Positions 1 to 64,000 of a DNA stretch of 64,000 bases are shown piece by piece. The notes under the pieces are model-generated. The model was not told the DNA's origin, made no database searches, and was given only the letters and a program-made list of their open reading frames with translations. The number at the start of each line of letters is the position of its first letter. The stretch's first letter is position 1. Origin of the DNA: a virus; IMG/VR virus record IMGVR_UViG_3300010157_000040, positions 1 through 64,000 of that record; one strand, 5' to 3'. Both the position numbers and the translations under genes were made by a program.

Positions 1-113
1 ATATGTTTTAGACCAACAAGGGTCTTACCTACACCAGTTCCTAAAACTATTGTACATTTTTGTTTACCATCAGTAGCTTTTAATGCTGCTGTTTGTATTT
101 CTTCTCTGTTCAT
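1..113 (-). CDS. SF2 (DEAD/DEAH-type) helicase, N-terminal fragment
   Basis: The first 37 or so residues of a protein that continues beyond the left edge of the window. Residues 25-31 read GTGVGKT, a Walker A (P-loop) motif, preceded by the hydrophobic strand CTIVL. A Q-containing N-terminus (REEIQTAALKA) followed this early by the P-loop is typical of superfamily 2 helicases in phage replication modules. The gene starts 5 bases after the stop of the HNH-like gene, so both lie in one leftward operon. Helicase versus another P-loop ATPase cannot be settled from this fragment. Confidence 0.65.
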   Translation of the reverse strand, partial: MNREEIQTAALKATDGKQKCTIVLGTGVGKTLVGLKH

Positions 114-117
114 AATA

Positions 118-525
118 TTATTTTAAATGACCTAAAACTCTTGCTTCTGCAGGATGTTCATGTAAATGTTTGTGACATGCTCTACAAGCTGCTATCCAAG
201 TACTTTGTACTAAATAGAATGCATCTCTGTTAGCTCCTGCAAAAGTGTGGTGCACATCTGATGCACCATTACTACAGCAAGAATACTTAAGTTCACAAAA
301 TGAATGTTCTGAAAGAAACTTTTCTCTTAACTTGAGATATTCTGTATCTTTCTTTTTTCTTTTAGAAGAAACCTGAGGGATCTTATAATCAGTTGGTTTC
401 TGTATATTATCTTTATTCTTGGGATTGTGGCAACTCCAACAATATTTACAATACTTAAATCCCTCATGGTTCTTCCATATAACAGTCATCTTTTGACAAC
501 CATCACACTCTTTAAATTTTATCAT
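118..525 (-). CDS. HNH-type endonuclease-like zinc protein
   Basis: A 135-residue protein. The N-terminus has CxxC-type pairs (C8/C11, then YCKYCWSC) that could bind zinc. The C-terminal half has SDVHHTFAG followed by WIAACRACHKHLHEHP, the spacing of His/Cys residues seen in HNH (beta-beta-alpha-metal) nucleases of phages, including NinG-like proteins. A basic linker (SSKRKKK) joins the two halves. It lies directly upstream of a helicase gene and overlaps the preceding gene by 14 bases, which suggests a role in DNA replication or recombination. The HNH assignment is by motif only. Confidence 0.6.
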   Translation of the reverse strand: MIKFKECDGCQKMTVIWKNHEGFKYCKYCWSCHNPKNKDNIQKPTDYKIPQVSSKRKKKDTEYLKLREKFLSEHSFCELKYSCCSNGASDVHHTFAGANRDAFYLVQSTWIAACRACHKHLHEHPAEARVLGHLK

Positions 526-988
526 TTCTTAATCTTGGTAACTGATTCTGTGGTACTTCTAAACTTAAAAAGTTTTTTGGCAACACTCCTTCAGCCATAA
601 AGATACTGATAATCTGGTCTTTACTGATATTTAAATCTTTAAAAGTTAAAGTATTTTTAAATTTTTCATCAGTTTCAGTCTCAGATAATAAAAACTCAGT
701 AATAGGACTGTTAGGAAATAATGTTTCAAAGATAAAATTGCTTTGAGCAATAGTTACTTGTTGCTTAAGTTTGTTAATTACAACTTGGGCTCTCTTATAA
801 ACATTAATAATCCTTTGTCTTTTTTTACTACACATTACTGATAACTCATTATCATTAAGTGCTGTTAAACCATACAAAGCTCTTTTGTATAAATAGTTTT
901 GATAGTTTGAATAACTATCTTGCTCATATGACATCACAGTTTGTGATCTCATCTGATAATTCTTTACCTCTTGTTTTAACTTTTCCAT
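512..988 (-). CDS. Hypothetical protein, mostly helical
   Basis: 158 residues with no family that I recognise. Residues 1-95 are rich in K, Q and Y with heptad-like spacing (NKLKQQVTIAQSNFIF), which suggests a coiled coil. The C-terminal half is acidic. It overlaps the HNH-like gene by 14 bases, so it is probably co-translated with it and the helicase. The first Met follows an A/T-rich leader typical of this phage. Confidence 0.55.
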   Translation of the reverse strand: MEKLKQEVKNYQMRSQTVMSYEQDSYSNYQNYLYKRALYGLTALNDNELSVMCSKKRQRIINVYKRAQVVINKLKQQVTIAQSNFIFETLFPNSPITEFLLSETETDEKFKNTLTFKDLNISKDQIISIFMAEGVLPKNFLSLEVPQNQLPRLRNDKI

Positions 989-1019
989 AATACATATTTT
1001 TTTTAATCATAAATAAATA

Positions 1020-1063
1020 ATAAAAGGGACACATTACTGCATCCCAATTATCTCCCCTTTTAA
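1020..1063 (-). terminator. Intrinsic terminator
   Basis: On the minus strand the sequence just after the 1072-1551 gene has AAAAGGGGA pairing with TCCCTTTT across a roughly 25-base loop, then TATTATT. It would end the 1072-1551 unit, although readthrough to the helicase operon is possible because no clear promoter lies between. Confidence 0.5.
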
Positions 1064-1071
1064 ACTTTTAA

Positions 1072-1551
1072 TTATTTTAAATCAAAATCTGTGTTCGGTG
1101 ACATTGCTTTACTAGAAGTATTATTTTTTGCAGCATATGCATTACGTAATTCTTCTATGTTATCATGTGCAATTATTTCATCAACACTATTTGGATTTTG
1201 AGAATATGTAGTTTTACGGTAAATAGGTTCACCATTTACTCTACATACAATACCTGTTGCTCCTGCAACTTTCAGATCTCTTTCTGGTGTTTTTTTGTTA
1301 AAAGGAATCATAGATTCTTTTACAACAATATTACCTGGAATAATTTGACCTGAATAATATTTCATTTCTTGCAACATTAAAATTGGTGCATGAATTAATG
1401 ATGATACAGTTCTTCTTCTAAGAAATCCTGATTCATCAATCATTGTTCTTGTTTGTTGAAATCTAACAAATCCATATTGTGGATTATTTGCAGAAATACT
1501 AATTACAGCATTTGTAGTTGCATCAGCAACCACGGTTACGTTTGAATTCAT
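1072..1551 (-). CDS. Conserved phage protein, possible nucleic-acid-binding
   Basis: 159 residues. The N-terminal 30 residues form a beta-rich segment (NSNVTVVADATTNAVISIS). Later come QQTRTMIDESGFLRRR, GQIIPGNIVVKESM, GIVCRVNGEPIYRKT and HDNIEELRNAY. I recall similar proteins in crAss-like phages next to replication genes, but the function is not known to me. A beta-rich core with an acidic, disordered-looking tail would suit a ssDNA-binding protein, which is only an inference. It has its own leftward promoter motif at 1615-1635 and a terminator at 1020-1063, so it is a single-gene unit that may be strongly expressed. Confidence 0.6.
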   Translation of the reverse strand: MNSNVTVVADATTNAVISISANNPQYGFVRFQQTRTMIDESGFLRRRTVSSLIHAPILMLQEMKYYSGQIIPGNIVVKESMIPFNKKTPERDLKVAGATGIVCRVNGEPIYRKTTYSQNPNSVDEIIAHDNIEELRNAYAAKNNTSSKAMSPNTDFDLK

Positions 1552-1614
1552 AACTAAGTTTTAATAAATAAATAAATAATTGATTGTGTGAGTAGATACT
1601 ATATTACTAGTACT

Positions 1615-1635
1615 CAATTAGTAATAAGTTGTAAT
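1615..1635 (-). promoter_or_regulatory. Leftward phage promoter motif (copy 8)
   Basis: Minus-strand ATTACAACTTATTACTAATTG closely matches the motif found upstream of units in the 7.7-9.5 kb region (ATACARCTT-N3-ACTNCTATGG). It ends about 64 bases before the start codon at 1551, in a gene-free gap. Confidence 0.55.
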
Positions 1636-1651
1636 ATTCCGTGAAAAAATA

Positions 1652-1921
1652 TTAATTATCCAGTGGACCTGATAAATCTATTATATCATCAAATGGTTCA
1701 TCATCTGATATAATATCATTAACATCACCTTCTTCAGCAAGGTAATCAAAGTCATAATACTTTTCTTTAGTATTATTATCTATTGCTGAACCTGTAAATG
1801 GATTGACTACGTGTTCTCCGTAATCTAAAGACATGAGATATTGTATATCTAAATCTGTGAGATCTAAATACTCTTCTATTGAAAGATAAACTACTTTTCC
1901 GTTTGGTAAGTTATAAAACAT
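1652..1921 (-). CDS. Small acidic conserved phage protein
   Basis: 89 residues, very acidic at the C-terminus (DFDYLAEEGDVNDIISDDEPFDDIIDLSG). The N-terminus MFYNLPNGKVVYLSIEEYLDL is of a type I associate with crAss-like phages, where such genes lie beside the 1072-type protein. The acidic tail could interact with a basic partner such as a DNA-binding protein; that is inference. A degenerate copy of the promoter motif lies upstream. Confidence 0.55.
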   Translation of the reverse strand: MFYNLPNGKVVYLSIEEYLDLTDLDIQYLMSLDYGEHVVNPFTGSAIDNNTKEKYYDFDYLAEEGDVNDIISDDEPFDDIIDLSGPLDN

Positions 1922-1931
1922 TATATATACA

Positions 1932-1957
1932 TATCTATTAGTAAAAATACGTGTTAA
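1932..1957 (-). promoter_or_regulatory. Possible degenerate leftward promoter
   Basis: Minus-strand TTAACACGTATTTTTACTAATAG resembles the motif at 1615-1635 in its 3' part (TTACTAAT) and lies 11 bases upstream of the start codon at 1921. The match is weak. Confidence 0.25.
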
Positions 1958-2009
1958 TTAATGACAAGTATACACTAATGATATAATATTTAGCAATATA
2001 TAGCTACAT

Positions 2010-2036
2010 AATAAAGGGAAGCCTAAACTTCCCTTA
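2010..2036 (-). terminator. Intrinsic terminator
   Basis: Minus strand: AAGGGAAG-TTTAGG-CTTCCCTT followed by TATTATG, about 37 bases past the 2074 stop codon. An 8-bp perfect stem in an AT-rich gap. Confidence 0.7.
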
Positions 2037-2073
2037 TTATTATTGGAAAAGTATACTCACAGAACATACTATC

Positions 2074-2493
2074 TTAAATTTCCTCTATAACTGTAAGATA
2101 CTCACTAGAAGTATATGTAACATCTTTCTTTCTTCTACCATCTTCTAGAATATTAGTATATTCTACTGTATAATCAGAATATTCATGGTATCCTCTAAAA
2201 TCTTGAATTGATACAATAATAGTGTCATTAACACACAAATCACTTTCTGCAATTAATACTTTATTTGCACTATAACTTACCTGATTAATAGGCATATAAC
2301 ACAGTGTACCTTTTGCAAGTACTTTAGGTAATTTACCACTTATCATTAGTTTAAAGAAATGTTGTATAGCTTGACTACTACTACATAACATAGGAGTAAG
2401 TAACTTTACAAATTCTGCACTATTTGGGTCTTTAATAATTTTTTCTAATGCTTTAGCAACATCAGAATCTTCATAATTTACTGATATAGTCAT
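2074..2493 (-). CDS. Hypothetical protein
   Basis: 139 residues, no family recognised. The N-terminal half looks helical (DVAKALEKIIKDPNSAEF). The C-terminal half is beta-rich (VSYSANKVLIAESDLCVNDTIIVSIQDFRGYHEY). The start codon lies 2 bases after the stop of the 2496 gene, so the two are co-transcribed. A strong terminator follows. Confidence 0.55.
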   Translation of the reverse strand: MTISVNYEDSDVAKALEKIIKDPNSAEFVKLLTPMLCSSSQAIQHFFKLMISGKLPKVLAKGTLCYMPINQVSYSANKVLIAESDLCVNDTIIVSIQDFRGYHEYSDYTVEYTNILEDGRRKKDVTYTSSEYLTVIEEI

Positions 2494-2495
2494 AG

Positions 2496-2708
2496 TTAAT
2501 CATTTAATCTTCTGTAATCCATAATTTTATCTATTAGACCTTCATTATAATGTGTAAACCATTTCTTATCAGGTATCCTATGATTTATTACAGTAACTTC
2601 ATCAGGATAATAAGTTGATCTTGCACCTGTTCTAATTTCTTTTTCATCAGTATCTTTGATAGTTATATTAAAATCAAAACCTAATACTGAATTAATAACA
2701 TCATCCAT
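2496..2708 (-). CDS. Small hypothetical protein
   Basis: 70 residues with no recognised domain. It has the A-rich leader TTAACTTAAACTTATA before its ATG, the same leader type as the genes at 3279 and 4737. It is the first gene of a two-gene unit with the 2074 gene and lies just after a terminator hairpin. Confidence 0.5.
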   Translation of the reverse strand: MDDVINSVLGFDFNITIKDTDEKEIRTGARSTYYPDEVTVINHRIPDKKWFTHYNEGLIDKIMDYRRLND

Positions 2709-2725
2709 AATTATAAGTTTAAGTT

Positions 2726-2758
2726 AAAGAAAACAGACTATTACACCTTTTGTCTGTT
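2726..2758 (-). terminator. Intrinsic terminator
   Basis: Minus strand: AAACAGAC pairs with GTCTGTTT across a 13-base loop and is followed by TCTTT. It lies 30 bases downstream of the membrane protein gene at 2788-3279. Confidence 0.6.
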
Positions 2759-2787
2759 TAATGCGGATAGAGGTGCACGCAACTTTT

Positions 2788-3279
2788 TTAATCATTTGGA
2801 TCTAATAATTCCCATGTTTCTTCATCATCACCAAGAATCCAAACATTTTTAATATAACCATCAGTTCCTAATTCAAACACTTTAGTTGGAAATTCAATCA
2901 TAATTTCACCTGTTTCTACTTTATAAATAGTAATTACAGATTCCATATGATGTAACATAATGTTTCTTATAAATCTTTTTTCAAATTTAGTATAAGATTC
3001 AGGAATTGGATAAGGTTTAGGATATGTAAAACTAAACAATGCAAGACCAATCATCAATAAAGATGCAACTATAAATGCATATATAGCAAGTCTAAATGGT
3101 TTCATAGCATGTAATAAAAATAATTCATTCTCTACTTTAACAATACTATAGTGTAAATCAGACATTGCTGCCTGTACTACTTCAGGATTTTCTACTTTTG
3201 CATGTAAGCAATCATATAATCTATTTTCTAATGCTTCTTTTTGTTTAAGAAGTCTTCTTGTTTTAATAATTCTGTACAT
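2788..3279 (-). CDS. Membrane-anchored hypothetical protein
   Basis: 163 residues. Residues 1-60 are predicted coiled coil (KTRRLLKQKEALENRL). A single strong membrane segment follows at about 63-87 (LAIYAFIVASLLMIGLALF). The C-terminal 75 residues are soluble, end acidic (LGDDEETWELLDPND) and are beta-rich. The shape suggests an inner-membrane protein with a cytoplasmic coiled coil, perhaps involved in host takeover or superinfection control. I cannot name the family. Confidence 0.55.
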   Translation of the reverse strand: MYRIIKTRRLLKQKEALENRLYDCLHAKVENPEVVQAAMSDLHYSIVKVENELFLLHAMKPFRLAIYAFIVASLLMIGLALFSFTYPKPYPIPESYTKFEKRFIRNIMLHHMESVITIYKVETGEIMIEFPTKVFELGTDGYIKNVWILGDDEETWELLDPND

Positions 3280-3293
3280 AAGAGTAATTTTAA

Positions 3294-3330
3294 GTTAAAA
3301 AAAAAGAGTCCAGATTTTCCGGACTCTTAT
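3294..3330 (-). terminator. Intrinsic terminator
   Basis: Minus strand: AAGAGTCC-GGAAAATCT-GGACTCTT followed directly by TTTTTTT. It ends the membrane/lipoprotein operon (3352 and upstream) just before the leader of the 3279 gene. Confidence 0.85.
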
Positions 3331-3351
3331 AATGCATCAATAATTGTTAAA

Positions 3352-3504
3352 TTATTTAGATGCAACATCATTTTGATTAATAGTAGTTACTTGACTGTAT
3401 GCATCACATGTAGTATGTGAAACTGCACAACTTCCAAGTAAAATACTAATTGTAATAATAAATATAGCATAAACTACTGCAACTAAATTAACTTTCTTTT
3501 TCAT
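3352..3504 (-). CDS. Small lipoprotein (50 aa)
   Basis: A short ORF of 50 codons, too small for many gene callers: a basic start (MKKKVN), then a hydrophobic stretch (VAVVYAIFIITISILLG) and the lipobox LLGSC with Cys at position 26. The mature part is only about 25 residues and contains a second Cys (HTTCDAY). It starts 2 bases after the stop of the 3507 membrane protein gene and is followed by a strong terminator, so it is the last gene of that operon. Phage-encoded lipoproteins of this size often serve superinfection exclusion, but nothing here proves that. Confidence 0.6.
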   Translation of the reverse strand: MKKKVNLVAVVYAIFIITISILLGSCAVSHTTCDAYSQVTTINQNDVASK

Positions 3505-3506
3505 AA

Positions 3507-3698
3507 TTAATAATTTTCATTGTAAATACTAAATGTAACTGCACATAATAAATATACACTTTCTAATATCCAATTGAAAATTCCAAACCCGGAAAAATCA
3601 ATTGTATTAAGAGTAAATATACCTACTATAAAAAACTGACAACCTATTGCTACTAATATAGATAAGGTCATTTTAAAGATTATGTTATTTACTTTCAT
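3507..3698 (-). CDS. Small two-helix membrane protein
   Basis: 63 residues with two membrane segments (about 9-30 and 38-58) and almost no loops. It overlaps the 3695 gene by 4 bases (ATGA) and precedes the lipoprotein gene. The three genes form an envelope-directed operon. Function unknown; a holin-like role is possible but a clear holin exists at 21633. Confidence 0.5.
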   Translation of the reverse strand: MKVNNIIFKMTLSILVAIGCQFFIVGIFTLNTIDFSGFGIFNWILESVYLLCAVTFSIYNENY

Positions 3699-3883
3699 TT
3701 CTTTTTAGATAAGTGTTCATAATCCCATAAACTAACACAAGCCATCATAATACATAAACAAAATGTTGTTAATGATATTATTAGGTCATTTTGTGTTTGT
3801 GCAGTTAGTACATTGTATAAACTTACACCTGTCATTGCTGTACATAGACCGGCAATGAATAAACTAATTTTCTTGTTTCTCAT
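3695..3883 (-). CDS. Small two-helix membrane protein
   Basis: 62 residues, two predicted membrane segments (about 8-27 and 33-52) and a basic C-terminus (HLSKKK). It overlaps both neighbours by 4 bases, indicating translational coupling. Family not recognised. Confidence 0.5.
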   Translation of the reverse strand: MRNKKISLFIAGLCTAMTGVSLYNVLTAQTQNDLIISLTTFCLCIMMACVSLWDYEHLSKKK

Positions 3884-4098
3884 ATTAATTTTTTTAAATC
3901 AGAATAAATATTATATTTTGTTCTTACATCTTCTATATCCATATCTGTACTTATGGCTAGTTCTTTGTAATTTTCCATTTTTTCATTAAGAATATTTATT
4001 ATTTGTTGTCTATATTCTTCATTAATAATGTCAAACACTTCCTTTAATAAGCTGTTATAAATAAAAGCTTTTAATTCATTTGAATTTTGCATAATCAT
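3880..4098 (-). CDS. Small helical hypothetical protein
   Basis: 72 residues, largely helical (LLKEVFDIINEEYRQQIINILNEKMENYKEL), no membrane segment. It is the first gene of the operon that continues into the two small membrane proteins and the lipoprotein. No family recognised. The second Met (position 3) is equally possible as the start. Confidence 0.5.
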   Translation of the reverse strand: MIMQNSNELKAFIYNSLLKEVFDIINEEYRQQIINILNEKMENYKELAISTDMDIEDVRTKYNIYSDLKKLI

Positions 4099-4141
4099 AT
4101 TTTTAAATCATAAATAAGTATACAGTTTCACCATTTAACTG

Positions 4142-4423
4142 TTAAGGTTTACTCAATTCTTGTATTTTAGCCATATAGTCAGTAACTTCCTCTATTGTTA
4201 AATGACCAATAACATCTTGTGCTATCGGAGTATCATAACATATAACAGTAAAGGTCTGTCCTGGTGGTATTTTAACTACGGCAATCTCAAATTTACCAAG
4301 TAATCCACCTTTAGTAAATGGACCCATGACAACTGATATACCGTAATCATTGTCAAACATAAGTGTAGCACTTACACTCTCCATACCATTCTTTTGAAAT
4401 TCTAAATCTTTAAATTCTTTCAT
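4142..4423 (-). CDS. Hypothetical protein
   Basis: 93 residues, no family recognised. The middle is beta-rich (ISVVMGPFTKGGLLGKFEIAVVKI) and the C-terminus is a helix (EVTDYMAKIQELSK). The start codon lies 2 bases after the stop of the 4426 gene, so these are co-transcribed. Confidence 0.5.
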   Translation of the reverse strand: MKEFKDLEFQKNGMESVSATLMFDNDYGISVVMGPFTKGGLLGKFEIAVVKIPPGQTFTVICYDTPIAQDVIGHLTIEEVTDYMAKIQELSKP

Positions 4424-4425
4424 AA

Positions 4426-4737
4426 TTAAAATGGAAAATCATTCATATATACTAAATCATTAGGAATAGGACTTACTATTGCTACTTTTCTTTCAAGTAA
4501 AGCACCAACTTTATAGTCTATTTTAAAGATTTCAAGATCTTTATGAAAACCTTGAAAATCTTCATATGAAAGAACACCTTCAAGTCTTCTAATATTTTTT
4601 CTGCCTGTACTACAAACTAAAATATTTTTATATTTTTCTTGTAATGTTAATGCATCATTCCAGTTTAAATTAACATTTAATTTTACTACAGTCACATTTC
4701 CTATAGGATTGTAACCAAATGGTAGTGATCTATTCAT
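4426..4737 (-). CDS. Hypothetical protein (start corrected)
   Basis: 103 residues beginning MNRSLPFGYNP. An upstream in-frame extension to 4878 exists only with a TTG start and would overlap two better small ORFs. The ATG at 4737 has the typical leader TTAACTTAAAACTTAAACTT, so I chose it. The sequence has GNVTVVKLNVNLNW, EKYKNILVCSTGRKNIRRLEG and FKIDYKVGALLERKVAI, which suggests an alternating alpha/beta fold. No family recognised. Confidence 0.5.
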   Translation of the reverse strand: MNRSLPFGYNPIGNVTVVKLNVNLNWNDALTLQEKYKNILVCSTGRKNIRRLEGVLSYEDFQGFHKDLEIFKIDYKVGALLERKVAIVSPIPNDLVYMNDFPF

Positions 4738-4777
4738 AAGTTTAAGTTTTAAGTTAATAATCATAAAAGCAGGACTT

Positions 4778-4867
4778 TCACCTGTTAAGTTTGTGTTTAT
4801 CTTTTCTTGTATATTTCTTCTTATTCTTGTAAATGACAGGTTTAGTAACCTGCCATATTTCCTGCAT
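4778..4867 (-). CDS. Very small basic protein (29 aa)
   Basis: A 29-codon ORF, MQEIWQVTKPVIY followed by a strongly basic tail (KNKKKYTRKDKHK). Phages often carry tiny proteins with such a YTRK-KHK tail. It starts 8 bases after the stop of the 44-aa ORF upstream and fills a gap that is otherwise empty once the 4426 gene start is corrected. Short length keeps the confidence modest. Confidence 0.4.
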   Translation of the reverse strand: MQEIWQVTKPVIYKNKKKYTRKDKHKLNR

Positions 4868-4874
4868 TGTAACT

Positions 4875-5009
4875 TCAATCTTTTTCATTTCTTTCTTTTT
4901 TTCTTTCTTCATAACATTGCTGACACTCATGAAGTTCATCACAAGTGCAAGTTAATTCCGGAGATATACTATATAACATAGCCATATCATAAACATCTTC
5001 AAACATCAT
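4875..5009 (-). CDS. Small cysteine-containing protein (44 aa)
   Basis: A 44-codon ORF with CTC, CQQC and a charged helical tail (YEERKKERNEKD). Four cysteines in two pairs suggest a small zinc-binding site. It lies between the 5044 gene terminator and the 29-aa ORF and has an A/T-rich leader. No family recognised. Confidence 0.45.
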   Translation of the reverse strand: MMFEDVYDMAMLYSISPELTCTCDELHECQQCYEERKKERNEKD

Positions 5010-5029
5010 AATATTTAGTTTAGTTAGTT

Positions 5030-5053
5030 AATAATAAAGGGGATTACTCCCCT
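5030..5053 (-). terminator. Terminator containing the stop codon of 5044-5235
   Basis: Minus strand: AGGGGA-GTAA-TCCCCT followed by TTATTATT. The TAA stop codon of the upstream gene forms the loop, and the last codons (GGG GAG) form the 5' stem arm. The same layout occurs at 5274-5296. Confidence 0.75.
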
Positions 5054-5235
5054 GTTATTTTATTTAAGATTCCTGGATCTTGAGTATAATATTGAGCAAG
5101 TATTAAAAGATCTTTCTCTTTAATACAAGCCTGAATTATTAAATCAAAATTGTTACTCCACTCTTTATGAATATCTAAAGTTTTATCTTTAACATATTCA
5201 TCTAATTCTTTTTGATTGTTAAATGTTATTTGCAT
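5044..5235 (-). CDS. Small hypothetical protein
   Basis: 63 residues, acidic and helical, no recognised domain. It ends in Gly-Glu encoded by GGGGAG, which is also the 5' arm of its terminator. A degenerate promoter motif lies 20-40 bases upstream. It appears to be a single-gene unit like its neighbour at 5287. Confidence 0.5.
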   Translation of the reverse strand: MQITFNNQKELDEYVKDKTLDIHKEWSNNFDLIIQACIKEKDLLILAQYYTQDPGILNKITGE

Positions 5236-5253
5236 AATATATAGTTTAAGATT

Positions 5254-5276
5254 ATTAATAGTAAAAAGAAGTTTTA
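5254..5276 (-). promoter_or_regulatory. Degenerate leftward promoter motif
   Basis: Minus-strand AACTTC-N5-ACTATTAAT resembles the 8208-8229 copy (CTTCCTACTATTATGG). As in the clear copies, it follows immediately after a terminator T-tract. The match is partial. Confidence 0.35.
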
Positions 5277-5296
5277 AAAAAGGGGATCACTCCCCT
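5274..5296 (-). terminator. Terminator containing the stop codon of 5287-5445
   Basis: Minus strand: AGGGGA-GTGA-TCCCCT then TTTTTT. The TGA stop codon lies in the loop. It ends the 52-aa gene, and probably the long unit that starts near 7729. Confidence 0.8.
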
Positions 5297-5445
5297 AATG
5301 CATTTTCTGCATAATTTACTTGAGATTCTATGTACTCTTGTAAGTGATCTCTGAATTGTGTGTAAGCATCTAAGTACTTATACTGTGCTGTTTCAATTCT
5401 TGTATCAAGCATAGCAATAATTTGTAATACTGTTTCTGTGTCCAT
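5287..5445 (-). CDS. Small helical protein (52 aa)
   Basis: A 52-codon ORF starting MDTETVLQIIAML and ending ENALGE. It is predicted to be almost all helix with heptad spacing (LDTRIETAQYKYLDAY). It lies directly downstream of the 1.57 kb structured region on the same strand and directly before a strong terminator. It is therefore either the product of a very long-leader mRNA or a gene co-transcribed with the structured RNA. Confidence 0.55.
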   Translation of the reverse strand: MDTETVLQIIAMLDTRIETAQYKYLDAYTQFRDHLQEYIESQVNYAENALGE

Positions 5446-5564
5446 AATATATAAGTTAGTTGATTACTATTTAATATCCCTCTGCACTCAGTTGTAATAT
5501 GTAAGATTTAGTATTATTTACCGCAGGTGTGACTAAGCAACCTGCTCTCTTACTATTACAACTG

Positions 5565-5583
5565 CTCACCCTTGGGAAGTGAG
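5565..5583 (-). other. Conserved-loop hairpin, copy 1
   Basis: Plus-strand notation CTCAC-CCTTGGGAA-GTGAG. It pairs with copy 2 at 6654-6672 in that the loop is identical but four of the five stem pairs differ, with pairing kept. This is compensatory change within one molecule. Confidence 0.7.
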
Positions 5584-6543
5584 TTGTGGTGCATTAATAT
5601 TTGAAAGGATGAGTATTGACCTTTCATGTTGTTATTTTTGGAAAATTTCTTCTCCGCATACACACTTATATTTCTACAAGTAAACAACATGCTCAATGAT
5701 TTATAGTATCATCATACTTTTACATATTAGTGCAATAAATTTCCTTTCATACCAACTTCCTTACGGGATTAACAGTATGTCTACTGCTAGTTAAGATATT
5801 AATCAGTCCTTTTACATAAACCTTGCGGGTCTTCTGTATCTACATATTTCAGTAGAATAAGAGCATTTTCACTAATAAGTGCTAGAACATTTTTTGCTTT
5901 TAAGTTTTTAGTTTAAATGCGGTTCAGGAAATAATGTGAAGTAGTTCCAACTTTATATAACATAATACCTTTTGAGTACCTTAGTTATAACTTCACATTG
6001 CTTTAAGCTGCCAAGCTTACTTACTGTTTGATGTAAATACACACTATTTCTAGTAGCATACGGAACATCTTACTAATAACAACTTCCATCTTGGCAAGAT
6101 GTACTATTGTTACCTATTGCACTTTCTATTGACATTTCTGTCTCAACTTCCTACCTGTTAGAAAGTCTACATCTCTATGCATCAACCGTTAGGCCACAAG
6201 CACACCAAAATGTAGGTAGTTACAATACTCTTCTGTAGACAGAATTACTTCTGCGCAATATGTTACCAACATATCACTTTATACCATTACTGGTTTATCC
6301 TATGGTCACGAGAGCTGACCTGTTGTTTCAGTAGTTCCACAAGGAAACTTAACGTATACACCATGAGTATCTAAACTCTGAGGGTAACAACATTGTATAC
6401 TTAATGGTCATTAAGGTATTTAGACCAAAACCTATTGTCTTGTAACTATACTGGACAATCCCACGCCAGCAACTTACTGGATAGTTGTTTCATTATAGTG
6501 TAACAACCCACACTTTATCCCTCTGTACTCAATATGCATATCC

Positions 6544-6646
6544 TAAATATTTACATCACAAATATATTAAGACCTTAAGTGGTCAAGTACAAGTACTTAT
6601 ATTTTATAAATATTTATCACGGATATGTTAAGACACTAAGTGGTCA
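6544..6646 (-). repeat. Imperfect tandem repeat of about 41 nt within the structured RNA
   Basis: TAAATATTTA-(CA)-TCAC followed by ATATRTTAAGAC and TAAGTGGTCA occurs at 6544-6585 and 6607-6646. Each copy can form a GACC/GGTC-type or GACAC/GTGTC-type hairpin around the common TTAAG/CTAAG core. Confidence 0.7.
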
Positions 6647-6653
6647 CATATTG

Positions 6654-6672
6654 TCTACCCTTGGGAAGTAGA
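6654..6672 (-). other. Conserved-loop hairpin, copy 2
   Basis: Plus-strand notation TCTAC-CCTTGGGAA-GTAGA. Same loop as 5565-5583 with a different, still fully paired stem. Confidence 0.7.
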
Positions 6673-7013
6673 AATGGTACATTACTAGGACTTAATAACA
6701 CGCTAAGTTTTAAGTATTGATAGTTATCATCCCGCAGTGGTAAAATAACATATACTAATGTACTTGCTGACCTTGGTCATTAAATCCTATTGTACTCTCA
6801 CAAGGTTGCAACCCTTGAATTATAAGTAACATTTCCACGTTCTTATAAGAAGACCCGCACAAGGCTAATGTCTAATCTGCTTGGATGAGAGTAATTTGGT
6901 ACAACATTATTGGTTAGTTGTACAGTTGCGGAGAGGAATACTGCCTCACACTCTGTATATTCTTGCATTTTTAATCTGTTCCTATCATTAGTTCAAGGAT
7001 ACTGATTAGTAAC

Positions 7014-7283
7014 TTAATGCATTATATGGTAAGCATCTTTTAGTCTATTTTCAACAGAACCTAAAAGTATACCTTCATCACTATACACAAGAAGTCTAAG
7101 AACATCTTTGTTTAGTTTAGTACCACCTAACATTTCCATATTAATGCAATCAATTAAATGATCACCAACATAAAAGTTCATAGTCCAAGAATTACCATTA
7201 TCTCTTTCAATAACTTTCAAGCAAGGATCTTCAGTGGTAGTTAATGTAGGTGCCCACCAACCTGTGTGAATAAAATCTTTCAT
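7014..7283 (-). CDS. Hypothetical protein between two structured RNA regions
   Basis: 89 residues, MKDFIHTGWW to YHIMH. The middle (WTMNFYVGDHLIDCINMEML) is beta-rich. No family recognised. It sits alone between the structured stretches at 5446-7013 and 7300-7728, on the same strand, with an A/T-rich leader (TATATATTATG). It could be a protein partner of the RNA, but only its position suggests this. Confidence 0.5.
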   Translation of the reverse strand: MKDFIHTGWWAPTLTTTEDPCLKVIERDNGNSWTMNFYVGDHLIDCINMEMLGGTKLNKDVLRLLVYSDEGILLGSVENRLKDAYHIMH

Positions 7284-7299
7284 AATATATATAGTTTTA

Positions 7300-7728
7300 A
7301 ATTTATTTAATTCCGGAGTAACTTACTATCTCATCCTAACTATAAGTAGTATATAGTAATACAATACAGTTCTAATAGATAAATCTATTGTTCAGTATAT
7401 CTATTTGCTAAGAATAGAATTACCTTATCACTTCTGTATAAGAGCACTGTATTAGCTATATATTATCTAGTATGTGTATATCACACCTGATTTTCTTATT
7501 CATTTCTCACTAATAATATGAGGATAGTTTTACTGTCAACACCTTAATTCCTCACATTTCTACACAGTTCTCAATTTTTAACTGCTTGATTATCAGTACC
7601 AAAGTCTACTTGTTACACACGGTGGAGACAACTATTATTTATGTACAAACATCACAACTATCTTAAATAATTTTGTGGTGATACTTGTATAAACTTGTGA
7701 CCGTGTGACCGTTAACTGTAATTAATAA
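7300..7728 (-). ncRNA. Candidate structured RNA or long leader (about 430 nt)
   Basis: ORF-free, hairpin-rich stretch between the promoter motif at 7729-7751 and the 7014-7283 gene. ACACACGGT (about 7613-7621) pairs with ACCGTGTG (about 7700-7707) and encloses a long hairpin whose arms are GTACAAACATCAC and GTGATACTTGTAT. Further hairpins are AATAGAT-AA-ATCTATT (7374-7389), TGAGG/CCTCA (7519-7554), CAGTT/AACTG (7565-7583) and GTGT/ACAC near 7475. It may be a separate RNA or the long 5' leader of the 7014 gene. Confidence 0.5.
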
Positions 7729-7751
7729 CCTATAGAAGTTGAAAGCTGTAT
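7729..7751 (-). promoter_or_regulatory. Leftward phage promoter motif (copy 1)
   Basis: Minus-strand ATACAGCTTTCAACTTCTAT followed by AGG. The GCAGC element lies 6 bases upstream (7758-7769, GCCTGCGGCAGC) and a terminator lies just beyond. No ORF follows for about 450 bases, so this copy would drive the structured RNA unit. Confidence 0.6.
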
Positions 7752-7774
7752 TTCTTTGCTGCCGCAGGCTGTTG

Positions 7775-7812
7775 TTAAAAACAAATGAACCACATATTTC
7801 TATGTAGTTCAT
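7775..7812 (-). terminator. Intrinsic terminator, 12-bp stem with GAAA loop
   Basis: Minus strand: ATGAACTACATA-GAAA-TATGTGGTTCAT then TTTGTTTTT. One pair is a U-G wobble on the minus strand and would be an A-C mismatch on the plus strand, which fixes the transcribed strand. It lies after the 7880-8155 gene. Confidence 0.8.
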
Positions 7813-7879
7813 TAATGTTGTCTACTTCTGTTGCCAAGGTGTAGTAGTCCTCCGAATCTTATTCAGTTATCGCAGTTGC

Positions 7880-8155
7880 TTACAATGATGCTAATACATC
7901 AGCAAACATAGCAGGTGTAGCAATAGTTGCACTAGTTCCCGTAAGAACAGTTAACCATAACTTGTCACCATCTACTATGGCTTCAACATTGTAGGTATTT
8001 CCTACTGTTGCTTTAGATACGGATTTCTCCCATATCTTAGCAAAGTATTCAGTACCACCAATGTTAACAATGCAAGAACGGAACATAGTTCCATTTACAT
8101 TGGCCTTAACTGTATCAGAAAATGATGTAAGTGAACCACTTAACATTTTTTCCAT
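7880..8155 (-). CDS. Paralogous small beta-rich protein A (possible OB fold)
   Basis: 91 residues starting MEKMLSGSLTSF. The open frame extends upstream to 8293, but that extension crosses a promoter motif at 8208-8229 and a 5' leader hairpin. From the ATG at 8155 the length equals that of the paralogue at 8507-8782 (91 residues), so I chose it. Shared core: NVNGTxFRSC, V-I-GTxYFAKxWEKS, VGxTYxVE, IVDGDKLWLT, ATPxMFA. The run of short beta strands resembles an OB fold, so nucleic-acid binding is possible but unproven. Confidence 0.65.
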   Translation of the reverse strand: MEKMLSGSLTSFSDTVKANVNGTMFRSCIVNIGGTEYFAKIWEKSVSKATVGNTYNVEAIVDGDKLWLTVLTGTSATIATPAMFADVLASL

Positions 8156-8181
8156 ATACCTGTAGGGGTTTAGGGTTAAAT

Positions 8182-8202
8182 ATTTCAGGTCTTTCCTGAA
8201 AT
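8182..8202 (-). promoter_or_regulatory. 5' leader hairpin of the 7880-8155 gene
   Basis: Minus strand: ATTTCAGG-AAAGA-CCTGAAAT, an 8-bp perfect stem between the promoter motif (8208-8229) and the start codon (8155). It may stabilise the message or control translation. No poly-U follows, so it is not a terminator. Confidence 0.55.
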
Positions 8203-8207
8203 TATAT

Positions 8208-8229
8208 CCATAATAGTAGGAAGCTGTAT
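8208..8229 (-). promoter_or_regulatory. Leftward phage promoter motif (copy 2)
   Basis: Minus-strand ATACAGCTTCCTACTATTAT followed by GG. GCCTGCGGCAGC lies 9 bases upstream (8239-8250). It drives the 7880-8155 gene with a leader of about 53 bases. Confidence 0.6.
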
Positions 8230-8315
8230 ATTTCATTTGCTGCCGCAGGCCAAACACAAAAACATTAGGTGCAGACATAACTGTGTAACCCAAGTGGATA
8301 GTGACCTAAGAAGTT

Positions 8316-8353
8316 TAAAAAAAAATATATACACCATTTTCAGGTGTATATAT
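8316..8353 (-). terminator. Intrinsic terminator
   Basis: Minus strand: ATATATACACC-TGAAAAT-GGTGTATATAT followed by eight T. An 11-bp stem. It ends the ORF-free unit that begins at the 8422-8443 promoter motif. Confidence 0.9.
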
Positions 8354-8421
8354 AATTTGTTAAGGGTTGCAATAAACATTGTAACATCATTTAACACGTA
8401 GTCAATGGCAACATTTATTAT
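8322..8421 (-). ncRNA. Candidate small RNA (about 100 nt)
   Basis: This interval lies between a promoter motif (8422-8443) and a strong terminator (8316-8353) on the minus strand, with no ORF longer than about 16 codons. It can fold as AATAAA/TTTATT with an inner CATTG/CAATG helix, followed by the terminator stem. The layout is that of a stand-alone small RNA gene. A tiny peptide gene remains an alternative. Confidence 0.5.
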
Positions 8422-8443
8422 CCATAGTAGTTGAAAGCTGTAT
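8422..8443 (-). promoter_or_regulatory. Leftward phage promoter motif (copy 3)
   Basis: Minus-strand ATACAGCTTTCAACTACTAT followed by GG. The upstream element TGCT-TTC-AGCAGC (8451-8462) ends 7 bases before the motif. It drives the ORF-free 8322-8421 unit. Confidence 0.6.
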
Positions 8444-8466
8444 ACTAAAAGCTGCTGAAAGCATTT

Positions 8467-8495
8467 AAAAAAAAGAAACACTCATAGAGTGCTTC
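8467..8495 (-). terminator. Intrinsic terminator
   Basis: Minus strand: GAAGCACTC-TAT-GAGTGTTTC then eight T. Nine pairs including one G-U, which exists only on the minus strand. It lies 12 bases past the 8507 stop codon. Confidence 0.85.
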
Positions 8496-8506
8496 TGTAG
8501 TTTGGT

Positions 8507-8782
8507 TTACACAGTTAAGTGTGCAAACATTTCTGGTGTTGCTACAACAGCTTTAGTGCCGTTAAGTAGTGTCAACCACAACTTATCACCGTCCACTATA
8601 CCTTCAACATCATAGGTACTGCCAACTTTGATTCCGTTTTGGAAAGATTTTTCCCAAACTTTAGCAAAGTATACAGTTCCGTTGATATCAACAGTACAAG
8701 AACGAAATAAAGTTCCGTTAACATTAGGTTTAGTTTCATTAGAAACTGTTTTAAGAACACCTTTTAAGATTAAATTTTCCAT
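8507..8782 (-). CDS. Paralogous small beta-rich protein B (possible OB fold)
   Basis: 91 residues, paralogue of 7880-8155 with colinear similarity along the whole length (KPNVNGTLFRSC, GTVYFAKVWEKS, VGSTYDVEGIVDGDKLWLT, ATPEMFAHL). Promoter motif copy 4 lies 40-61 bases upstream and a strong terminator follows, so the cassette of promoter, gene and terminator appears to have been duplicated as a unit. A small OB-like nucleic-acid-binding protein is my best guess. Confidence 0.65.
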   Translation of the reverse strand: MENLILKGVLKTVSNETKPNVNGTLFRSCTVDINGTVYFAKVWEKSFQNGIKVGSTYDVEGIVDGDKLWLTLLNGTKAVVATPEMFAHLTV

Positions 8783-8821
8783 AAGATTTTTTTTAGATTA
8801 TGGGTTAATAATAATTTATAT

Positions 8822-8843
8822 CCATAGTAGTTTAAAGTTGTAT
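8822..8843 (-). promoter_or_regulatory. Leftward phage promoter motif (copy 4)
   Basis: Minus-strand ATACAACTTTAAACTACTAT followed by GG. The element TGCC-TTT-GGCAGC lies 8 bases upstream (8852-8864). It drives the 8507-8782 gene. Confidence 0.65.
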
Positions 8844-8868
8844 TAATGAAAGCTGCCAAAGGCATTTT

Positions 8869-8891
8869 AAAAAAAAGGGAATTAACCCTTT
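8869..8891 (-). terminator. Intrinsic terminator
   Basis: Minus strand: AAGGG-TTAA-TTCCCTT-type hairpin (AAAGGGTTAATTCCCTTT) followed by a run of T, directly after the 8894 stop codon. Confidence 0.8.
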
Positions 8892-8893
8892 CA

Positions 8894-9142
8894 TTACTTT
8901 AGAATTAAAATTTCATGATATAAATCTTCTATTACTAAATCATCCATAAATTCTAATAAGTCTATACTTCTTAGTTTCCTATGTGTTAATATATTAATGC
9001 GGTTATCTGCATTACTTAATATTATTATATAAGGAAATCTATTGTTATATGAACTATAATAGTCATTATGATATACTGATCTTTCACAGATATCTATATT
9101 AGTTATCTTATTTTCTATTGCAATTTCTTTAATTGTTTTCAT
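8894..9142 (-). CDS. Hypothetical protein
   Basis: 82 residues, no family recognised. Features are a helical N-terminus (MKTIKEIAIENK), a Tyr-rich middle (RSVYHNDYYSSYNNRFPYIII) and a helical C-terminus. It is a single-gene unit with a promoter motif 27 bases upstream and a terminator immediately downstream. Confidence 0.55.
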   Translation of the reverse strand: MKTIKEIAIENKITNIDICERSVYHNDYYSSYNNRFPYIIILSNADNRINILTHRKLRSIDLLEFMDDLVIEDLYHEILILK

Positions 9143-9168
9143 TTTAAATAAGTTTAAAAATTAATAAT

Positions 9169-9190
9169 CATTAGAAGTATTAAGTTGTAT
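9169..9190 (-). promoter_or_regulatory. Leftward phage promoter motif (copy 5)
   Basis: Minus-strand ATACAACTTAATACTTCTAA followed by TG. It follows the poly-U tail of the 9201-9288 RNA and drives the 8894-9142 gene. Confidence 0.65.
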
Positions 9191-9194
9191 AATA

Positions 9195-9288
9195 ATAAAA
9201 GAGAAAACCCCGCAGTTACTACGTGCACTTAATTTTAGATGTGGTGTATATTAATTGTGCATTCCACTTATCATATTGGAATTTTCTC
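9195..9288 (-). ncRNA. Candidate 88-nt multi-arm small RNA
   Basis: On the minus strand the 5' GAGAAAA (9288-9282) pairs with TTTTCTC (9207-9201), followed by TTTTATTATT. The closed region holds three arms: ATTCCA/TGGAAT, GCAC-aa-TTAA with TTAA-GTGC around an 18-base loop, and CGTAG-taa-CTGCG. The last arm contains a U-G wobble that is paired only on the minus strand. The promoter motif (9288-9309) ends exactly at the first G. It is not a tRNA: there is no T-loop sequence and no anticodon arm of proper size. It may act as a regulatory RNA; its function is unknown. Confidence 0.6.
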
Positions 9289-9309
9289 ATTAGAAGTATT
9301 AAGCTGTAT
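9288..9309 (-). promoter_or_regulatory. Leftward phage promoter motif (copy 6)
   Basis: Minus-strand ATACAGCTTAATACTTCTAA followed by TG. Its last G is the first base of the closing stem of the 88-nt RNA, which suggests that transcription starts at the motif's 3' end. Confidence 0.65.
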
Positions 9310-9311
9310 AA

Positions 9312-9340
9312 TAAAAACTAATAGGATATCTCTATCCTAT
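9312..9340 (-). terminator. Terminator containing the stop codon of 9332-9457
   Basis: Minus strand: ATAGGATA-GAGA-TATCCTAT then TAGTTTTT. An 8-bp stem. The gene's TAG stop codon lies within the 5' arm. Confidence 0.85.
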
Positions 9341-9457
9341 ATAGTCTAACATCATTGGTATAATATACATACTATCCAAAGCAAGTGATGTAAAGAACAT
9401 CTGAATTTTTTCTTTCCGAGTTCCTTTCCAATTACATACTATTATCAAAGTTATCAT
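9332..9457 (-). CDS. Small protein (41 aa)
   Basis: A 41-codon ORF: MITLIIVCNWKGTRKEK, then IQMFFTSLALDSMYIIPMML and a final DYIG. The C-terminal half is hydrophobic and could be a short membrane or amphipathic helix. It has a promoter motif 20 bases upstream (9477-9498), and its stop codon lies inside its terminator, as at 5044 and 5287. This supports it as a real gene despite its size. Confidence 0.55.
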   Translation of the reverse strand: MITLIIVCNWKGTRKEKIQMFFTSLALDSMYIIPMMLDYIG

Positions 9458-9476
9458 AATTATATTTTTTAATATT

Positions 9477-9498
9477 CCATAGAAGTATGAAGTTGTAG
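9477..9498 (-). promoter_or_regulatory. Leftward phage promoter motif (copy 7)
   Basis: Minus-strand CTACAACTTCATACTTCTAT followed by GG. It is the first leftward promoter after the divergent region and drives the 41-aa gene. Confidence 0.6.
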
Positions 9499-9660
9499 TT
9501 TCTTTTCTCTGGAAAAAATCTTTTGAAAATTATTCCTGTGTGTCATAGGCTACTATACAAAACAGCAGGGGGTACACCCATTCCGGCAAGTGGGTGGGGT
9601 CATCCTGATAGGGGTCCACTTCCATATCTCACATACTAAATTTTCATTTTACCCAGTTCA

Positions 9661-9684
9661 TTTGTCCAGTAATTTGTCCAGTAA
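9661..9684. repeat. Perfect 12-bp tandem repeat
   Basis: TTTGTCCAGTAA occurs twice without a gap inside the divergent region. Paired iterons of this kind often bind an initiator or regulator, but two copies are weak evidence. Confidence 0.7.
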
Positions 9685-10105
9685 ATGGTGCAAGAAACTT
9701 GACATTCTGGGGGGATACTTATGTGGTAAAATGCCGGGGGGGTCTAGCTATTCTGAGGTACCTGTAACAGTCTACCTACCTCTACTGCATAGACATGGTG
9801 AAAATTTTTATGTAAGATTGTGTCGCAAATATCTGCTATATTTGAGACAGAATTTTCCACCATAACAGGAATATAACTAGTTTAGTGATGGAAATCTTCC
9901 ACTATAAGTATATAAAGTGCATGAATTTTTCCAAAATCTTCATGCATAATGTAACTTATAAGTAACAAAAAAGTCTACAATTTGTAAACTATATATAGCA
10001 TTATATGTAAAATTTAAGGGAATAGCTTTATTTAATATGCAAAACTTTAAGGGTATAACCTTACAAAATTTACATTTGTGCATAATCATAATTACTTGTA
10101 CCAAA

Positions 10106-10120
10106 AAATTTAGTATATTA
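10106..10120 (+). promoter_or_regulatory. Possible rightward promoter (TATATTA box)
   Basis: AAATTTAGTATATTA lies 22 bases before the first rightward gene. It matches the -10-like part of the better rightward promoters (16111, 39217, 43649, 46521). A TTGTTA partner at the usual distance is not seen. Confidence 0.4.
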
Positions 10121-10141
10121 AGTATATAAACAATTTTACTT

Positions 10142-10522
10142 ATGTATAATTTTAATGTAGAAGTTAAAAAAAGTAAAAACCCTAAATGTGATATGGGTTT
10201 ATTTGCTAAAGAATTTATACCAATGAATTCTATAGTATGGGAATTTACAGAACACATTGATGCTAAAGTTCCCCTAGCAATATATGATGACTTAAATGCA
10301 GCACAAAAAAATTTTTGTGACAAGTATGGTTATGTACAAAATGAATGGTTATACTTACTTAATGATTTAGGTAAATTTGTAAATCATAGCATAACTCCAA
10401 ATACAGAATATAAAAATGGAAAAGTATATGCTGTTAAAGATATTAATATAGGTGATGAAATTTGGGAAAACTATAGTAAGTTTGATGATAATTTTAATAA
10501 ATATAAAGATGAACTTTTATAA
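10142..10522 (+). CDS. SET-domain protein
   Basis: 126 residues spanning a compact SET domain. It has GLFAKEFIP with NSIVWEF near the N-terminus, LGKFVNHSITPNTEY (the NHS-x-PN signature at about 80-94) and AVKDINIGDEIWENYS (the GDEI-x-x-NY signature near the C-terminus). SET domains bind S-adenosylmethionine and methylate lysines, here perhaps on host or phage proteins. It is the first gene of the rightward arm. A second SET domain lies at the start of the 54339 protein. The fold is well supported; the target is unknown. Confidence 0.8.
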   Translation: MYNFNVEVKKSKNPKCDMGLFAKEFIPMNSIVWEFTEHIDAKVPLAIYDDLNAAQKNFCDKYGYVQNEWLYLLNDLGKFVNHSITPNTEYKNGKVYAVKDINIGDEIWENYSKFDDNFNKYKDELL

Positions 10523-10583
10523 CTAAAGTTACATACCCATAATACATGAAAATATTCTTTGATCATATTAATACTTTTACAAT

Positions 10584-10781
10584 ATGATATATGAACCTAA
10601 TAATAGAATTGATGTTGATACACCAAAAGGTCCAGGTGCAATATGGTTAGTAACTGACTATGGTCATGAGACTGATACTATCTATACAGTAATTATAAAT
10701 GCTACCGGAGAACTATGGCAGTATACTCATAAAGATATAAGAGTTAAAAATAACATAACCTTTGGTAGAGTAATTAAATAA
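10584..10781 (+). CDS. Small beta-rich hypothetical protein
   Basis: 65 residues with the pattern of a small SH3-like barrel: KGPGAIWLVTDYG, DTIYTVIINATGELWQYTHKDIRV. Short proteins of this layout are common in phages and often lack known function. A TATATTA box lies downstream, before the next gene, so it may be transcribed with the SET gene. Confidence 0.5.
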   Translation: MIYEPNNRIDVDTPKGPGAIWLVTDYGHETDTIYTVIINATGELWQYTHKDIRVKNNITFGRVIK

Positions 10782-10782
10782 T

Positions 10783-10800
10783 TATTTGTATATTAGTATA
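10783..10800 (+). promoter_or_regulatory. Possible rightward promoter (TATATTA box)
   Basis: TTTGTATATTAGTATA in the gap before the 10817 gene. The TATATTA box is at 10789-10795, with no clear TTGTTA element at the optimal spacing. Confidence 0.35.
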
Positions 10801-10816
10801 TAACAAATAACTCAAC

Positions 10817-11350
10817 ATGAAAAAAACAAACAAAGTTAATCCACTTGAATTTTTTAGAAAATCTGCGGAAGCTAGACATAAAGCAATTACTTCAGGTAAT
10901 ACTACTGAACCAAAACAAAAATTAACAAAAGCACAGACAGGTATAGCAGTAAATGATACTATAAATAGACCGTATAATAATGTTATAGATGTTAATCAAA
11001 AAGTAAAAGATATATTACCATCTAATAATGTTCCTAGACCTGTAATATTAGGAGATTATAATTCTAAAAAAAATGACATATATGATGCATATATGGAATC
11101 TATAACTAATAAACCAAAACCTAATACACCTCTTTCACCTGAAAATTCTGGAACTATGCAAGCTAGAAGTAATGCATATCAGAAAACAGGTGGTACACAT
11201 AAAATGCCAAATGGTAAAGTAATGCTTAATTCTAAAATGAAAATGGGTGGAACTACTAAAGCAACTAAGTTTGCAGCATTAGCTCCTCCATATAATAAAG
11301 CAACAGCAGCAGATAGAATTGCAGGTGCTAAGAAAAATAAAAAGAAATAA
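10817..11350 (+). CDS. Basic, disordered GG-motif protein
   Basis: 177 residues, strongly basic and low complexity, with little predicted structure. It contains the short motif KMKMGGTTK near residues 140-150 and ends AGAKKNKKK. The same kind of hydrophobic/basic residues followed by GG recurs in the small basic proteins at 35768-38051 and in the giant virion proteins, which links it to the virion by inference. It overlaps no neighbour; the secreted protein gene starts 1 base after it. Confidence 0.5.
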   Translation: MKKTNKVNPLEFFRKSAEARHKAITSGNTTEPKQKLTKAQTGIAVNDTINRPYNNVIDVNQKVKDILPSNNVPRPVILGDYNSKKNDIYDAYMESITNKPKPNTPLSPENSGTMQARSNAYQKTGGTHKMPNGKVMLNSKMKMGGTTKATKFAALAPPYNKATAADRIAGAKKNKKK

Positions 11351-11351
11351 T

Positions 11352-11918
11352 ATGAAAAAGTTTATATTACTATTAATGTTATCAGTATCTAGTTTAGCAT
11401 ATACTCAGAATCATGCTCTTTATATTTACAAAGGTAAGTTTGCATTTTGTGGTGCATCTGCTGCAGTCCCTACCGGTAAACTAATTACTGTTCAAGGTAG
11501 AACATTTTTAGAAGGATGTTCAGTATGTCCTGTATTAGATGGTCCGTCTATTGGTAATTCTTATTTAGTTCCGGATCCTTCTGTATCTCCAGATGGAACA
11601 GATAGTACAGTATGGTCATTCTTTTGGTATTCAGATTCTGTACCTCAAGCACCAACATGGGAAGTTCTTCCTACAGTAAATAGATCCTTTGTAGTATCTG
11701 ATACCTTAGGTGGAGGAATGAGTAACATGTTCTGTATGCCATGTAAATATTTTAAAGAAGTTAACGGAATTACATTAGTTAAATGTTATGGTCCTCTTAA
11801 TGAAGCTGCGGTACCTTTAAAGAAAGCAATGAGAGTTCATAAAGGACAAACTTCAATTACACAAGCACCTGTTGGAGCACCATATCCAGTAGGAACTATC
11901 ATACCTGTAAAGAATTAG
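11352..11918 (+). CDS. Secreted cysteine-containing protein with signal peptide
   Basis: 188 residues from the ATG at 11352; an upstream in-frame extension to 11319 overlaps the previous gene and was discarded. The N-terminus MKKFILLLMLSVSSLAYTQ is a clear signal peptide with likely cleavage after the SSLAYTQ region. The mature part has cysteine pairs (FCGAS, CSVCP, MFCMPC, KCYG) and looks beta-rich. A phage-made exported protein could modify the host envelope or block superinfection. No family recognised. Confidence 0.55.
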   Translation: MKKFILLLMLSVSSLAYTQNHALYIYKGKFAFCGASAAVPTGKLITVQGRTFLEGCSVCPVLDGPSIGNSYLVPDPSVSPDGTDSTVWSFFWYSDSVPQAPTWEVLPTVNRSFVVSDTLGGGMSNMFCMPCKYFKEVNGITLVKCYGPLNEAAVPLKKAMRVHKGQTSITQAPVGAPYPVGTIIPVKN

Positions 11919-11920
11919 TC

Positions 11921-12193
11921 ATGGCAAAGACAGCAGCATGGCAAAGAAAAGAAGGTAAAAATCCTGCAGGAGGATTGAATGCAAAAGGTGTAGCAAGTTA
12001 TAGAGCAGCTAACCCTGGTAGTAAACTTAAGATGGCAGTTACTACTAAACCATCTAAACTTAAACCAGGTAGTAAAGATGCTAATAGAAGAAAAAGTTTT
12101 TGTGCAAGAATGTCTGGTATGCCGGGTCCTGCAAAAAAACCAAATGGTGAACCAACAAGAAAGACTCTTGCATTAAGAAAATGGAACTGCTAA
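11921..12193 (+). CDS. DUF6321-type small basic protein
   Basis: 90 residues. The motif series AWQRKEGKNPAGGLNAKG, RRKSFCARMSGMPGP and PTRKTLALRKWNC is the pattern that I associate with the DUF6321 family, common in phages of many hosts and of unknown function. It is basic and could bind nucleic acid. It overlaps the AlkB-like gene by 13 bases, which suggests translational coupling. Confidence 0.65.
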   Translation: MAKTAAWQRKEGKNPAGGLNAKGVASYRAANPGSKLKMAVTTKPSKLKPGSKDANRRKSFCARMSGMPGPAKKPNGEPTRKTLALRKWNC

Positions 12194-12672
12194 CTATAAA
12201 ACCAGAACTTAATATACTATCTATAGAAGAAGAAAAAGATTTATTAGATAAGTTATTAAATGAACAAGGTATAAGATCAACTGATAGAACTTTAATAAGA
12301 TATGGTAATTCAGTTTATGGTCATGATAAACTAGATCCTATACCACAATATTTATTAGACTTATCCAATAAGTTAATTGATAAAAAAATACTAGATAGTA
12401 TTCCAGAAGATATAACTGTAAATACTTATTATCCAGGAGACAAAATAATTCCCCACATAGATAAGATAGATGCAGGACCTGTGATAACTATATTAAGTTT
12501 GTTATCTGAAGCAAAACTTATTTTAACATATGGTTCTAAAAAACAAATTATATTATTACCTTCCAGATCTATTATACAACTTAAAGGAGTATATAGAACA
12601 CATTGGAAACATAGTATAGAAAAATTAAAACAGAAAAGAATATCAATAGTATTTAGACAAACCGGTAAATAA
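12181..12672 (+). CDS. AlkB-like 2-oxoglutarate/Fe(II) dioxygenase
   Basis: 163 residues. The core reads NTYYPGDKIIPHIDK (the HxD iron-binding pair), GPVITILSLLSEAKLIL, then LPSRSIIQLKGVYRTHWKHSI (the distal histidine) and KRISIVFR (the R-x-S-x-x-FR 2-oxoglutarate-binding end). This is the signature order of the AlkB family, which reverses alkylation of nucleic acid bases or hydroxylates modified tRNA bases. It is short but complete for a minimal phage AlkB. It may repair phage nucleic acid or act on tRNA; the sequence does not tell which. Confidence 0.8.
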   Translation: MELLTIKPELNILSIEEEKDLLDKLLNEQGIRSTDRTLIRYGNSVYGHDKLDPIPQYLLDLSNKLIDKKILDSIPEDITVNTYYPGDKIIPHIDKIDAGPVITILSLLSEAKLILTYGSKKQIILLPSRSIIQLKGVYRTHWKHSIEKLKQKRISIVFRQTGK

Positions 12673-12678
12673 AAAGTT

Positions 12679-12819
12679 ATGGCAAAGATTAAGGATAGTG
12701 GAATGAACACTAAAGTAAAAAAAAGTATCTCTAGACCAGGAATACATGCTAAGAGTGGAACCTCTCAGTTGAAGTCTTCAAAAAAATATAAAAAATTATA
12801 TAGAGGTCAAGGAAAATAA
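12679..12819 (+). CDS. Small basic phage protein (46 aa)
   Basis: A 46-codon ORF below common size cutoffs. It reads MAKIKDSGMNTKVKK, then SRPGIHAKSGTSQLKSS and ends KKYKKLYRGQGK. Proteins ending in a KKxYRGQGK-like tail recur in phage genomes as unnamed small proteins. It is in line with its neighbours, 6 bases after the AlkB-like stop. Possibly RNA- or DNA-binding. Confidence 0.55.
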   Translation: MAKIKDSGMNTKVKKSISRPGIHAKSGTSQLKSSKKYKKLYRGQGK

Positions 12820-12850
12820 TTATATATTTGTACAAACCAAGTAAATAGTT

Positions 12851-13108
12851 ATGGAAGAAAATGTTATAATTAAAGAAACTAAGGTCTACAAGTTTGGAGA
12901 AATCTTAGTAGGTTTAGATTCTGAAGATATTGAAGAATCAGTAGAAGTAGAAGTAAGAAGAAAATTTGCAGAAATTGCAGAACTAGTATTAACTAACTAT
13001 ACTACAGAAGATAGATCTCCAGTAAAGAGTTTAGTATTTGATCATACTATAGGAGAAATCCTTAATGCTCAAATGTGTGTAAGTAAATTATTAAAAACCA
13101 AAATATGA
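12851..13108 (+). CDS. Small acidic hypothetical protein
   Basis: 85 residues, acidic, with a helical middle (VEVEVRRKFAEIAELVLTN). No family recognised. It overlaps the GroES-like gene by 4 bases (ATGA), so the two are translated together and the products may interact. Confidence 0.5.
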   Translation: MEENVIIKETKVYKFGEILVGLDSEDIEESVEVEVRRKFAEIAELVLTNYTTEDRSPVKSLVFDHTIGEILNAQMCVSKLLKTKI

Positions 13109-13392
13109 AACCGTTTAAAACCCTAAGAGGAAGAAGGATACTTATTGAAGTACCTGTTAAGAAAGAATCAAGTATTACATTATCTGCTAAAGATGAAGAT
13201 GCAATGATGTATGAAGCAATGAAGCAATGGAATAGACTTACTATATTTGCTATTGGTGATAAAGTAGAAGATGTTGTTGTTGGAGATGTAGTATATATTG
13301 CAGTTAGTCAGTTAGAACATGCAGAAAAAGTTGACATTGACGGAAGTGTAAAACTGATGTTGAATGAAATGGACATTGCAATAATCTGGTAA
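13105..13392 (+). CDS. GroES-like co-chaperonin
   Basis: 95 residues, the size of GroES. It has the expected layout: LRGRRILIEVPVKKES at the start (first beta strand), an acidic region where the mobile loop should be (SAKDEDAMMYEAM), then LTIFAIGDKVEDVVVGDVVYI (the 'vlavG..V..v..GD.V' core) and a final strand ending IAIIW. Phage co-chaperonins such as T4 gp31 replace GroES when the capsid protein is folded. The mobile loop is not of the standard GroES sequence, so this remains a probable assignment. Confidence 0.5.
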   Translation: MKPFKTLRGRRILIEVPVKKESSITLSAKDEDAMMYEAMKQWNRLTIFAIGDKVEDVVVGDVVYIAVSQLEHAEKVDIDGSVKLMLNEMDIAIIW

Positions 13393-13395
13393 GCC

Positions 13396-13743
13396 ATGGT
13401 AAATATATCTCATGATGATCATCCTACTTATAGTTCTACTATTACAAAAGTGTGGACTCGTGATCAACAAAATACAAATATTAAAGGATCCCTTTGTGAA
13501 GAATTAAATAAAAGAGTTGTAGATTTATCTGATCCAACAAGACCTCAGTACTATGGTGGTAAAGATAATATCTATGAAGTATTTAATGTACTGGAAGAGT
13601 GGGAATTAGATAAAGATTTTTATTTAGGTAATGTAATTAAATACGTAGTAAGAGCTGGTAAAAAAAGTTCTGATATTGACAGTGTTAAACAAGACTTAGA
13701 AAAAGCTTTAGTATATTTACAAAAAAGAATTGATTCATTATGA
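13396..13743 (+). CDS. DUF3310 protein (T7 gp1.7-like)
   Basis: 115 residues. The C-terminal 60 residues read NIYEVFNVLEEWELDKDF, then YLGNVIKYVVRAGKK and DLEKALVYLQKRI, the hallmark of the DUF3310 family that includes T7 gp1.7, a nucleotide kinase-like protein. Such proteins are found in many phage replication regions and may act on dNTPs or dTMP. The N-terminal 50 residues are variable. It overlaps the next gene by 4 bases. Confidence 0.75.
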   Translation: MVNISHDDHPTYSSTITKVWTRDQQNTNIKGSLCEELNKRVVDLSDPTRPQYYGGKDNIYEVFNVLEEWELDKDFYLGNVIKYVVRAGKKSSDIDSVKQDLEKALVYLQKRIDSL

Positions 13744-13931
13744 AAATTATAGCCGTAACAATAGTATTAGTATTTATAATTATTTTGTGGTTATTATCAC
13801 ATATAATGTATAAACCTATTTTTGATAAAGTAACACAAAATTTTATTATAGATAAAACAGGAATAGAACTAGCCAACATCTGTATAATGATAATGTTATT
13901 ACTTACCTTTCTATTAGGTGCATGGATTTGA
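13740..13931 (+). CDS. Small two-helix membrane protein
   Basis: 63 residues with two membrane segments (about 4-22 and 43-61) and a short polar loop. It overlaps the DUF3310 gene by 4 bases and is the last gene before a terminator. Function unknown. Confidence 0.5.
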   Translation: MKIIAVTIVLVFIIILWLLSHIMYKPIFDKVTQNFIIDKTGIELANICIMIMLLLTFLLGAWI

Positions 13932-13985
13932 TCTATAGTAGTGTCTTAATTCTCTCCAAGTTTTTCTACACTTTAGATTAAACAG

Positions 13986-14013
13986 ATCCCTAGTTGACGC
14001 TAGGGATTTTTTT
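13986..14013 (+). terminator. Intrinsic terminator
   Basis: ATCCCTAG-TTGACG-CTAGGGAT followed by TTTTTT. An 8-bp stem that closes the 10142-13931 operon. Confidence 0.9.
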
Positions 14014-14022
14014 ATGTCAATA

Positions 14023-14037
14023 ATTTTTAGTATATTA
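14023..14037 (+). promoter_or_regulatory. Rightward promoter box close to the start codon
   Basis: ATTTTTAGTATATTA ends 4 bases before the ATG at 14042. If TATATTA is the -10-like box, transcription would start at or next to the start codon, giving a leaderless message. No TTGTTA element is visible upstream; that position is occupied by the terminator T-tract. Confidence 0.45.
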
Positions 14038-14041
14038 TTCT

Positions 14042-14341
14042 ATGGCAGGTGAAGTTATAAAACAAGGAGAAGTATCAGTAGGAGGAACTATTTTATTCAC
14101 AGGTGGAAAAAATGGATCTAAGATAGTAGTTATGAGATTTTTTAATCCAGCCGCATATGTCCTACAATTATTTAGTTACCAAAACTCTTCTACCAGTACA
14201 ATACAGATGTTTGACTTTACTTTAGATGCAGGAGATGTAGTAACTGATTATTTTACATATTCATTAAATGATGGAGATTACATTGAAGTATTTACTGATG
14301 TTGTTGGTACAGAATATTATGTACGTTGTTTTGATAATTAA
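14042..14341 (+). CDS. Small beta-rich virion-type protein
   Basis: 99 residues, beta-rich (VGGTILFTGGKNGSKIVVMRFF, LDAGDVVTDYFTYSLNDGDYIEV). This layout is common in small fibre-associated or baseplate-associated phage proteins. It precedes the 512-aa fibre gene by 3 bases. No family recognised. Confidence 0.5.
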   Translation: MAGEVIKQGEVSVGGTILFTGGKNGSKIVVMRFFNPAAYVLQLFSYQNSSTSTIQMFDFTLDAGDVVTDYFTYSLNDGDYIEVFTDVVGTEYYVRCFDN

Positions 14342-14344
14342 CAT

Positions 14345-15883
14345 ATGCAAGTAGTAGATAAAGATGGTAATATATTTGGTGCAGGAATTGAAATAACTGG
14401 TCCAGATGGTAAACCTAAAACTTCAAATGGAGGAGGTATACCTAGTGGACCTGCAGGTGGAGATCTTTCTGGTATATATCCTAATCCTTCAGTAGTATGG
14501 AATAATGGTACAAGTACTTATAACTCATTATATTATCCACTATCTAGTAATCCAGCAGCTTATATTACAAGTGCAGCTTTGTTACCTTATTTAACATCTG
14601 CAATAGCAGCAAGTACATATTATCCAATACCTACTGGTACTATATCACAATATATTAGAGGTAATGGTACACTTGCTACCTTTCCTAGTATACCTACGGT
14701 AACTCCTGCTGCATTAACTAAGGTTGATGATACCAATGTAACCCTAACCTTAGGAGGTAGTCCTTCCACATCTTTATTACAAGCAACTAGTTTAACATTA
14801 GGATGGACAGGAACATTAGCTGATTCAAGAATAGCAAGTGCTACAACATGGAATGCAAAGCAGGCTGCTATAACTACTGGAACAATCTCTCAATACTTTA
14901 GAGGTGATTTATCATTAGCAACATTTCCAACTATACCAACTGTTGGTACTTGGGGTGCTTTAAATTATCCAACTTGGAGCGCAGGAACACCATTTGTAAA
15001 AATGACTGCTTCCGGAACATTTAGTCTTGATACTAATACATACCAGCCAACTCTAGTGTCAGGCACAAACATTAAAACAATTAACTCTACTTCTTTGTTA
15101 GGTAGTGGTGATATTATACTTGGTACTGGAACGGTTACATCAGTTAGTGGAACAACTCCAATTTCTGTATCTGGAGGTCCAGCTCCTGTTGTTTCAATTC
15201 AAGTAGCTAGCGGTTCTCAAAATGGTTATTTAGCTAATTCTGATTGGACTAGTTTTAATAATAAGCAATCACAATTAGTAAGTGGAACAAATATTAAAAC
15301 AGTAAATTCGAATACTTTATTAGGTAGTGGAGATGTAGCTGTACAAGCTACACTAGTATCAGGAACAAATATTAAAACAGTAAATGGAACTTCAATTTTA
15401 GGTAGTGGTAATATTGTTGCAGGTGGTGCTAAGGTAAGTCAAGCTCCTACTACTTCATTTAATCAATATGTTGCAGCTGCTGGAGTAGGAAATACAATAT
15501 TATTTAGTGCTAATGTTCTTTCATCTTTAGGACAAATAATAGATGTAGATTTTTTAGCAAGAAATAATTCTGGACTTTCAACTGTATTAAGAATTTATAT
15601 TAATAGTAGTGCATCAACTTCTGGAGCAACTCAAATTGGAAATTTTACAATTACTGGATTGGCTGATACTATGGTTAGATATCAACACAGATTTTCATTA
15701 ACTAATGATGGATCGGGTAACTGGTGTTTAATTGGAGCGGATAGTTTTGCATTATCTACAGATTTGGTTGCAACTGGTTCATTTAATTTTTCAGTAGTTG
15801 GTGTTGGTGCTGCTACTAAAAGTTATATAATAGTAACATTAAACCAAGGTGGTTCTTTAATTGCAGCAACAATTAATTATTAA
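14345..15883 (+). CDS. Tail fibre-like protein with repeated SGTNIKT modules
   Basis: 512 residues. The N-terminus has a collagen-like GGIPSGPAGGDLSGIYPNPSV segment. The centre has TGTISQYIRGNGTLATFP and TGTISQYFRGDLSLATFP repeats and four copies of LVSGTNIKTINS/LLGSGDI at about 235-355, a repeat seen in many phage tail fibres. The C-terminal 130 residues form a distinct domain (IDVDFLARNNSGLSTVLRIY) that probably trimerises or binds the receptor. It opens a cluster of fibre-type genes. Confidence 0.75.
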   Translation: MQVVDKDGNIFGAGIEITGPDGKPKTSNGGGIPSGPAGGDLSGIYPNPSVVWNNGTSTYNSLYYPLSSNPAAYITSAALLPYLTSAIAASTYYPIPTGTISQYIRGNGTLATFPSIPTVTPAALTKVDDTNVTLTLGGSPSTSLLQATSLTLGWTGTLADSRIASATTWNAKQAAITTGTISQYFRGDLSLATFPTIPTVGTWGALNYPTWSAGTPFVKMTASGTFSLDTNTYQPTLVSGTNIKTINSTSLLGSGDIILGTGTVTSVSGTTPISVSGGPAPVVSIQVASGSQNGYLANSDWTSFNNKQSQLVSGTNIKTVNSNTLLGSGDVAVQATLVSGTNIKTVNGTSILGSGNIVAGGAKVSQAPTTSFNQYVAAAGVGNTILFSANVLSSLGQIIDVDFLARNNSGLSTVLRIYINSSASTSGATQIGNFTITGLADTMVRYQHRFSLTNDGSGNWCLIGADSFALSTDLVATGSFNFSVVGVGAATKSYIIVTLNQGGSLIAATINY

Positions 15884-15894
15884 AACTTTATAAG

Positions 15895-16104
15895 ATGAAT
15901 ATAACTAAAATAGAAAATGGTTTTACAATAGATGAACAAAATTTTCAATATTTATTTAAAGGTTTAGAATATGAAATATTATCAGATAATCAATGTCACA
16001 TTAACACAAATTTAGGAAATATATTTTTTGATACTTCAGTAAGTATTAATAATAAGTTTTTTAATAACATTAATGAATGGATTATTGATTTATATAATGT
16101 TTAA
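15895..16104 (+). CDS. Small hypothetical protein
   Basis: 69 residues, Asn-rich and beta-rich, no family recognised. It lies directly after the fibre gene and before a promoter, so it ends this operon. It could be a fibre chaperone by position only. Confidence 0.4.
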   Translation: MNITKIENGFTIDEQNFQYLFKGLEYEILSDNQCHINTNLGNIFFDTSVSINNKFFNNINEWIIDLYNV

Positions 16105-16110
16105 TTAATT

Positions 16111-16139
16111 TTGTTATCTAAACTATTTTTTGTATATTA
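16111..16139 (+). promoter_or_regulatory. Rightward promoter TTGTTA-N16-TATATTA
   Basis: TTGTTA at 16111-16116, a 16-base spacer with a T-run, then TATATTA at 16133-16139. It matches the layouts at 39217, 43649 and 46521. Confidence 0.6.
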
Positions 16140-16162
16140 TAATATATCATAACAATATAATT

Positions 16163-16570
16163 ATGAAAGAATATAGGAGTCCACTAATTTTTATGTGGCA
16201 AAACATGAGTCAAAGAGTTTATGCATTTATAAGAAACTCTAGAAAAGCAGTTACTTTATCTAATCCAGTATCTAATGGTGATACTATTGATTTGTTTTTA
16301 TCTGCACCTGAAACTATTGTACAATTTAGTTCTGATATAACAGTAGACTTTAATCTTAATGTTATACCAGTAAAGTGTGTACTTGGAGATAAGTTATATC
16401 TTATTATAAGTAGTGCTACAAGTTCAAATACTATTACATCAACTGGAAATTTAATGTTTAATGACTGTGGACCAGATACTCCACCATCAGATCATGATAT
16501 TGATGCTGGAATAACTATAATTCCTTTTTTGTTTAATGGAACTGATTTTATAGGATTAGATTATTGTTAA
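16163..16570 (+). CDS. Hypothetical virion-region protein
   Basis: 135 residues from the ATG at 16163; an in-frame TTG at 16130 lies inside the promoter and was rejected. The protein is beta-rich (NGDTIDLFLSAPETIVQFSSDITVDFNLNVIP). It is in the fibre cluster and may be a virion component. No family recognised. Confidence 0.5.
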   Translation: MKEYRSPLIFMWQNMSQRVYAFIRNSRKAVTLSNPVSNGDTIDLFLSAPETIVQFSSDITVDFNLNVIPVKCVLGDKLYLIISSATSSNTITSTGNLMFNDCGPDTPPSDHDIDAGITIIPFLFNGTDFIGLDYC

Positions 16571-16587
16571 TATAAATAATAAAAAAA

Positions 16588-16938
16588 ATGTTAAATAACT
16601 TATCAAACTTTTTTAATATCATCACCGGTAAGATGATAAAAAAAATAGCTGAACCAACTGACTTATTACCTTTAGGTACAAGAGACAGTAGATATGGTGG
16701 CAATTATAAACCTACTGCTATATCTATAGCTGATTTTATTACACAACTTAATATACAACCTGATGTAGCAGTAGTAGGTCTTTCTATCTGGGCAAATGGT
16801 TTTAGAGTTGTAGGTTGTATAGATGAAGATATAGTATTACCAGATAATGCAACTTTACAATATACAAGTCCGCTAGCAATGTGTGCGGGAAAAACTTTAA
16901 CTATTCCATCAGGAACAACATTAACAATAGTACCTTAA
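16588..16938 (+). CDS. Hypothetical fibre-region protein
   Basis: 116 residues. LPLGTRDSRYGGNYKPTAISIADFITQL is a pattern seen at the start of some fibre-associated proteins. The C-terminus is a repetitive beta segment (PSGTTLTIVP). The gene lies just before the S74 fibre. Confidence 0.45.
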   Translation: MLNNLSNFFNIITGKMIKKIAEPTDLLPLGTRDSRYGGNYKPTAISIADFITQLNIQPDVAVVGLSIWANGFRVVGCIDEDIVLPDNATLQYTSPLAMCAGKTLTIPSGTTLTIVP

Positions 16939-16964
16939 TTTAACTTAACTTAAAAAATAAAATC

Positions 16965-17957
16965 ATGCCGACACCAGCAACTTTAAACGTAGACATAATA
17001 GATTATTCATCTAATGTATATCAAAATGTAACAGTAGCAGGAGCACCTGTTAAATCAAGAGGATCAAATCAAATTAGAGTTGGATCACCACTTGTTCTTG
17101 CAACTAATACAGGAATATATGAAACTTCATTTGGTATTAATAACTTGCTTTCAGCAACAGGAAATAGTAACACTGCAATAGGATATCAAGTATTATTAAA
17201 TACTACATCAGGTCAAGCAAATACTGGATTAGGTGCATTTGCTTTACAATATAATACTACAGCTGCTAGTAATACTGCTATAGGTAGTAGTTCATTACAA
17301 CATACTAATACTGGTGGAAGTAATACTGCTGTAGGATCTAATTCTGGATATAACAATACAACTGGATATTCTAATGTATTTGTTGGAAATACTGCAGGAA
17401 ATGCAAACACTACAGGACATGTAAATGTATGTATTGGTGGTGGTGCAGGAGCACAAAATACTACAGGAAATAATAATGTTTTTGTAGGAGGTTCAGCTGG
17501 ATATTTAACAACTAGTGGTAATAATAATATTTTTTTAGGAGATACTTCAACTGGAGCTACAACTACTGCAAGTAATGCAATTACTTTAGGTAATTCTAGT
17601 AATACTGTTCTTAGATGTGCTGTAACATCTATTACTGCTCTTTCAGATTCAAGAGATAAAGAAGATGTTGCTGAATTAGCAGCAGGTTTAGAATTTGTTA
17701 AAGAACTTAACCCTGTATCTTTTGTTTGGAATGACAGAGAGGAAACTGGTAAGCATGGTGTAAAAGACTTTGGTTTTATTGCACAAGACTTGAAAGCTAC
17801 TCAAGAAAAACATGACATGGCTGAAACATTAGGTTTAGTATATGAAGAGAATCCAGAAAAACTTGAAGCAAGCTACGGAAAATTAATTCCTATCCTTGTT
17901 AAAGCTATTAAAGAATTGTCTTCTAAAGTAGAAGCATTAGAATCAAAAAAGAAATAA
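16965..17957 (+). CDS. Tail fibre/spike with S74 self-cleaving chaperone domain
   Basis: 330 residues. Residues about 55-210 are head-type repeats (NTAIGYQVL, NTGLGAFAL, NTAIGSSSL, NTAVGSNSG, NVFVGNTAG, NNVFVGGSAG, NNIFLGDTS) that form trimeric beta-rolls. From about 225 the sequence LSDSRDKEDV starts a peptidase S74 intramolecular chaperone; this is the usual site of the Ser of its Ser-Lys dyad. It ends in a coiled coil (ELSSKVEALESKKK). The chaperone folds the trimer and then cuts itself off. Confidence 0.85.
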   Translation: MPTPATLNVDIIDYSSNVYQNVTVAGAPVKSRGSNQIRVGSPLVLATNTGIYETSFGINNLLSATGNSNTAIGYQVLLNTTSGQANTGLGAFALQYNTTAASNTAIGSSSLQHTNTGGSNTAVGSNSGYNNTTGYSNVFVGNTAGNANTTGHVNVCIGGGAGAQNTTGNNNVFVGGSAGYLTTSGNNNIFLGDTSTGATTTASNAITLGNSSNTVLRCAVTSITALSDSRDKEDVAELAAGLEFVKELNPVSFVWNDREETGKHGVKDFGFIAQDLKATQEKHDMAETLGLVYEENPEKLEASYGKLIPILVKAIKELSSKVEALESKKK

Positions 17958-17979
17958 TAATAAATAAATATAAACAATC

Positions 17980-18654
17980 ATGGACATTTTAAACTGGATT
18001 TACGTAAAAACTCAGAATCTTATTAGGACAACTCCTAATAACTCTAAGACAGACTTAATTGTATTAGGTGCTGAAGTACCTTTTACAAAAAGAGGAGATG
18101 GTTATCAAACATATGCTATGCCATTATCAGATGCTGTAACATCAGTATGTGAAGAAAACAATCAATACAAAACAAGTATTTTTGAAACATATCCTTATGC
18201 AATTTTACCATCAATGCTTAAGACATGTACTTCAGTTAAACAAACTGGTAATGGTATGTTTCCATTAAATGAAAAACTTGATGGATACAAAATAGGTGGT
18301 GCAATTTCTCTAAACAATGTATTACCTAATGATTTGGTTTATTTAGGAACACTTGAAAATACTAATACTGAGTTGCCATGGAAATTAACAGGATCTGTTA
18401 CAGCATTTGATGATAATTTTAATAACAATCTTATTACAGCATTAGCAAATGGTGCATATGTAACTGATACACAAACAATGCTTACTGTTAGTTCTGAAAT
18501 GTATATACTCCATGATGCTTATTCAACAGGAATTGATTTTTATTTAGTATGGGGAGCTAGTACTTCAAATACTATTATAGCAGAAGTAACTTTTGAAATA
18601 GAATTTTTAAATGCAGATTTTGTTTCTGGTGCTCCTACATTTACAGTTTATTAA
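17980..18654 (+). CDS. Hypothetical virion-region protein
   Basis: 224 residues, mixed alpha/beta, no family recognised. It follows the S74 fibre and keeps the composition of its neighbours (Thr/Asn-rich, FEIEFLNADF at the end). Possibly a fibre or a receptor-binding component. Confidence 0.5.
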   Translation: MDILNWIYVKTQNLIRTTPNNSKTDLIVLGAEVPFTKRGDGYQTYAMPLSDAVTSVCEENNQYKTSIFETYPYAILPSMLKTCTSVKQTGNGMFPLNEKLDGYKIGGAISLNNVLPNDLVYLGTLENTNTELPWKLTGSVTAFDDNFNNNLITALANGAYVTDTQTMLTVSSEMYILHDAYSTGIDFYLVWGASTSNTIIAEVTFEIEFLNADFVSGAPTFTVY

Positions 18655-18674
18655 TTAATATAAAAATATATATC

Positions 18675-18884
18675 ATGAAAACAAATTCATACATACCAGA
18701 AAATTGGGGTAAAAAAGAAAACATATTAATATCAGCAGAAGATGGAGTAATAGAAGTTGGAGTAAAAAAACATAATCCTAATAGAGAAAGAATTGATAGA
18801 AAAATTATGTCAATAAAAAAGTTTTTATTAAAAGGAAAAGATAATGGTGGAGTTGTTCCTGCAGACCCTAAAAAAGCTATATAA
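18675..18884 (+). CDS. Small basic hypothetical protein
   Basis: 69 residues, Lys-rich (VGVKKHNPNRERIDRKIMSIKKFLLKGK). No family recognised. It sits between virion-type genes. Confidence 0.4.
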   Translation: MKTNSYIPENWGKKENILISAEDGVIEVGVKKHNPNRERIDRKIMSIKKFLLKGKDNGGVVPADPKKAI

Positions 18885-18905
18885 CTAATAAGTAAATAAA
18901 AAACT

Positions 18906-19253
18906 ATGTCAATAGGAAATACTAAGTCATACGGAAATAAAGGAAATAATTTCCCGTGGCAGTTACAAATGTTAAAAGGATTACAAGGTATTATTGATGC
19001 TTTAACAGCAGGAACTTGTTGTCCACCACAAAAAAGAAGTACTAATATTGTATCTGCTACAGGTGCTGGTGTAGTTCCTCCTAATACATATAGTTTTTCT
19101 ATAGCAAATGTAGGAAATGCAGCAGGAACAGTTGACGGAGTTTCAGTACCTGCAGGAGTAGTAGTTAATTTTAGTGCTGAACTAAATAACTTTTTAGAAG
19201 GCATTTCATATAATGCAACAGGAACTACATTTTTAATTACTTATTTATCTTAA
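18906..19253 (+). CDS. Small virion-region protein
   Basis: 115 residues with a CCPP pair at about 39-42 and a beta-rich second half (YSFSIANVGNAAGTVDGVSVPAGVVVNF). The stop overlaps the next gene's leader by a few bases (TAAGATG). It may form a unit with the cysteine-rich protein downstream. Confidence 0.5.
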   Translation: MSIGNTKSYGNKGNNFPWQLQMLKGLQGIIDALTAGTCCPPQKRSTNIVSATGAGVVPPNTYSFSIANVGNAAGTVDGVSVPAGVVVNFSAELNNFLEGISYNATGTTFLITYLS

Positions 19254-19254
19254 G

Positions 19255-21135
19255 ATGAGCACACAAATATTTACATCTGTGCAAGATAATTGCAAAGTTG
19301 ATCATATTAAAGTAGCAACATTAGCTAGTAGTTTTAATACTGCGGATGGTAGTGGAGATTATGATGATAGTTGGGCTTTTATAGGTGGAACTTATAGTTG
19401 GATGTCTAATCCTACAAATGAGTATGCTATAGCATTAGGTGGTAATATATTAAATGTTAAATCAGGTAGTGCATCTATGGCAATTATATTACCTGTAGAT
19501 GTAGATGTAAATGATATCATAACTTTACAAGGAATAGCTACTGGAAGTGGATCAGGAGGTGCTAATTGTCAATTCTTAATAGGTGTATCATATGTAGATT
19601 GTAATGAGTTTGCAAATTCTATAGGAAATGTTAATGTATTTACATTAATCCCTGCAGAATTATTTCCTCAAACACCAGCAGTTATTTTTACTACTTGTTT
19701 TTCTTTAGAAACAACAGGTGTAACATTACCAGCAGGTACACTATTATTTGTTGGAGTAAATTGTCCTACTTTTTATAATCCTCCTGCTAGTTGTAATTTT
19801 TCATATACACTTGATATTACTAAATCTTGTGCACCAATACCAGCACTTACAAATGTAAGAATTCAAAACTGTTGTGAACAAGCAGTATTTGAAGTTATAA
19901 GTTTAGGTACTCAAAATTTACCAGCATCAGGAACATTTTCAGATACAGAAGGTAACTGTTGGACAATTATAGAAACAACATCAGATCCTGTAGATACTGT
20001 AAGATTTGTTGCTAATCCATACAATGACTGTGCTTTATGTCTTCAAGATAATCCATGTCCAATGAACTTAGTTGTTCAATCATGTTGTAGTGGTCAAGAT
20101 GAAAGATTTACAGGATCATTACCAGGAATTAATGTAGGTGATACATTTATAGATACTTATGGTTTCTGTTGGAATGTAACAAAAGAAACATCTGGTCCAA
20201 TAACTGGATTAGTAACAGTTTTTTCAGTATCTGAAAATTGTGAAACTTGTATTACTACACCAGGAGCATGTCCTGATGTTTATCAAATATTTTCTTGTTG
20301 TCATGAAGTTAGATTAGTTTTATATACAACACTTGATCTTCTTGGTTCTGGTGTAATTGGTGGAGATACATTTATGGATCAATATGGATATTGTTGGCAA
20401 ATAAAACCTACACCTGAGACAGGTGTTACTGTTAATGGAGCATTTATTCAAGCAACAGCTAATTATGGTGCTGGAGATTATGCATGTCAAACATGTCTCA
20501 CTGATTTAAATAACTGTAATGTTCCTGTAATTTACAAAATACAAAATTGTTGTTCAGGAGTAATAGAATATGTTGAATATAACTTTGGACTTAATGTAGA
20601 TGATACTATTAGCATTTCAACTATATTAACACCAAAGGAATTTACATGTTATACAGTTCTTGATTGGGATAATACAACTACTCCAACCATTACTATTGAT
20701 ACTTTTAATGGTACATATAAAGATTGTCAAGAGTGTGGAACTTGTCCTAACTTTTATATAGCATATGATTGTACTGGTGCATCTGAACCTGCAGTTTTCT
20801 ATGGTACTATTCCTGGTCTACCTTATTCATTTGTAACTGATGATGGTACATGTTGGTATAGTAACGGTGAAATAACTTCAGGTCCTGCAACTATTACAGT
20901 ATCACAAGATACTAAAAGTTGTCAAGCTTGTTCATTGTCTGGTTTTTATATTGCTGTAGCTTGTGATTTTTCACAAGATGAAATTATATTTGTAAATGAT
21001 GATCAAGCAGGACTATACACAAGAGATATTAATAATGGTGGTTGTTATCAAATAACTATTCCAACATCAGGACCTGCTACAATTCAATCTAATGGTGCTT
21101 TTTATCGTAATTGTGTAGACTGTTTAGCAGGTTAA
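19255..21135 (+). CDS. Cysteine-rich repeat virion protein A
   Basis: 626 residues. The N-terminal 200 residues are beta-rich. From about 203 there are six repeats of 60-75 residues, each with CC or C near the start, GxCW or TCY in the middle, and CxxC at the end (NCC..GNCW..CALC; SCC..GFCW..CETC; SCC..GYCW..CQTC; NCC..FTCY..CQEC; DC..GTCW..CQAC; AC..GGCY..CVDC). The same repeat builds the unrelated-position protein at 41799. Fixed cysteines suggest disulfide or metal-stabilised modules on the particle surface. I do not recognise the family. Confidence 0.6.
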   Translation: MSTQIFTSVQDNCKVDHIKVATLASSFNTADGSGDYDDSWAFIGGTYSWMSNPTNEYAIALGGNILNVKSGSASMAIILPVDVDVNDIITLQGIATGSGSGGANCQFLIGVSYVDCNEFANSIGNVNVFTLIPAELFPQTPAVIFTTCFSLETTGVTLPAGTLLFVGVNCPTFYNPPASCNFSYTLDITKSCAPIPALTNVRIQNCCEQAVFEVISLGTQNLPASGTFSDTEGNCWTIIETTSDPVDTVRFVANPYNDCALCLQDNPCPMNLVVQSCCSGQDERFTGSLPGINVGDTFIDTYGFCWNVTKETSGPITGLVTVFSVSENCETCITTPGACPDVYQIFSCCHEVRLVLYTTLDLLGSGVIGGDTFMDQYGYCWQIKPTPETGVTVNGAFIQATANYGAGDYACQTCLTDLNNCNVPVIYKIQNCCSGVIEYVEYNFGLNVDDTISISTILTPKEFTCYTVLDWDNTTTPTITIDTFNGTYKDCQECGTCPNFYIAYDCTGASEPAVFYGTIPGLPYSFVTDDGTCWYSNGEITSGPATITVSQDTKSCQACSLSGFYIAVACDFSQDEIIFVNDDQAGLYTRDINNGGCYQITIPTSGPATIQSNGAFYRNCVDCLAG

Positions 21136-21147
21136 TAAAAAATAAAT

Positions 21148-21636
21148 ATGAAATACTTAATTATATTACTTGTACTATTATCATCTTGTTCTCTTGAAAA
21201 GAGGTTAGCTAAGTACTGTCCCTTGTGTACTCAAAAGGACAGTACTCAAACAGTTATTCAAGTTAGAGATACTACAATAACTATTCCCGGAGAAACTGTA
21301 TATATTCAAGATACATTATACTGTGATTCTTTAGGACATGTTATATCTAAGTTAGGTGATAGACTAAGAGACAAAGATGGTAAAATCATTACTTTAGAAA
21401 CAAGATTGAGCAATAATGTATATACTACTAAAGCTCAAGTACATACTATTTATAAAACTATAAAAGGCAATACTAAATATTTTACTAAAGTAGTAACTAA
21501 AACATTGAAACCAGAAAAGATAAAGTATATTCCTTGGTGGGTAAACTTCTTAGCTGTAGTGGGAGGGATTGTACTAATTATTTTATTAATTAATATTATT
21601 ATTAAGATCATTAGATCTCAAATTCCTTTAGCATGA
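21148..21636 (+). CDS. Unimolecular spanin-like lipoprotein
   Basis: 162 residues. The N-terminus MKYLIILLVLLSSCS has a lipobox (LSSC, Cys at 14) for outer-membrane anchoring. A periplasmic section with beta and coiled-coil character follows. The C-terminus has a membrane segment (WWVNFLAVVGGIVLIILLINIII). A lipoprotein signal plus a C-terminal membrane helix is the defining topology of u-spanins, which fuse the inner and outer membranes in the last step of lysis. It overlaps the holin gene by 4 bases, which fits the lysis context. Confidence 0.7.
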   Translation: MKYLIILLVLLSSCSLEKRLAKYCPLCTQKDSTQTVIQVRDTTITIPGETVYIQDTLYCDSLGHVISKLGDRLRDKDGKIITLETRLSNNVYTTKAQVHTIYKTIKGNTKYFTKVVTKTLKPEKIKYIPWWVNFLAVVGGIVLIILLINIIIKIIRSQIPLA

Positions 21637-22130
21637 AAACAAAAATAACACTTACAGTATTGTCTATATTCTCCATCTTTGCACCTGTTGAACTTTGCTC
21701 TATTATATTAATGACTATTATATTTATAGATACTATAGTTAAACTTATATCACTTAAAAAAATAGCTTGTTCTGAAAAAAGAAAATACAGAGAAGTATTT
21801 AAATCTAAAATACTTAGAAGAGGTTATATATTTAAAGCAGCAGGATATTATATTTTTGCTGGTGCAGTATTTCCATTAGACTATTATGCATTAACTCCAT
21901 TCTCAAATGCAATTCTTAAAACTTTAGGATATGCAGTTACTATTCCAACTCCTGCTTTATTTACAAATGTATTATTATGTATATTTGCTATCATAGAGTT
22001 AGCATCTATAAATGAAAACTGGTTTGATATTACTGGTAATAATATTCTTAAATCAGCATCAGATGTTATTAAGAAAATTAGATCAGGAGTTGAAGCTGTG
22101 TCAGATACATACAAGAATATTAAAAACTAA
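21633..22130 (+). CDS. Holin (phage holin 4-like)
   Basis: 165 residues with about three to four membrane segments (near 5-40, 70-95 and 105-125) and a basic C-terminal tail (SDVIKKIRSGVEAVSDTYKNIKN). Shape and size match holins found in Bacteroidetes and Firmicutes phages. It sits between the u-spanin-like gene (4-base overlap) and the endolysin gene (6-base gap). Its role is to permeabilise the inner membrane on schedule so that the endolysin escapes. Confidence 0.65.
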   Translation: MKTKITLTVLSIFSIFAPVELCSIILMTIIFIDTIVKLISLKKIACSEKRKYREVFKSKILRRGYIFKAAGYYIFAGAVFPLDYYALTPFSNAILKTLGYAVTIPTPALFTNVLLCIFAIIELASINENWFDITGNNILKSASDVIKKIRSGVEAVSDTYKNIKN

Positions 22131-22135
22131 TTATA

Positions 22136-22597
22136 ATGAAAATACTTAAGTTAAGTCCTGTAGGAGTTGAGTTAATAAAATCATTTGAAGGATTTAGTGC
22201 TAAACCTTACAGATGTCCAGCAGGAGTTCCTACAATAGGATATGGTGCAACATACTACACTAAGATAAAAAAAGTTACTATGGCTGATGCTCCTATAACA
22301 AAAGCAGAAGCAACAGTATTACTTGCTGATATGTTAGGTACTTATGAAAGAGCAGTAGATAGTTATTGCATAGATACAATCACACAGAATCAATTTGATG
22401 CATTAGTTTCTTTTGCTTATAACTTAGGAACCGGAGCATTAAAATCTTCTACACTGTTAAAAAAAGTTAATGCAGATCCAAATGATCCAGACATTAGAAA
22501 AGAATTTATGAAGTGGGTAAATGCAGGAGGAGTTACATTAGCAGGATTAGTTAGAAGAAGACATGATGAAGCTGACTTATATTTTAAAAAAGACTGA
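22136..22597 (+). CDS. Endolysin, GH24 (T4-type) muramidase
   Basis: 153 residues, typical of the family. LIKSFEGFSAKPYRCPAG holds the catalytic Glu (about residue 17), followed by PTIGYGATY and later the helical repeats QNQFDALVSFAYNLGTGAL and FMKWVNAGG, GLVRRRHDEADLY. It cleaves the glycan backbone of peptidoglycan. No signal peptide is visible, consistent with release through the neighbouring holin. Confidence 0.9.
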   Translation: MKILKLSPVGVELIKSFEGFSAKPYRCPAGVPTIGYGATYYTKIKKVTMADAPITKAEATVLLADMLGTYERAVDSYCIDTITQNQFDALVSFAYNLGTGALKSSTLLKKVNADPNDPDIRKEFMKWVNAGGVTLAGLVRRRHDEADLYFKKD

Positions 22598-23202
22598 TGA
22601 GTTATACAAGAGAACAAATTGAAACTACAATCAAGTCTAAAAATTATGCATACTTTGAAGATGCAGTTAATAAAGGATATGATGTCAATATGGTAGGTAT
22701 AAGAAATTCTTTAACAGGAACTTCAGTTAGTAACCTTTTTGATGATATCATGACACTATCTTATAAAGAGAATGGTAACTGGATATATAAGGAATGGCCA
22801 ATAACAACAGATCCTGGAAACAAAGCAATGAAAGAATACCATAATCCTAAAGGTGTAGCAAGACTAGCACTAGGACAGTTTAGAGGTTCTCATTGTATAG
22901 GTTTACATAAAGGACAGTATGAAGCATTAACACAAAAAAATGCAGTAACAATCTGGAGAGATAACAATAAGAATCTTCTCCATGATATGCAAATAATTGA
23001 TAAAGGTTTATTTGGAATTAATATACATAGAAGTAATCCTAAAACAGAATCAACATATGTAGAGAATTGGTCAGAAGGATGCCAAGTATTTAAAAGAGCA
23101 AAAGACTTTAATGAGTTCATGAGTATTATGCATAAAGCAAAAGATACACATGGTAATTCTTTTACATATACATTAATAGAATCAAAAGATATAGAATTAT
23201 GA
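22597..23202 (+). CDS. L,D-transpeptidase-like (YkuD-type) protein
   Basis: 201 residues. The C-terminal half reads GINIHRSNPKTESTYVENWSEGCQVFKR: a His followed at a distance by S-x-GC, the catalytic pattern of L,D-transpeptidases (H...S-x-GC). The protein overlaps the endolysin by 1 base (TGATG), so it is part of the lysis cassette. It could cut or re-link peptidoglycan, or act as an amidase-like cofactor. The motif is clear but the rest of the domain is divergent. Confidence 0.55.
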   Translation: MSYTREQIETTIKSKNYAYFEDAVNKGYDVNMVGIRNSLTGTSVSNLFDDIMTLSYKENGNWIYKEWPITTDPGNKAMKEYHNPKGVARLALGQFRGSHCIGLHKGQYEALTQKNAVTIWRDNNKNLLHDMQIIDKGLFGINIHRSNPKTESTYVENWSEGCQVFKRAKDFNEFMSIMHKAKDTHGNSFTYTLIESKDIEL

Positions 23203-23357
23203 AATTTAGAAATAGTTGGAAATCAGCATCAAAACAATGGGATAAATTAATGATTAGATTAAGAGTCTCTTCATTAGATATATTAACAGTAGAAATAGAT
23301 ATCTCAAGAGACTTTTATTTAATAACAGTAATGAATTTTACATTTAAAAACAGGTAA
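23199..23357 (+). CDS. Small hypothetical protein (52 aa)
   Basis: A 52-codon ORF, MKFRNSWKSASKQWDKLMIR to NFTFKNR, that overlaps the previous stop by 4 bases (ATGA). Basic N-terminus, beta-rich C-terminal half (LDILTVEIDISRDFYLITVM). Its tight coupling to the lysis cassette argues for a real gene. No family recognised. Confidence 0.5.
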   Translation: MKFRNSWKSASKQWDKLMIRLRVSSLDILTVEIDISRDFYLITVMNFTFKNR

Positions 23358-23359
23358 TC

Positions 23360-23641
23360 ATGATAGATGACAAAAATCAGATCATTAGATCTATGAGAAG
23401 TTTTGAAGTTACTCCTAAGAAAAAAAAGAGTAAAACTAAATATCAAGAAGGTGGGACTAGTACTGGTCAAGGTTGTAAAAAAGTTACTACTTTTAAAACT
23501 ACACGTACTGAAACCAGTAATGATGATGATGGTGGTGGAAGTAGTAATGGTGGTGGAAGAAATTTAGGTCTTGAACATTTAGGAAGAAAAATAAGATGGG
23601 GAGCTAAAAATGTTGCAAGAAAAATTAAAAGAGCATTTTAA
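23360..23641 (+). CDS. Basic low-complexity protein
   Basis: 93 residues with KKKKSKTKYQEGGTST (another GG motif), an Asp/Gly/Ser linker and a C-terminus of basic helix (KIRWGAKNVARKIKRAF). The GG motif links it to the putative virion GG-motif set. It ends the lysis operon, just before a terminator. Confidence 0.45.
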   Translation: MIDDKNQIIRSMRSFEVTPKKKKSKTKYQEGGTSTGQGCKKVTTFKTTRTETSNDDDGGGSSNGGGRNLGLEHLGRKIRWGAKNVARKIKRAF

Positions 23642-23661
23642 TTAACCTTCTTTACACATAC

Positions 23662-23695
23662 AAATCCAGGTAACTTAAATTACTTGGATTTTTTT
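23662..23695 (+). terminator. Intrinsic terminator
   Basis: AAATCCAGGTAA-CTTAAA-TTACTTGGATTT followed by TTTTT, with one G-U pair. It separates the lysis block from the packaging block. Confidence 0.85.
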
Positions 23696-23758
23696 GTTTA
23701 AATATATTTGATTTAAACTTATTATATATATATTTGTTTAAACTTAAAAAATATAGTA

Positions 23759-24040
23759 ATGGAAAACCAACAAGAAATGGATATGACTCCAGAAGAATTA
23801 GCAGCTAGAAAAGAAGAAATGTTAAGGTTTTATACCGAATCAATGCCTTATTTAGATGCACAGTTATCTTATGAAAAAATGTTATGTGACATTGATGAAG
23901 CAAGATTTAAAAGATCTAGTATTCAAATGCAGTATGCAATGATGATGCAGTCACAACAAGAACAAGTTGAAGAACCAGAATCAGATGAAAATGAACCTTC
24001 AGAAGAAACTGTTAAAAGACAACTTAAGAAACAGAACTAA
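23759..24040 (+). CDS. Acidic hypothetical protein
   Basis: 93 residues, highly helical and acidic (MTPEELAARKEEMLRFYTESMPYLDAQLSYEKML, EEPESDENEPSEET). It lies at the head of the packaging operon and overlaps the next gene by 1 base. No family recognised. Confidence 0.5.
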   Translation: MENQQEMDMTPEELAARKEEMLRFYTESMPYLDAQLSYEKMLCDIDEARFKRSSIQMQYAMMMQSQQEQVEEPESDENEPSEETVKRQLKKQN

Positions 24041-24399
24041 TGGCCTTAGTTAACCAAGTACAAAAACGTGTTATAATGTCTACACCAGATATTATTAAAT
24101 TTCAGATATTAACTCACTGTTATCTTAATAGGATAATGGTGAGTAATTCTGATATAGAATGTGTTGCACTACTCAGTGTTATTGGTCCAATTGAACTTAC
24201 ACATTTTTGTTATGATGCATTTGAAGAACATGCAATATTTAAATCATCACAAACTGTAAGAAACTGTATAAACAAATGTGAAAAAAATAAATTGATAATT
24301 AAGGATGCTACTAATAAAAAAATTATTATGGTTAATCCTGATATGAAGATACAGACAACAGGTAGTATATTATTAGATTATAAATTTTTAGGTAAATGA
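24040..24399 (+). CDS. Hypothetical protein, winged-helix-like
   Basis: 119 residues. IIKFQILTHCYLNRIMVSNSDIECVALLSVIGP, then SSQTVRNCINKCEKNKLIIKDATNKKIIMVNPDMKI. The helix-turn-helix-wing order and a location just ahead of IHF-like and terminase genes suggest DNA binding. I recall related proteins in crAss-like phages. No function is established. Confidence 0.45.
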   Translation: MALVNQVQKRVIMSTPDIIKFQILTHCYLNRIMVSNSDIECVALLSVIGPIELTHFCYDAFEEHAIFKSSQTVRNCINKCEKNKLIIKDATNKKIIMVNPDMKIQTTGSILLDYKFLGK

Positions 24400-24782
24400 T
24401 ACCCAAGAAATCAACTCTATTATATAAAGATGTATCTGAAGATTTAAATATTACTGTTGATTTAGTTGAAGATTTTATAGAATATTATTATAAAGAAATT
24501 AGAAAAAACTTAACAGGTTTAACTTATCCTAGAATTAACATTGATGGTCTTGGTCATTTTGTAGCAAAAACTGGTATAATTAGAAAAGCTATACCAAGAT
24601 ATACTAAAGTTTTAGAATCACATGATACATCAACATTTAGTGCATACTTTAATAAAAAAGGAATTGAAACTAAATTAGATGCACTACTTACATTGGAACT
24701 TAAATTAATTGAATTAGATTTAAAAAAACAAGAATTTAAAAAAACCAAAAATGAAAAATATACTAAAGATAATATGGGATAA
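24396..24782 (+). CDS. IHF/HU-like DNA-binding protein
   Basis: 128 residues. DVSEDLNITVDLVEDFIEYYYKEIRKNL is followed by YPRINIDGLGHFVAKTG, the 'helix-helix then beta-arm, I.GLG.F' layout of the IHF/HU family. The C-terminus is a long basic helix. Genomes of crAss-like phages commonly carry IHF-like proteins near the packaging genes. It could bend DNA during packaging or transcription. The match is structural rather than exact. Confidence 0.5.
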   Translation: MIPKKSTLLYKDVSEDLNITVDLVEDFIEYYYKEIRKNLTGLTYPRINIDGLGHFVAKTGIIRKAIPRYTKVLESHDTSTFSAYFNKKGIETKLDALLTLELKLIELDLKKQEFKKTKNEKYTKDNMG

Positions 24783-25053
24783 CAAATCTCAAATAATGGA
24801 AGGTATTAAGAATGCAGTAATTAGAGATGAATTTGTTGAAGATGTTGCAAAATTAAGACATAACATTTGTGATGATTGTGACCTTAAAGGAAAAAAATGT
24901 GCAGTTAAAGGTACATCACCTTGTTGTAATGAATGTGGATGTTCATTAGCTCTTAAAACTAGATCATTATCATCTTCATGTCCTCATCCTAATGGAGCTA
25001 AATGGTTTGCCATTACTACAGAAGAAGAAGAAGATAAATTAGATGCACTATGA
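24751..25053 (+). CDS. Zinc-ribbon-type protein
   Basis: 100 residues with a dense cysteine cluster at about 38-78: CDDCDLKGKKCAVK, CCNECGCSL, SSCPHP. This could bind two zinc ions. It overlaps the IHF-like gene by 32 bases and the nuclease gene by 4 bases. Probably a nucleic-acid-binding partner in packaging or DNA processing. Confidence 0.5.
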   Translation: MKNILKIIWDNKSQIMEGIKNAVIRDEFVEDVAKLRHNICDDCDLKGKKCAVKGTSPCCNECGCSLALKTRSLSSSCPHPNGAKWFAITTEEEEDKLDAL

Positions 25054-25880
25054 GTATAGTATTTCAAGCATCAGATCATACTTATAAAAGTATAGATAAT
25101 TCAGAAGGTATAAATTGGACAAGTGTAACTACATTAGTTTCTAATTTTAAAAAATCTTTTGACTCAAAATCAGTTGCAGAAAAAGTTTCAAAAAATAAAA
25201 AATCTAAATGGTATGGTATAGAACCAAAAGCTATACAAGCTATATGGAATGCAGAGTCTGATAGAGCAATGACTCTTGGTACATTTTATCATAACCAAAG
25301 AGAAGATGACTTATGTTCATTAGCATCAATAGAAAGAGAAGGTATAACTGTTCCTGTATTTATTCCTAGTGGTGAAAACAATGGTGTAAGATATGCACCA
25401 TTACAAAAACTAGATCCTGGAATATATCCTGAACATATGGTATATCTTAAGTCAGCAGGTTTATGTGGTCAATCAGACTTAGTAGAAGTAATCAATGATA
25501 GAGTAAACATAATAGATTATAAAACTAATAAAGAAATTAAAACTGAATCATATAAAAACTGGGAAGGTATATCAGATAAAATGAGTTCTCCTATATCTTC
25601 ATTAGATGATTGTAACTTTAGTCACTATGCATTACAGTTAAGTATTTACATGTATATCATACTTAAACACAACCCAAAGTTAAAACCTGGGTATATGCAT
25701 ATACATCATGTTTTATTTGAAGAAGAAGGTAAAGATGAATATGGTTATCCTATTACAAGTTATAATAGTAATGGTGATCCAATAGTAAAAGAAGTAGTAG
25801 TATTAAAAGTACCCTATCTATATGATGAGGTTATAGCAATTATTAACTATATTAAAGATAACCCAATTAAAAAGAAATAA
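25050..25880 (+). CDS. PD-(D/E)XK nuclease (RecB/Cas4-like)
   Basis: 276 residues. The catalytic core is at about 130-180: YPEHMVYLKSAGLCGQSDLVEV (E and GQSD), then VNIIDYKTNKEI (D-x-K). A downstream HYALQLSIYMYIIL helix is the QxxxY motif of the Cas4/RecB-type subgroup. Such nucleases trim DNA ends in recombination or packaging. The gene is in the operon with the terminases. I am confident of the fold but not of its role. Confidence 0.75.
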   Translation: MSIVFQASDHTYKSIDNSEGINWTSVTTLVSNFKKSFDSKSVAEKVSKNKKSKWYGIEPKAIQAIWNAESDRAMTLGTFYHNQREDDLCSLASIEREGITVPVFIPSGENNGVRYAPLQKLDPGIYPEHMVYLKSAGLCGQSDLVEVINDRVNIIDYKTNKEIKTESYKNWEGISDKMSSPISSLDDCNFSHYALQLSIYMYIILKHNPKLKPGYMHIHHVLFEEEGKDEYGYPITSYNSNGDPIVKEVVVLKVPYLYDEVIAIINYIKDNPIKKK

Positions 25881-25882
25881 TT

Positions 25883-26179
25883 ATGATACAATTTTTTAAT
25901 TTTTATAAAGATATAATTCTTGTAGGTAATGTAAAATGGAAATTTTCTAAATATATTTTAGTAAAAAATTTATATAAAATTCCTTCTACAGGTCAAGATG
26001 CTGAGTTTACTAATTATAATATTTCAAAAAAATCAAAGTGGTCAGTTCTTTTAAAACATCATATATATTATGAGGAATATAAAGCAACTTCATTAATAAA
26101 TGCTCTTGTTTTTATTTATAATAATACAATAATTAAAACCAAGAAAAAGTCTAATACTAATATATTTAAAAGAAAATGA
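25883..26179 (+). CDS. Hypothetical protein
   Basis: 98 residues, basic, aromatic-rich (FFNFYKDIILVGNVKWKFSKYILVKNLYKI). No family recognised. It overlaps the next gene by 4 bases. Confidence 0.45.
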   Translation: MIQFFNFYKDIILVGNVKWKFSKYILVKNLYKIPSTGQDAEFTNYNISKKSKWSVLLKHHIYYEEYKATSLINALVFIYNNTIIKTKKKSNTNIFKRK

Positions 26180-26691
26180 TAGTAAGATTGTTTGATGTTC
26201 AAAATGGTATTGTAATACCTACAGAACACTGTTATACACTAAAAGCTTTAAAAGATATAATGGATAACTATCCAGAAGAACATCTTAAGATTTATTTGTA
26301 TTTGTTTTATATGACATGTCCTAATCCAGATATGAATCCTTTTTTTTATGCACCTGATATAGATAAAGAGTATTTAATCATGAAAGAAATAAATGGAGAT
26401 TTTTCATTAGAAGATGATGATATACATACTGCATTAGAGTTTTGTAAAAGAATGTATGAGACACCAACATCTAGAGCATATAAAGGTATTGCATCTATGT
26501 TAGATAGATTAGGTAGATATATGGAGAATACTGCTATTACAGATGGTAGAGATGGTAACATTAATTCTATAGTTGCTGCAGCTAAAAACTTTGACCAGAT
26601 TAGAGCATCATTTAAAGGAGTATATAAAGATCTACAAGAAGAACAACAAAGTAAAGTTAGAGGCGGTCAAGGTCTTGCATATGATAGTTAA
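26176..26691 (+). CDS. Probable small terminase subunit
   Basis: 171 residues directly before the large terminase gene, with a 2-base gap. Features are MIVRLFDVQNGIVIPTEHCY, YMTCPNPDMNPFF, TPTSRAYKGIASMLDRLGRYM and a C-terminus FKGVYKDLQEEQQSKVRGGQG, which I associate with the small terminase of crAss-like phages. The helical middle fits a ring-forming DNA-binding subunit. Position and length support the call. Confidence 0.65.
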   Translation: MIVRLFDVQNGIVIPTEHCYTLKALKDIMDNYPEEHLKIYLYLFYMTCPNPDMNPFFYAPDIDKEYLIMKEINGDFSLEDDDIHTALEFCKRMYETPTSRAYKGIASMLDRLGRYMENTAITDGRDGNINSIVAAAKNFDQIRASFKGVYKDLQEEQQSKVRGGQGLAYDS

Positions 26692-26693
26692 TT

Positions 26694-28901
26694 ATGGATG
26701 ACATTTATAAAGATATTCCTACATGGGATAATGGTACATGGACAACAACATCTTTTGAGTCAAGAGATGAATGGAGAGACTTTTTATTTTCTTTATTTAG
26801 AGAACCTGGTAAATATGAATTCAATGAAATAACTAATGAAGTATTTATTGCTGAGTCTAGAAAGTTTAGAGAAACTAAAGTATACTGCACTGCTCCATTT
26901 AAATCTAGAGATTTTATTAATTACTGGGATGACCAGAAAATCAAATGCAGACTAGGAGTATTAGTTAAGTCAGATAATAAAACATGGTATCTTACTAGAG
27001 ACTATTATATGTGGTTAAACTTCTTACCTATTTTTGATAAGGAACAACAGAAGTTTGACTTTGCTCAGATAAGAGATGCACAATATCATATGGCATTATA
27101 TGAAGTACTTGCAGAACTATTCTATTTACATGCTGCTATACTAAAAAAAAGACAGATTGCATCTAGTTATTTTCATGCAGGTAAATTAATTAATCAGTTA
27201 TGGTTTGAGGCCGGAGTCACACTTAAAATGGGAGCAAGTCTTAAAGATTACATTAATGAGAAAGGTACATGGAAGTTTCTAAATGAATATGCTGCATTTT
27301 TAAATGAACATACTGCTTGGTATAGACCTATGTCTCCAGATAAAGTAATGATGTGGCAACAAAAAATTGAAATAAGAAAAGGAGATAGAAAAGCTGAAGT
27401 TGGTTTAAAAGGAACACTACAAGGAATGTCTTTTGATAAAGATCCAACAAATGGAGTAGGTGGACCAGTTAAATACTTCTTTCATGAGGAAGCAGGTATT
27501 GCTCCTAAGATGAATACAACATTTGGATATATTAAACCAGCTCTTAAATCAGGTATGATCACTACAGGATTATTTATTGCAGCAGGATCTGTGGGTGATT
27601 TAGATCAATGTGAACCATTAAAGAAAATGATTCTAGATCCAGAAGCAAATGATATTTACTCAGTAGAAACAGATTTACTAGATGAGCAAGGTACTTTAGG
27701 TAAGTCAGGTTTATTTATTCCTGAGCAATGGTCAATGCCACCTTATATAGATGATTATGGTAATTCACTTGTAGAAGATGCATTACAAGCATTAGATGAT
27801 TATTTTGAAAAAATAAAAAAATCTATGGACCCTGAGGATTACCAGTTAGAAATATCTCAGCATCCTAGAAATATTGCAGAAGCATTTAAACATAGAAAAA
27901 TATCTAAGTTTCCATCACATCTTGTTACTGCACAGATAAGAAGAATAGAAGATAAAGAATATGCATATGAATACTTGGATATATCAAGAGATGCAACAGG
28001 AAAAATAAAAGTTAAGGATAGTAATAAGTTACCAATATCTGAATTCCCAATAAGTAAAAAGACTGAAGATAAAACTGGTTGTTTAGTTGTATGGGAAAGA
28101 CCTGTAAAAGATCCCAGATATGGTCAGTATTACGCATCTATTGACCCTGTAGCAGAAGGTAAAACTACTACTAGTGATTCACTATGTTCTATTTATGTTA
28201 TGAAAGCTCCTGTAGAAGTAACTAAAATTAGTAATGGTGAAACAGATACTTATATAGAACAAGATAGAATAGTAGCTGCATGGTGTGGAAGATTTGATGA
28301 TATCAAACAAACACATGAAAGGTTAGAAATGATTATAGAATGGTATAATGCTCAGACTGTAATTGAAAATAATATTTCTTTGTTTATTTTATATATGATA
28401 TCTAGAAAAAGACAAAAGTATTTAGTACCTAAAAATCAAATAATGTTCTTAAAAGACTTAGGTGCAAATGCTAACGTCTTCCAGGAGTATGGTTGGAGAA
28501 ATACCGGAGTACTATTTAAACATCATTTACTAAGTTATGTAATAGAATACTGTAAAGAAGAATTAGACACAGTAACTAAACCTGATGGTACTATAGTAAA
28601 AACAATATATGGTGTAGAAAGAATACCAGATATAATGTTACTAAAAGAAATGCATGCATATACAGATGGACTGAATGTGGATAGACTTGTTGCATTTTCT
28701 GCAATGGTAGCATTTATGAGAATACAACAAGCAAATAGAGGTTATACTAAAAGAGTAATAATGGATGATGCAGCTAAAAACTTGCAAAAGTCAGAAAATT
28801 TGTTTAAATTAAATAAGAGTCCGTTTAGACATCTAGGTGGTGGAATGAGGAATATGGGTAACAATGGATTCAAAAAATCTGCATTTAAAAATATTAAATA
28901 A
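26694..28901 (+). CDS. terL: Terminase large subunit
   Basis: 735 residues. The ATPase half has ILKKRQIASSYFHAG (deviant Walker A, about residues 150-165) and VKYFFHEEAG (Walker B, acid pair, about 260). The nuclease half starts near 480 with YYASIDPVAEGKTTTSDSL, the first catalytic Asp of the RNase H-like fold. It drives DNA packaging and cuts concatemers. Length and motif order fit phage large terminases. It is followed by the portal gene after 6 bases. Confidence 0.9.
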   Translation: MDDIYKDIPTWDNGTWTTTSFESRDEWRDFLFSLFREPGKYEFNEITNEVFIAESRKFRETKVYCTAPFKSRDFINYWDDQKIKCRLGVLVKSDNKTWYLTRDYYMWLNFLPIFDKEQQKFDFAQIRDAQYHMALYEVLAELFYLHAAILKKRQIASSYFHAGKLINQLWFEAGVTLKMGASLKDYINEKGTWKFLNEYAAFLNEHTAWYRPMSPDKVMMWQQKIEIRKGDRKAEVGLKGTLQGMSFDKDPTNGVGGPVKYFFHEEAGIAPKMNTTFGYIKPALKSGMITTGLFIAAGSVGDLDQCEPLKKMILDPEANDIYSVETDLLDEQGTLGKSGLFIPEQWSMPPYIDDYGNSLVEDALQALDDYFEKIKKSMDPEDYQLEISQHPRNIAEAFKHRKISKFPSHLVTAQIRRIEDKEYAYEYLDISRDATGKIKVKDSNKLPISEFPISKKTEDKTGCLVVWERPVKDPRYGQYYASIDPVAEGKTTTSDSLCSIYVMKAPVEVTKISNGETDTYIEQDRIVAAWCGRFDDIKQTHERLEMIIEWYNAQTVIENNISLFILYMISRKRQKYLVPKNQIMFLKDLGANANVFQEYGWRNTGVLFKHHLLSYVIEYCKEELDTVTKPDGTIVKTIYGVERIPDIMLLKEMHAYTDGLNVDRLVAFSAMVAFMRIQQANRGYTKRVIMDDAAKNLQKSENLFKLNKSPFRHLGGGMRNMGNNGFKKSAFKNIK

Positions 28902-28907
28902 AAAGTT

Positions 28908-31655
28908 ATGCAAATAATAAATGCTTTACAAGCTAAAAATGGTGCAAAAACCGAACATAATAGATTAGGTAGTATTACGCAACCATTACAGTTTATTCCT
29001 AGAAAAGAAAAAGATGAAGAATGGGCAGCATGGAATTTAGACTGGATAGAATGGCAAGGTTTAAAACAAATCCGTAGAAATGCACGTAGACTTATGAAGA
29101 ACTATAAACTTGCAAAAGGTATTATAGATAAGTCTGATTATATTGTAGAAGATAATAATGATTATAGAGATGTTGTAGAATTATTAACTAGAGAAGATGC
29201 ATCTGCATTAGAGTTAAAATTCTATCCAATTATACCAAATGTTATTAATGTTCTAGTAGCTGAGTTTGCTAAAAGATCAACTAAGTTAACATACCGTTCC
29301 GTTGATGAAGTTTCATATAATGAAATGATGGAAGAAAAAAGAGCACAAGTAGAAGAAGTACTTATGGCTAATGCTCAAATGAAAATTACATCTGCATTAT
29401 TAGAACAAGGTTTAGATCCGGAATCTCCAGAAGCACAACAGGAAGTATCTCCAGATAAATTAAAAACATTACCAGAGATAGAACAATTCTTTAAAAAAGA
29501 TTATAGATCTATGGTAGAAGAATGGGCATCACATCAACATAAGGTAGATATAGAAAGATTCAGAATGGATGAACTAGAAGAAAGAGCATTTAGAGATATG
29601 CTTATTACTGATAGAGAATTCTGGCACATGAGAATGATGGAAGATGACTATGAAGTAGAACTATGGAATCCTGTAGTTTGTTTTTACCATAAGTCTCCAG
29701 ATGCAAGATATATATCTCAATCTAACTGGGTAGGTAAAACAGATATGATGACACCATCAGATGCTATTGATAAATATGGTTATCTTATGACTACAGAACA
29801 AATGGCAGCATTAGAAGCTATTTATCCTATTAGATCTGCAGGATATACTATTCAAGGACAACAAAATGATGGTTCTTTTTATGATGGAACTAAGTCACAT
29901 GATTGGAATGTTAATATGCCATCACTTGCATTTAGACAATATACATCAGCAGTTGCTGGTGCAAATGTAGCTGGTGGAGATATTATACAACAAATCTTAG
30001 CAGAAGGAGAAGATTATTATGATCAAGGTACTGCATATTTATTAAGAGTATCAACTGTATATTGGAAAACACAAAGAAAAGTTGGACACCTTACTAAGAT
30101 TACTGATAATGGGGAAGTTGTTAATGAAATTATAACTGAAGATTATAAGGTAGAAGATAAACCTATTTATGATACTAGGTTATTTAAAAACAAAAATAAA
30201 GATAACTTAATCTTTGGTGACCACATAGATTGGATTTGGATAAATGAAGTATGGGGTGGTGTAAAAATTGGACCAAATATTCCTTCATTCTGGGGTATGA
30301 ACAATCCAGGTGGATTCTCTCCTATATATATTGGAGTAGAAAAAAACAAAATTGGATCACTTAAGTTTCAATTTAAAGGAGATAATACATTATATGGTTG
30401 TAAGTTACCAGTAGAAGGTGCAGTATTTTCAGATAGAAATACTAAGTCTACAGCTTTACTTGATTTAATGAAACCATACCAGATTGGATATAACATAGTA
30501 AACAACCAGATTGCTGACATATTAGTAGATGAGTTAGGTACTATTATCATGTTAGACCAGAACACTCTTCCTAAGCACTCTTTAGGAGAAGATTGGGGTA
30601 AAGGTAATTATGCAAAAGCATACATGGCAATGAAGAACTTTCAAATGTTACCATTGGATACCAGTATTGCTAATACTGAAAATGCATTAAACTTCCAACA
30701 TTTCCAAAAATTAGATCTATCTCAAACAGAAAGACTAATGTCAAGGATACAGCTAGCTAACCATTTTAAACAACAAGCATATGAAGTAATTGGTGTTAAC
30801 CCACAAAGAATGGGACAACAGTTATCTCAAATGACAGCAACTGGAGTAGAACAAGCAGCAGCATCATCTTATGCACAAACAGAAGTATTCTTTATACAAC
30901 ACTGTGATTACTTAATGCCAAGAGTACATCAGATGAGAACTGACTTAGCACAATTTTATAATTCTACTAAACCATCTGCAAGACTTACATATACTACATC
31001 AGCAGATGAAAAAGTTAATTTTCAAATTAATGGTACAGATTTATTAATGAGAGATCTTAATATATTCTGTAGTACTACTGCAAACCATAGAGCTATTCTA
31101 GAACAACTTAAAGGAATGGCATTACAGAATAATACTACTGGTGCTTCTATTTATGATCTTGGTAAAATTGTTCAGTCAGATTCAATAGCAGAACTTAATA
31201 CTGCAATGAAAACATCTGAATCTAAACAACAAGAACAGAAACAACAAGAACAACAGTCTGCACAACAAATGCAACAAGAACAACTTGCATCTCAGGAAAA
31301 ACAAAAACAGATGGAGATACAAGCAAATGCAGAAAGAGATGATAAGATGATAGAGAAAGAAATTACTGTAGCTGAAATTAGATCTGCAGGTTTTGGTGCA
31401 ATGAAAGATATCAATGAAAATAAAGTATCTGACTATGAAGACTCTATGAAAGAAATAAGACAGTCTCAACAATATCAACAACAGACTGATTTACAAAGAG
31501 AAAAACAAAATAATGAAAATCTTAGATCTGGACAAAAAATGGATATTGATAGACAGAAGTTAGAAGTGCAACAAGATATAGCAAATAAACAGTTACAAAT
31601 TGCTAGAGAGAACAAAAACAAGTTTGATTCTAAGTCTTCAGATAAAAAGAAATAA
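28908..31655 (+). CDS. Portal protein
   Basis: 915 residues, directly after the large terminase as in most tailed phages. The core (about 40-760) has DWIEWQGLKQIRRNARRL, YIVEDNNDYRDVVELL, then a long mixed fold. The C-terminal about 150 residues are a Gln-rich coiled coil (QEQKQQEQQSAQQMQQEQ) that could line the tunnel or contact scaffold. It forms the dodecameric DNA gateway at one capsid vertex. It is longer than the typical portal, mainly because of this tail. Confidence 0.85.
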   Translation: MQIINALQAKNGAKTEHNRLGSITQPLQFIPRKEKDEEWAAWNLDWIEWQGLKQIRRNARRLMKNYKLAKGIIDKSDYIVEDNNDYRDVVELLTREDASALELKFYPIIPNVINVLVAEFAKRSTKLTYRSVDEVSYNEMMEEKRAQVEEVLMANAQMKITSALLEQGLDPESPEAQQEVSPDKLKTLPEIEQFFKKDYRSMVEEWASHQHKVDIERFRMDELEERAFRDMLITDREFWHMRMMEDDYEVELWNPVVCFYHKSPDARYISQSNWVGKTDMMTPSDAIDKYGYLMTTEQMAALEAIYPIRSAGYTIQGQQNDGSFYDGTKSHDWNVNMPSLAFRQYTSAVAGANVAGGDIIQQILAEGEDYYDQGTAYLLRVSTVYWKTQRKVGHLTKITDNGEVVNEIITEDYKVEDKPIYDTRLFKNKNKDNLIFGDHIDWIWINEVWGGVKIGPNIPSFWGMNNPGGFSPIYIGVEKNKIGSLKFQFKGDNTLYGCKLPVEGAVFSDRNTKSTALLDLMKPYQIGYNIVNNQIADILVDELGTIIMLDQNTLPKHSLGEDWGKGNYAKAYMAMKNFQMLPLDTSIANTENALNFQHFQKLDLSQTERLMSRIQLANHFKQQAYEVIGVNPQRMGQQLSQMTATGVEQAAASSYAQTEVFFIQHCDYLMPRVHQMRTDLAQFYNSTKPSARLTYTTSADEKVNFQINGTDLLMRDLNIFCSTTANHRAILEQLKGMALQNNTTGASIYDLGKIVQSDSIAELNTAMKTSESKQQEQKQQEQQSAQQMQQEQLASQEKQKQMEIQANAERDDKMIEKEITVAEIRSAGFGAMKDINENKVSDYEDSMKEIRQSQQYQQQTDLQREKQNNENLRSGQKMDIDRQKLEVQQDIANKQLQIARENKNKFDSKSSDKKK

Positions 31656-31751
31656 GGTTTAGCCATATAGTGCTAAAAATTAAAATAGAAGTTTTAAATT
31701 TTTAAAATTTAATTATTATATTATTATAACAACCAATAAAAAACCAAACAA

Positions 31752-33005
31752 ATGGCAAATGACAAAAATGAGGAAACTCAGTTACAAGATTCTACAACGG
31801 TAGGACAAGCAGATATAAACATTGATGAGATGTTTGGAATGCCAGGTGCAGAAAATGTAATGTTACCTGCAGATGGCAAAGAAGATGATAAACCTAAATC
31901 TGTATTCTCAAAGGAAAATACAGACATGACGTTCCTTGACAAGTCTATTAATCCTTCTAAAGAGGATGTAGCACAGAAAGAAGAAGTAGAAGAAGCAATT
32001 GCTGAACTTGATGGATTAATTTCTCAAGAAGAAGATGCAGGTAATAAAGGAAGACCAAAAGTAGACAAGTCAGGTCTTTTAGATTTAGCACAGAAAATGA
32101 TTGAAGAAGGATCTTTAATTCCATTTGATGATGATAAACCAATTGAAGAATATACTACAAAAGATTTCAGAGAATTATTTGAAGCAAATACTGAAGACAA
32201 AGTAAATAAAGTAAGACAAAATACTCCAAAAGAATTCTTTAATGCTTTACCAGAAGAACTTCAGATTGCTGCAAAGTATGTAGCTGATGGTGGACAAGAT
32301 CTTAAAGGTCTTTTCAGAACACTTGCACAAGTAGAAGAAATGATTCAGTTAGATCCAACTAATGAGTATGATCAAGCAGAAATTGCAAGACAGTATTTGT
32401 ACACAACAAATTTTGGAACTGCAGAAGAAATTGAATCTGAAATAGAAGATTGGTATGATATGGGTAAACTAGAGCAAAAAGCTAATCAGTTTAAACCTAA
32501 GTTAGATAGAATGCAAGAAGAGATTGTTGCAAGACAACTAGCAGAACAAGAACAAAAGAAAGAGAAACAACAAGATGCAGCAAGAGTGTATACTGATAAT
32601 GTATATAATACACTTTCAGTAGGAGACATAGGAGGTATTAAACTGGATAAAAAAACACAAGGTATGTTATATTCAGGATTGGTACAACCTAATTACCCTT
32701 CTATTTCCGGGAAACCTACAAACATGTTAGGACACTTATTAGAGAAGTATCAGTTTGTAGAACCTAGACATGATCTTATTGCAGAAGCACTTTGGTTACT
32801 TGCAGATCCAGATGGATATAAAGGTAAAGTAAGAGAACAAGGTAGTAAGATTGCTACTGAAAAAGTAGTAAGACAATTAAAAACAGAAGAGTCAAGAAAA
32901 ATAACTTCTTCAGTAAATGAAGAAAGAGATAATGACAGAAGACCAAGTAATAAACCAAAACAAACCCTCTCTAGAAACACTGGCAACATGTTTAGGAGAT
33001 TTTAA
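31752..33005 (+). CDS. Probable scaffolding protein
   Basis: 417 residues between portal and capsid genes, the usual scaffold position. It is acidic and helical with low-complexity N- and C-termini (KEEVEEAIAELDGLISQEEDAG; TSSVNEERDNDRRPSNK) and ends with an FRRF tail that resembles a capsid-binding end. A protein of this composition probably fills the procapsid and is later expelled. No scaffold signature as such is visible. Confidence 0.55.
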   Translation: MANDKNEETQLQDSTTVGQADINIDEMFGMPGAENVMLPADGKEDDKPKSVFSKENTDMTFLDKSINPSKEDVAQKEEVEEAIAELDGLISQEEDAGNKGRPKVDKSGLLDLAQKMIEEGSLIPFDDDKPIEEYTTKDFRELFEANTEDKVNKVRQNTPKEFFNALPEELQIAAKYVADGGQDLKGLFRTLAQVEEMIQLDPTNEYDQAEIARQYLYTTNFGTAEEIESEIEDWYDMGKLEQKANQFKPKLDRMQEEIVARQLAEQEQKKEKQQDAARVYTDNVYNTLSVGDIGGIKLDKKTQGMLYSGLVQPNYPSISGKPTNMLGHLLEKYQFVEPRHDLIAEALWLLADPDGYKGKVREQGSKIATEKVVRQLKTEESRKITSSVNEERDNDRRPSNKPKQTLSRNTGNMFRRF

Positions 33006-33032
33006 TTAGTAACAAATAAACAATAAATAAAA

Positions 33033-34649
33033 ATGGCAACTCCAGTAATGAACAATGGTATTTTCCTCCGGGATACCGCTTACAATGCAAGTTCCCATGT
33101 GGATTCATACCACCTGGTGAATATGTTAAAAGATGCAGAACCAATGGACTTAGGTCCAGTAGACCTTTGGGCAATGGCACAAAGGGTAGAAATGCCTCTT
33201 TACCAATTATCATCTTTTGGTGGTAAAAATGTAATTAATGTAGACAATGCTCGTGGAGAGTACAAATGGCAAACACCAGTTTCCATTGACCTTCCATACA
33301 TCATTGAAGATATTGAATCTGATAACAACTTTAAAGGTATAGATGGTACAACCTTCCGTATCAAATTAAACAAGAGAGAATTTGGACATGGTGATATTAT
33401 CACATATGACAAATACAATGGTGTTGAGATGTACATCACTGCAGAAGATATTCTTCCAATGGGTGATGGATTTATCTACACTGTACAGTTAGTTAACAAT
33501 GATAACTACAAGTACATTGATAACAAGTACTTATCCAATGGTACTAAAGTATTCCGTAAAGGTTCCGCAAGAGGTGAATATGGTGAAAGATTCTCTGACA
33601 TCATCACAAATGCAGGATTCCGTGAATTCTATAACTATGTTGGTGGTGCTGAAGCACACGTACATTATTCTGTATCTTCAAGAGCAGACTTAATGATCAA
33701 AGGTGGAATGAATGCAGATGGTACAGTTCCTGTAACTGAAATCTGGAGAAACTTTGATAAGAACATTGATCCTTCTATCAACTCATTAGAGGACATGGTA
33801 AAAACTATGGGTAAAGATGCAGTTAAAAAAGCATTTGACAATGGTGATTTATCTAGAACATTCTTAACTAATATGGAAGCTGCTCACCTTTCTAAGGTAG
33901 CAACTGACATTGAGACTTACTTAATGTGGGGTCATGGTGGTAGAGTTCGTCAAGATGGACCAGATGATGTTAGATTATCAGTAGGTTTATGGAAGCAGTT
34001 AGATAACTCTTTCAAAAGAGTATACAATAAGAATAACTTTACACTTGATTTGTTCCGTGGAGAAATCTATAACTTCTTCAATGGTAAGGTTGAATTCCAA
34101 GGTCCAGATCCAAAGAGATCATTAGTTGTTCAAACTGGTATGGGTGGAATGAGAATGGTAAATGAAGCTATTAGAACTGAGGCAATTTCTTCAGGTTTAT
34201 TAATTCAAGCTGCTGACATTGGTGCTATCACTGGTAAAGGTATGGACTTGAATTTTGGTTTCTCTTACACTTCTTATGTTATTCCTTTCTTGGCAAATGT
34301 TAAGTTTGTATTGAACCCTGCATTTGACAATGTTCACACAAATGATATTGAGAATCCAATTATTGATGGTTTCCCATTAAGTTCTTATTCATTCATTATC
34401 TTTGATATCACTGATAATACTAATGATAATATCTTCATGTTGAAATTATCTTGGGATAACCAATTGAAGTGGTGGTACCAAAATGGTACAATGGATTATA
34501 TGGGACGTAGTCAAGGATTCCAGTCTTCTGGACAATTTAATGGATACCGTGTAATGATGTCACAAACAATGCCAGCTATTTGGGTAAAAGATCCAACTAA
34601 GGTATTGAAGATTGTTATGAGAAACCCAATTACTGGTGGATCATTCTAA
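33033..34649 (+). CDS. Major capsid protein
   Basis: 538 residues, in the canonical place after the scaffold gene and followed by a terminator. Codon choice visibly favours more C-ending codons than neighbours, as in highly expressed genes. Sequence features such as LRDTAYNASSHVDSYHLV, YLMWGHGGRVRQDG and the final IVMRNPITGGSF fit an HK97-type shell protein of crAss-like phages. No cleavage site is obvious. Confidence comes from context and expression features more than from motifs. Confidence 0.8.
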   Translation: MATPVMNNGIFLRDTAYNASSHVDSYHLVNMLKDAEPMDLGPVDLWAMAQRVEMPLYQLSSFGGKNVINVDNARGEYKWQTPVSIDLPYIIEDIESDNNFKGIDGTTFRIKLNKREFGHGDIITYDKYNGVEMYITAEDILPMGDGFIYTVQLVNNDNYKYIDNKYLSNGTKVFRKGSARGEYGERFSDIITNAGFREFYNYVGGAEAHVHYSVSSRADLMIKGGMNADGTVPVTEIWRNFDKNIDPSINSLEDMVKTMGKDAVKKAFDNGDLSRTFLTNMEAAHLSKVATDIETYLMWGHGGRVRQDGPDDVRLSVGLWKQLDNSFKRVYNKNNFTLDLFRGEIYNFFNGKVEFQGPDPKRSLVVQTGMGGMRMVNEAIRTEAISSGLLIQAADIGAITGKGMDLNFGFSYTSYVIPFLANVKFVLNPAFDNVHTNDIENPIIDGFPLSSYSFIIFDITDNTNDNIFMLKLSWDNQLKWWYQNGTMDYMGRSQGFQSSGQFNGYRVMMSQTMPAIWVKDPTKVLKIVMRNPITGGSF

Positions 34650-34666
34650 TCTAAATAAATAAAACT

Positions 34667-34697
34667 AAAGGGAGAATGTAATAGTTCTCCCTTTCTT
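34667..34697 (+). terminator. Intrinsic terminator after the capsid gene
   Basis: AAAGGGAGAA-TGTAATAG-TTCTCCCTTT followed by CTTT. A 10-bp stem. Confidence 0.85.
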
Positions 34698-34738
34698 TAA
34701 TTAAAAAAATTTTAACCAACAACTAAAAACCAAACAAG

Positions 34739-35755
34739 ATGGAAGATTTCACAATGGTGGAAACCAATAAAGCTAACAATAAAAAAACTGCTATTGCAGT
34801 AAGACCGTTCTTTGATAATGCAGCAACTAATATGGGGCTGGAAAATTATGGTATGTCACTCTATGATGGAGTGAAACACTTTGAACAACTTGCTTGTTTA
34901 GAGAACAATGGAGTAATAAGATACATAACAGGTTTAAATGAATTTGCACCTGAAATTAAATTATTACCAGTAGAACAAAGAGATGCTAGAGTAAAAGAAA
35001 TTAGAATAGCAATTATAGAACTTGAGAAAGAACTTGCTGCTAATGTTTTAGAGATTGATGATCCAAAGTTTTGGAACAATGTTAAAATACTTAAGCCGGA
35101 TAATAAAGAATTTTGGAATAAAATATCAATTGCATGTGGAAATGATCCGTTGTTTCTAGATCCAAAAGATCCTTATGACAGAATTAAATTACATGCAATT
35201 GAAGCAGGAGGTTTCTCTATAGTTGCTAAAAGTTTTGATGATGCAAGATCAAGAGCAGTTCCACCTAAGTTTTACTTAGATAAAGAAGAAGAAACTGTTA
35301 TGGTTAGAACGGAGTACAAAAAGATGCGTAACAAAGCACTTGCTGAACTTCAAAAATTATTTGATAAAAACAGTACTAAGTTATTCTACATAGCAAAAGT
35401 TGTAGATTTAAATAGTACACAATATAGAAAGTCAACACCAAATGATGTTATATATGAGAATATGGACATGTACATTAATGGTGAAGGTGGAGAAAGCAAC
35501 AAGGAAAGAGCAGCAAAATCTTTCATTGAAGCAACAACAATGGATATGGAAACACTAAAAATTAAATCAATTGTTAGAGATTCCGTATTTTTTAAGTATA
35601 TTATTAATAAGCCTGATGGTTATATTTATCATGCAAAGTCAAATGCTTTACTTGGTAGAAATGTATCTGATGTAGTTGAGTACATGAAGAATCCTTTAAA
35701 TGAAGATATTCTTAAAGATCTTAACATGGCTGTAGAAAAATTATGGAACTCTTAA
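34739..35755 (+). CDS. Post-capsid virion protein
   Basis: 338 residues right after the capsid gene terminator. Charged and helical (EQRDARVKEIRIAIIELEKELAANVL), no recognised domain. Position suggests a head auxiliary or head-to-neck protein. Confidence 0.5.
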   Translation: MEDFTMVETNKANNKKTAIAVRPFFDNAATNMGLENYGMSLYDGVKHFEQLACLENNGVIRYITGLNEFAPEIKLLPVEQRDARVKEIRIAIIELEKELAANVLEIDDPKFWNNVKILKPDNKEFWNKISIACGNDPLFLDPKDPYDRIKLHAIEAGGFSIVAKSFDDARSRAVPPKFYLDKEEETVMVRTEYKKMRNKALAELQKLFDKNSTKLFYIAKVVDLNSTQYRKSTPNDVIYENMDMYINGEGGESNKERAAKSFIEATTMDMETLKIKSIVRDSVFFKYIINKPDGYIYHAKSNALLGRNVSDVVEYMKNPLNEDILKDLNMAVEKLWNS

Positions 35756-35767
35756 AAATTAAATATA

Positions 35768-35995
35768 ATGAAAAAAATAGCAACAAAAAGTAAAAAATCT
35801 GGTGGTGTAGTAGTTAACGTTAATTCAAAAGTTAAGAATGATGTTTCTCCTAGTACTAAAGGTGTAGTATCTAAAGTTAATCCAAAAGTTACTGCAGATA
35901 AAAGTGCTAAAAAATATATAGGTGGAATTACTAAAGCTCCAAAATCAGCAATACCAAAAGCAAAGTTTGGTGGTATGAAAAAAGGAAATTGTTAA
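35768..35995 (+). CDS. Small basic GG-motif protein
   Basis: 75 residues, strongly basic, low complexity, with GGVVVN at the start and the GG motif KAKFGGMKKGNC near the end. It is the first of six neighbouring genes of this type (35768-38051). Likely virion-packaged, DNA-neutralising or cleaved peptides; inference only. Confidence 0.45.
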   Translation: MKKIATKSKKSGGVVVNVNSKVKNDVSPSTKGVVSKVNPKVTADKSAKKYIGGITKAPKSAIPKAKFGGMKKGNC

Positions 35996-36003
35996 TATAA
36001 TTG

Positions 36004-36032
36004 ATCTAGGTATGTAAAAATACCTAGATTTT
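36004..36032 (+). terminator. Intrinsic terminator
   Basis: ATCTAGGTAT-GTAAAAA-TACCTAGAT followed by TTTT. It ends the post-capsid unit. Confidence 0.8.
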
Positions 36033-36045
36033 TAAATTTTTTATT

Positions 36046-36279
36046 ATGGCAATCAAGAAAACTACAACAGTTAAAAAAACACCTGTTAAGAAAACATCAT
36101 CTATTGGTATATCACTTATGGGTAGTAATAAAGCTGACATGAGAAAGTGGGAAATAGAATCTGCATTAAGTACATTAAAAAGAGCAGATGAAATTAGAAA
36201 GAACACTAAGATGATGGCAGATGTTAAAAAACTTGCTCAAGAACAAGTTAATGTATTAAGTTCATTTACTAAGAAATAA
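36046..36279 (+). CDS. Small basic protein
   Basis: 77 residues. A basic start (KKTTTVKKTPVKKTS) is followed by a helix (WEIESALSTLKRADEIRKN). It probably interacts with DNA or with a virion partner. No family recognised. Confidence 0.45.
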   Translation: MAIKKTTTVKKTPVKKTSSIGISLMGSNKADMRKWEIESALSTLKRADEIRKNTKMMADVKKLAQEQVNVLSSFTKK

Positions 36280-36284
36280 GGATA

Positions 36285-36689
36285 ATGAGAATTTCAAATA
36301 AAAAAGTTTTAAGTGCAGCAACTGTTTTTAGTAACAATAACCGTGATGCATATAAGAAAGCTGGTGGTGAAATGAAAAAATTTAAAACTTCATTAGTAAA
36401 AGCACAGAAGGGTGGTTCAAAAGAAGATCGTGTACCTAATATGGGATATTTTCCAGATTTAATTACACCCATTAAAAAAGGTATGGATGATGCATATAAT
36501 AAAGTAAAAAATGCAGCAAAAGATCCTGTAAGAATTTTAAAAGATACTGGTTCATATATTAAAAAATCTGCAGAAGATGCTGGTTTATACGGTAGTGCAT
36601 TTAAAAAAGTACAAAAAGATATGGATGCTAAAGTAAATAAGAAAATTATTACTGGTATCAAGAAACAAGTTAAAGCAAAAAAATCTTAA
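36285..36689 (+). CDS. Basic GG-motif protein
   Basis: 134 residues, basic, with two GG motifs (YKKAGGEMKKF, KAQKGGSKED) in the N-terminal third. The remainder is helical (ITPIKKGMDDAYNKVKNAAKDP). Same class as the neighbours. Confidence 0.5.
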   Translation: MRISNKKVLSAATVFSNNNRDAYKKAGGEMKKFKTSLVKAQKGGSKEDRVPNMGYFPDLITPIKKGMDDAYNKVKNAAKDPVRILKDTGSYIKKSAEDAGLYGSAFKKVQKDMDAKVNKKIITGIKKQVKAKKS

Positions 36690-36699
36690 AATTTTTAAA

Positions 36700-37518
36700 A
36701 TGAAAAAAGTTAGTACAGTAAAAAAAATGCAAAATGGTGGATCTACAAAATCTCCAGTTAAACCTAACGTTTCTACATCTACAACATCTCCTTCAAAAAT
36801 TAAAGGTCAAGCTTTAAAACTGTGGGGTGATGAAAAAGCAATTAAAGGTGCTATGTTAAAAGATGCTGCTGAAAAATCTAAGAGTCAATCTTTAGGATTA
36901 AAAACACCAGGTACTTTTGGTGATCATACAGTTACAAAAATGCAAATTGTTAAAGGTTCTAATAATAGTGTTGCAGGTAAATCTGGAGCTCAATTAAATG
37001 CAGAAGGTTTAGCAAAGAAAAAACTTGGTGATGCACAAAAAGCAGCAGGTGAAAAATTAAAAGAAATAGGTGATGCTAAAAAAATGGCTGGTAATAAAAT
37101 GAAATATAGCAATACTGTTTTGCGCAAAACTGGTGGTATGGTTAAAAAAATGCAGAAAGGTGGTGCTAAAGAATCTCCATTAGCAAGACAAGAAAGAATT
37201 GCAGAAGAATTTAAACCAGCACCAATGGCAAAAAGTTTGCGTACTGGTCCTGTTAATACTGTTTACTATAGAACACCAGAAGGTGCATATGATCTTACAC
37301 CACCAAAAAATAAAAATAATGTATTTGAAAAAACTTCAAAGACACTTTCAAAAAAGTTAGCAGCTGGTGCAAAACCAAAAAGTAAATTTGGTGGTCCGGT
37401 AAATGTACAACCTGGAAAGATAGGTAAAATTAGATCATCTAATGACCAAGGATATACTGCTATTGGTAAAAGAGAACCTGCTAGAATTATTAAAAAAACA
37501 ATTACTAAAAAGAAATAG
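36700..37518 (+). CDS. Basic GG-motif protein
   Basis: 272 residues, the largest of the basic set. It carries four GG motifs (KKMQNGGSTKS, RKTGGMVKKM, MQKGGAKES, SKFGGPVNV) separated by roughly 40-130 residues of low-complexity, Ala/Lys-rich sequence. Regular spacing of GG would suit proteolytic processing into several peptides. No enzyme domain is visible. Confidence 0.5.
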   Translation: MKKVSTVKKMQNGGSTKSPVKPNVSTSTTSPSKIKGQALKLWGDEKAIKGAMLKDAAEKSKSQSLGLKTPGTFGDHTVTKMQIVKGSNNSVAGKSGAQLNAEGLAKKKLGDAQKAAGEKLKEIGDAKKMAGNKMKYSNTVLRKTGGMVKKMQKGGAKESPLARQERIAEEFKPAPMAKSLRTGPVNTVYYRTPEGAYDLTPPKNKNNVFEKTSKTLSKKLAAGAKPKSKFGGPVNVQPGKIGKIRSSNDQGYTAIGKREPARIIKKTITKKK

Positions 37519-37520
37519 TT

Positions 37521-37847
37521 ATGAAAAAATGTATGAGTTGTGGAGGTACCACAAAGAAAATGGCTAAAGGTGGTTCTACTTTATCTGGTTCTGCAATGGC
37601 AAAACAACCTGGACAATTTTATGGTATTCCTCAAAGTGGAATGACAGGACCTAACAAAAATTCTGTTACAGAAACTATGAAGAAAGGTGGTAGTGTTAAA
37701 CATCCTGGATTTAAAGCAGTTGCATCTAAGATTGCTTCAAAACAAGGTATTAGTAAAAATGCTGCATCTGCAATATTAGCAGCATCTACTAGAAAAGCAA
37801 GTGTAAAAGCAAAAATTGCAAATCCACGTTTGAAAAGAGTTAAGTAA
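37521..37847 (+). CDS. Small basic GG-motif protein
   Basis: 108 residues with a CMSCGGTTKKM start (CxxC), KMAKGGSTLSG and MKKGGSVKHPG. The C-terminus is helical (FKAVASKIASKQGISKNAASAILAAS), with a shape seen in phage proteins annotated as DUF7218-like. Basic, like its neighbours. Confidence 0.5.
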   Translation: MKKCMSCGGTTKKMAKGGSTLSGSAMAKQPGQFYGIPQSGMTGPNKNSVTETMKKGGSVKHPGFKAVASKIASKQGISKNAASAILAASTRKASVKAKIANPRLKRVK

Positions 37848-37853
37848 AAACTT

Positions 37854-38051
37854 ATGTTAACACCAAAACAAAAGTTAAAAGAAAAAGTTACATATGCAAA
37901 AGCTATGGTAAAAGGTTATGTAAAAACATTAAAACCATTATCAAAAGAAAGTAAAGCTGCACGTACTGCAAACAATGATTATAAAAAATCCATTGATACA
38001 GAATTTGGTTTACAAAGAAAAGGTGGAACAATAAAATCTAAAAAAAAATAA
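37854..38051 (+). CDS. Small basic GG-motif protein
   Basis: 65 residues, Lys-rich, helical, ending with QRKGGTIKSKKK. It is the last gene of the basic cluster and precedes the first ring-type gene by 3 bases. Confidence 0.45.
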   Translation: MLTPKQKLKEKVTYAKAMVKGYVKTLKPLSKESKAARTANNDYKKSIDTEFGLQRKGGTIKSKKK

Positions 38052-38054
38052 CAA

Positions 38055-38753
38055 ATGCAAAATAGTACCATTACTATTAAAATCAAACAAAGAATCAACA
38101 AATTAGATTCTAATGATTATGACAACATTGAATGTTGGCAAATAGTTGAGGTATTTAATAAAGCACAAGTAGAATGGGCACGTAGACAGTTACATGGTAT
38201 TAACCTAGTAAAAGAAGGTGATGAACAATCTACTAGAAGAAAAGATGATCTACAAGTTTTAATGAATAGTTATACAATGCCAATTGCAGATGTAGAGTAC
38301 TACTATGAGTGTACTATGCCTACTGATTACTTACAATGGAAAAGAGTAGATGTATTTGCAAAAAAAGATTGTTGTGAGAATAGAAGAATGACAGTTTATT
38401 TTGCAGAAGAAGGTAATGTAAATTTACTTTTAAGAGACAAACAAAAACAACCTAATTTTGAATGGGCAGAAACATTTGCTACTTTAAAAGGTAATCATGT
38501 AAATGTTTATACAAATAAAGATTTTGAAATAAATCAAACTACTTTAATATACTACAGACAACCTGTAAAGATTCAGATTAAGGGTTGTGTAGATCCTTAT
38601 ACAGGAGTTGAATCATTAGTAAATGTAAATTGTGAATTTAAAGATGATGTTGTAGAAGTAATAATAGATGAGGCAGTAAGTATACTTGCCGGAGATATTG
38701 AATCTGGAAATCAGTTCTCAAGAGGTACAGAAACAGCAGAACGTAATAATTAA
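38055..38753 (+). CDS. Head-tail ring protein, crAss-like type
   Basis: 232 residues. IKQRINKLDSNDYDNIECWQIVEVFNKAQVEWARRQLHG is a block that I recall from a conserved structural (ring/neck) protein of crAss-like phages. A helical N-terminus with a beta-rich C-terminal half fits a ring subunit under the portal. The exact ring number is unknown. Confidence 0.55.
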   Translation: MQNSTITIKIKQRINKLDSNDYDNIECWQIVEVFNKAQVEWARRQLHGINLVKEGDEQSTRRKDDLQVLMNSYTMPIADVEYYYECTMPTDYLQWKRVDVFAKKDCCENRRMTVYFAEEGNVNLLLRDKQKQPNFEWAETFATLKGNHVNVYTNKDFEINQTTLIYYRQPVKIQIKGCVDPYTGVESLVNVNCEFKDDVVEVIIDEAVSILAGDIESGNQFSRGTETAERNN

Positions 38754-38764
38754 TAAAAGAAATA

Positions 38765-39214
38765 ATGGAAAAACCTAGAATGTTAAAAAGAGATACAACA
38801 ACAAGTACTCCAGAAAAAGGATATATTGGTGGATCACTAGAACAAATTACTGCATCATGTGTATCTGAATTGATGAATGGAGCAACAAGTATTCATAAGT
38901 TACATCTTAAAGTAACAGGACCTGGATCATTTGCAGCACACAAAGCTCTTAATGAATTATATGATGCTTTACCTGATCATGCAGATGCATTAGCAGAAGG
39001 ATTTCAAGGAGCAGCAGAAGTACTTTTAAAATATAATGATGTTGCACCTAAAACATTAAATACTGTTGAAGATGGACTTGGTTATATTAGAATGCTAGTT
39101 GAAATGGTAGATAGTTTACAATCTAAAATGCCATACTCAGAAATAGTAAATGAACTTGACACAGTTAAGTCTACATTAAACTCAGCTAAATATAAATTAA
39201 AGTTCTTGAAATAA
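38765..39214 (+). CDS. Hypothetical virion-region protein
   Basis: 149 residues, all-helical. ITASCVSELMNGATSIHKLHLKVTGPGSFAAHKALNELYDALPDHADALAEGFQGA resembles the helical pattern of ferritin-like or Dps-like proteins (HKALNELYDAL and DHADALAE could be metal ligands), but I am not sure. The other reading is a plain helical virion protein. It is last in its operon, before a strong promoter. Confidence 0.4.
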   Translation: MEKPRMLKRDTTTSTPEKGYIGGSLEQITASCVSELMNGATSIHKLHLKVTGPGSFAAHKALNELYDALPDHADALAEGFQGAAEVLLKYNDVAPKTLNTVEDGLGYIRMLVEMVDSLQSKMPYSEIVNELDTVKSTLNSAKYKLKFLK

Positions 39215-39216
39215 TT

Positions 39217-39245
39217 TTGTTATATCAAAAACTTTTACTATATTA
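39217..39245 (+). promoter_or_regulatory. Rightward promoter TTGTTA-N16-TATATTA
   Basis: TTGTTA at 39217-39222 and TATATTA at 39239-39245, followed by a second TAGTATATTATATTA stretch. The doubled box suggests high activity for the 39281 gene. Confidence 0.6.
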
Positions 39246-39280
39246 TAGTATATTATATTATTAACTAAAAACAAAACAAA

Positions 39281-40930
39281 ATGGCTTATTTTAATCATGC
39301 TTTTAAGAAAGCATTTCTTGCCACAGGCGGGACACAAATTAATACAGTAATTACATATCCTAATGCTAGTACTACAACAGCTACTACATCTGAAGGTTAT
39401 TTAACTACTCAAGGTTTACCAACTTATGCACTTAACCAGTTATCTGCAAATGCTGCATCTGCAACTACTGATGGTTATATTGGATGGTTTAACCCAAAAT
39501 CAAATTTATCTGTTGATATCAATGGTGAAGGATTTGCACCTTGTTGTAATTTATATCTTGCTGGTTCAGCAATTTATTCTAATGACAAGATTGGTCCTTT
39601 AACAGGTGGTTACCAAGAGACTAACAAGTCTAAAATGGTTAACCCTAAGTATGTATCTAGATTTTATTCAGTAGCACCATGTGCTCCACAAAACAATGTA
39701 ATCCATATTGGTTCAACATATTGGACTGCAGGTGGTGGTGCTTTAACTGAAACTATTCTTGTTAATGGTTCAGGTTATGCTCTTACAGGTGTTACTACTG
39801 TAACTGGTGGTACAGGTGAAGGATTAGTTGTTTCTTTTACTGCTGATGGTGGTGGAAACATTCTAACAGCTACAATTATTAATCCAGGAAAAGGATATAC
39901 TGCTGGTGATGTAGTAACTTTAGTTGGTGGTGGTAATGATGCTACATTAACTATTAATACAGTAACTGATGCTCATGCTCAAGTAGGATGTGGTATTTCT
40001 CCAGAATGTTGTAAAGAATTTTATTGTGGTGAGACTTATTCTTTACGTTTAGATGTAAAAGGTTCTCCTGCATTAAGATTTTTAAATCACAATGCATATT
40101 CAACACAAGATGCTTATACAGGATGTTGTCCAGATGGATCAATTGCTCCAGTTGCAGTTGACTCAACTACAGTAATGATTTTATGGGCAAATGGTTTAAC
40201 TACCAATCCAATTGTTGGTCCTTTTGTACAAATTGTTGTGCAAGCTGAAGACGGAACATTATGGTATGCTCCAGGAACATCTGCTACTTGGTTAGCTGCT
40301 AATGGTGCTGATACTTGGAATAATTATGTATCTCCAGGACACGTAGAAGGTGCATGTGCAGGTTTAATCTTAAATGGTGCTTATGTAGATACTAAGTTTG
40401 GAGATTGTACATTCCAACTTTCTGATTTCTATGAAAAAGAGCCAGTAAGATTATATGCTTCTGAAGTAGATTATAATGGTGACCCATGTACATTTACTAC
40501 TCTTTGTGTAGTAACAGAATGTCAAGGTCTTCAAGTTCAAGGTTTAGGAGAAACAGTAGTAAGAGAATTGACTATGTCAGAATCTTACAGACAAAACTTC
40601 TTAGCAACTGACTTTAGGATCCGTGAGATTACTCAAGGAAACCAAATTATTAGTTCAGTTGATAGAAGTCAATTATACTACAGATATATTTTACAACACA
40701 ATGTTCCAAGAAATTATAATCCTTCTGGTACATTTGATGCTGATCAATACTTGTTAGAAGTATTCTCTATAGCACCTCTTACTACATTTTCTAATGATAC
40801 TGCTGGATGGTTAGATTCTTGTGGTGTTTGTGAGATTGATCAATACTCTTGTGATACAGTATGTGATGTTCCAGTGAACTTCCCAGCTGTACCTAAGTAC
40901 AATCCTTACAATGTAGTTTCTTGTTACTAA
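39281..40930 (+). CDS. Abundant structural protein, single-gene unit
   Basis: 549 residues, with its own promoter and a strong terminator, which is the pattern of a high-copy virion protein. The N-terminal residues MAYFNHAFKKAFLATGG are followed by beta-rich, Cys-containing sequence. An inserted module at about 165-230 (VNGSGYALTG, IINPGKGYTAGDVVTLVGGG) is a common bacteriophage surface-domain repeat. Candidates are a head-decoration, tail or collar protein; the sequence does not decide. Confidence 0.6.
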   Translation: MAYFNHAFKKAFLATGGTQINTVITYPNASTTTATTSEGYLTTQGLPTYALNQLSANAASATTDGYIGWFNPKSNLSVDINGEGFAPCCNLYLAGSAIYSNDKIGPLTGGYQETNKSKMVNPKYVSRFYSVAPCAPQNNVIHIGSTYWTAGGGALTETILVNGSGYALTGVTTVTGGTGEGLVVSFTADGGGNILTATIINPGKGYTAGDVVTLVGGGNDATLTINTVTDAHAQVGCGISPECCKEFYCGETYSLRLDVKGSPALRFLNHNAYSTQDAYTGCCPDGSIAPVAVDSTTVMILWANGLTTNPIVGPFVQIVVQAEDGTLWYAPGTSATWLAANGADTWNNYVSPGHVEGACAGLILNGAYVDTKFGDCTFQLSDFYEKEPVRLYASEVDYNGDPCTFTTLCVVTECQGLQVQGLGETVVRELTMSESYRQNFLATDFRIREITQGNQIISSVDRSQLYYRYILQHNVPRNYNPSGTFDADQYLLEVFSIAPLTTFSNDTAGWLDSCGVCEIDQYSCDTVCDVPVNFPAVPKYNPYNVVSCY

Positions 40931-40956
40931 TAGAATGTAATTAATTACTAACTAAT

Positions 40957-40997
40957 AAAGGGGGAGAAGAGTTCTAAACTCCTCTCCCTTTTTTTAT
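40957..40997 (+). terminator. Intrinsic terminator
   Basis: AAAGGGGGAGAAGAG-TTCTAAA-CTCCTCTCCCTTT, then TTTT. A long stem with a small internal bulge. It ends the 39281 unit. Confidence 0.85.
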
Positions 40998-41010
40998 TTA
41001 AAATATTATC

Positions 41011-41571
41011 ATGGCTAATCATGTTTTAAGTTTAGAAGTACCAACAGTAATGAATCCATGCATCTTAAAGATGTTTGATACAAGTGTGTATGCACTTAAT
41101 ATGCCTGTTACATGTCCAACATTAGATGTTACTGTTCCAGGTTTTGCATATTCAAATGAAATTACAGGGATAACAATGAGTAATTTTGTTACTTATGGTC
41201 AGTTAACTTTAACAGCATGTGATTTACAATTGCAAACAAGTAATTGTGGTACTCAATATTTAGAAATTCCTGATGGAATATATATAATTAAATATAGTGT
41301 ATCTCCTAATGAATTAGTTTATGTAGAATATAATCATTTAAGAATTAGTAAAGCATTAGTAAAATATAATAAGATCTTGTGTGATATAGATGCAGCAGCA
41401 TGTGATCCACCATTTAAGATCAAACAAAAACTTGAACAACTCGGATTAATTAATATGTATTTATTAGCAGCAAAATCTAAAGTAGAGACATGTCATGAAC
41501 CTCAGAAAGGAATGTCACTTTATAACTATGCATTAAAACTATTAAATAAATTTGAATGTTCTAATTGTTAA
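41011..41571 (+). CDS. Cysteine-containing virion-region protein
   Basis: 186 residues: a beta-rich N-terminal 110 residues and a helical C-terminus. Cys are scattered and the chain ends in FECSNC. No family recognised. Codon and residue composition match the neighbouring surface proteins. Confidence 0.5.
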   Translation: MANHVLSLEVPTVMNPCILKMFDTSVYALNMPVTCPTLDVTVPGFAYSNEITGITMSNFVTYGQLTLTACDLQLQTSNCGTQYLEIPDGIYIIKYSVSPNELVYVEYNHLRISKALVKYNKILCDIDAAACDPPFKIKQKLEQLGLINMYLLAAKSKVETCHEPQKGMSLYNYALKLLNKFECSNC

Positions 41572-41590
41572 ACCTTTAAAACCAAAACCA

Positions 41591-41782
41591 ATGGCTCAAT
41601 GTTCAAATTGTAAAAAAAATCTTTCTTGTGGTTGTCAGAAAAGAACGGCAACAGATGGAAAGTCTGTGTGTACTAATTGTATTACAAATTATCAAGCACA
41701 ACAGTCAATGAAAAATCCAATAACTAAAGTAGCAGGTCAAACACCAACTACTCAACCTACTGGAGTAAATAAAATACAATAA
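41591..41782 (+). CDS. Small zinc-finger-like protein
   Basis: 63 residues from the ATG at 41591; an upstream in-frame start overlaps the previous gene. MAQCSNCKKNLSCGCQKR and SVCTNC give a C-x2-C, C-x-C, C-x2-C arrangement, suggesting a treble-clef-type zinc knuckle. The tail is Pro/Thr-rich. Confidence 0.55.
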   Translation: MAQCSNCKKNLSCGCQKRTATDGKSVCTNCITNYQAQQSMKNPITKVAGQTPTTQPTGVNKIQ

Positions 41783-41798
41783 TAAAATAAAATAAATA

Positions 41799-43661
41799 AT
41801 GGCAGCTCCTACTACTTTTTTTTATGTATATACTCCATGTTGTGGAGCTGATCCAATTTATTTTAAACCTGGTGGACCTGGAATAGTTCCCGGAACTTAT
41901 GATAAAGTATTTATATATGAAGGAGCAATTGATGGACCTGGTTATGGTGGTTTATATATTGGTCAATGTTATGGTGTTACTATAGCTGAGTTAGGTACAT
42001 TACCATCTCCTGCTCCTCAAAATTCAACTGAGTATTCTTTTTTAAACATAGTACCTTCTCAAGGATATTCAAATTTATTTCCAATTAATGTTAACAGTCC
42101 AAGTTGTGTAGGATTAGAATGTCCCACTTGTCCTCAAGTTTGTTACTTATTAGTTAGTTGTGATTTTATAACTGTACCTTTTACTACTACTACAGATTTG
42201 TCAGCTTATGTAGGACAATCTATACAAGTATCTGCATCAGATATTGGAACAGTATGTGTTCAAGTTTTAATTGCTCCAGTAGAAGTTACATGTAATAATT
42301 CAATACCAGTAGTATATGTTGGTACTTGTGTATGTGACTGTATTTGTTATTCAGTTGTAGCAAGTGCAAAAAATTGTTTATATGTAAAGTGTGATGGAAC
42401 TTTAGGATGGACAGGATTACTTACAGGATTAGAAGTAAAGATATGTTCAAAATCATATCCTTATTTACAAGGTATTGTAATGCAAGATCCATTTTATATA
42501 ATTGACAATGGTCTTTGTGTAGATGGTTTATGTCCAGACTTATGTTTTAAATTAGTAGACTGTGATGGAATAGAAGATCCAATTTATACAACATCACAAT
42601 CATTAGGTATATATGCTATACTAAATACAACAATACATATTGAAGGATCTAAAACTTGTTGGTTAATTTCAGAAGAATTAGTATGTAATTGTTCAATCAA
42701 TGTAGTTGTAACACAAACATTTGTAGATTGTGCAAGTTGTAAAGAACCTGTTTCATATCAGTTAACTGAATGTACAACAGGTGAAATAGTTTATACAACA
42801 AGTAATTTATCATTATATGTTAATCAAGTAGTTGAAAGAACTGGATGTGCAGGATGTTGGTTAGTTGAACAATTAAATTTTATTCCACCAAGTGATATAA
42901 TTATTACAGTAACTCTTTCATATAAAGACTGTAAAACTTGTAATACAAATTTTTATCAATTAACAGATTGTAACGGTGTTGAACAATCAATTATTACATA
43001 TACAGATTTATCAGCATATGTTGCTCAAGTAATTACACTTGATTGGTGTCCAAGTATTTGTTGGAGAGTTAGTACAACTAATGAATGGTTAAATGCGGGT
43101 GTTGTATTTGTTAATCAAAACTTTACAACATGTGTAAGTTGTTTAACAAGTTTTCCTTGTATATGTAGTACAGTTACAAATCATGGTACAACAACTGAAG
43201 TATATGAATATACTAATTGTTCTGCTAACATTGAAACTTATACATTAGCACCTGGAGAAACCAGTCCTAAAACATGTTTAATAAAATGGAACACTACATT
43301 TGCTACAGATACGGTAACTTATTTTGGAGACTGTACATATTTTTCTGATGCTTATGATTGTCCTGCTCCTATTTATCCTAAGAGATATGTAACTCCTGGT
43401 TATAATACTCCAGCATGTTCAATTGAAAAATATGAAAAAATTTCTTGTAGAGCTGCAGAAGTTATGTATAAAAAAGTATTAGAACAAAGATATGGAATTA
43501 CAAACTGTTGTCCTGATGATGATCAAAAATGGTTAATTAAAAAACAATTAATTGATTTAGCAGCACTACTTGATCCAGATTATATTTGTGCAATAACTAC
43601 ATCATGTTGTAATGAAGCACCTAATTGTGGATGTTCACCATTAAAGACTTGTAATTCTTAA
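41799..43661 (+). CDS. Cysteine-rich repeat virion protein B
   Basis: 620 residues. From about 110 there are repeats of about 65-70 residues beginning YxLVxC or YQLTxC and ending with CxxC (LVSCDF; KLVDCDG..TCW..CASC; QLTECTT..GCW..CKTC; QLTDCNG..ICW..CVSC). The cysteine layout matches the repeats of the 19255 protein although the two genes are 20 kb apart. The C-terminal 120 residues form a separate helical domain (EKISCRAAEVMYKKVLEQ). Probably a disulfide- or metal-stabilised surface protein. Confidence 0.6.
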   Translation: MAAPTTFFYVYTPCCGADPIYFKPGGPGIVPGTYDKVFIYEGAIDGPGYGGLYIGQCYGVTIAELGTLPSPAPQNSTEYSFLNIVPSQGYSNLFPINVNSPSCVGLECPTCPQVCYLLVSCDFITVPFTTTTDLSAYVGQSIQVSASDIGTVCVQVLIAPVEVTCNNSIPVVYVGTCVCDCICYSVVASAKNCLYVKCDGTLGWTGLLTGLEVKICSKSYPYLQGIVMQDPFYIIDNGLCVDGLCPDLCFKLVDCDGIEDPIYTTSQSLGIYAILNTTIHIEGSKTCWLISEELVCNCSINVVVTQTFVDCASCKEPVSYQLTECTTGEIVYTTSNLSLYVNQVVERTGCAGCWLVEQLNFIPPSDIIITVTLSYKDCKTCNTNFYQLTDCNGVEQSIITYTDLSAYVAQVITLDWCPSICWRVSTTNEWLNAGVVFVNQNFTTCVSCLTSFPCICSTVTNHGTTTEVYEYTNCSANIETYTLAPGETSPKTCLIKWNTTFATDTVTYFGDCTYFSDAYDCPAPIYPKRYVTPGYNTPACSIEKYEKISCRAAEVMYKKVLEQRYGITNCCPDDDQKWLIKKQLIDLAALLDPDYICAITTSCCNEAPNCGCSPLKTCNS

Positions 43662-43678
43662 TAAAATTTTGTATATTA
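43649..43678 (+). promoter_or_regulatory. Rightward promoter TTGTAA-N17-TATATTA
   Basis: TTGTAA at 43649-43654 lies inside the end of the previous gene and TATATTA is at 43672-43678. Spacer of 17 bases. The start codon follows 16 bases later. Confidence 0.55.
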
Positions 43679-43694
43679 TATTAATAGTAAAAGT

Positions 43695-45359
43695 ATGAAA
43701 CCTTTAAATTTAGATAATTCTCCTTGTAGTCCAATGTCATCTAACTGTGTTATATGGCAAGGTCCAGATCTTCCATGTATTAAATTATGTGCAGGAGATA
43801 CAATTTCTGATGTTGTATTTAAATTAGCAACAGAACTTTGTGCAGTAATGGATACATTGAAAGTTACTAGTTATGATCTTGCTTGTTTTAATATAGTAAG
43901 TTGTCCACCAAGTACTTTTCAAGAACTTTTACAATTTTTGATTAGTCAAATTTGTGCTTTAAATACAAGTACTGGAACAGCAACTGTAACAACTACAGGT
44001 ACAACTAAATCTGCAGCAGATACATTAGTAACAGTAGCGGATTGTTTTGTAGTTGGAATAAATTCAGTAATGAGTTTAGTAGATTATACAAGAGCTGCAG
44101 GAGTTAAAATTTGTGGTATTATTCAAGAAATAAATATTATCAATGCTAGCATTGTTAATTTAAATATAAGAGTAACAACATTAGAAACAGCACCTGCACC
44201 AGTTTTTACATTACCTTCTATGGCAGTTAACTGTAACTTAAGTGGTACTGTTATAACTCCAGGATCATATCAAATTGATCTAGTATTAGATGCACTAGTA
44301 AATGATAGTACTTATGGGTATTGTGCACTTACTAGTGCAACCGGTTTACCTTCTGCTTTATATGCATCTGTAATTTCTCAATGTATTGCAGATACAAATC
44401 TTTCATTAGTATTCGGAACACAATTTTCTATAGCTTATTTTGGAACATGGGTAGCAACAGCAAACTTAAATACAGTAGCTGATGCTATTAATAATTTATG
44501 GATTGTACTATGTGACATTTATACTTATACAAGTACATTAAGTGTAGTAGGTGTAACTACTCCTTCAATTGATGTTTCTGTTTCTGCAGGTCCAGTATAT
44601 AGAATTACTGCTAAGATGGTAGATACTGGTTGGAATGATCTTGAAGGATTTGATTATTACACAGGTATTCAAAAACCACAAGCAAGAAGAATTGGTAATG
44701 TAGTACATTTTAGAGGTAGTGTATATATTCCATTAGATAATGGTGCAGGTACTGTAGTTAATATGATATCTACAGATGCATGTAGAACAGTAATACAATC
44801 AACACCTTTTACAGGAGCAGGTGGTATTACATATGATGCGTCTAATAATATAGTATTTAATAATGATTCTTCAGTTGTTCCTGTAACAATAATGGCAGCA
44901 CCTGAAAACTTTGATGATACATATGCAGTATCAACATACAATGCTACAAGACAACTTGAAATGGTAAATGGTATTGGTGTTGCTACAGCTTTTTTAAATG
45001 CATATGTTAATGTAGAAATGACATTTGATAAAAAGTTATCAGTAACAGCTTTACAAAATTTAGAAATAAATACATTAGACACAAATAGTTTACAAGGTTA
45101 TTCAGCACCTAGACTCACTACTAGTAATATAAGATTAGGAGACTTTGTTCCAGATTATAATGGTTCTGGTACATATATACATAATGCATCTGTAAACACA
45201 AATTATCCTTTAGTTTCTGATGCAACAAATGTTGTATGGCCTATTACTATAGATGGTGCAAATCAAAATGATTTAGGTGGGTTTATGTTTAAATTAGATG
45301 GTTTAATAACATACTTAGATGCTTGTACAATTGATGTACCAGTACAAGCATGTTTATAA
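43695..45359 (+). CDS. Large Cys/Thr-rich surface protein
   Basis: 554 residues. N-terminal Cys-rich part (CSPMSSNCVIWQGPDLPC), then coiled-coil and beta-rich parts with many Thr and Val, and a distinct C-terminal domain (LNTDNSLQGYS-type region). No known family. It starts a new transcription unit with the collagen-like gene. A host-contact role is likely by composition and context only. Confidence 0.5.
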   Translation: MKPLNLDNSPCSPMSSNCVIWQGPDLPCIKLCAGDTISDVVFKLATELCAVMDTLKVTSYDLACFNIVSCPPSTFQELLQFLISQICALNTSTGTATVTTTGTTKSAADTLVTVADCFVVGINSVMSLVDYTRAAGVKICGIIQEINIINASIVNLNIRVTTLETAPAPVFTLPSMAVNCNLSGTVITPGSYQIDLVLDALVNDSTYGYCALTSATGLPSALYASVISQCIADTNLSLVFGTQFSIAYFGTWVATANLNTVADAINNLWIVLCDIYTYTSTLSVVGVTTPSIDVSVSAGPVYRITAKMVDTGWNDLEGFDYYTGIQKPQARRIGNVVHFRGSVYIPLDNGAGTVVNMISTDACRTVIQSTPFTGAGGITYDASNNIVFNNDSSVVPVTIMAAPENFDDTYAVSTYNATRQLEMVNGIGVATAFLNAYVNVEMTFDKKLSVTALQNLEINTLDTNSLQGYSAPRLTTSNIRLGDFVPDYNGSGTYIHNASVNTNYPLVSDATNVVWPITIDGANQNDLGGFMFKLDGLITYLDACTIDVPVQACL

Positions 45360-45371
45360 AATATAAATAAA

Positions 45372-46433
45372 ATGGCAACAACAACATGTAAAAAATGTGG
45401 ATGTCAAGATGACTTCTTAACTTCACCACCTCCATGTCCTACTCCTGCAGGATGTCCTGATCCAGAACCATGTTCTGAAACATTTGACTCACAATGTATA
45501 ATATATACAGGTGCTCCAATTATGTGTGGTCTAGATACAGTAGTTCCTACTGATACAAACATAGAAGTAGCATTAGTTGATACAATTACATATTTATGTG
45601 CTAATGGTGGTGGTGGTGGTGCAACTGGTCCACAGGGACCTGCTGGAATTCAAGGAGTCCAGGGTGTAGCCGGTCCAGTTGGTCCTCAAGGAACTAGTGG
45701 TTCTGCAGGTGGTGCTGGCACAACAGGTGCTACTGGACCTCAAGGTATACAAGGTGTCGCAGGACCCGTTGGTCCAGCAGGATTAAATTGGCAAGGTTCA
45801 TGGTCTGCTACAGGAATTTATGTTTCTGATGATGCAGTAGGATTTAATGGTGCTTCATGGTTTTGTTTAAATGCTGTTGGTCCATCTGCAAGTAATCCAC
45901 TTAGTGATCCAACTAACTGGGCTCTGTTAGCATCAGAAGGTGCTGTAGGTCCAGCAGGACCAACAGGTGCATCTGGTATAGCTGGTGCTGCAGGAGCTAC
46001 AGGTCCACAAGGTCCTACAGGTTCAACAGGTAGTCAAGGAATACAAGGTATAACAGGACCAACAGGAGCTCAAGGTATTCAAGGAATTCAGGGAATACCT
46101 GGTCAAAATAATCCTGCTTATAAAGTATATACAGCTCTATTAACAAGAACTGGAGCAACTGCACCAAGTGCAGTTGTTTTAGAAAACACATTAGGCACAA
46201 TTACATTTAGTTATATAACTACAGGAGTTTATTATATAAATTCAACAAATTTATTTATTTATAATAAAACAGTAATTTTTATACAACAAGAGCCAAATGG
46301 TACAAATGGAAATGTTTTATCTGCTGGATTCTTAACCCCAAGTCTTATTCCTATAACTCAAAGTACTTTTGCTGGTACAAATGATGATGATTGGGGTTCC
46401 CCAGTATCAGTAGAGATAAGAGTATATAATTAA
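45372..46433 (+). CDS. Collagen-like surface protein with embedded carbohydrate-binding segment
   Basis: 353 residues. A Cys-rich N-terminus is followed by Gly-x-y repeats at about 85-140 (GPQGPAGIQGVQGVAGPVG) and again at about 195-245. Between them lies LNWQGSWSATGIYVSDDAVGFNG, a segment with the WxG...Y..gD.V...g pattern of small carbohydrate-binding modules. The C-terminus is a globular beta domain. Collagen-like triple helices act as extended spacers in phage fibres. It is followed by a terminator. Confidence 0.75.
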   Translation: MATTTCKKCGCQDDFLTSPPPCPTPAGCPDPEPCSETFDSQCIIYTGAPIMCGLDTVVPTDTNIEVALVDTITYLCANGGGGGATGPQGPAGIQGVQGVAGPVGPQGTSGSAGGAGTTGATGPQGIQGVAGPVGPAGLNWQGSWSATGIYVSDDAVGFNGASWFCLNAVGPSASNPLSDPTNWALLASEGAVGPAGPTGASGIAGAAGATGPQGPTGSTGSQGIQGITGPTGAQGIQGIQGIPGQNNPAYKVYTALLTRTGATAPSAVVLENTLGTITFSYITTGVYYINSTNLFIYNKTVIFIQQEPNGTNGNVLSAGFLTPSLIPITQSTFAGTNDDDWGSPVSVEIRVYN

Positions 46434-46470
46434 AGAAGTTGCAGTTTGTTGGTTTCTGTAACAACAACGG

Positions 46471-46505
46471 CAAAGCCCTCACACTTGTGGGGGTTTTGTT
46501 TTTTT
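46471..46505 (+). terminator. Intrinsic terminator
   Basis: CAAAGCCCTCACA-CTT-GTGGGGGTTTTG followed by TTTTTTT. GC-rich for this genome. It ends the collagen-like gene unit. Confidence 0.85.
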
Positions 46506-46520
46506 ATACTATATTTACAT

Positions 46521-46550
46521 TTGTTAAAGTCAGTTATTTTTAGTATATTA
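46521..46550 (+). promoter_or_regulatory. Rightward promoter TTGTTA-N17-TATATTA
   Basis: TTGTTA at 46521-46526, 17-base spacer ending in TTTTTAG, TATATTA at 46544-46550. Start codon at 46562. It heads the neck/muzzle operon. Confidence 0.6.
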
Positions 46551-46561
46551 ATATATATAGT

Positions 46562-47143
46562 ATGAGGGAGTTTAGAAAACCAGATGTTAAAGCACCAAGA
46601 TTTAGACCAGAAGTTTATAATATTTTAAGTCAAGAGTTTTTTAGCAAGTTTAAAGAAAAGTATCCTAGGTATAAAAACCTAGATAATAAAGATTTAAGAA
46701 AGATAGCAAAAACTTTTAATAATCTTGTTTATCAAAAGGTAATAGATACAAGGGATGGTATTCAATTACCTGAATCTATAGGTTGGATATTTATTGGAAC
46801 ATGTAATCAAAGTAAAAAAGAAAACATTGACTTTGCTAAATCTAATAAATATGGAGTTACTGTAACTAATAAGAACTGGGAAACTGATGGTAAGTTAGCT
46901 AAGATATTTTTTACCAATCATGCACCTAAACATAAAATGAAGAATGCTGAATTCTGGAGTTTTGTTGCATGTAGAGATTTTAAAAGATCAGTTGCAAAAA
47001 CATATCCTGAAAATTGGAATATGTATGTTGCTGTAGATCCAACAAAAAAACTTAGATTGATATATCAAAATACAGTTTTTAAAAATATGTTAAAAGCAAA
47101 ACAAGATAAAGCTTTAGAAAATTATAATGAGTTTGACCTATGA
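46562..47143 (+). CDS. Neck-region structural protein, crAss-like type
   Basis: 193 residues. FRKPDVKAPRFRPEVYNILSQEFFSKFKEKYP at the N-terminus is a pattern that I associate with a conserved structural protein of crAss-like phages. Basic and mixed alpha/beta. It overlaps the next gene by 4 bases. Role in the portal-tail junction is inferred. Confidence 0.55.
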   Translation: MREFRKPDVKAPRFRPEVYNILSQEFFSKFKEKYPRYKNLDNKDLRKIAKTFNNLVYQKVIDTRDGIQLPESIGWIFIGTCNQSKKENIDFAKSNKYGVTVTNKNWETDGKLAKIFFTNHAPKHKMKNAEFWSFVACRDFKRSVAKTYPENWNMYVAVDPTKKLRLIYQNTVFKNMLKAKQDKALENYNEFDL

Positions 47144-47802
47144 CAACAATTGGAGAAGCAATATCAAGAGTAAGAAATACTCTAAAAGCAGTTAAGGAAG
47201 ATCCTTTCTTAACTGATAGAACTATATATTATTCATTACTAAAGTATTCTCAATCTCTTATTAAAAGAGAAGACAATCAATTTAGGTTAATGAAAATTAG
47301 TTCTATCTTCTCTGTATTACCTTATATTGAATTAATAGATGTAGATAAAGTAGAAGCAGGATGTCTTGGTGTTTATTCTGAATGTTATTTTAAAAGGTCA
47401 AAAGAAAAATTACCAACCATACTTGATGGTGTATTTGGTCCTATTATACGTACTACATCTTCTATAGATGGTTCTATAGAAATGTTTAGAACAGATCCGG
47501 GAACTTGGGTATCAATGATAAGAACAACTACATGGAAATATAATACAAGAAAATATTTTTGGTATTTAAATGGATATATCTATTGTCCTAATATAGATTG
47601 GGATGCAATAAGAATGGAAGCAATCTTTGAAGGTAAGTTAGATACATGTGATGCAGTTGAATGTCAAGTAAAACAAGATCAACAATTTGCATTACCAGAA
47701 TACTTATTTTCAGAAGCTGAACAATATGTAGTTAAAGAATTAACAATGTCATTATCTATTCCATCTGATGGTCCTGATGATAGTCAAAATACTTTAAGAT
47801 AA
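47140..47802 (+). CDS. Neck/ring-region protein
   Basis: 220 residues. ISRVRNTLKAVKEDPFLTDRTIYYSLLKYSQSLIKRE at the start, beta-rich centre, and a helical C-terminus with an acidic end. Overlaps both neighbours, consistent with proteins that assemble in fixed stoichiometry. Probably a ring protein of the head-tail connector. Confidence 0.55.
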   Translation: MTTIGEAISRVRNTLKAVKEDPFLTDRTIYYSLLKYSQSLIKREDNQFRLMKISSIFSVLPYIELIDVDKVEAGCLGVYSECYFKRSKEKLPTILDGVFGPIIRTTSSIDGSIEMFRTDPGTWVSMIRTTTWKYNTRKYFWYLNGYIYCPNIDWDAIRMEAIFEGKLDTCDAVECQVKQDQQFALPEYLFSEAEQYVVKELTMSLSIPSDGPDDSQNTLR

Positions 47803-48830
47803 TGGATTTTAATTACACACTTAGATATAGAACTTTTGATCAACTTTTAGAAGATGTTTCAGTAGATCTAAACACCTTTGCTCTTGAAAACATGATAGAG
47901 CCTCAAACTCTTATTAAACTAGCTAAGAAGTTAAATTATGATCTAGGTTTAAGAGTAAATCAAACTAAGGAAGTTATATTAGAAGTATGTCATGGTAGAG
48001 TAAAACTACCTGATGATTTTTATGTATTTAATTATGCAATGATCTGTGGTGATGTTACTGTTAAAACAGGTTATGATATTGGTGGAACAAATATACAAGA
48101 AGTACCATATACAGAAGTACCAAGTACAGTAGATGTATGTTCACCAATAAGTGTTAACTGTAGAACATGTAATGCTAATCCTTGTAATCATACTGCAGGT
48201 TGTGATCTTAATCATCCTATAGTAGATCCAATACCTGTTGCATATGATCCTTTAAACCCATATGGTGATACTTGTATACCACCAAGAGTATTCATGAACT
48301 GTAAAGGAGATAAATATGAACTCATTCAAGTATTAACTGCAGGAACAACAAGAGTATATTCTAATCTTATTTCATTAAGAATGAGATCAAGTCAAGAAAT
48401 AGAATGTGACTGTCCAAACTTATATGTAAATTCAGCCAATGAAGGTTGGATTAAAGGAGGATTTTTATTTACTACTCTAGATACTTGTAAAGTATATTTA
48501 AATTACCAAGGTGCAATGGAAGATGGTCAAGGAAATTTACTTGTACCAGACCATGATCTTATCAATGAGTACTATGAGTATGCTTTTAAACAAAGAATAC
48601 TTGAAAACTTATATATGAATGGTGAAGATGTTGCTCAAAGATTAGGATTGATAGAACAAAAATTAAAAGCATCAAGAAATGCTGCACTTAGTTTAGTTAA
48701 TACACCTAACTTTAGGGAACTAGAAAATATGTGGTGGACTAATAGAAGAGCAATGTATAGCAAGTACTATGATATGTTTAAAAGTTATTCAAATGCTAGT
48801 GCTTATGTTGGTCGCAATAGATTAATATAA
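47802..48830 (+). CDS. Neck/ring-region protein
   Basis: 342 residues. YRTFDQLLEDVSVDLNTFALENMIEPQTLIKLAKKLNYDLGLR and VKLPDDFYVFNYAMICGD match my memory of a conserved structural protein of crAss-like phages. A Cys-rich insertion (CRTCNANPCNHTAGCD) is near residues 125-140. The C-terminus is helical. It lies just upstream of the muzzle-like gene. Confidence 0.55.
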   Translation: MDFNYTLRYRTFDQLLEDVSVDLNTFALENMIEPQTLIKLAKKLNYDLGLRVNQTKEVILEVCHGRVKLPDDFYVFNYAMICGDVTVKTGYDIGGTNIQEVPYTEVPSTVDVCSPISVNCRTCNANPCNHTAGCDLNHPIVDPIPVAYDPLNPYGDTCIPPRVFMNCKGDKYELIQVLTAGTTRVYSNLISLRMRSSQEIECDCPNLYVNSANEGWIKGGFLFTTLDTCKVYLNYQGAMEDGQGNLLVPDHDLINEYYEYAFKQRILENLYMNGEDVAQRLGLIEQKLKASRNAALSLVNTPNFRELENMWWTNRRAMYSKYYDMFKSYSNASAYVGRNRLI

Positions 48831-48831
48831 T

Positions 48832-51800
48832 ATGGGACAATTTCAGAATACATCAAAAGAATTAAATCATAGTTTTACTAAAGGTTTAAATAAAGATTCT
48901 GATCCATCTTTTGTTGGAGAAGGTATGTGGACGCATGCACGGAATGTTGTAAACAATTCAAAAGAAGGTGACTTAGGTTCATTATCCAATGATACATCAA
49001 ATTATCTTTGTGCTACAGCAGGAAGTACAATGCCACTTATTGCACAACAAAAATTTATTATTGGTGTAATACATTTGTTTTCAGGTAATTGGTTAATATT
49101 TACAGCTGGACACAATGCACTTGGAATACCAGTAATGTCAGAAATAGGATTGTTAGAAGAATCAAGTTGTTTGTATAGACCTATTGTACAAGATGCATGT
49201 TTAGGTTTTGATAAAAGATATCTTATATCTGGATCATCTAGAAAAAAAGAAGATTGTTCATGGCAAGCATATTGGGCAGATGGTTTAAATCCTGACAGAT
49301 ATATAAATGTAGGAGATCCACAAACATGGCCATTACCAAATGAATATACTTGGTTAGGTTTACCAATTACAAATCCATCTACTGTTAACTATTATGTAGA
49401 TAATTTAGGTAATCAAATACTTTGGCCAGGTGTAAAATGGAAACAACTATGTGATGATAATGTAGGATGTGTACAACTAGTACCCGGAGTATGGCCACCT
49501 AACTGTCCAACTGTAAATTCATGTATTACTTGTACTAATATAAATGAATTAGATTGTGAAAAAAGTAGATTAGCAAGATTAATGGATACACCTTGTCTTA
49601 AAACTAGATTAGGTCCTGGTGGAGGTACATTAAAAAATGGAACTTACTTTGCTGTAATTGCTTATTTAATAAAAGGTATTAAAGTAACAGATTATTTTTC
49701 ACCTAGTAATTCACAACCTGTATATCATCCAGATGATTTAAGAGGATCACTTGTAATAGATGTTGAAGCTGACTCAGTTAATTTTAGTGAGTTTAGTTTA
49801 GTAATAGTACAAAATGTAAATGAAGCTACTATAGCAAAAAAGTTTGGTATATATTCAACTAAAACAAGAACTATACAAATAGATCAGTTACCAATGGATT
49901 TAGTAACTGTACCATTATCATTCATACCTATTCAAACTCCAATTTTTGAAAAGTCAGATCAAATTGCAGAAGTAAATAGTTACTTACTACGAGTAGGTCC
50001 AACATCTAAATTTGACTTTAACTACCAACCATTAGCAAATCAAATTAGTGCTAAATGGACATCAGTAGAATATCCATCAAACTATTATACTAAAGGTGGT
50101 AATAAAACAAGTTACTTAAGAGATGAAGTATATGCATTCTTTATCCGTTGGATATATGATACTGGTGACAAATCTGCATCATACCATATTCCAGGAAGAC
50201 CACCAAGAAACTTTACTAATGGAAATGTTTCTGGTAATGAAACTACTGATAATATTAATGATTTAAATACATTAGATAATACAGATCAATTATTTGAAAT
50301 GTATAACACAGCAAGTTCTACTGGAGTACCAACATTAATTGGAACTACAACAGATGATGGTGGTATTATACTTGATTCAGGAGATATGGGTTATTGGGAA
50401 TCTACTGAAGTATATCCTGATACTATACCAGAAATTTGGAATTCAAGTTCACATTGTTGGACAGGACCAATTGGACAATCAGGATTATATGATTTATGTG
50501 GTAAACCAATTAGACATCATAAATTTCCAGATAATTATTTAAATGTTAATACAGTTCACTTTAGAAAAAATACAGTAACAAGTCCACCAAATCCACAAGC
50601 TAATGAAGGTTTAGCAATTAGATTAATGGGTGTTAGATTTGAAAATATTATTTTACCAAAAGATAATGATGGAGTAGATATAACAGGAATTGTAGGTTAT
50701 GAAATATTAAGAGGTTCAAGAGAAGGTAATCAAAGTATCATTGCTAAAGGAATGATAAATAACTTAAGAACATATGAAATAAAAGGATCAGTACAAAGAA
50801 ATAGAATAGGATTATATCCTAACTATCCTTTTAATACTATCATACCTCCTATGAACTTATTTAATACAAATGATAATAACTATGCATATAATGATCCATT
50901 CATTAGAATGCCACATAAACCTAATGATTATTCAGTTGTAGATAATCAAACTATTCCAACTGATATTATTACTTTCCATTCACCAGATTTAATGTTTAGT
51001 ACACCTTTCTTAGATAGTACTGAAATAAAATTATATGGTCATTTACAAGGTCAATCATCTCAATATTTTGCAGAACCTAATGGTCATCCAAAATGGAAAC
51101 TTTTAGCTGATGCTGCTGTATTAATTGCAACACTTGTTGGTATAGGTGAAGCTATTATAAGTATAATTGGTAAAAGAGTATATAATCAACCAGGTTCATC
51201 TTTTACACAACAAAGACAACTTGAACAACTTATATATGGAGAAACTACTGTTAGTCAATCTATTAATAGTGCAGAATGGAATGCATATACTTTAGGACCC
51301 CTAGGACCTAGATTTATATATCAACAAAAATATAATGCATATTTTAATAGTGGTCAAGGTATACTTGACGCTTTTACAGGAACTGATTTTTTAGATGGTT
51401 ATTTAAATACTTTTAATAAAAATGGTGGTCAATATGGTACATATACAGCTCCAGCATTAGATAGAGAATTAACTTGGACTGACTATATTCCTGCTCCAGT
51501 TCAAATAGCATTTGATGTATTAGGTGGTATTTCAAAATTTTTATATTATTTTTCTGAAGGTGCTGATGTTGCATTAAAAGTAATTCAAGCATCTATTAGA
51601 TATGATCAATATGCATTACAACAAATTGGTCATGGTTTTTATGATAATATGTTACCTCCATTAATAAATAAAGTACAAAGATTTAAAATGGAAGATAGTT
51701 TTTATATTAGAGATAATATACAAGAAGTTCCATATTATTTAGGAAACGTATATAACAGTTCTAACGCACCTATTACTGTACCTTATAGATATAGTATCAA

Positions 51801-54339
51801 TAATCTTAAAAGATCTCCTACAGTTGTTGTAAGAACTAAAACTGGTAATTACTATAATCCAATATTATTTCCGACAGGTGCAAATATTGGTCCAGCATTT
51901 ATTCAAGATGCTGCAGGTAATTATATTGATAATTCATTAGTTACATTAGGATATTTTCAAAATGATCATGCAAGTAATGCTGGACAATCATGGGGACCAC
52001 CAGCAAATCCAACTGGAGCACAGTTTCCAAGTTTTGATAATATCAGTATACCATTTGCACAAAACATTGCAAGTCATTATGCAGGTATAAAAGTAAGACT
52101 AAGAAATCAATATGGACAACTTAACTCAATTAAACAAGTAGTAATAACTCCTTGTGAACAAAAGTCAAGTACATATAAAACTGCTCTTAGTTCATACACT
52201 TGTTTAAATGAAAATTTTTATATTAAAACAATTTTAGCTACTCCAGTATTTTTTGGAGGAGACACATATGTAAATAGATACACTGAAAAAAACACCATGT
52301 TCTTTTTCTATGATTGGTTATATGGTCAACCTGATGGTTTTGAATTTAATTATTTATTGCATCAAATGGTTCCTGAACCAAGATTTTGGGCAAATTCTAA
52401 AGCATATGATATAACAGATCTTGCACCTACAAACTGGTCTAATCCTACTCCTGGAACTGGAGCATTACCTACTAAGTTTTATAATTTAGATAATAGAAAC
52501 TATAACTATGAAGATGATAGTCATGGAAATTATCCAGGTACATTTAGAGTTAAAGAATCATTTTTCTATTTAGCTGTTTCATCTGTAAGAGATTTCTTTG
52601 TAGAAAGTGATATCATAGTAGATTTTAGAAAACCAACTACAGTAGAAGCTGAAAGATTTTATGATCCTTATAACTATACTGATCTTCCTGCTTTGTTTAA
52701 TATGAATCCTGATGTAATTGCTAAAGGAGATGTATATAGATATGATTATTCATTAAGTATATCTAAATCAAATGCACAATATTCTTCTGCAGGTAATTTG
52801 CAAAATAGAAACTATAACCCAAATGTATCTCAGTTGTGTTATGTATACTATCCAGATAGATTATATTATTCTAATCCACAACAAAATGATTCATATAATG
52901 ATGCATGGTTTATATATTTAGCAAATAACTATAATCAATTTAAGTCTCAACTTAGTGGTGTTAAATCTATTAATAAAAGTGGTTTATTTATTACATTTAA
53001 AAATGCTAGTCCATTAATGTATCAAGGTGTTGACACACTTCAAACAGAAATTGGTACTAAAATTACTATTGGTGATGGAGGTTTATTTTCACAACCAGGA
53101 CAATCAGTAACTAATGCTGATGTACCATATGAGTATGGTTCATCTCAAAGTAGATTAAGTGTTATATCTTCACCTGCTGGACTTTATTACATCTCACAAA
53201 ACCAAGGTAAGATATTTAGTTATGCTGGAGGTTTAAAAGAAATATCACAAATAGGTTTAAAGTGGTGGTTTAATTTATTTTTACCATATAAACTTACGGA
53301 AGATTTTCCTGAATATCCTTATAAAGATAATCCTGTAGCAGGTATAGGTTGTCAAACATTATATGATAATGAAAACTCTATCTTATATTTTTGTAAAAAA
53401 GATTATAAATTAAAACCGGAAACAGATAGACCAGTAGGAACAGTTACATATGTACCATTAATTACTACCGGTAAGAAAAAAGGTCAAGGAGATTATTTCC
53501 AAATAGAAGGAAGTACAGGTCAGTTTCAATTAGGTGATGAATTATTATTTGAAGATGCATCATGGACTACAAGTTTTGATCCTAAAAATGAATTCTGGTT
53601 ATCTTATCATGACTGGCATCCTGATTTAGTTATCCCTAATAAAGGAAAATTCTTAACAACAAAGACTAATCAAATATGGAAACATAATGATCTTTGTGCA
53701 AATTTCTGTAATTATTACGGAACACCATTTCCTTTTGAAATAGAATTTCCAATTATTACAGGACAAACAATTACTACATTAAAAAGTATAGATTATGTTT
53801 TAGAATGTTATAGAAGATCAGAAGTTAATTGTATAGATCAACATCATGTACTTGATGTTAATTTTGATAGAGCAGTTATATTTAATACTGAACAAGTATC
53901 AGGACATTTGAATCTTAATTTGTTTCCAAAAAATAATGTAACTTTAAGTTTAGATTATCCTAAATTAAATGTTAATCAAAACTCATATGATATTTTATTC
54001 TCTAAAGAAGAAAACAAATATAAGTTTAATCAATACTGGGATATAACAAGAGATAGAGGTGAGTTTCCTATTGGTTCTAATTATCCTCCTACAGGTCCTG
54101 TTATTCCTGGAAGTACTTTACTATTAGGAAATTATGATAATGAAAACATTTGGATAACAGAAGCTAACGGTTATAAGAAAAAATTAAATGTTGCTAATAT
54201 TGATTATAATAAACCACAAATGCAAAGAAAGAAATTTAGACATTATATAAATTTCCTTAATCTTACAAAAGATGTATCTGGTGATATCAATATGTTACTT
54301 AAATTAGTAAATACTAAAAATCAAATATCTCCAAGGTAA
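48832..54339 (+). CDS. Giant tail-tip (muzzle-like) protein
   Basis: 1835 residues. The N-terminus FTKGLNKDSDPSFVGEGMWTHARNVVNNSKEGDLGSLSND is the hallmark of a large tail-tip ('muzzle') protein family in crAss-like phages. The remainder is beta-rich with many Tyr/Asn, and no enzyme signature is visible. It probably closes the tail and contacts the host surface. It shares its last base with the start of the next gene. Confidence 0.65.
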   Translation: MGQFQNTSKELNHSFTKGLNKDSDPSFVGEGMWTHARNVVNNSKEGDLGSLSNDTSNYLCATAGSTMPLIAQQKFIIGVIHLFSGNWLIFTAGHNALGIPVMSEIGLLEESSCLYRPIVQDACLGFDKRYLISGSSRKKEDCSWQAYWADGLNPDRYINVGDPQTWPLPNEYTWLGLPITNPSTVNYYVDNLGNQILWPGVKWKQLCDDNVGCVQLVPGVWPPNCPTVNSCITCTNINELDCEKSRLARLMDTPCLKTRLGPGGGTLKNGTYFAVIAYLIKGIKVTDYFSPSNSQPVYHPDDLRGSLVIDVEADSVNFSEFSLVIVQNVNEATIAKKFGIYSTKTRTIQIDQLPMDLVTVPLSFIPIQTPIFEKSDQIAEVNSYLLRVGPTSKFDFNYQPLANQISAKWTSVEYPSNYYTKGGNKTSYLRDEVYAFFIRWIYDTGDKSASYHIPGRPPRNFTNGNVSGNETTDNINDLNTLDNTDQLFEMYNTASSTGVPTLIGTTTDDGGIILDSGDMGYWESTEVYPDTIPEIWNSSSHCWTGPIGQSGLYDLCGKPIRHHKFPDNYLNVNTVHFRKNTVTSPPNPQANEGLAIRLMGVRFENIILPKDNDGVDITGIVGYEILRGSREGNQSIIAKGMINNLRTYEIKGSVQRNRIGLYPNYPFNTIIPPMNLFNTNDNNYAYNDPFIRMPHKPNDYSVVDNQTIPTDIITFHSPDLMFSTPFLDSTEIKLYGHLQGQSSQYFAEPNGHPKWKLLADAAVLIATLVGIGEAIISIIGKRVYNQPGSSFTQQRQLEQLIYGETTVSQSINSAEWNAYTLGPLGPRFIYQQKYNAYFNSGQGILDAFTGTDFLDGYLNTFNKNGGQYGTYTAPALDRELTWTDYIPAPVQIAFDVLGGISKFLYYFSEGADVALKVIQASIRYDQYALQQIGHGFYDNMLPPLINKVQRFKMEDSFYIRDNIQEVPYYLGNVYNSSNAPITVPYRYSINNLKRSPTVVVRTKTGNYYNPILFPTGANIGPAFIQDAAGNYIDNSLVTLGYFQNDHASNAGQSWGPPANPTGAQFPSFDNISIPFAQNIASHYAGIKVRLRNQYGQLNSIKQVVITPCEQKSSTYKTALSSYTCLNENFYIKTILATPVFFGGDTYVNRYTEKNTMFFFYDWLYGQPDGFEFNYLLHQMVPEPRFWANSKAYDITDLAPTNWSNPTPGTGALPTKFYNLDNRNYNYEDDSHGNYPGTFRVKESFFYLAVSSVRDFFVESDIIVDFRKPTTVEAERFYDPYNYTDLPALFNMNPDVIAKGDVYRYDYSLSISKSNAQYSSAGNLQNRNYNPNVSQLCYVYYPDRLYYSNPQQNDSYNDAWFIYLANNYNQFKSQLSGVKSINKSGLFITFKNASPLMYQGVDTLQTEIGTKITIGDGGLFSQPGQSVTNADVPYEYGSSQSRLSVISSPAGLYYISQNQGKIFSYAGGLKEISQIGLKWWFNLFLPYKLTEDFPEYPYKDNPVAGIGCQTLYDNENSILYFCKKDYKLKPETDRPVGTVTYVPLITTGKKKGQGDYFQIEGSTGQFQLGDELLFEDASWTTSFDPKNEFWLSYHDWHPDLVIPNKGKFLTTKTNQIWKHNDLCANFCNYYGTPFPFEIEFPIITGQTITTLKSIDYVLECYRRSEVNCIDQHHVLDVNFDRAVIFNTEQVSGHLNLNLFPKNNVTLSLDYPKLNVNQNSYDILFSKEENKYKFNQYWDITRDRGEFPIGSNYPPTGPVIPGSTLLLGNYDNENIWITEANGYKKKLNVANIDYNKPQMQRKKFRHYINFLNLTKDVSGDINMLLKLVNTKNQISPR

Positions 54340-57065
54340 TGAAAAAGTATATAACAAAAAGGTCTAACATAAAAGGAGCTGGTAAAGGTTTATTTACTAA
54401 AGCTGCATATAAAAAAGGAGAAGTAATTGGTTTAGCACATGTTAATGATCAACCTGCTACAGAAATAGGAAGGAATCATAATCATAATGAAGAAAATCCT
54501 ACTGCATATAATGAAAAAATAAATAATAAAAGATATTTATTTGCATCAAGAGATTTAAAACCTAATGAAGAAATTACTACTAACTATAGATTACAACCTG
54601 AGTTAGAACAACCTGAAGATTTTCAAAAAAGAAAAGGTGGTACTGTATCTATGCCTACTGATAAACCTGAAAAATCTAAAAAGTTTTCTAGAAGTTTAGA
54701 TGCAACCAATAGATTGTTTACAGAAAACAAATTATTTAAAATACCTAAGTCTAGAAAGAATAAAGTATTTGATCCACATGCTAAATATTATGCAGAAGGT
54801 GGTAGTTATGAAGAAGCAGAATTAACTCCAGAAGAAATAGAAGCATATAGAGCAGAAGGATATACTGTAGATGAAACTGAATATAAAGAAGGTGGTGCAT
54901 ACTATGATGATTCTAGAGATGCTTGGGTAGATGCAGATGGAAAAGTAGGACCTAATGGTCCAGCATATTCTAATGGTGGAGATATTTCTGTACCTTCATT
55001 AAATCAAATGCAAGATGGTGGAACATATACATATGCAGGTAGAAAAGATTCTACATATAAAAAAGATGCAAGTGGTAATTGGTTAATTAAAAATGCATCT
55101 ACCGGAAATAAGTTTACTGCTATCAGTGATCCAAAAGGTACAAGAACTAAAACATTAAATGCACAAGCTGTACCAACTAGTACACCAAGAGCAATAGAAA
55201 AAGTATATGCATCAACAGCTGAATCTACAGATACTCCTAATATTAGAGAAAGAACAGCACTTGATGCACCATATAAAATGAATCAATATGTTAAACATGT
55301 AAATAATGAACATGGTTTAGTTATAAATTATAAAAACAGTATTTATAATAATACAGCTTTTACACCTAAAGATAAAGATAAATATATAAATAAACTAAAA
55401 GGTAAAAACTTAGATCAACAAGCTGAAATATCTAAAAATTATTTAATGGGTCTTGCTACAGTAAAAGCTAATCAAGGTACTATAAGAGGTGTACCAAAAA
55501 AAGGTACAGCAGATTATATTGAAAGAGGTTGGGATATGGTAACAAATCCATTTGCTGCTTTTCATTATTCTGTTGCAACAGGAGATGTTAATAATATGCC
55601 ATGGCATTATAATGATGCAATGAGAAGAGGTATTAATCCAGAGAAATCATTAAGAGGTGGATCAGAAATTAGTGAAATTGCTAATACACCAAATCCTTTT
55701 GATGCAGGTGATAAAGTTGCATGGAATACAGGACAAGGAAATTATGGTGCTGCACTAATGCATGCTACAAGATTTTTACCATACACAGCAACAACAGTTG
55801 GTGCTAACATGCTTGGGGCATTAAATAGATTTGGTAATGTTGTTGAATCTGCTGCTAATTATAAACCATTAGTTGGTATATCAAGAAGTACTAGTACTCT
55901 TGGAAGAGCATTAGAAGAAACTGCAACTCTTAATAATTCATTAAGAGTAGGAAGTATGGCTCAATCTGTGTCATTAACTCCAGATATTATATCAGATGCA
56001 GGTGACTATATAAATTCAGGAGGTAGAAAAACTGAACAAGGAATGAATGCTTTAAAAAATACAGGTAGAGCATTATTATATGGAACATCTGCATTATCAA
56101 CAAGACCTGGTTCATATGGTTCATTAATTAATCAAAATTTAACACCATATAAAGCACCATATAATATTTATAATGACATATATAATGTATATCATAAAAA
56201 ACCTAATAGAATGTCATCAGTTCCATTAGATTTATTTGGTGCTGCAAGATCATTAGCTGGTTTACGTGGAGCAAGAAAATTAGGTGGTGAACAAAAAAGT
56301 ATAGAAGCAAATGTTACAGATGAAGATATACAAGATTTAATTGATCAAGGTTTTATTGTTGAAGAAGTTGATACATATTCTGAAGGTGGTGATATAAACA
56401 CAGAGATGATTAATACAGAAATAATGGATACAGAATCTCCACAAGATTTAGATCCTGTTCATATGAAAAAATATTTGAGTGACTTAAGATACTTAGAAAA
56501 TGGTATTAAAAAAGGATATAAAAATGATAAATGGTATCCACATGCTAGTGTTGAAGGTGGTGCAAAAACAATTGCTTATGGACATAAGTTAGCAAATAAT
56601 TCAGAATACAAAGGTGGACTTACTGAAAAAGAAGCATTAGCATTACAAAAAGAAGATGTATTAAAACATCAATCAGAAGCAGAAAGATTAACTGATGCAA
56701 AATATGGTGAAGGTACTTTTGATAAATTACCACAAAAAAATCAAATGTTATTAGTTGACTATGCATATAATGGTGTATATAATAAATTTCCATCATTTGT
56801 AAAGAGTGTTGTAAATAATAATAAAAAAGGAATGTTAAATAATTACAAAAGATATTCTGGCAACAATCCTATTACAAATAGAAATGAATGGACTGCAGAT
56901 GTAATTAATGATCAAGAAAAAACTAACAAAACTGTAGATAAAGCTAAAAAGTCAGAAAATAGTTTTATAAATAGTATTGTTCCTACTTTATATGGAGAAT
57001 CTAAACCTAAAGCTAAACCACAATCAAAGAAGGTATATAACTTTATGACAGGTAAATACCAATAA
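54339..57065 (+). CDS. SET domain - lysozyme-like fusion, virion-associated
   Basis: 908 residues. Residues 1-90 form a SET domain: IKGAGKGLFTKAAYKKG, EIGRNHNHNEENPTAY (the NH..NP signature) and SRDLKPNEEITTNYR (the EI..NY signature). The middle has GG motifs (YAEGGSYEEAE, EYKEGGAYYDD, KLGGEQKSIE). Residues about 700-850 resemble a phage lysozyme (YLENGIKKGYKNDKW, GGAKTIAYGHKLANNSE and MLLVDYAYNGVY). The fusion would carry a peptidoglycan hydrolase and a lysine methyltransferase into the cell. The catalytic Glu of the lysozyme is plausible (LRYLENGI) but unproven. Confidence 0.65.
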   Translation: MKKYITKRSNIKGAGKGLFTKAAYKKGEVIGLAHVNDQPATEIGRNHNHNEENPTAYNEKINNKRYLFASRDLKPNEEITTNYRLQPELEQPEDFQKRKGGTVSMPTDKPEKSKKFSRSLDATNRLFTENKLFKIPKSRKNKVFDPHAKYYAEGGSYEEAELTPEEIEAYRAEGYTVDETEYKEGGAYYDDSRDAWVDADGKVGPNGPAYSNGGDISVPSLNQMQDGGTYTYAGRKDSTYKKDASGNWLIKNASTGNKFTAISDPKGTRTKTLNAQAVPTSTPRAIEKVYASTAESTDTPNIRERTALDAPYKMNQYVKHVNNEHGLVINYKNSIYNNTAFTPKDKDKYINKLKGKNLDQQAEISKNYLMGLATVKANQGTIRGVPKKGTADYIERGWDMVTNPFAAFHYSVATGDVNNMPWHYNDAMRRGINPEKSLRGGSEISEIANTPNPFDAGDKVAWNTGQGNYGAALMHATRFLPYTATTVGANMLGALNRFGNVVESAANYKPLVGISRSTSTLGRALEETATLNNSLRVGSMAQSVSLTPDIISDAGDYINSGGRKTEQGMNALKNTGRALLYGTSALSTRPGSYGSLINQNLTPYKAPYNIYNDIYNVYHKKPNRMSSVPLDLFGAARSLAGLRGARKLGGEQKSIEANVTDEDIQDLIDQGFIVEEVDTYSEGGDINTEMINTEIMDTESPQDLDPVHMKKYLSDLRYLENGIKKGYKNDKWYPHASVEGGAKTIAYGHKLANNSEYKGGLTEKEALALQKEDVLKHQSEAERLTDAKYGEGTFDKLPQKNQMLLVDYAYNGVYNKFPSFVKSVVNNNKKGMLNNYKRYSGNNPITNRNEWTADVINDQEKTNKTVDKAKKSENSFINSIVPTLYGESKPKAKPQSKKVYNFMTGKYQ

Positions 57066-57095
57066 CTAAACTTTTCAAGTTTATGTATTAAACTA

Positions 57096-57113
57096 AAATT
57101 TATTATATTTATA
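57096..57113 (+). promoter_or_regulatory. Weak rightward promoter candidate
   Basis: AAATTTATTATATTTATA lies 15 bases before the 57128 ATG. The -10-like box is imperfect (TATATTT) and no TTGTTA partner is clear. Confidence 0.3.
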
Positions 57114-57127
57114 ATAGAACTAATAAT

Positions 57128-60100
57128 ATGAAAAAGAAAGTAAGAATATACAGAGCACAAGATGGTATTGGTAAGTTTTTGCATAAAAAACAAGAAGGTG
57201 GTATGCTTGATGTAAATGAAAGAGGTTACCCAGGTCAACAAGAGCAAACTCCTGTAACTCAAGAACAATTGACTCAGTTAGTTGTTAATGATATATCTCA
57301 AGGTATTTCTAAAGAACAAGTGATTGTTAAACTTGCTACTGTACATGGATTAGATCCAATGCAAGCTAGTCAATTTTATGATCAAATTTTTGGATTATTA
57401 GAAGATCAAAAACAAAAAGATATTGACAGTGTTGAAAATCCAGATGAAACAGAAACTGTAGACAATCCTGAAGAAGAAGTTGTAGAAGAAGAAACTCCAG
57501 ATACATTAAATTATGATCACACAAGTAATGCAGGTTTAGATATTGCACAAGAAGATGATGGTTTAGATGTTGCTAATGAAGATTTAGGAACTCTTGAATC
57601 TGATCTTATAATGAGAAGAGGTGGTTTAGTTAGAGCAGATGAAGGTGCAAGTATAGATGATACACTTTGGAATACACAAACTTATCCAATTCAATTTCCT
57701 GGTATGGATACATACTTACCTGATAATACAGGTATGGATCAATATATAAATCAACAAAATACACAGACTGTTGCAGATAGAGCATACCCAGATCCAACTG
57801 GTGGAATGTTAAATAATACTGACACAGCATCTAATTATGCAGAACGTGTACCAGATCCTAATGCAGATACATCAGAATATAAAAAAGGTGGTACATATAA
57901 AACTGATAAAAGGAAGTTTGTTAATTCAATTCTTAACTTAGTTAAGAAACAAATGGGTGGACAAGAAAAACCTATGTCTAATGATGCAGATCCTACTGGA
58001 CAAAATGTTAGAACAAATAATTTACAAGCATTTATTGGTACAGTAAAAAATCAAAGTCAAATTGCTATTGCTAAAAAAGAAGCAGAAGAACAGTATGATA
58101 AGATGATGCAGCAACAACAGATGATGATACAACAACAACAACCACCAATGTATCCTATGGCACAAGAAGGTGGTATGTATCCTAATATGGATGAAGATCC
58201 AGAAAATCCTATGCATCATTTAGAAGCATATGCAAATACAACACATGGTATTTTTGATCAACCAATGGTTGGACTTTCTCAAGCACAGTATGGTGGTAAT
58301 ACAGAAGGTTGTTTTCCTACACAATTACCTAATGGTCAAGTAATTACTAATTGTTTTCCAAGACAAGAACAAAGAGATGAAAATCAAAGACAAATTGATG
58401 CAGGATCATATGATGGTTTAGGTGCTACACAAGAACAAGATATTGATAGAGGTAATTATCCAAAAATATTTGATCCTAATGAATCTCATGTAACTAATTT
58501 TCCAAAAAGATTTGATCCTTATGCACCTCATGTACCTAGTTATGTTAATTATGGTAATGGTCAAGTAATGTATACTCCAAGAAGAAGACAAACTAATATA
58601 GGTGTGATACCTGGTATGCAAGGATTACAAGGTATGCCTAATTTTGGTTATGGTAATGGTATGCCTCCTATTACTAAATTAGATGTAAGAAGATCTGGTT
58701 TGTTTGGTAGACCAAGAAGATATACTGCAGAGTTTGGACAAGGTGCAATGTTACCGGGTCAACAAGGTTCTGGTATAGGTTTTTATGGTTATGGTGCACC
58801 TGAAATAAAAAAGTCACCTGCTAGAGTTATAGTAGAAAATGTTGCATCAACGGTTAATAATGAAGCTATAAAAGAAGTAGCAAAAGTAACTCCGGGAAGT
58901 ACAGCAACTACAACTGCAGTTGATCCAAATAAAAAAGCTACTGAAGTAAAAGTTGTTCCAGGAAGTGGATCTGGTTCTGGTTCTGGAACAGGTAATACTA
59001 ATAAGAAATCTAATACAGGTAATTCAACACCAATTAAATCTAATGAAGAAGTTGTTATTGATCCAAAAACTGGTTATGCAAGTAAAGATCAATTTAATGT
59101 TAGACAAGGAATAAAAATTGGTAATGTTGCTTTTGTAACAGATTTAAAAAATAATGATTTGTACACACAAATGCAAGATGTGTGGACAGGTAATCCTGTT
59201 GAAAATGAATGGAAAAAAAATGATCCAACATATATGCCATCTAAAGGTGGTGCAAAAAATGTAAATAGTAATCCTACTATAGGACCTAATGGTGAAAAAC
59301 GTCATACATTAGGAAGAATGTATCCTGGTGAAACTAATGCACATTTTAATCAAAGAGTAAAAGAATATAATGCAAAACCATGGTATGAAAAAATGGTTAA
59401 CACAAATCCAGAAAAAGAATGGGCTGATAGTCAAAGTAATAACTATAATGATGTAGGACCTATGCAATACCTTGCACCAACATCAGTTGGTTCAGGTGCT
59501 ATACTTGGTGCAGGAAAATTATCTGCAGAAGTTGCAAAAAAACTTGCAAGTAAAGTAGCACCAAAAGTTGCTAAAGTAGTTAGTAAAGTAGCAAAAACAC
59601 CAGCACAAGTAAAAGCAGCAAAAGCACTTGCATCTCAGAAAGCAATGTTAAGACAAATTAATAAAGGTAATTATGGGTATCACGAAGAAGGTGGTATTAT
59701 AGATACATCTACTATAGATCCAAATAATCCTGAGTTAATGAGATTTGTATATGGTGGTAATGATCCTTATGTTACACAACAAGATATAAACTATAGTAAC
59801 TCTAAAGATGTAACAGATCCATATTTTCAAGGTGGTGGTGAATTAACTGATGAAGAACAGAAAGAAGCAGATGCAGCAGTATATGATAAAATCAATCCTG
59901 AAATTTTAGCACAAATTCAGAAAGAACAAGCAGCATCTTCACCAAATCCATATATGGAACCTGTTGGTCAAAGAGATAAAAGTTTACCTGATTCTGCTAA
60001 TAGAGAAAACTATAGTAGATTAGTTGAAAATGGTAAAGTGTATACTGGATATAATCCAGATCATAAGTATGTAGGTGCTGATTATGTACCTAAAAATACT

Positions 60101-62911
60101 ACTACCCAACAATATCCTCAAGGATACTATCCACAACAAGGTGGTTACAATCCAAATTTTTTACAAAAGTTTTTTCCAGGTAATTTACCACAAGTTGTTG
60201 GTTCTTACGGAGAAATGAAAAAAATGTATGATCCAAAAACTGGTTTACCATATACTGGAGGATTTGGTCCTGGTACACAACTTACTAAACTAGATGTAAG
60301 AAAATCACGTTTAAATGGAGATCCAAAAAAATACACTATGTATTTTAATAATTCAGAAATGGATCCAAGAAAACAAGGTTTAATTAGTCTTGATGGTCAA
60401 GGTAATGGTTCTGGAAATGGTCATGGAAATGATAATACAAACTATAGTGATGATAGATGGGGAAGACATGATGAAAGATATAATGCTAGAAATAAAAGAA
60501 GATTAAATAGACATGGCATTGATGTACCAGAAGAAACAAGAGATAATCCATATTTAAATGAACGTGAAGATGTTCAAACTCAAATAGATACAGAAGGTAA
60601 TTCTATTCCATTAGGAGAAAACAAATATAATTCTAACGTTGTAAATACAAGTACTGCAGTTTTAGATAATAATGGTATTCCAATGACTGATGATGGTTCT
60701 AACTTAATGATAGAAAATCATCCAGATTTCTCTTCAGTATCTCCATCTGAATCATCTAATGTTAGAGAAGATATTAAACTTAATCCAGAAGCAACTAAAC
60801 TTGCTGCACAAAAAGCATATGGAGAATATGGTGATGTTTCTGCAGAATTTGGTAACAATGGTCCTCAATTACAAGAAGCATTTAATAATATATTTGCAAC
60901 ACAAGGTCAAGATGCAGCTGATGCAATGATGTCAAATGCATTTAAAGAAAGAAATGCAAATATTAAAGACATGCCGGTTGAACAACCAGTTGAACAAACA
61001 GCTGAACAACCTATTGATGAAGCTACAGGTGAACCTATTAATGTACCTACTGATCAACCAGTAAATGAATCTAATGTAGATAATTCTGATGCTGTATCAG
61101 AAGCACCAATGCAGAAAATTAGTAGTAATAATTCTGCAATAGATTTTATGAATAATTACAATACTAATCCTGAGTTTGCTGCAATGGTAGATGATGCTAA
61201 AAATAGAGCACAAGGAACAAATGGTGATTGGTATGGAACAGGAGATAGTCAGAATTTAGAATCACCTACTGTTCGTGATATGGCAAACTATAATAATGAA
61301 GCAAATGCATTAAATAAATTTACATCTGCAATAGATGAAGATCAATATGCACAACAAGAAGGTTTACCAATAAGACAAGCACATATAGATCAGAATACTA
61401 ATTATCCTGATAAAATAGAAATGCCTGCGGAATTACAAGATTGGCAAAACAAACAAAATATAAATAATAGTAATAATCAAGTTGTTAATAATAAAAACCC
61501 TAGACAAGGTACAAACCAAAACAATAGAGGTAATAGTAAAGTTGATAATAAAATAAATACTAAATTAAATAATATTGATATTAAGGAAAATCCATATCCA
61601 AAAGATTCAGAAATGCATTATGTATATGAAGAGTTAACACCTGAAGAGAAAAAATTACATAAAATAGCTAATATAAAAAATGAATCAAAACGTCAAGGAG
61701 ATAAAAATAATAGAAATAAAGAACTTGAAGTATTTAATCATTCAAATGAAGGAAGAGAACAGTATTATAATAACTTAGATAGAGGTGCAGCTCAACAATA
61801 TTATAAATCTGATATAGAACCTAAAATTACTCAAACAACAAATGCATATAATAATGCAATTGATGCAGCTAAAACAGATGCAGCAAGAAATAAACTTGTA
61901 AAAGAAAAAGAAATTGCCTTAAATAATATTAATAAACAATTCTTTAAAGGTATTGATTTTGATCAAGCAGGTTCACAATATACTCCACCTCCAAAAAATA
62001 TTACAGAAGGTAATGACTTTAGAAAATATATGCATGAGTTTTATCCTAACATAAGTAAAAGTTTTAATTTAGATGTTAAAGGAAATATTAATTCAAGTGA
62101 ATTTAAAGATGTTTGGAATAAGTATGGTGCAAGATTTTTATATGGTAATCGTTCAGATGATCAAAAAGTAAAAGTTAGAAATACTATAAAAAGTCATATG
62201 GGTGCTTTTGGACATCTTAGAGATGGTGGTGCATTAAATAAATTTATTCCTAAAGCATCACCAGGATTAGAAGTTGGTTCACCAGTTACCTATACAGGTA
62301 ATAAAGCACTAGAAGGAATGACTGATGTACAAATGATTAGTCTTAATCCAGGTATACAAGATTTAAATCCATCTTCTCTAACAGGTTTCATGAATAATAA
62401 TAATAATGCACCTGCTAGAAATATGTCACAAGATCCTGCACAAATGAATATAGATAAAAACCAAATTGAAAGTCAAAATGCAGAAAAAGTTTATAATCCT
62501 AATGGAGACTTTGCAATAGATATTAAACAAAAAAACATGTATGAAGTAGATCCTGAAGTTTTATTACAAACAGGTAATGCACTTGGTAGAGGTTATGCAG
62601 GAATGATGAATAATATACAAAATCGTAAAAATACACGTAACATGTATAACGATCTTAATGCAGATAATTTATATTCAGCAACTACTGATAGAGACAGAGG
62701 AGATTATACTAAGTCTGGTTCTGCAAGAGGTGAGTTAAGATTTGATGAACAAGGTGCTAATAGTACTGGTAGATTTGCACAATACGGTGGAACATCTAAT
62801 GAAGATAATATGTATGACCAAGGTGGTTATTTTGATGGTGATGAAGCATACATGACAGAAGATCAAATTAAACAGTTCTTAGAAGCTGGAGGAGAAATAG
62901 AATATTTATAA
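57128..62911 (+). CDS. Giant low-complexity virion/cargo protein with internal repeats
   Basis: 1927 residues, strongly acidic, Asn/Gln-rich and probably largely disordered. Two internal copies of one domain are visible: PPITKLDVRRSGLFGRPRRYT at about residue 515 and TQLTKLDVRKSRLNGDPKKYT at about 1055. GG motifs recur at intervals (KKQEGGMLD, KKGGTYKTDKR, AQEGGMYPN, HEEGGIIDTS, FQGGGELTDEE, LRDGGALNKF, AQYGGTSNED, YDQGGYFDGD). A capsid-cargo role is inferred from size, position and motif. No enzymatic core found. Confidence 0.6.
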   Translation: MKKKVRIYRAQDGIGKFLHKKQEGGMLDVNERGYPGQQEQTPVTQEQLTQLVVNDISQGISKEQVIVKLATVHGLDPMQASQFYDQIFGLLEDQKQKDIDSVENPDETETVDNPEEEVVEEETPDTLNYDHTSNAGLDIAQEDDGLDVANEDLGTLESDLIMRRGGLVRADEGASIDDTLWNTQTYPIQFPGMDTYLPDNTGMDQYINQQNTQTVADRAYPDPTGGMLNNTDTASNYAERVPDPNADTSEYKKGGTYKTDKRKFVNSILNLVKKQMGGQEKPMSNDADPTGQNVRTNNLQAFIGTVKNQSQIAIAKKEAEEQYDKMMQQQQMMIQQQQPPMYPMAQEGGMYPNMDEDPENPMHHLEAYANTTHGIFDQPMVGLSQAQYGGNTEGCFPTQLPNGQVITNCFPRQEQRDENQRQIDAGSYDGLGATQEQDIDRGNYPKIFDPNESHVTNFPKRFDPYAPHVPSYVNYGNGQVMYTPRRRQTNIGVIPGMQGLQGMPNFGYGNGMPPITKLDVRRSGLFGRPRRYTAEFGQGAMLPGQQGSGIGFYGYGAPEIKKSPARVIVENVASTVNNEAIKEVAKVTPGSTATTTAVDPNKKATEVKVVPGSGSGSGSGTGNTNKKSNTGNSTPIKSNEEVVIDPKTGYASKDQFNVRQGIKIGNVAFVTDLKNNDLYTQMQDVWTGNPVENEWKKNDPTYMPSKGGAKNVNSNPTIGPNGEKRHTLGRMYPGETNAHFNQRVKEYNAKPWYEKMVNTNPEKEWADSQSNNYNDVGPMQYLAPTSVGSGAILGAGKLSAEVAKKLASKVAPKVAKVVSKVAKTPAQVKAAKALASQKAMLRQINKGNYGYHEEGGIIDTSTIDPNNPELMRFVYGGNDPYVTQQDINYSNSKDVTDPYFQGGGELTDEEQKEADAAVYDKINPEILAQIQKEQAASSPNPYMEPVGQRDKSLPDSANRENYSRLVENGKVYTGYNPDHKYVGADYVPKNTTTQQYPQGYYPQQGGYNPNFLQKFFPGNLPQVVGSYGEMKKMYDPKTGLPYTGGFGPGTQLTKLDVRKSRLNGDPKKYTMYFNNSEMDPRKQGLISLDGQGNGSGNGHGNDNTNYSDDRWGRHDERYNARNKRRLNRHGIDVPEETRDNPYLNEREDVQTQIDTEGNSIPLGENKYNSNVVNTSTAVLDNNGIPMTDDGSNLMIENHPDFSSVSPSESSNVREDIKLNPEATKLAAQKAYGEYGDVSAEFGNNGPQLQEAFNNIFATQGQDAADAMMSNAFKERNANIKDMPVEQPVEQTAEQPIDEATGEPINVPTDQPVNESNVDNSDAVSEAPMQKISSNNSAIDFMNNYNTNPEFAAMVDDAKNRAQGTNGDWYGTGDSQNLESPTVRDMANYNNEANALNKFTSAIDEDQYAQQEGLPIRQAHIDQNTNYPDKIEMPAELQDWQNKQNINNSNNQVVNNKNPRQGTNQNNRGNSKVDNKINTKLNNIDIKENPYPKDSEMHYVYEELTPEEKKLHKIANIKNESKRQGDKNNRNKELEVFNHSNEGREQYYNNLDRGAAQQYYKSDIEPKITQTTNAYNNAIDAAKTDAARNKLVKEKEIALNNINKQFFKGIDFDQAGSQYTPPPKNITEGNDFRKYMHEFYPNISKSFNLDVKGNINSSEFKDVWNKYGARFLYGNRSDDQKVKVRNTIKSHMGAFGHLRDGGALNKFIPKASPGLEVGSPVTYTGNKALEGMTDVQMISLNPGIQDLNPSSLTGFMNNNNNAPARNMSQDPAQMNIDKNQIESQNAEKVYNPNGDFAIDIKQKNMYEVDPEVLLQTGNALGRGYAGMMNNIQNRKNTRNMYNDLNADNLYSATTDRDRGDYTKSGSARGELRFDEQGANSTGRFAQYGGTSNEDNMYDQGGYFDGDEAYMTEDQIKQFLEAGGEIEYL

Positions 62912-62920
62912 ATTTACACT

Positions 62921-64000
62921 ATGTTTTATAAAGTAAAAATTAAAAAAGTTCCAAAAGCAAAAGTTGGATACCAAGTACAAGGTTCATTAGCTAATGATGT
63001 TCCTGCAATGGGTGGTGCAGATTATAATTCCTATATGGGAGTTCCTAATCCAAAAGTAAAAAAAGTTTTACAACCTGTTCCAAGAGAAGAAGCTAATTTA
63101 GAAGCTGAGAAAGGTGAAACAGTTATTGGAAACATAGATGGTTCTATGATGCCATCATTATATACTATTGGTGGTAAACGACATGTAAATGGAGGTACAC
63201 CACTTAATCTTCCTGATGATAGTTTTATTTTTAGTGATACTAAATCTATGATGATATCTGATCCACTTATACTAAAGATGTATAACAAACCTGTTAAGAA
63301 AGGTGGTTATACTCCGGCAGAATTATCAAAGCAATTTGATATGAATAGATACAGGAAGATTTTACAAGATCCAAATTCTGATTCAATTGACAGAAAGACT
63401 GCAGAAATGATGATCAAAAACTATGTAATGAAACTTGGTGCATTAGCATTAGCACAAGAATCTAAAAAAGGTTTTCCACAAGGTATACCAGAAATTGCTA
63501 AACCATATATGGAAGCAAATAAAATTAGTGAAGATCAACTTATGCCACAAAAAGCAAAAGAAGAAGCAAGTGAATCTCCACAACAAGAACAACAAGAGTC
63601 TGCAGGTCATGATATGCAAGAAGGTGAAGCACCAACAGAAATGCCTGATGGTTCTCCTGTTGCTATGCCAGGTTCTATGGAAGAATCTGTAGCACCAGAA
63701 CAAGCACCAGAACAAACTATGGAACAACCTACCATGGAACAGATGCAAGAAGCTCCTATGGCAGCTTATGGTATGCAAATGGGTGGTTATGATACTTATG
63801 GAACATATGCTTTTGGTGGTAACTTATACAAAGCAAAAGATGGTATTATTACACCATATGGACAAGCAAATACTACACAAGGTAATGTTACTCCAATGAA
63901 AACTGATGATAAATTTAGTTCTACTGGACTTGCACTTCCTGATTATTTAAAATCTTGGGAAACAAACATACCTGGTATAAGTACTAATATGTCAGAAGGT
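62921..64000 (+). CDS. Giant virion/cargo protein, N-terminal 360 residues (runs off window)
   Basis: Open from the ATG at 62921 to the window edge in one frame. It starts MFYKVKIKKVPKAKVG. At about 60-105 it has NLEAEKGETVIGNIDG, GGKRHVNGGTPLNLPDDSFIFSDT, a conserved module that I have seen in large proteins of crAss-like and related phages. Later come KKGGYTPAELSKQFD, a Gln/Pro/Met/Glu-rich linker and GG motifs (MQMGGYDTYG, YAFGGNLYK). It probably is another ejected or cargo protein. Confidence 0.6.
   Translation, partial: MFYKVKIKKVPKAKVGYQVQGSLANDVPAMGGADYNSYMGVPNPKVKKVLQPVPREEANLEAEKGETVIGNIDGSMMPSLYTIGGKRHVNGGTPLNLPDDSFIFSDTKSMMISDPLILKMYNKPVKKGGYTPAELSKQFDMNRYRKILQDPNSDSIDRKTAEMMIKNYVMKLGALALAQESKKGFPQGIPEIAKPYMEANKISEDQLMPQKAKEEASESPQQEQQESAGHDMQEGEAPTEMPDGSPVAMPGSMEESVAPEQAPEQTMEQPTMEQMQEAPMAAYGMQMGGYDTYGTYAFGGNLYKAKDGIITPYGQANTTQGNVTPMKTDDKFSSTGLALPDYLKSWETNIPGISTNMSEG

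Follow-up and report, generated by a model that had tools for sequence, protein, structure and literature searches.

A seven-copy candidate early promoter array in a crAss-like phage, with a covarying triloop mini-hairpin upstream of a subset of copies

The DNA analyzed here, which we call the window, is a 64,000-nucleotide stretch taken from the left of a 108,697-base crAss-like phage record (IMG/VR IMGVR_UViG_3300010157_000040). The terminase large subunit, portal, and major head protein genes are all present and match PHROG families, and the annotated phages related to the record by portal are largely crAss-like, the nearest isolate being Leptolyngbya phage Lbo-JY46 (31.6% identity) and the next csAssE-Sib. 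Between 7729 and 9498, the minus strand carries seven copies of a 22–23-bp repeat whose conserved core is TACARCTT-N3-ACT. These copies, which we consider candidate promoters, are listed from the first of the array to the last, followed by a further site that had been counted among them.

9477–9498, minus strand: copy 1, the array's first; core at 9484–9497; no triloop hairpin; 41-aa ORF (about 9332–9457) downstream
9288–9309, minus strand: copy 2; core at 9295–9308; stem-loop at about 9321–9340 upstream (read from the sequence); short noncoding stretch downstream
9169–9190, minus strand: copy 3; core at 9176–9189; 82-aa ORF (8894–9142) downstream
8822–8843, minus strand: copy 4; core at 8829–8842; terminator-like stem (8874–8891) upstream; 91-aa ORF (8507–8782) downstream
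8422–8443, minus strand: copy 5; core at 8429–8442; terminator (8474–8496) upstream; then a short RNA ending at the terminator 8325–8353
8208–8229, minus strand: copy 6; core at 8215–8228; second 91-aa ORF (7880–8155) downstream
7729–7751, minus strand: copy 7, the array's last; core at 7737–7750; terminator (7784–7813) upstream; long noncoding stretch downstream
1620–1633, minus strand: TACAACTTATTACT, claimed as an eighth copy; a separate conserved intergenic element outside the array

All seven copies lie where the original prediction had placed them. They match ATACARCTTNNNACTNCTATGG with 0–2 mismatches, copy 7 over 7730–7751, as compared with 0.18 sites expected by chance, and only those at 8422 and 8822 match the consensus in full. 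A weight matrix built on the array gives the seven sites 27–32 bits, scores that are partly circular because the matrix was derived from the same sites, and gives the runner-up in the 108.7-kb record 12.4. The further copies for which the rest of the genome was to be searched did not appear: the whole record holds zero additional sites within 2 mismatches of the tested 21-mer. Each copy had been described as following a terminator and preceding a gene or RNA, and this was borne out for most of them; the copy at 9477, which opens the array, has no terminator, and none was found by automatic scan for the copy at 8208. A GC-rich element sits at the divergent junction beside the array.

The supposed eighth copy, at 1615, proved to be something else. 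It retains only the 14-mer TACAACTTATTACT and scores about 7.0 bits with the array matrix (rank about 60). The intergenic element bearing this 14-mer recurs at the corresponding place in two relatives, G040 and G001, and because it is kept in G001 despite the different core used by the promoters of that phage, we regard it as a distinct conserved element.

Four of the seven copies in the window are preceded by a mini-hairpin with a three-base loop and a stem of 3–4 bp.

8855–8863, minus strand: GCC-TTT-GGC, upstream of copy 4; the loop TTT is an exception
8454–8462, minus strand: GCT-TTC-AGC, upstream of copy 5; compensatory stem change
8242–8250, minus strand: GCC-TGC-GGC, upstream of copy 6; template strand GCC-GCA-GGC
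7761–7769, minus strand: GCC-TGC-GGC, upstream of copy 7

The original prediction had not reported this element. When the window and its relatives were taken together, a hairpin with a TNC loop was found within 45 nt upstream of 37 of 109 distinct cores and downstream of none, as compared with a mean of 0.76 and a maximum of 4 in shuffled controls; the 37 include one doubtful case, GGGG-TAC-CCCC in G028, which lies inside a GC-rich block. On the non-template strand, the loop reads TNC in 37 instances and GNA in 1, and the template-strand reading is C(GNA)G. Stems in the relatives are 3–5 bp, and the distance from the end of the loop to the core is 9–16 nt in all but one. Among sites chosen by C-TNC-G alone, complementarity extends to the second stem pair in 35 of 35 (19.8 expected) and to the third stem pair in 34 of 35 (17.5 expected), the expectations being calculated from column make-up. 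Both positions are filled by several pair types, i.e., the stem covaries, while the loop center on the non-template strand is T in 16, G in 11, A in 6, and C in 2 (template A, C, T, and G, respectively). We conclude that a C(TNC)G triloop mini-hairpin with a covarying stem, newly found here, lies upstream of about one third of the cores. A reading of this element as a UNCG-type RNA tetraloop was rejected, since a loop closed by stems such as TTTGC/GCAAA can have three bases only.

Hairpin-bearing candidate promoters are mostly the last of each array, where a conserved small gene and a long noncoding region follow, and they also differ in the sequence that follows the core. In phages with the TACARCTT core, hairpin sites tend toward the continuation TATGGAT and the others toward TATTAAT; GG is present at 33 of 51 hairpin sites versus 6 of 50 others (p = 4.5e-8, uncorrected for related sequences). 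The T7-like GG ending, which had been put forward as a shared feature of the repeat (CTATRGG or CTATGG), belongs mainly to the hairpin-bearing subclass, and in the window the copies at 9169 and 9288 end in CTAATG instead.

Searching for relatives with left-arm proteins found little beyond the same phage, and the arrays of further relatives were located by polymerase and portal searches. About 20 relatives hold arrays at the same syntenic place, roughly 15–25 kb upstream of the portal gene and on the opposite strand. Exact TACARCTT-N3-ACT cores form a single cluster on one strand in G008, G026, and G028, and 7 of 8 (G000), 10 of 11 (G027), and 7 of 8 (G029) fall within the cluster in three others; a reversed control pattern has no match in any of these genomes. 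A scan for hairpin plus core matched 27 viral contigs, against a rough expectation of about two derived from the information content of the pattern. A de novo motif search on unmasked sequence returned mostly coding repeats, and GOLLD was not found in the left arms of the relatives, one of the searches for it having had no positive control. At least six core versions occur among the lineages, assigned by eye and by regular expression and in some cases from one to three sites.

TACARCTT-N3-ACT: G000, G008, G026, G027, G028, G029
TACTTCTT-N3-ACT: G049, G005
AGCARCTTYTATTG: G001, G002
TATTTTTYCACT: G003 (few sites, read by eye)
ACCATTTT-N3-ACT: G038, G039
AATACNMCNTAT-like: G074, G077 (few sites, read by eye)
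ATCARCCNTTAATTT-like: G053, G056, G058 (few sites, read by eye)

Many of these versions share TT-N3-ACT in register. In the relatives, a terminator lies within 75 nt upstream of 75 of 110 sites (8.8% of random positions) and an ORF start lies downstream of 86 of 110 (42% of random positions). The next ATG is mostly 31–60 nt past the start of the core, which leaves room for an RNA start about 17–24 nt downstream of the first core base, where purines are present. We also considered whether the core was part of a terminator, and we rejected this because the first cores of the arrays have no gene upstream on the same strand. phi14:2 and Lbo-JY46 have neither a cluster of the TACARCTT-N3-ACT core nor a hairpin of the TNC class before their early genes, and no hairpin of this class was seen in the part of crAss001 examined (60–102.7 kb).

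The original prediction called for a dedicated phage RNA polymerase whose gene would lie beyond the window, and the record supplies a candidate. Giant proteins are encoded as a block to the right of the window; among them is ORF 74269–85092 (3607 aa), ten kb past the window end, which carries a DFDVD motif (SGADFDVDKL). The central part of this ORF matches the virion RNA polymerase gene of phi14:2 (4.5e-19), and a polymerase profile built from ten relatives has as its sole solved-structure match PDB 6VR4, the phi14:2 DNA-dependent RNA polymerase (E = 2.7e-31). The polymerase is thus of the crAss type, which has two double-psi barrels in a single chain; it is a DxDxD polymerase homologous to phi14:2 gp66 and located within a giant-protein block. 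The T7-type RNA polymerase family PF00940 has zero matches in 15 crAss-like records (the present record, which is possibly incomplete, and 14 relatives), in a search whose positive controls were T7 (9.9e-110) and N4 RNAPII (9.6e-15); the rejection of a T7-type polymerase also draws on a further search, which had no positive control. The 3500-aa virion polymerase of N4 has no similarity anywhere in the present record, and an N4-type polymerase as the reader of the repeat was rejected on these grounds.

The core version varies with this polymerase. When same-core and different-core pairs among 20 genomes were compared, identity of a polymerase fragment separated them with an AUC of 0.97 and identity of the portal with an AUC of 0.80; after regression on portal, polymerase identity still gave an AUC of 0.92 (permutation p = 0.0005, in a test that ignores the relatedness of the genomes and treats them as exchangeable). 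Nearest-neighbor prediction of the core version was equally good from portal and from polymerase. The clearest contrast is provided by G001 and G002, which are 83% identical to the present phage in the portal and 38% in the polymerase and which use a different core. The neighboring giant proteins 68370–74267 and 85124–90994 co-vary with the polymerase, their identity dropping much as the polymerase's does, and core specificity could therefore sit in them. The unit linked to the core version is thus the giant-protein block and not necessarily the polymerase alone. Within the polymerase, the N-terminal third tracks the core version more sharply than the catalytic part, a hint that it may house promoter specificity.

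Taking these data together, we think it probable (about 0.78) that this crAss-like phage uses the repeat copies as its early promoters and transcribes from them with a giant polymerase of its own, an enzyme that would presumably be injected with the DNA. The units lie on one strand, in one array adjoining the divergent junction, and share the layout terminator, mini-hairpin (where present), core TACARCTT-N3-ACT, about 17–45 nt, and ATG or RNA. The polymerase would recognize the core, and RNA would start where purines come directly after the TAT downstream of ACT (TATGGAT or TATTAAT). Transcription from each promoter would cover one gene or RNA and stop at that unit's own terminator, yielding short monocistronic early RNAs. 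In the C(GNA)G subclass, the hairpin might form by extrusion and, in a manner resembling that of N4, be recognized on the template strand, either by the polymerase or by an accessory factor; this might strengthen or time these promoters or help melting. A coinjected neighbor protein or another factor may set promoter specificity.

We weighed this reading against other explanations for the repeat. The T7-class promoter served by a single-subunit T7-type polymerase, as originally predicted, would account for the 22–23-bp length and the TATGG-like 3′ end of some copies, and it is now very improbable: the GG end is not conserved, PF00940 is absent from the 15 crAss-like records while the T7 and N4 controls are positive, the record is without similarity to the N4 virion polymerase, and the polymerase that was found is of the crAss type. 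Somewhat less remote, though still unlikely, is that the host RNA polymerase transcribes these genes and that the repeat is a site for a host or phage sigma factor or activator. The position of the array would suit any early promoter, and the factor that co-varies with the core need not be a polymerase, since the neighboring giant proteins co-vary too. Sigma-70-like -35 and -10 hexamers, however, are at chance level in the region (82 versus 77.8 expected, in a scan limited to that consensus), and the early transcription of phi14:2 is rifampicin-resistant and has been ascribed to its virion polymerase (PMC10136315). There is also a slim chance that the repeat is a regulator-binding site, a set of replication-initiator iterons, or an RNA processing or translation element, and an array of repeats beside a GC-rich element at a divergent junction could indeed be linked to an origin. 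Against this, genes lie between the copies, each copy sits at a terminator–gene junction with the ATG mostly 31–60 nt away, the copies are strictly on one strand, the array opens with a core that has no gene upstream, and the core is linked to the polymerase version.

A separate question, which is compatible with the copies being early promoters, concerns the hairpin alone: GCC-TNC-GGC could be a weak terminator or a site for a protein that binds double-stranded DNA, rather than a functional DNA hairpin. The stems in the window are short, T-rich sequence often follows them, and, by DNA energy parameters, the GCC/GGC hairpins reach only -1.3 to -1.7 kcal/mol. On the other hand, pairing is kept while the stem sequence varies, a terminator already precedes most such sites, the TNC loop is fixed on the non-template strand, and the element shares its class with the promoter hairpins of N4. 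We consider a hairpin without function as such less likely than not.

The early promoters of N4 also present a template-strand C(GNA)G triloop upstream of early genes and are served by a giant polymerase (PMC4496689, PMC3715699), and in the loop recognized by the N4 virion polymerase -10G and -12A form a sheared pair (PMC4496689). Applied to N4 bases 1–12000, the same hairpin scan picked out three sites on the transcribed strand and none on the other; they precede gp1, gp2, and RNAP1, in agreement with the three known early promoters of N4 (PMC3715699). The present phages share the three-nucleotide template-strand loop with covarying stems, whose extrusion, a step that depends on gyrase and SSB in the N4 type, is putative, and differ in several respects: the polymerase is unrelated, that of N4 (Schitoviridae) being a T7-related virion polymerase; a 14-bp core is added downstream of the hairpin; stems in N4 are 5–7 bp; the loop center is free, where the N4 type has a central template-strand purine; and only about one third of the promoters have a hairpin. 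On polymerase, loop center, and stem length, these phages fall outside the N4 family. It is conceivable, at somewhat short of even odds, that this represents convergence, in which a two-barrel crAss-like virion polymerase unrelated to that of N4 uses an extruded C(GNA)G hairpin plus a 14-bp core that changes, along with the polymerase block, from one close relative to another, making several orthogonal promoter–polymerase pairs.

Other known systems resemble parts of this arrangement. phi14:2, whose virion polymerase (gp66, PDB 6VR4) is active in vitro and tied to its early transcription, has the homologous polymerase within a giant-protein block and small early genes on the opposite strand (PMC10136315); it differs in a polymerase of 2180 aa and in having neither element before its early genes. 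In the Thermus phage P23-45, pre-early genes are likewise preceded by a short motif specific to a two-barrel polymerase; that polymerase is fused to the tape measure, and the motif occurs only in relatives having the polymerase (PMC10770324). A hairpin is not mentioned in that report. T7-type promoters are similarly compact elements of about 20 bp, with GG near the start, as inferred here for some copies; the present phages have no T7-type polymerase and no conserved GG start. Neither a crAss promoter motif nor a crAss promoter hairpin was found in the literature searched, which excluded the phi14:2 polymerase paper (Nature 2021, 10.1038/s41586-020-2921-5).

Few human gut viruses are as abundant as crAss-like phages (PMC7886860), and the array provides a precise, testable candidate for a crAss-like promoter, with natural variants, as well as a lead on how infection begins. 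Should the hairpin act as it does in N4, two injected polymerases that are unrelated would share one way of beginning transcription on newly injected DNA. Combinations of core version and polymerase block would also supply orthogonal polymerases for gene-expression tools. Within the array, the 91-aa ORFs at 7880–8155 and 8507–8782 resemble each other by eye, and the presence of this second 91-aa gene suggests that some of the copies came about through duplication of a unit.

Downstream of the promoter array, a long non-coding stretch (about 5457-7013) contains a match to the GOLLD RNA (RF02032) at window 5606-5998 on the minus strand (E 2.3e-21), whose score of 85 bits falls below the gathering score of 150 for that family. 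GOLLD RNA was also sought in the left arms of the relatives and was not found there. Further features were recorded in the left part of the window.

Additional features of the window
1620-1633, minus strand: TACAACTTATTACT element, conserved, upstream of a 159-aa gene
about 7560-7660, minus strand: GTCTCCACCGTGTG.AACAAGT.GACTTTG segment, with its likeness in the relative G001 at about 2720-2800 of L129 (DNA of G001)
7880-8155 and 8507-8782, minus strand: two 91-aa ORFs inside the array, alike by eye

The TACAACTTATTACT element is also present in G001 (about 8510 of L129) and in a second relative, G040. Neither 91-aa ORF had a match in a Pfam search; the second has a homolog, 64% identical, in one relative. 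The segment resembling one in G001 is non-coding and lies close to the end of the array.

A decayed promoter copy seems to be present around window positions 9530-9556. A GC-rich block (about 9560-9640), with CCCCACCCACTTGCCGGAATGGGTGTACCCCC on the minus strand, adjoins the divergent junction, and in L138, L151, L152, L156, and L108 a block of similar kind stands ahead of the array's first promoter.

Outside the window, the giant polymerase ORF carries a 2OG-Fe(II) oxygenase domain (PF13532, 3.6e-13; record 84298-84945) fused at its C terminus, and this C-terminal end occurs patchily across relatives.
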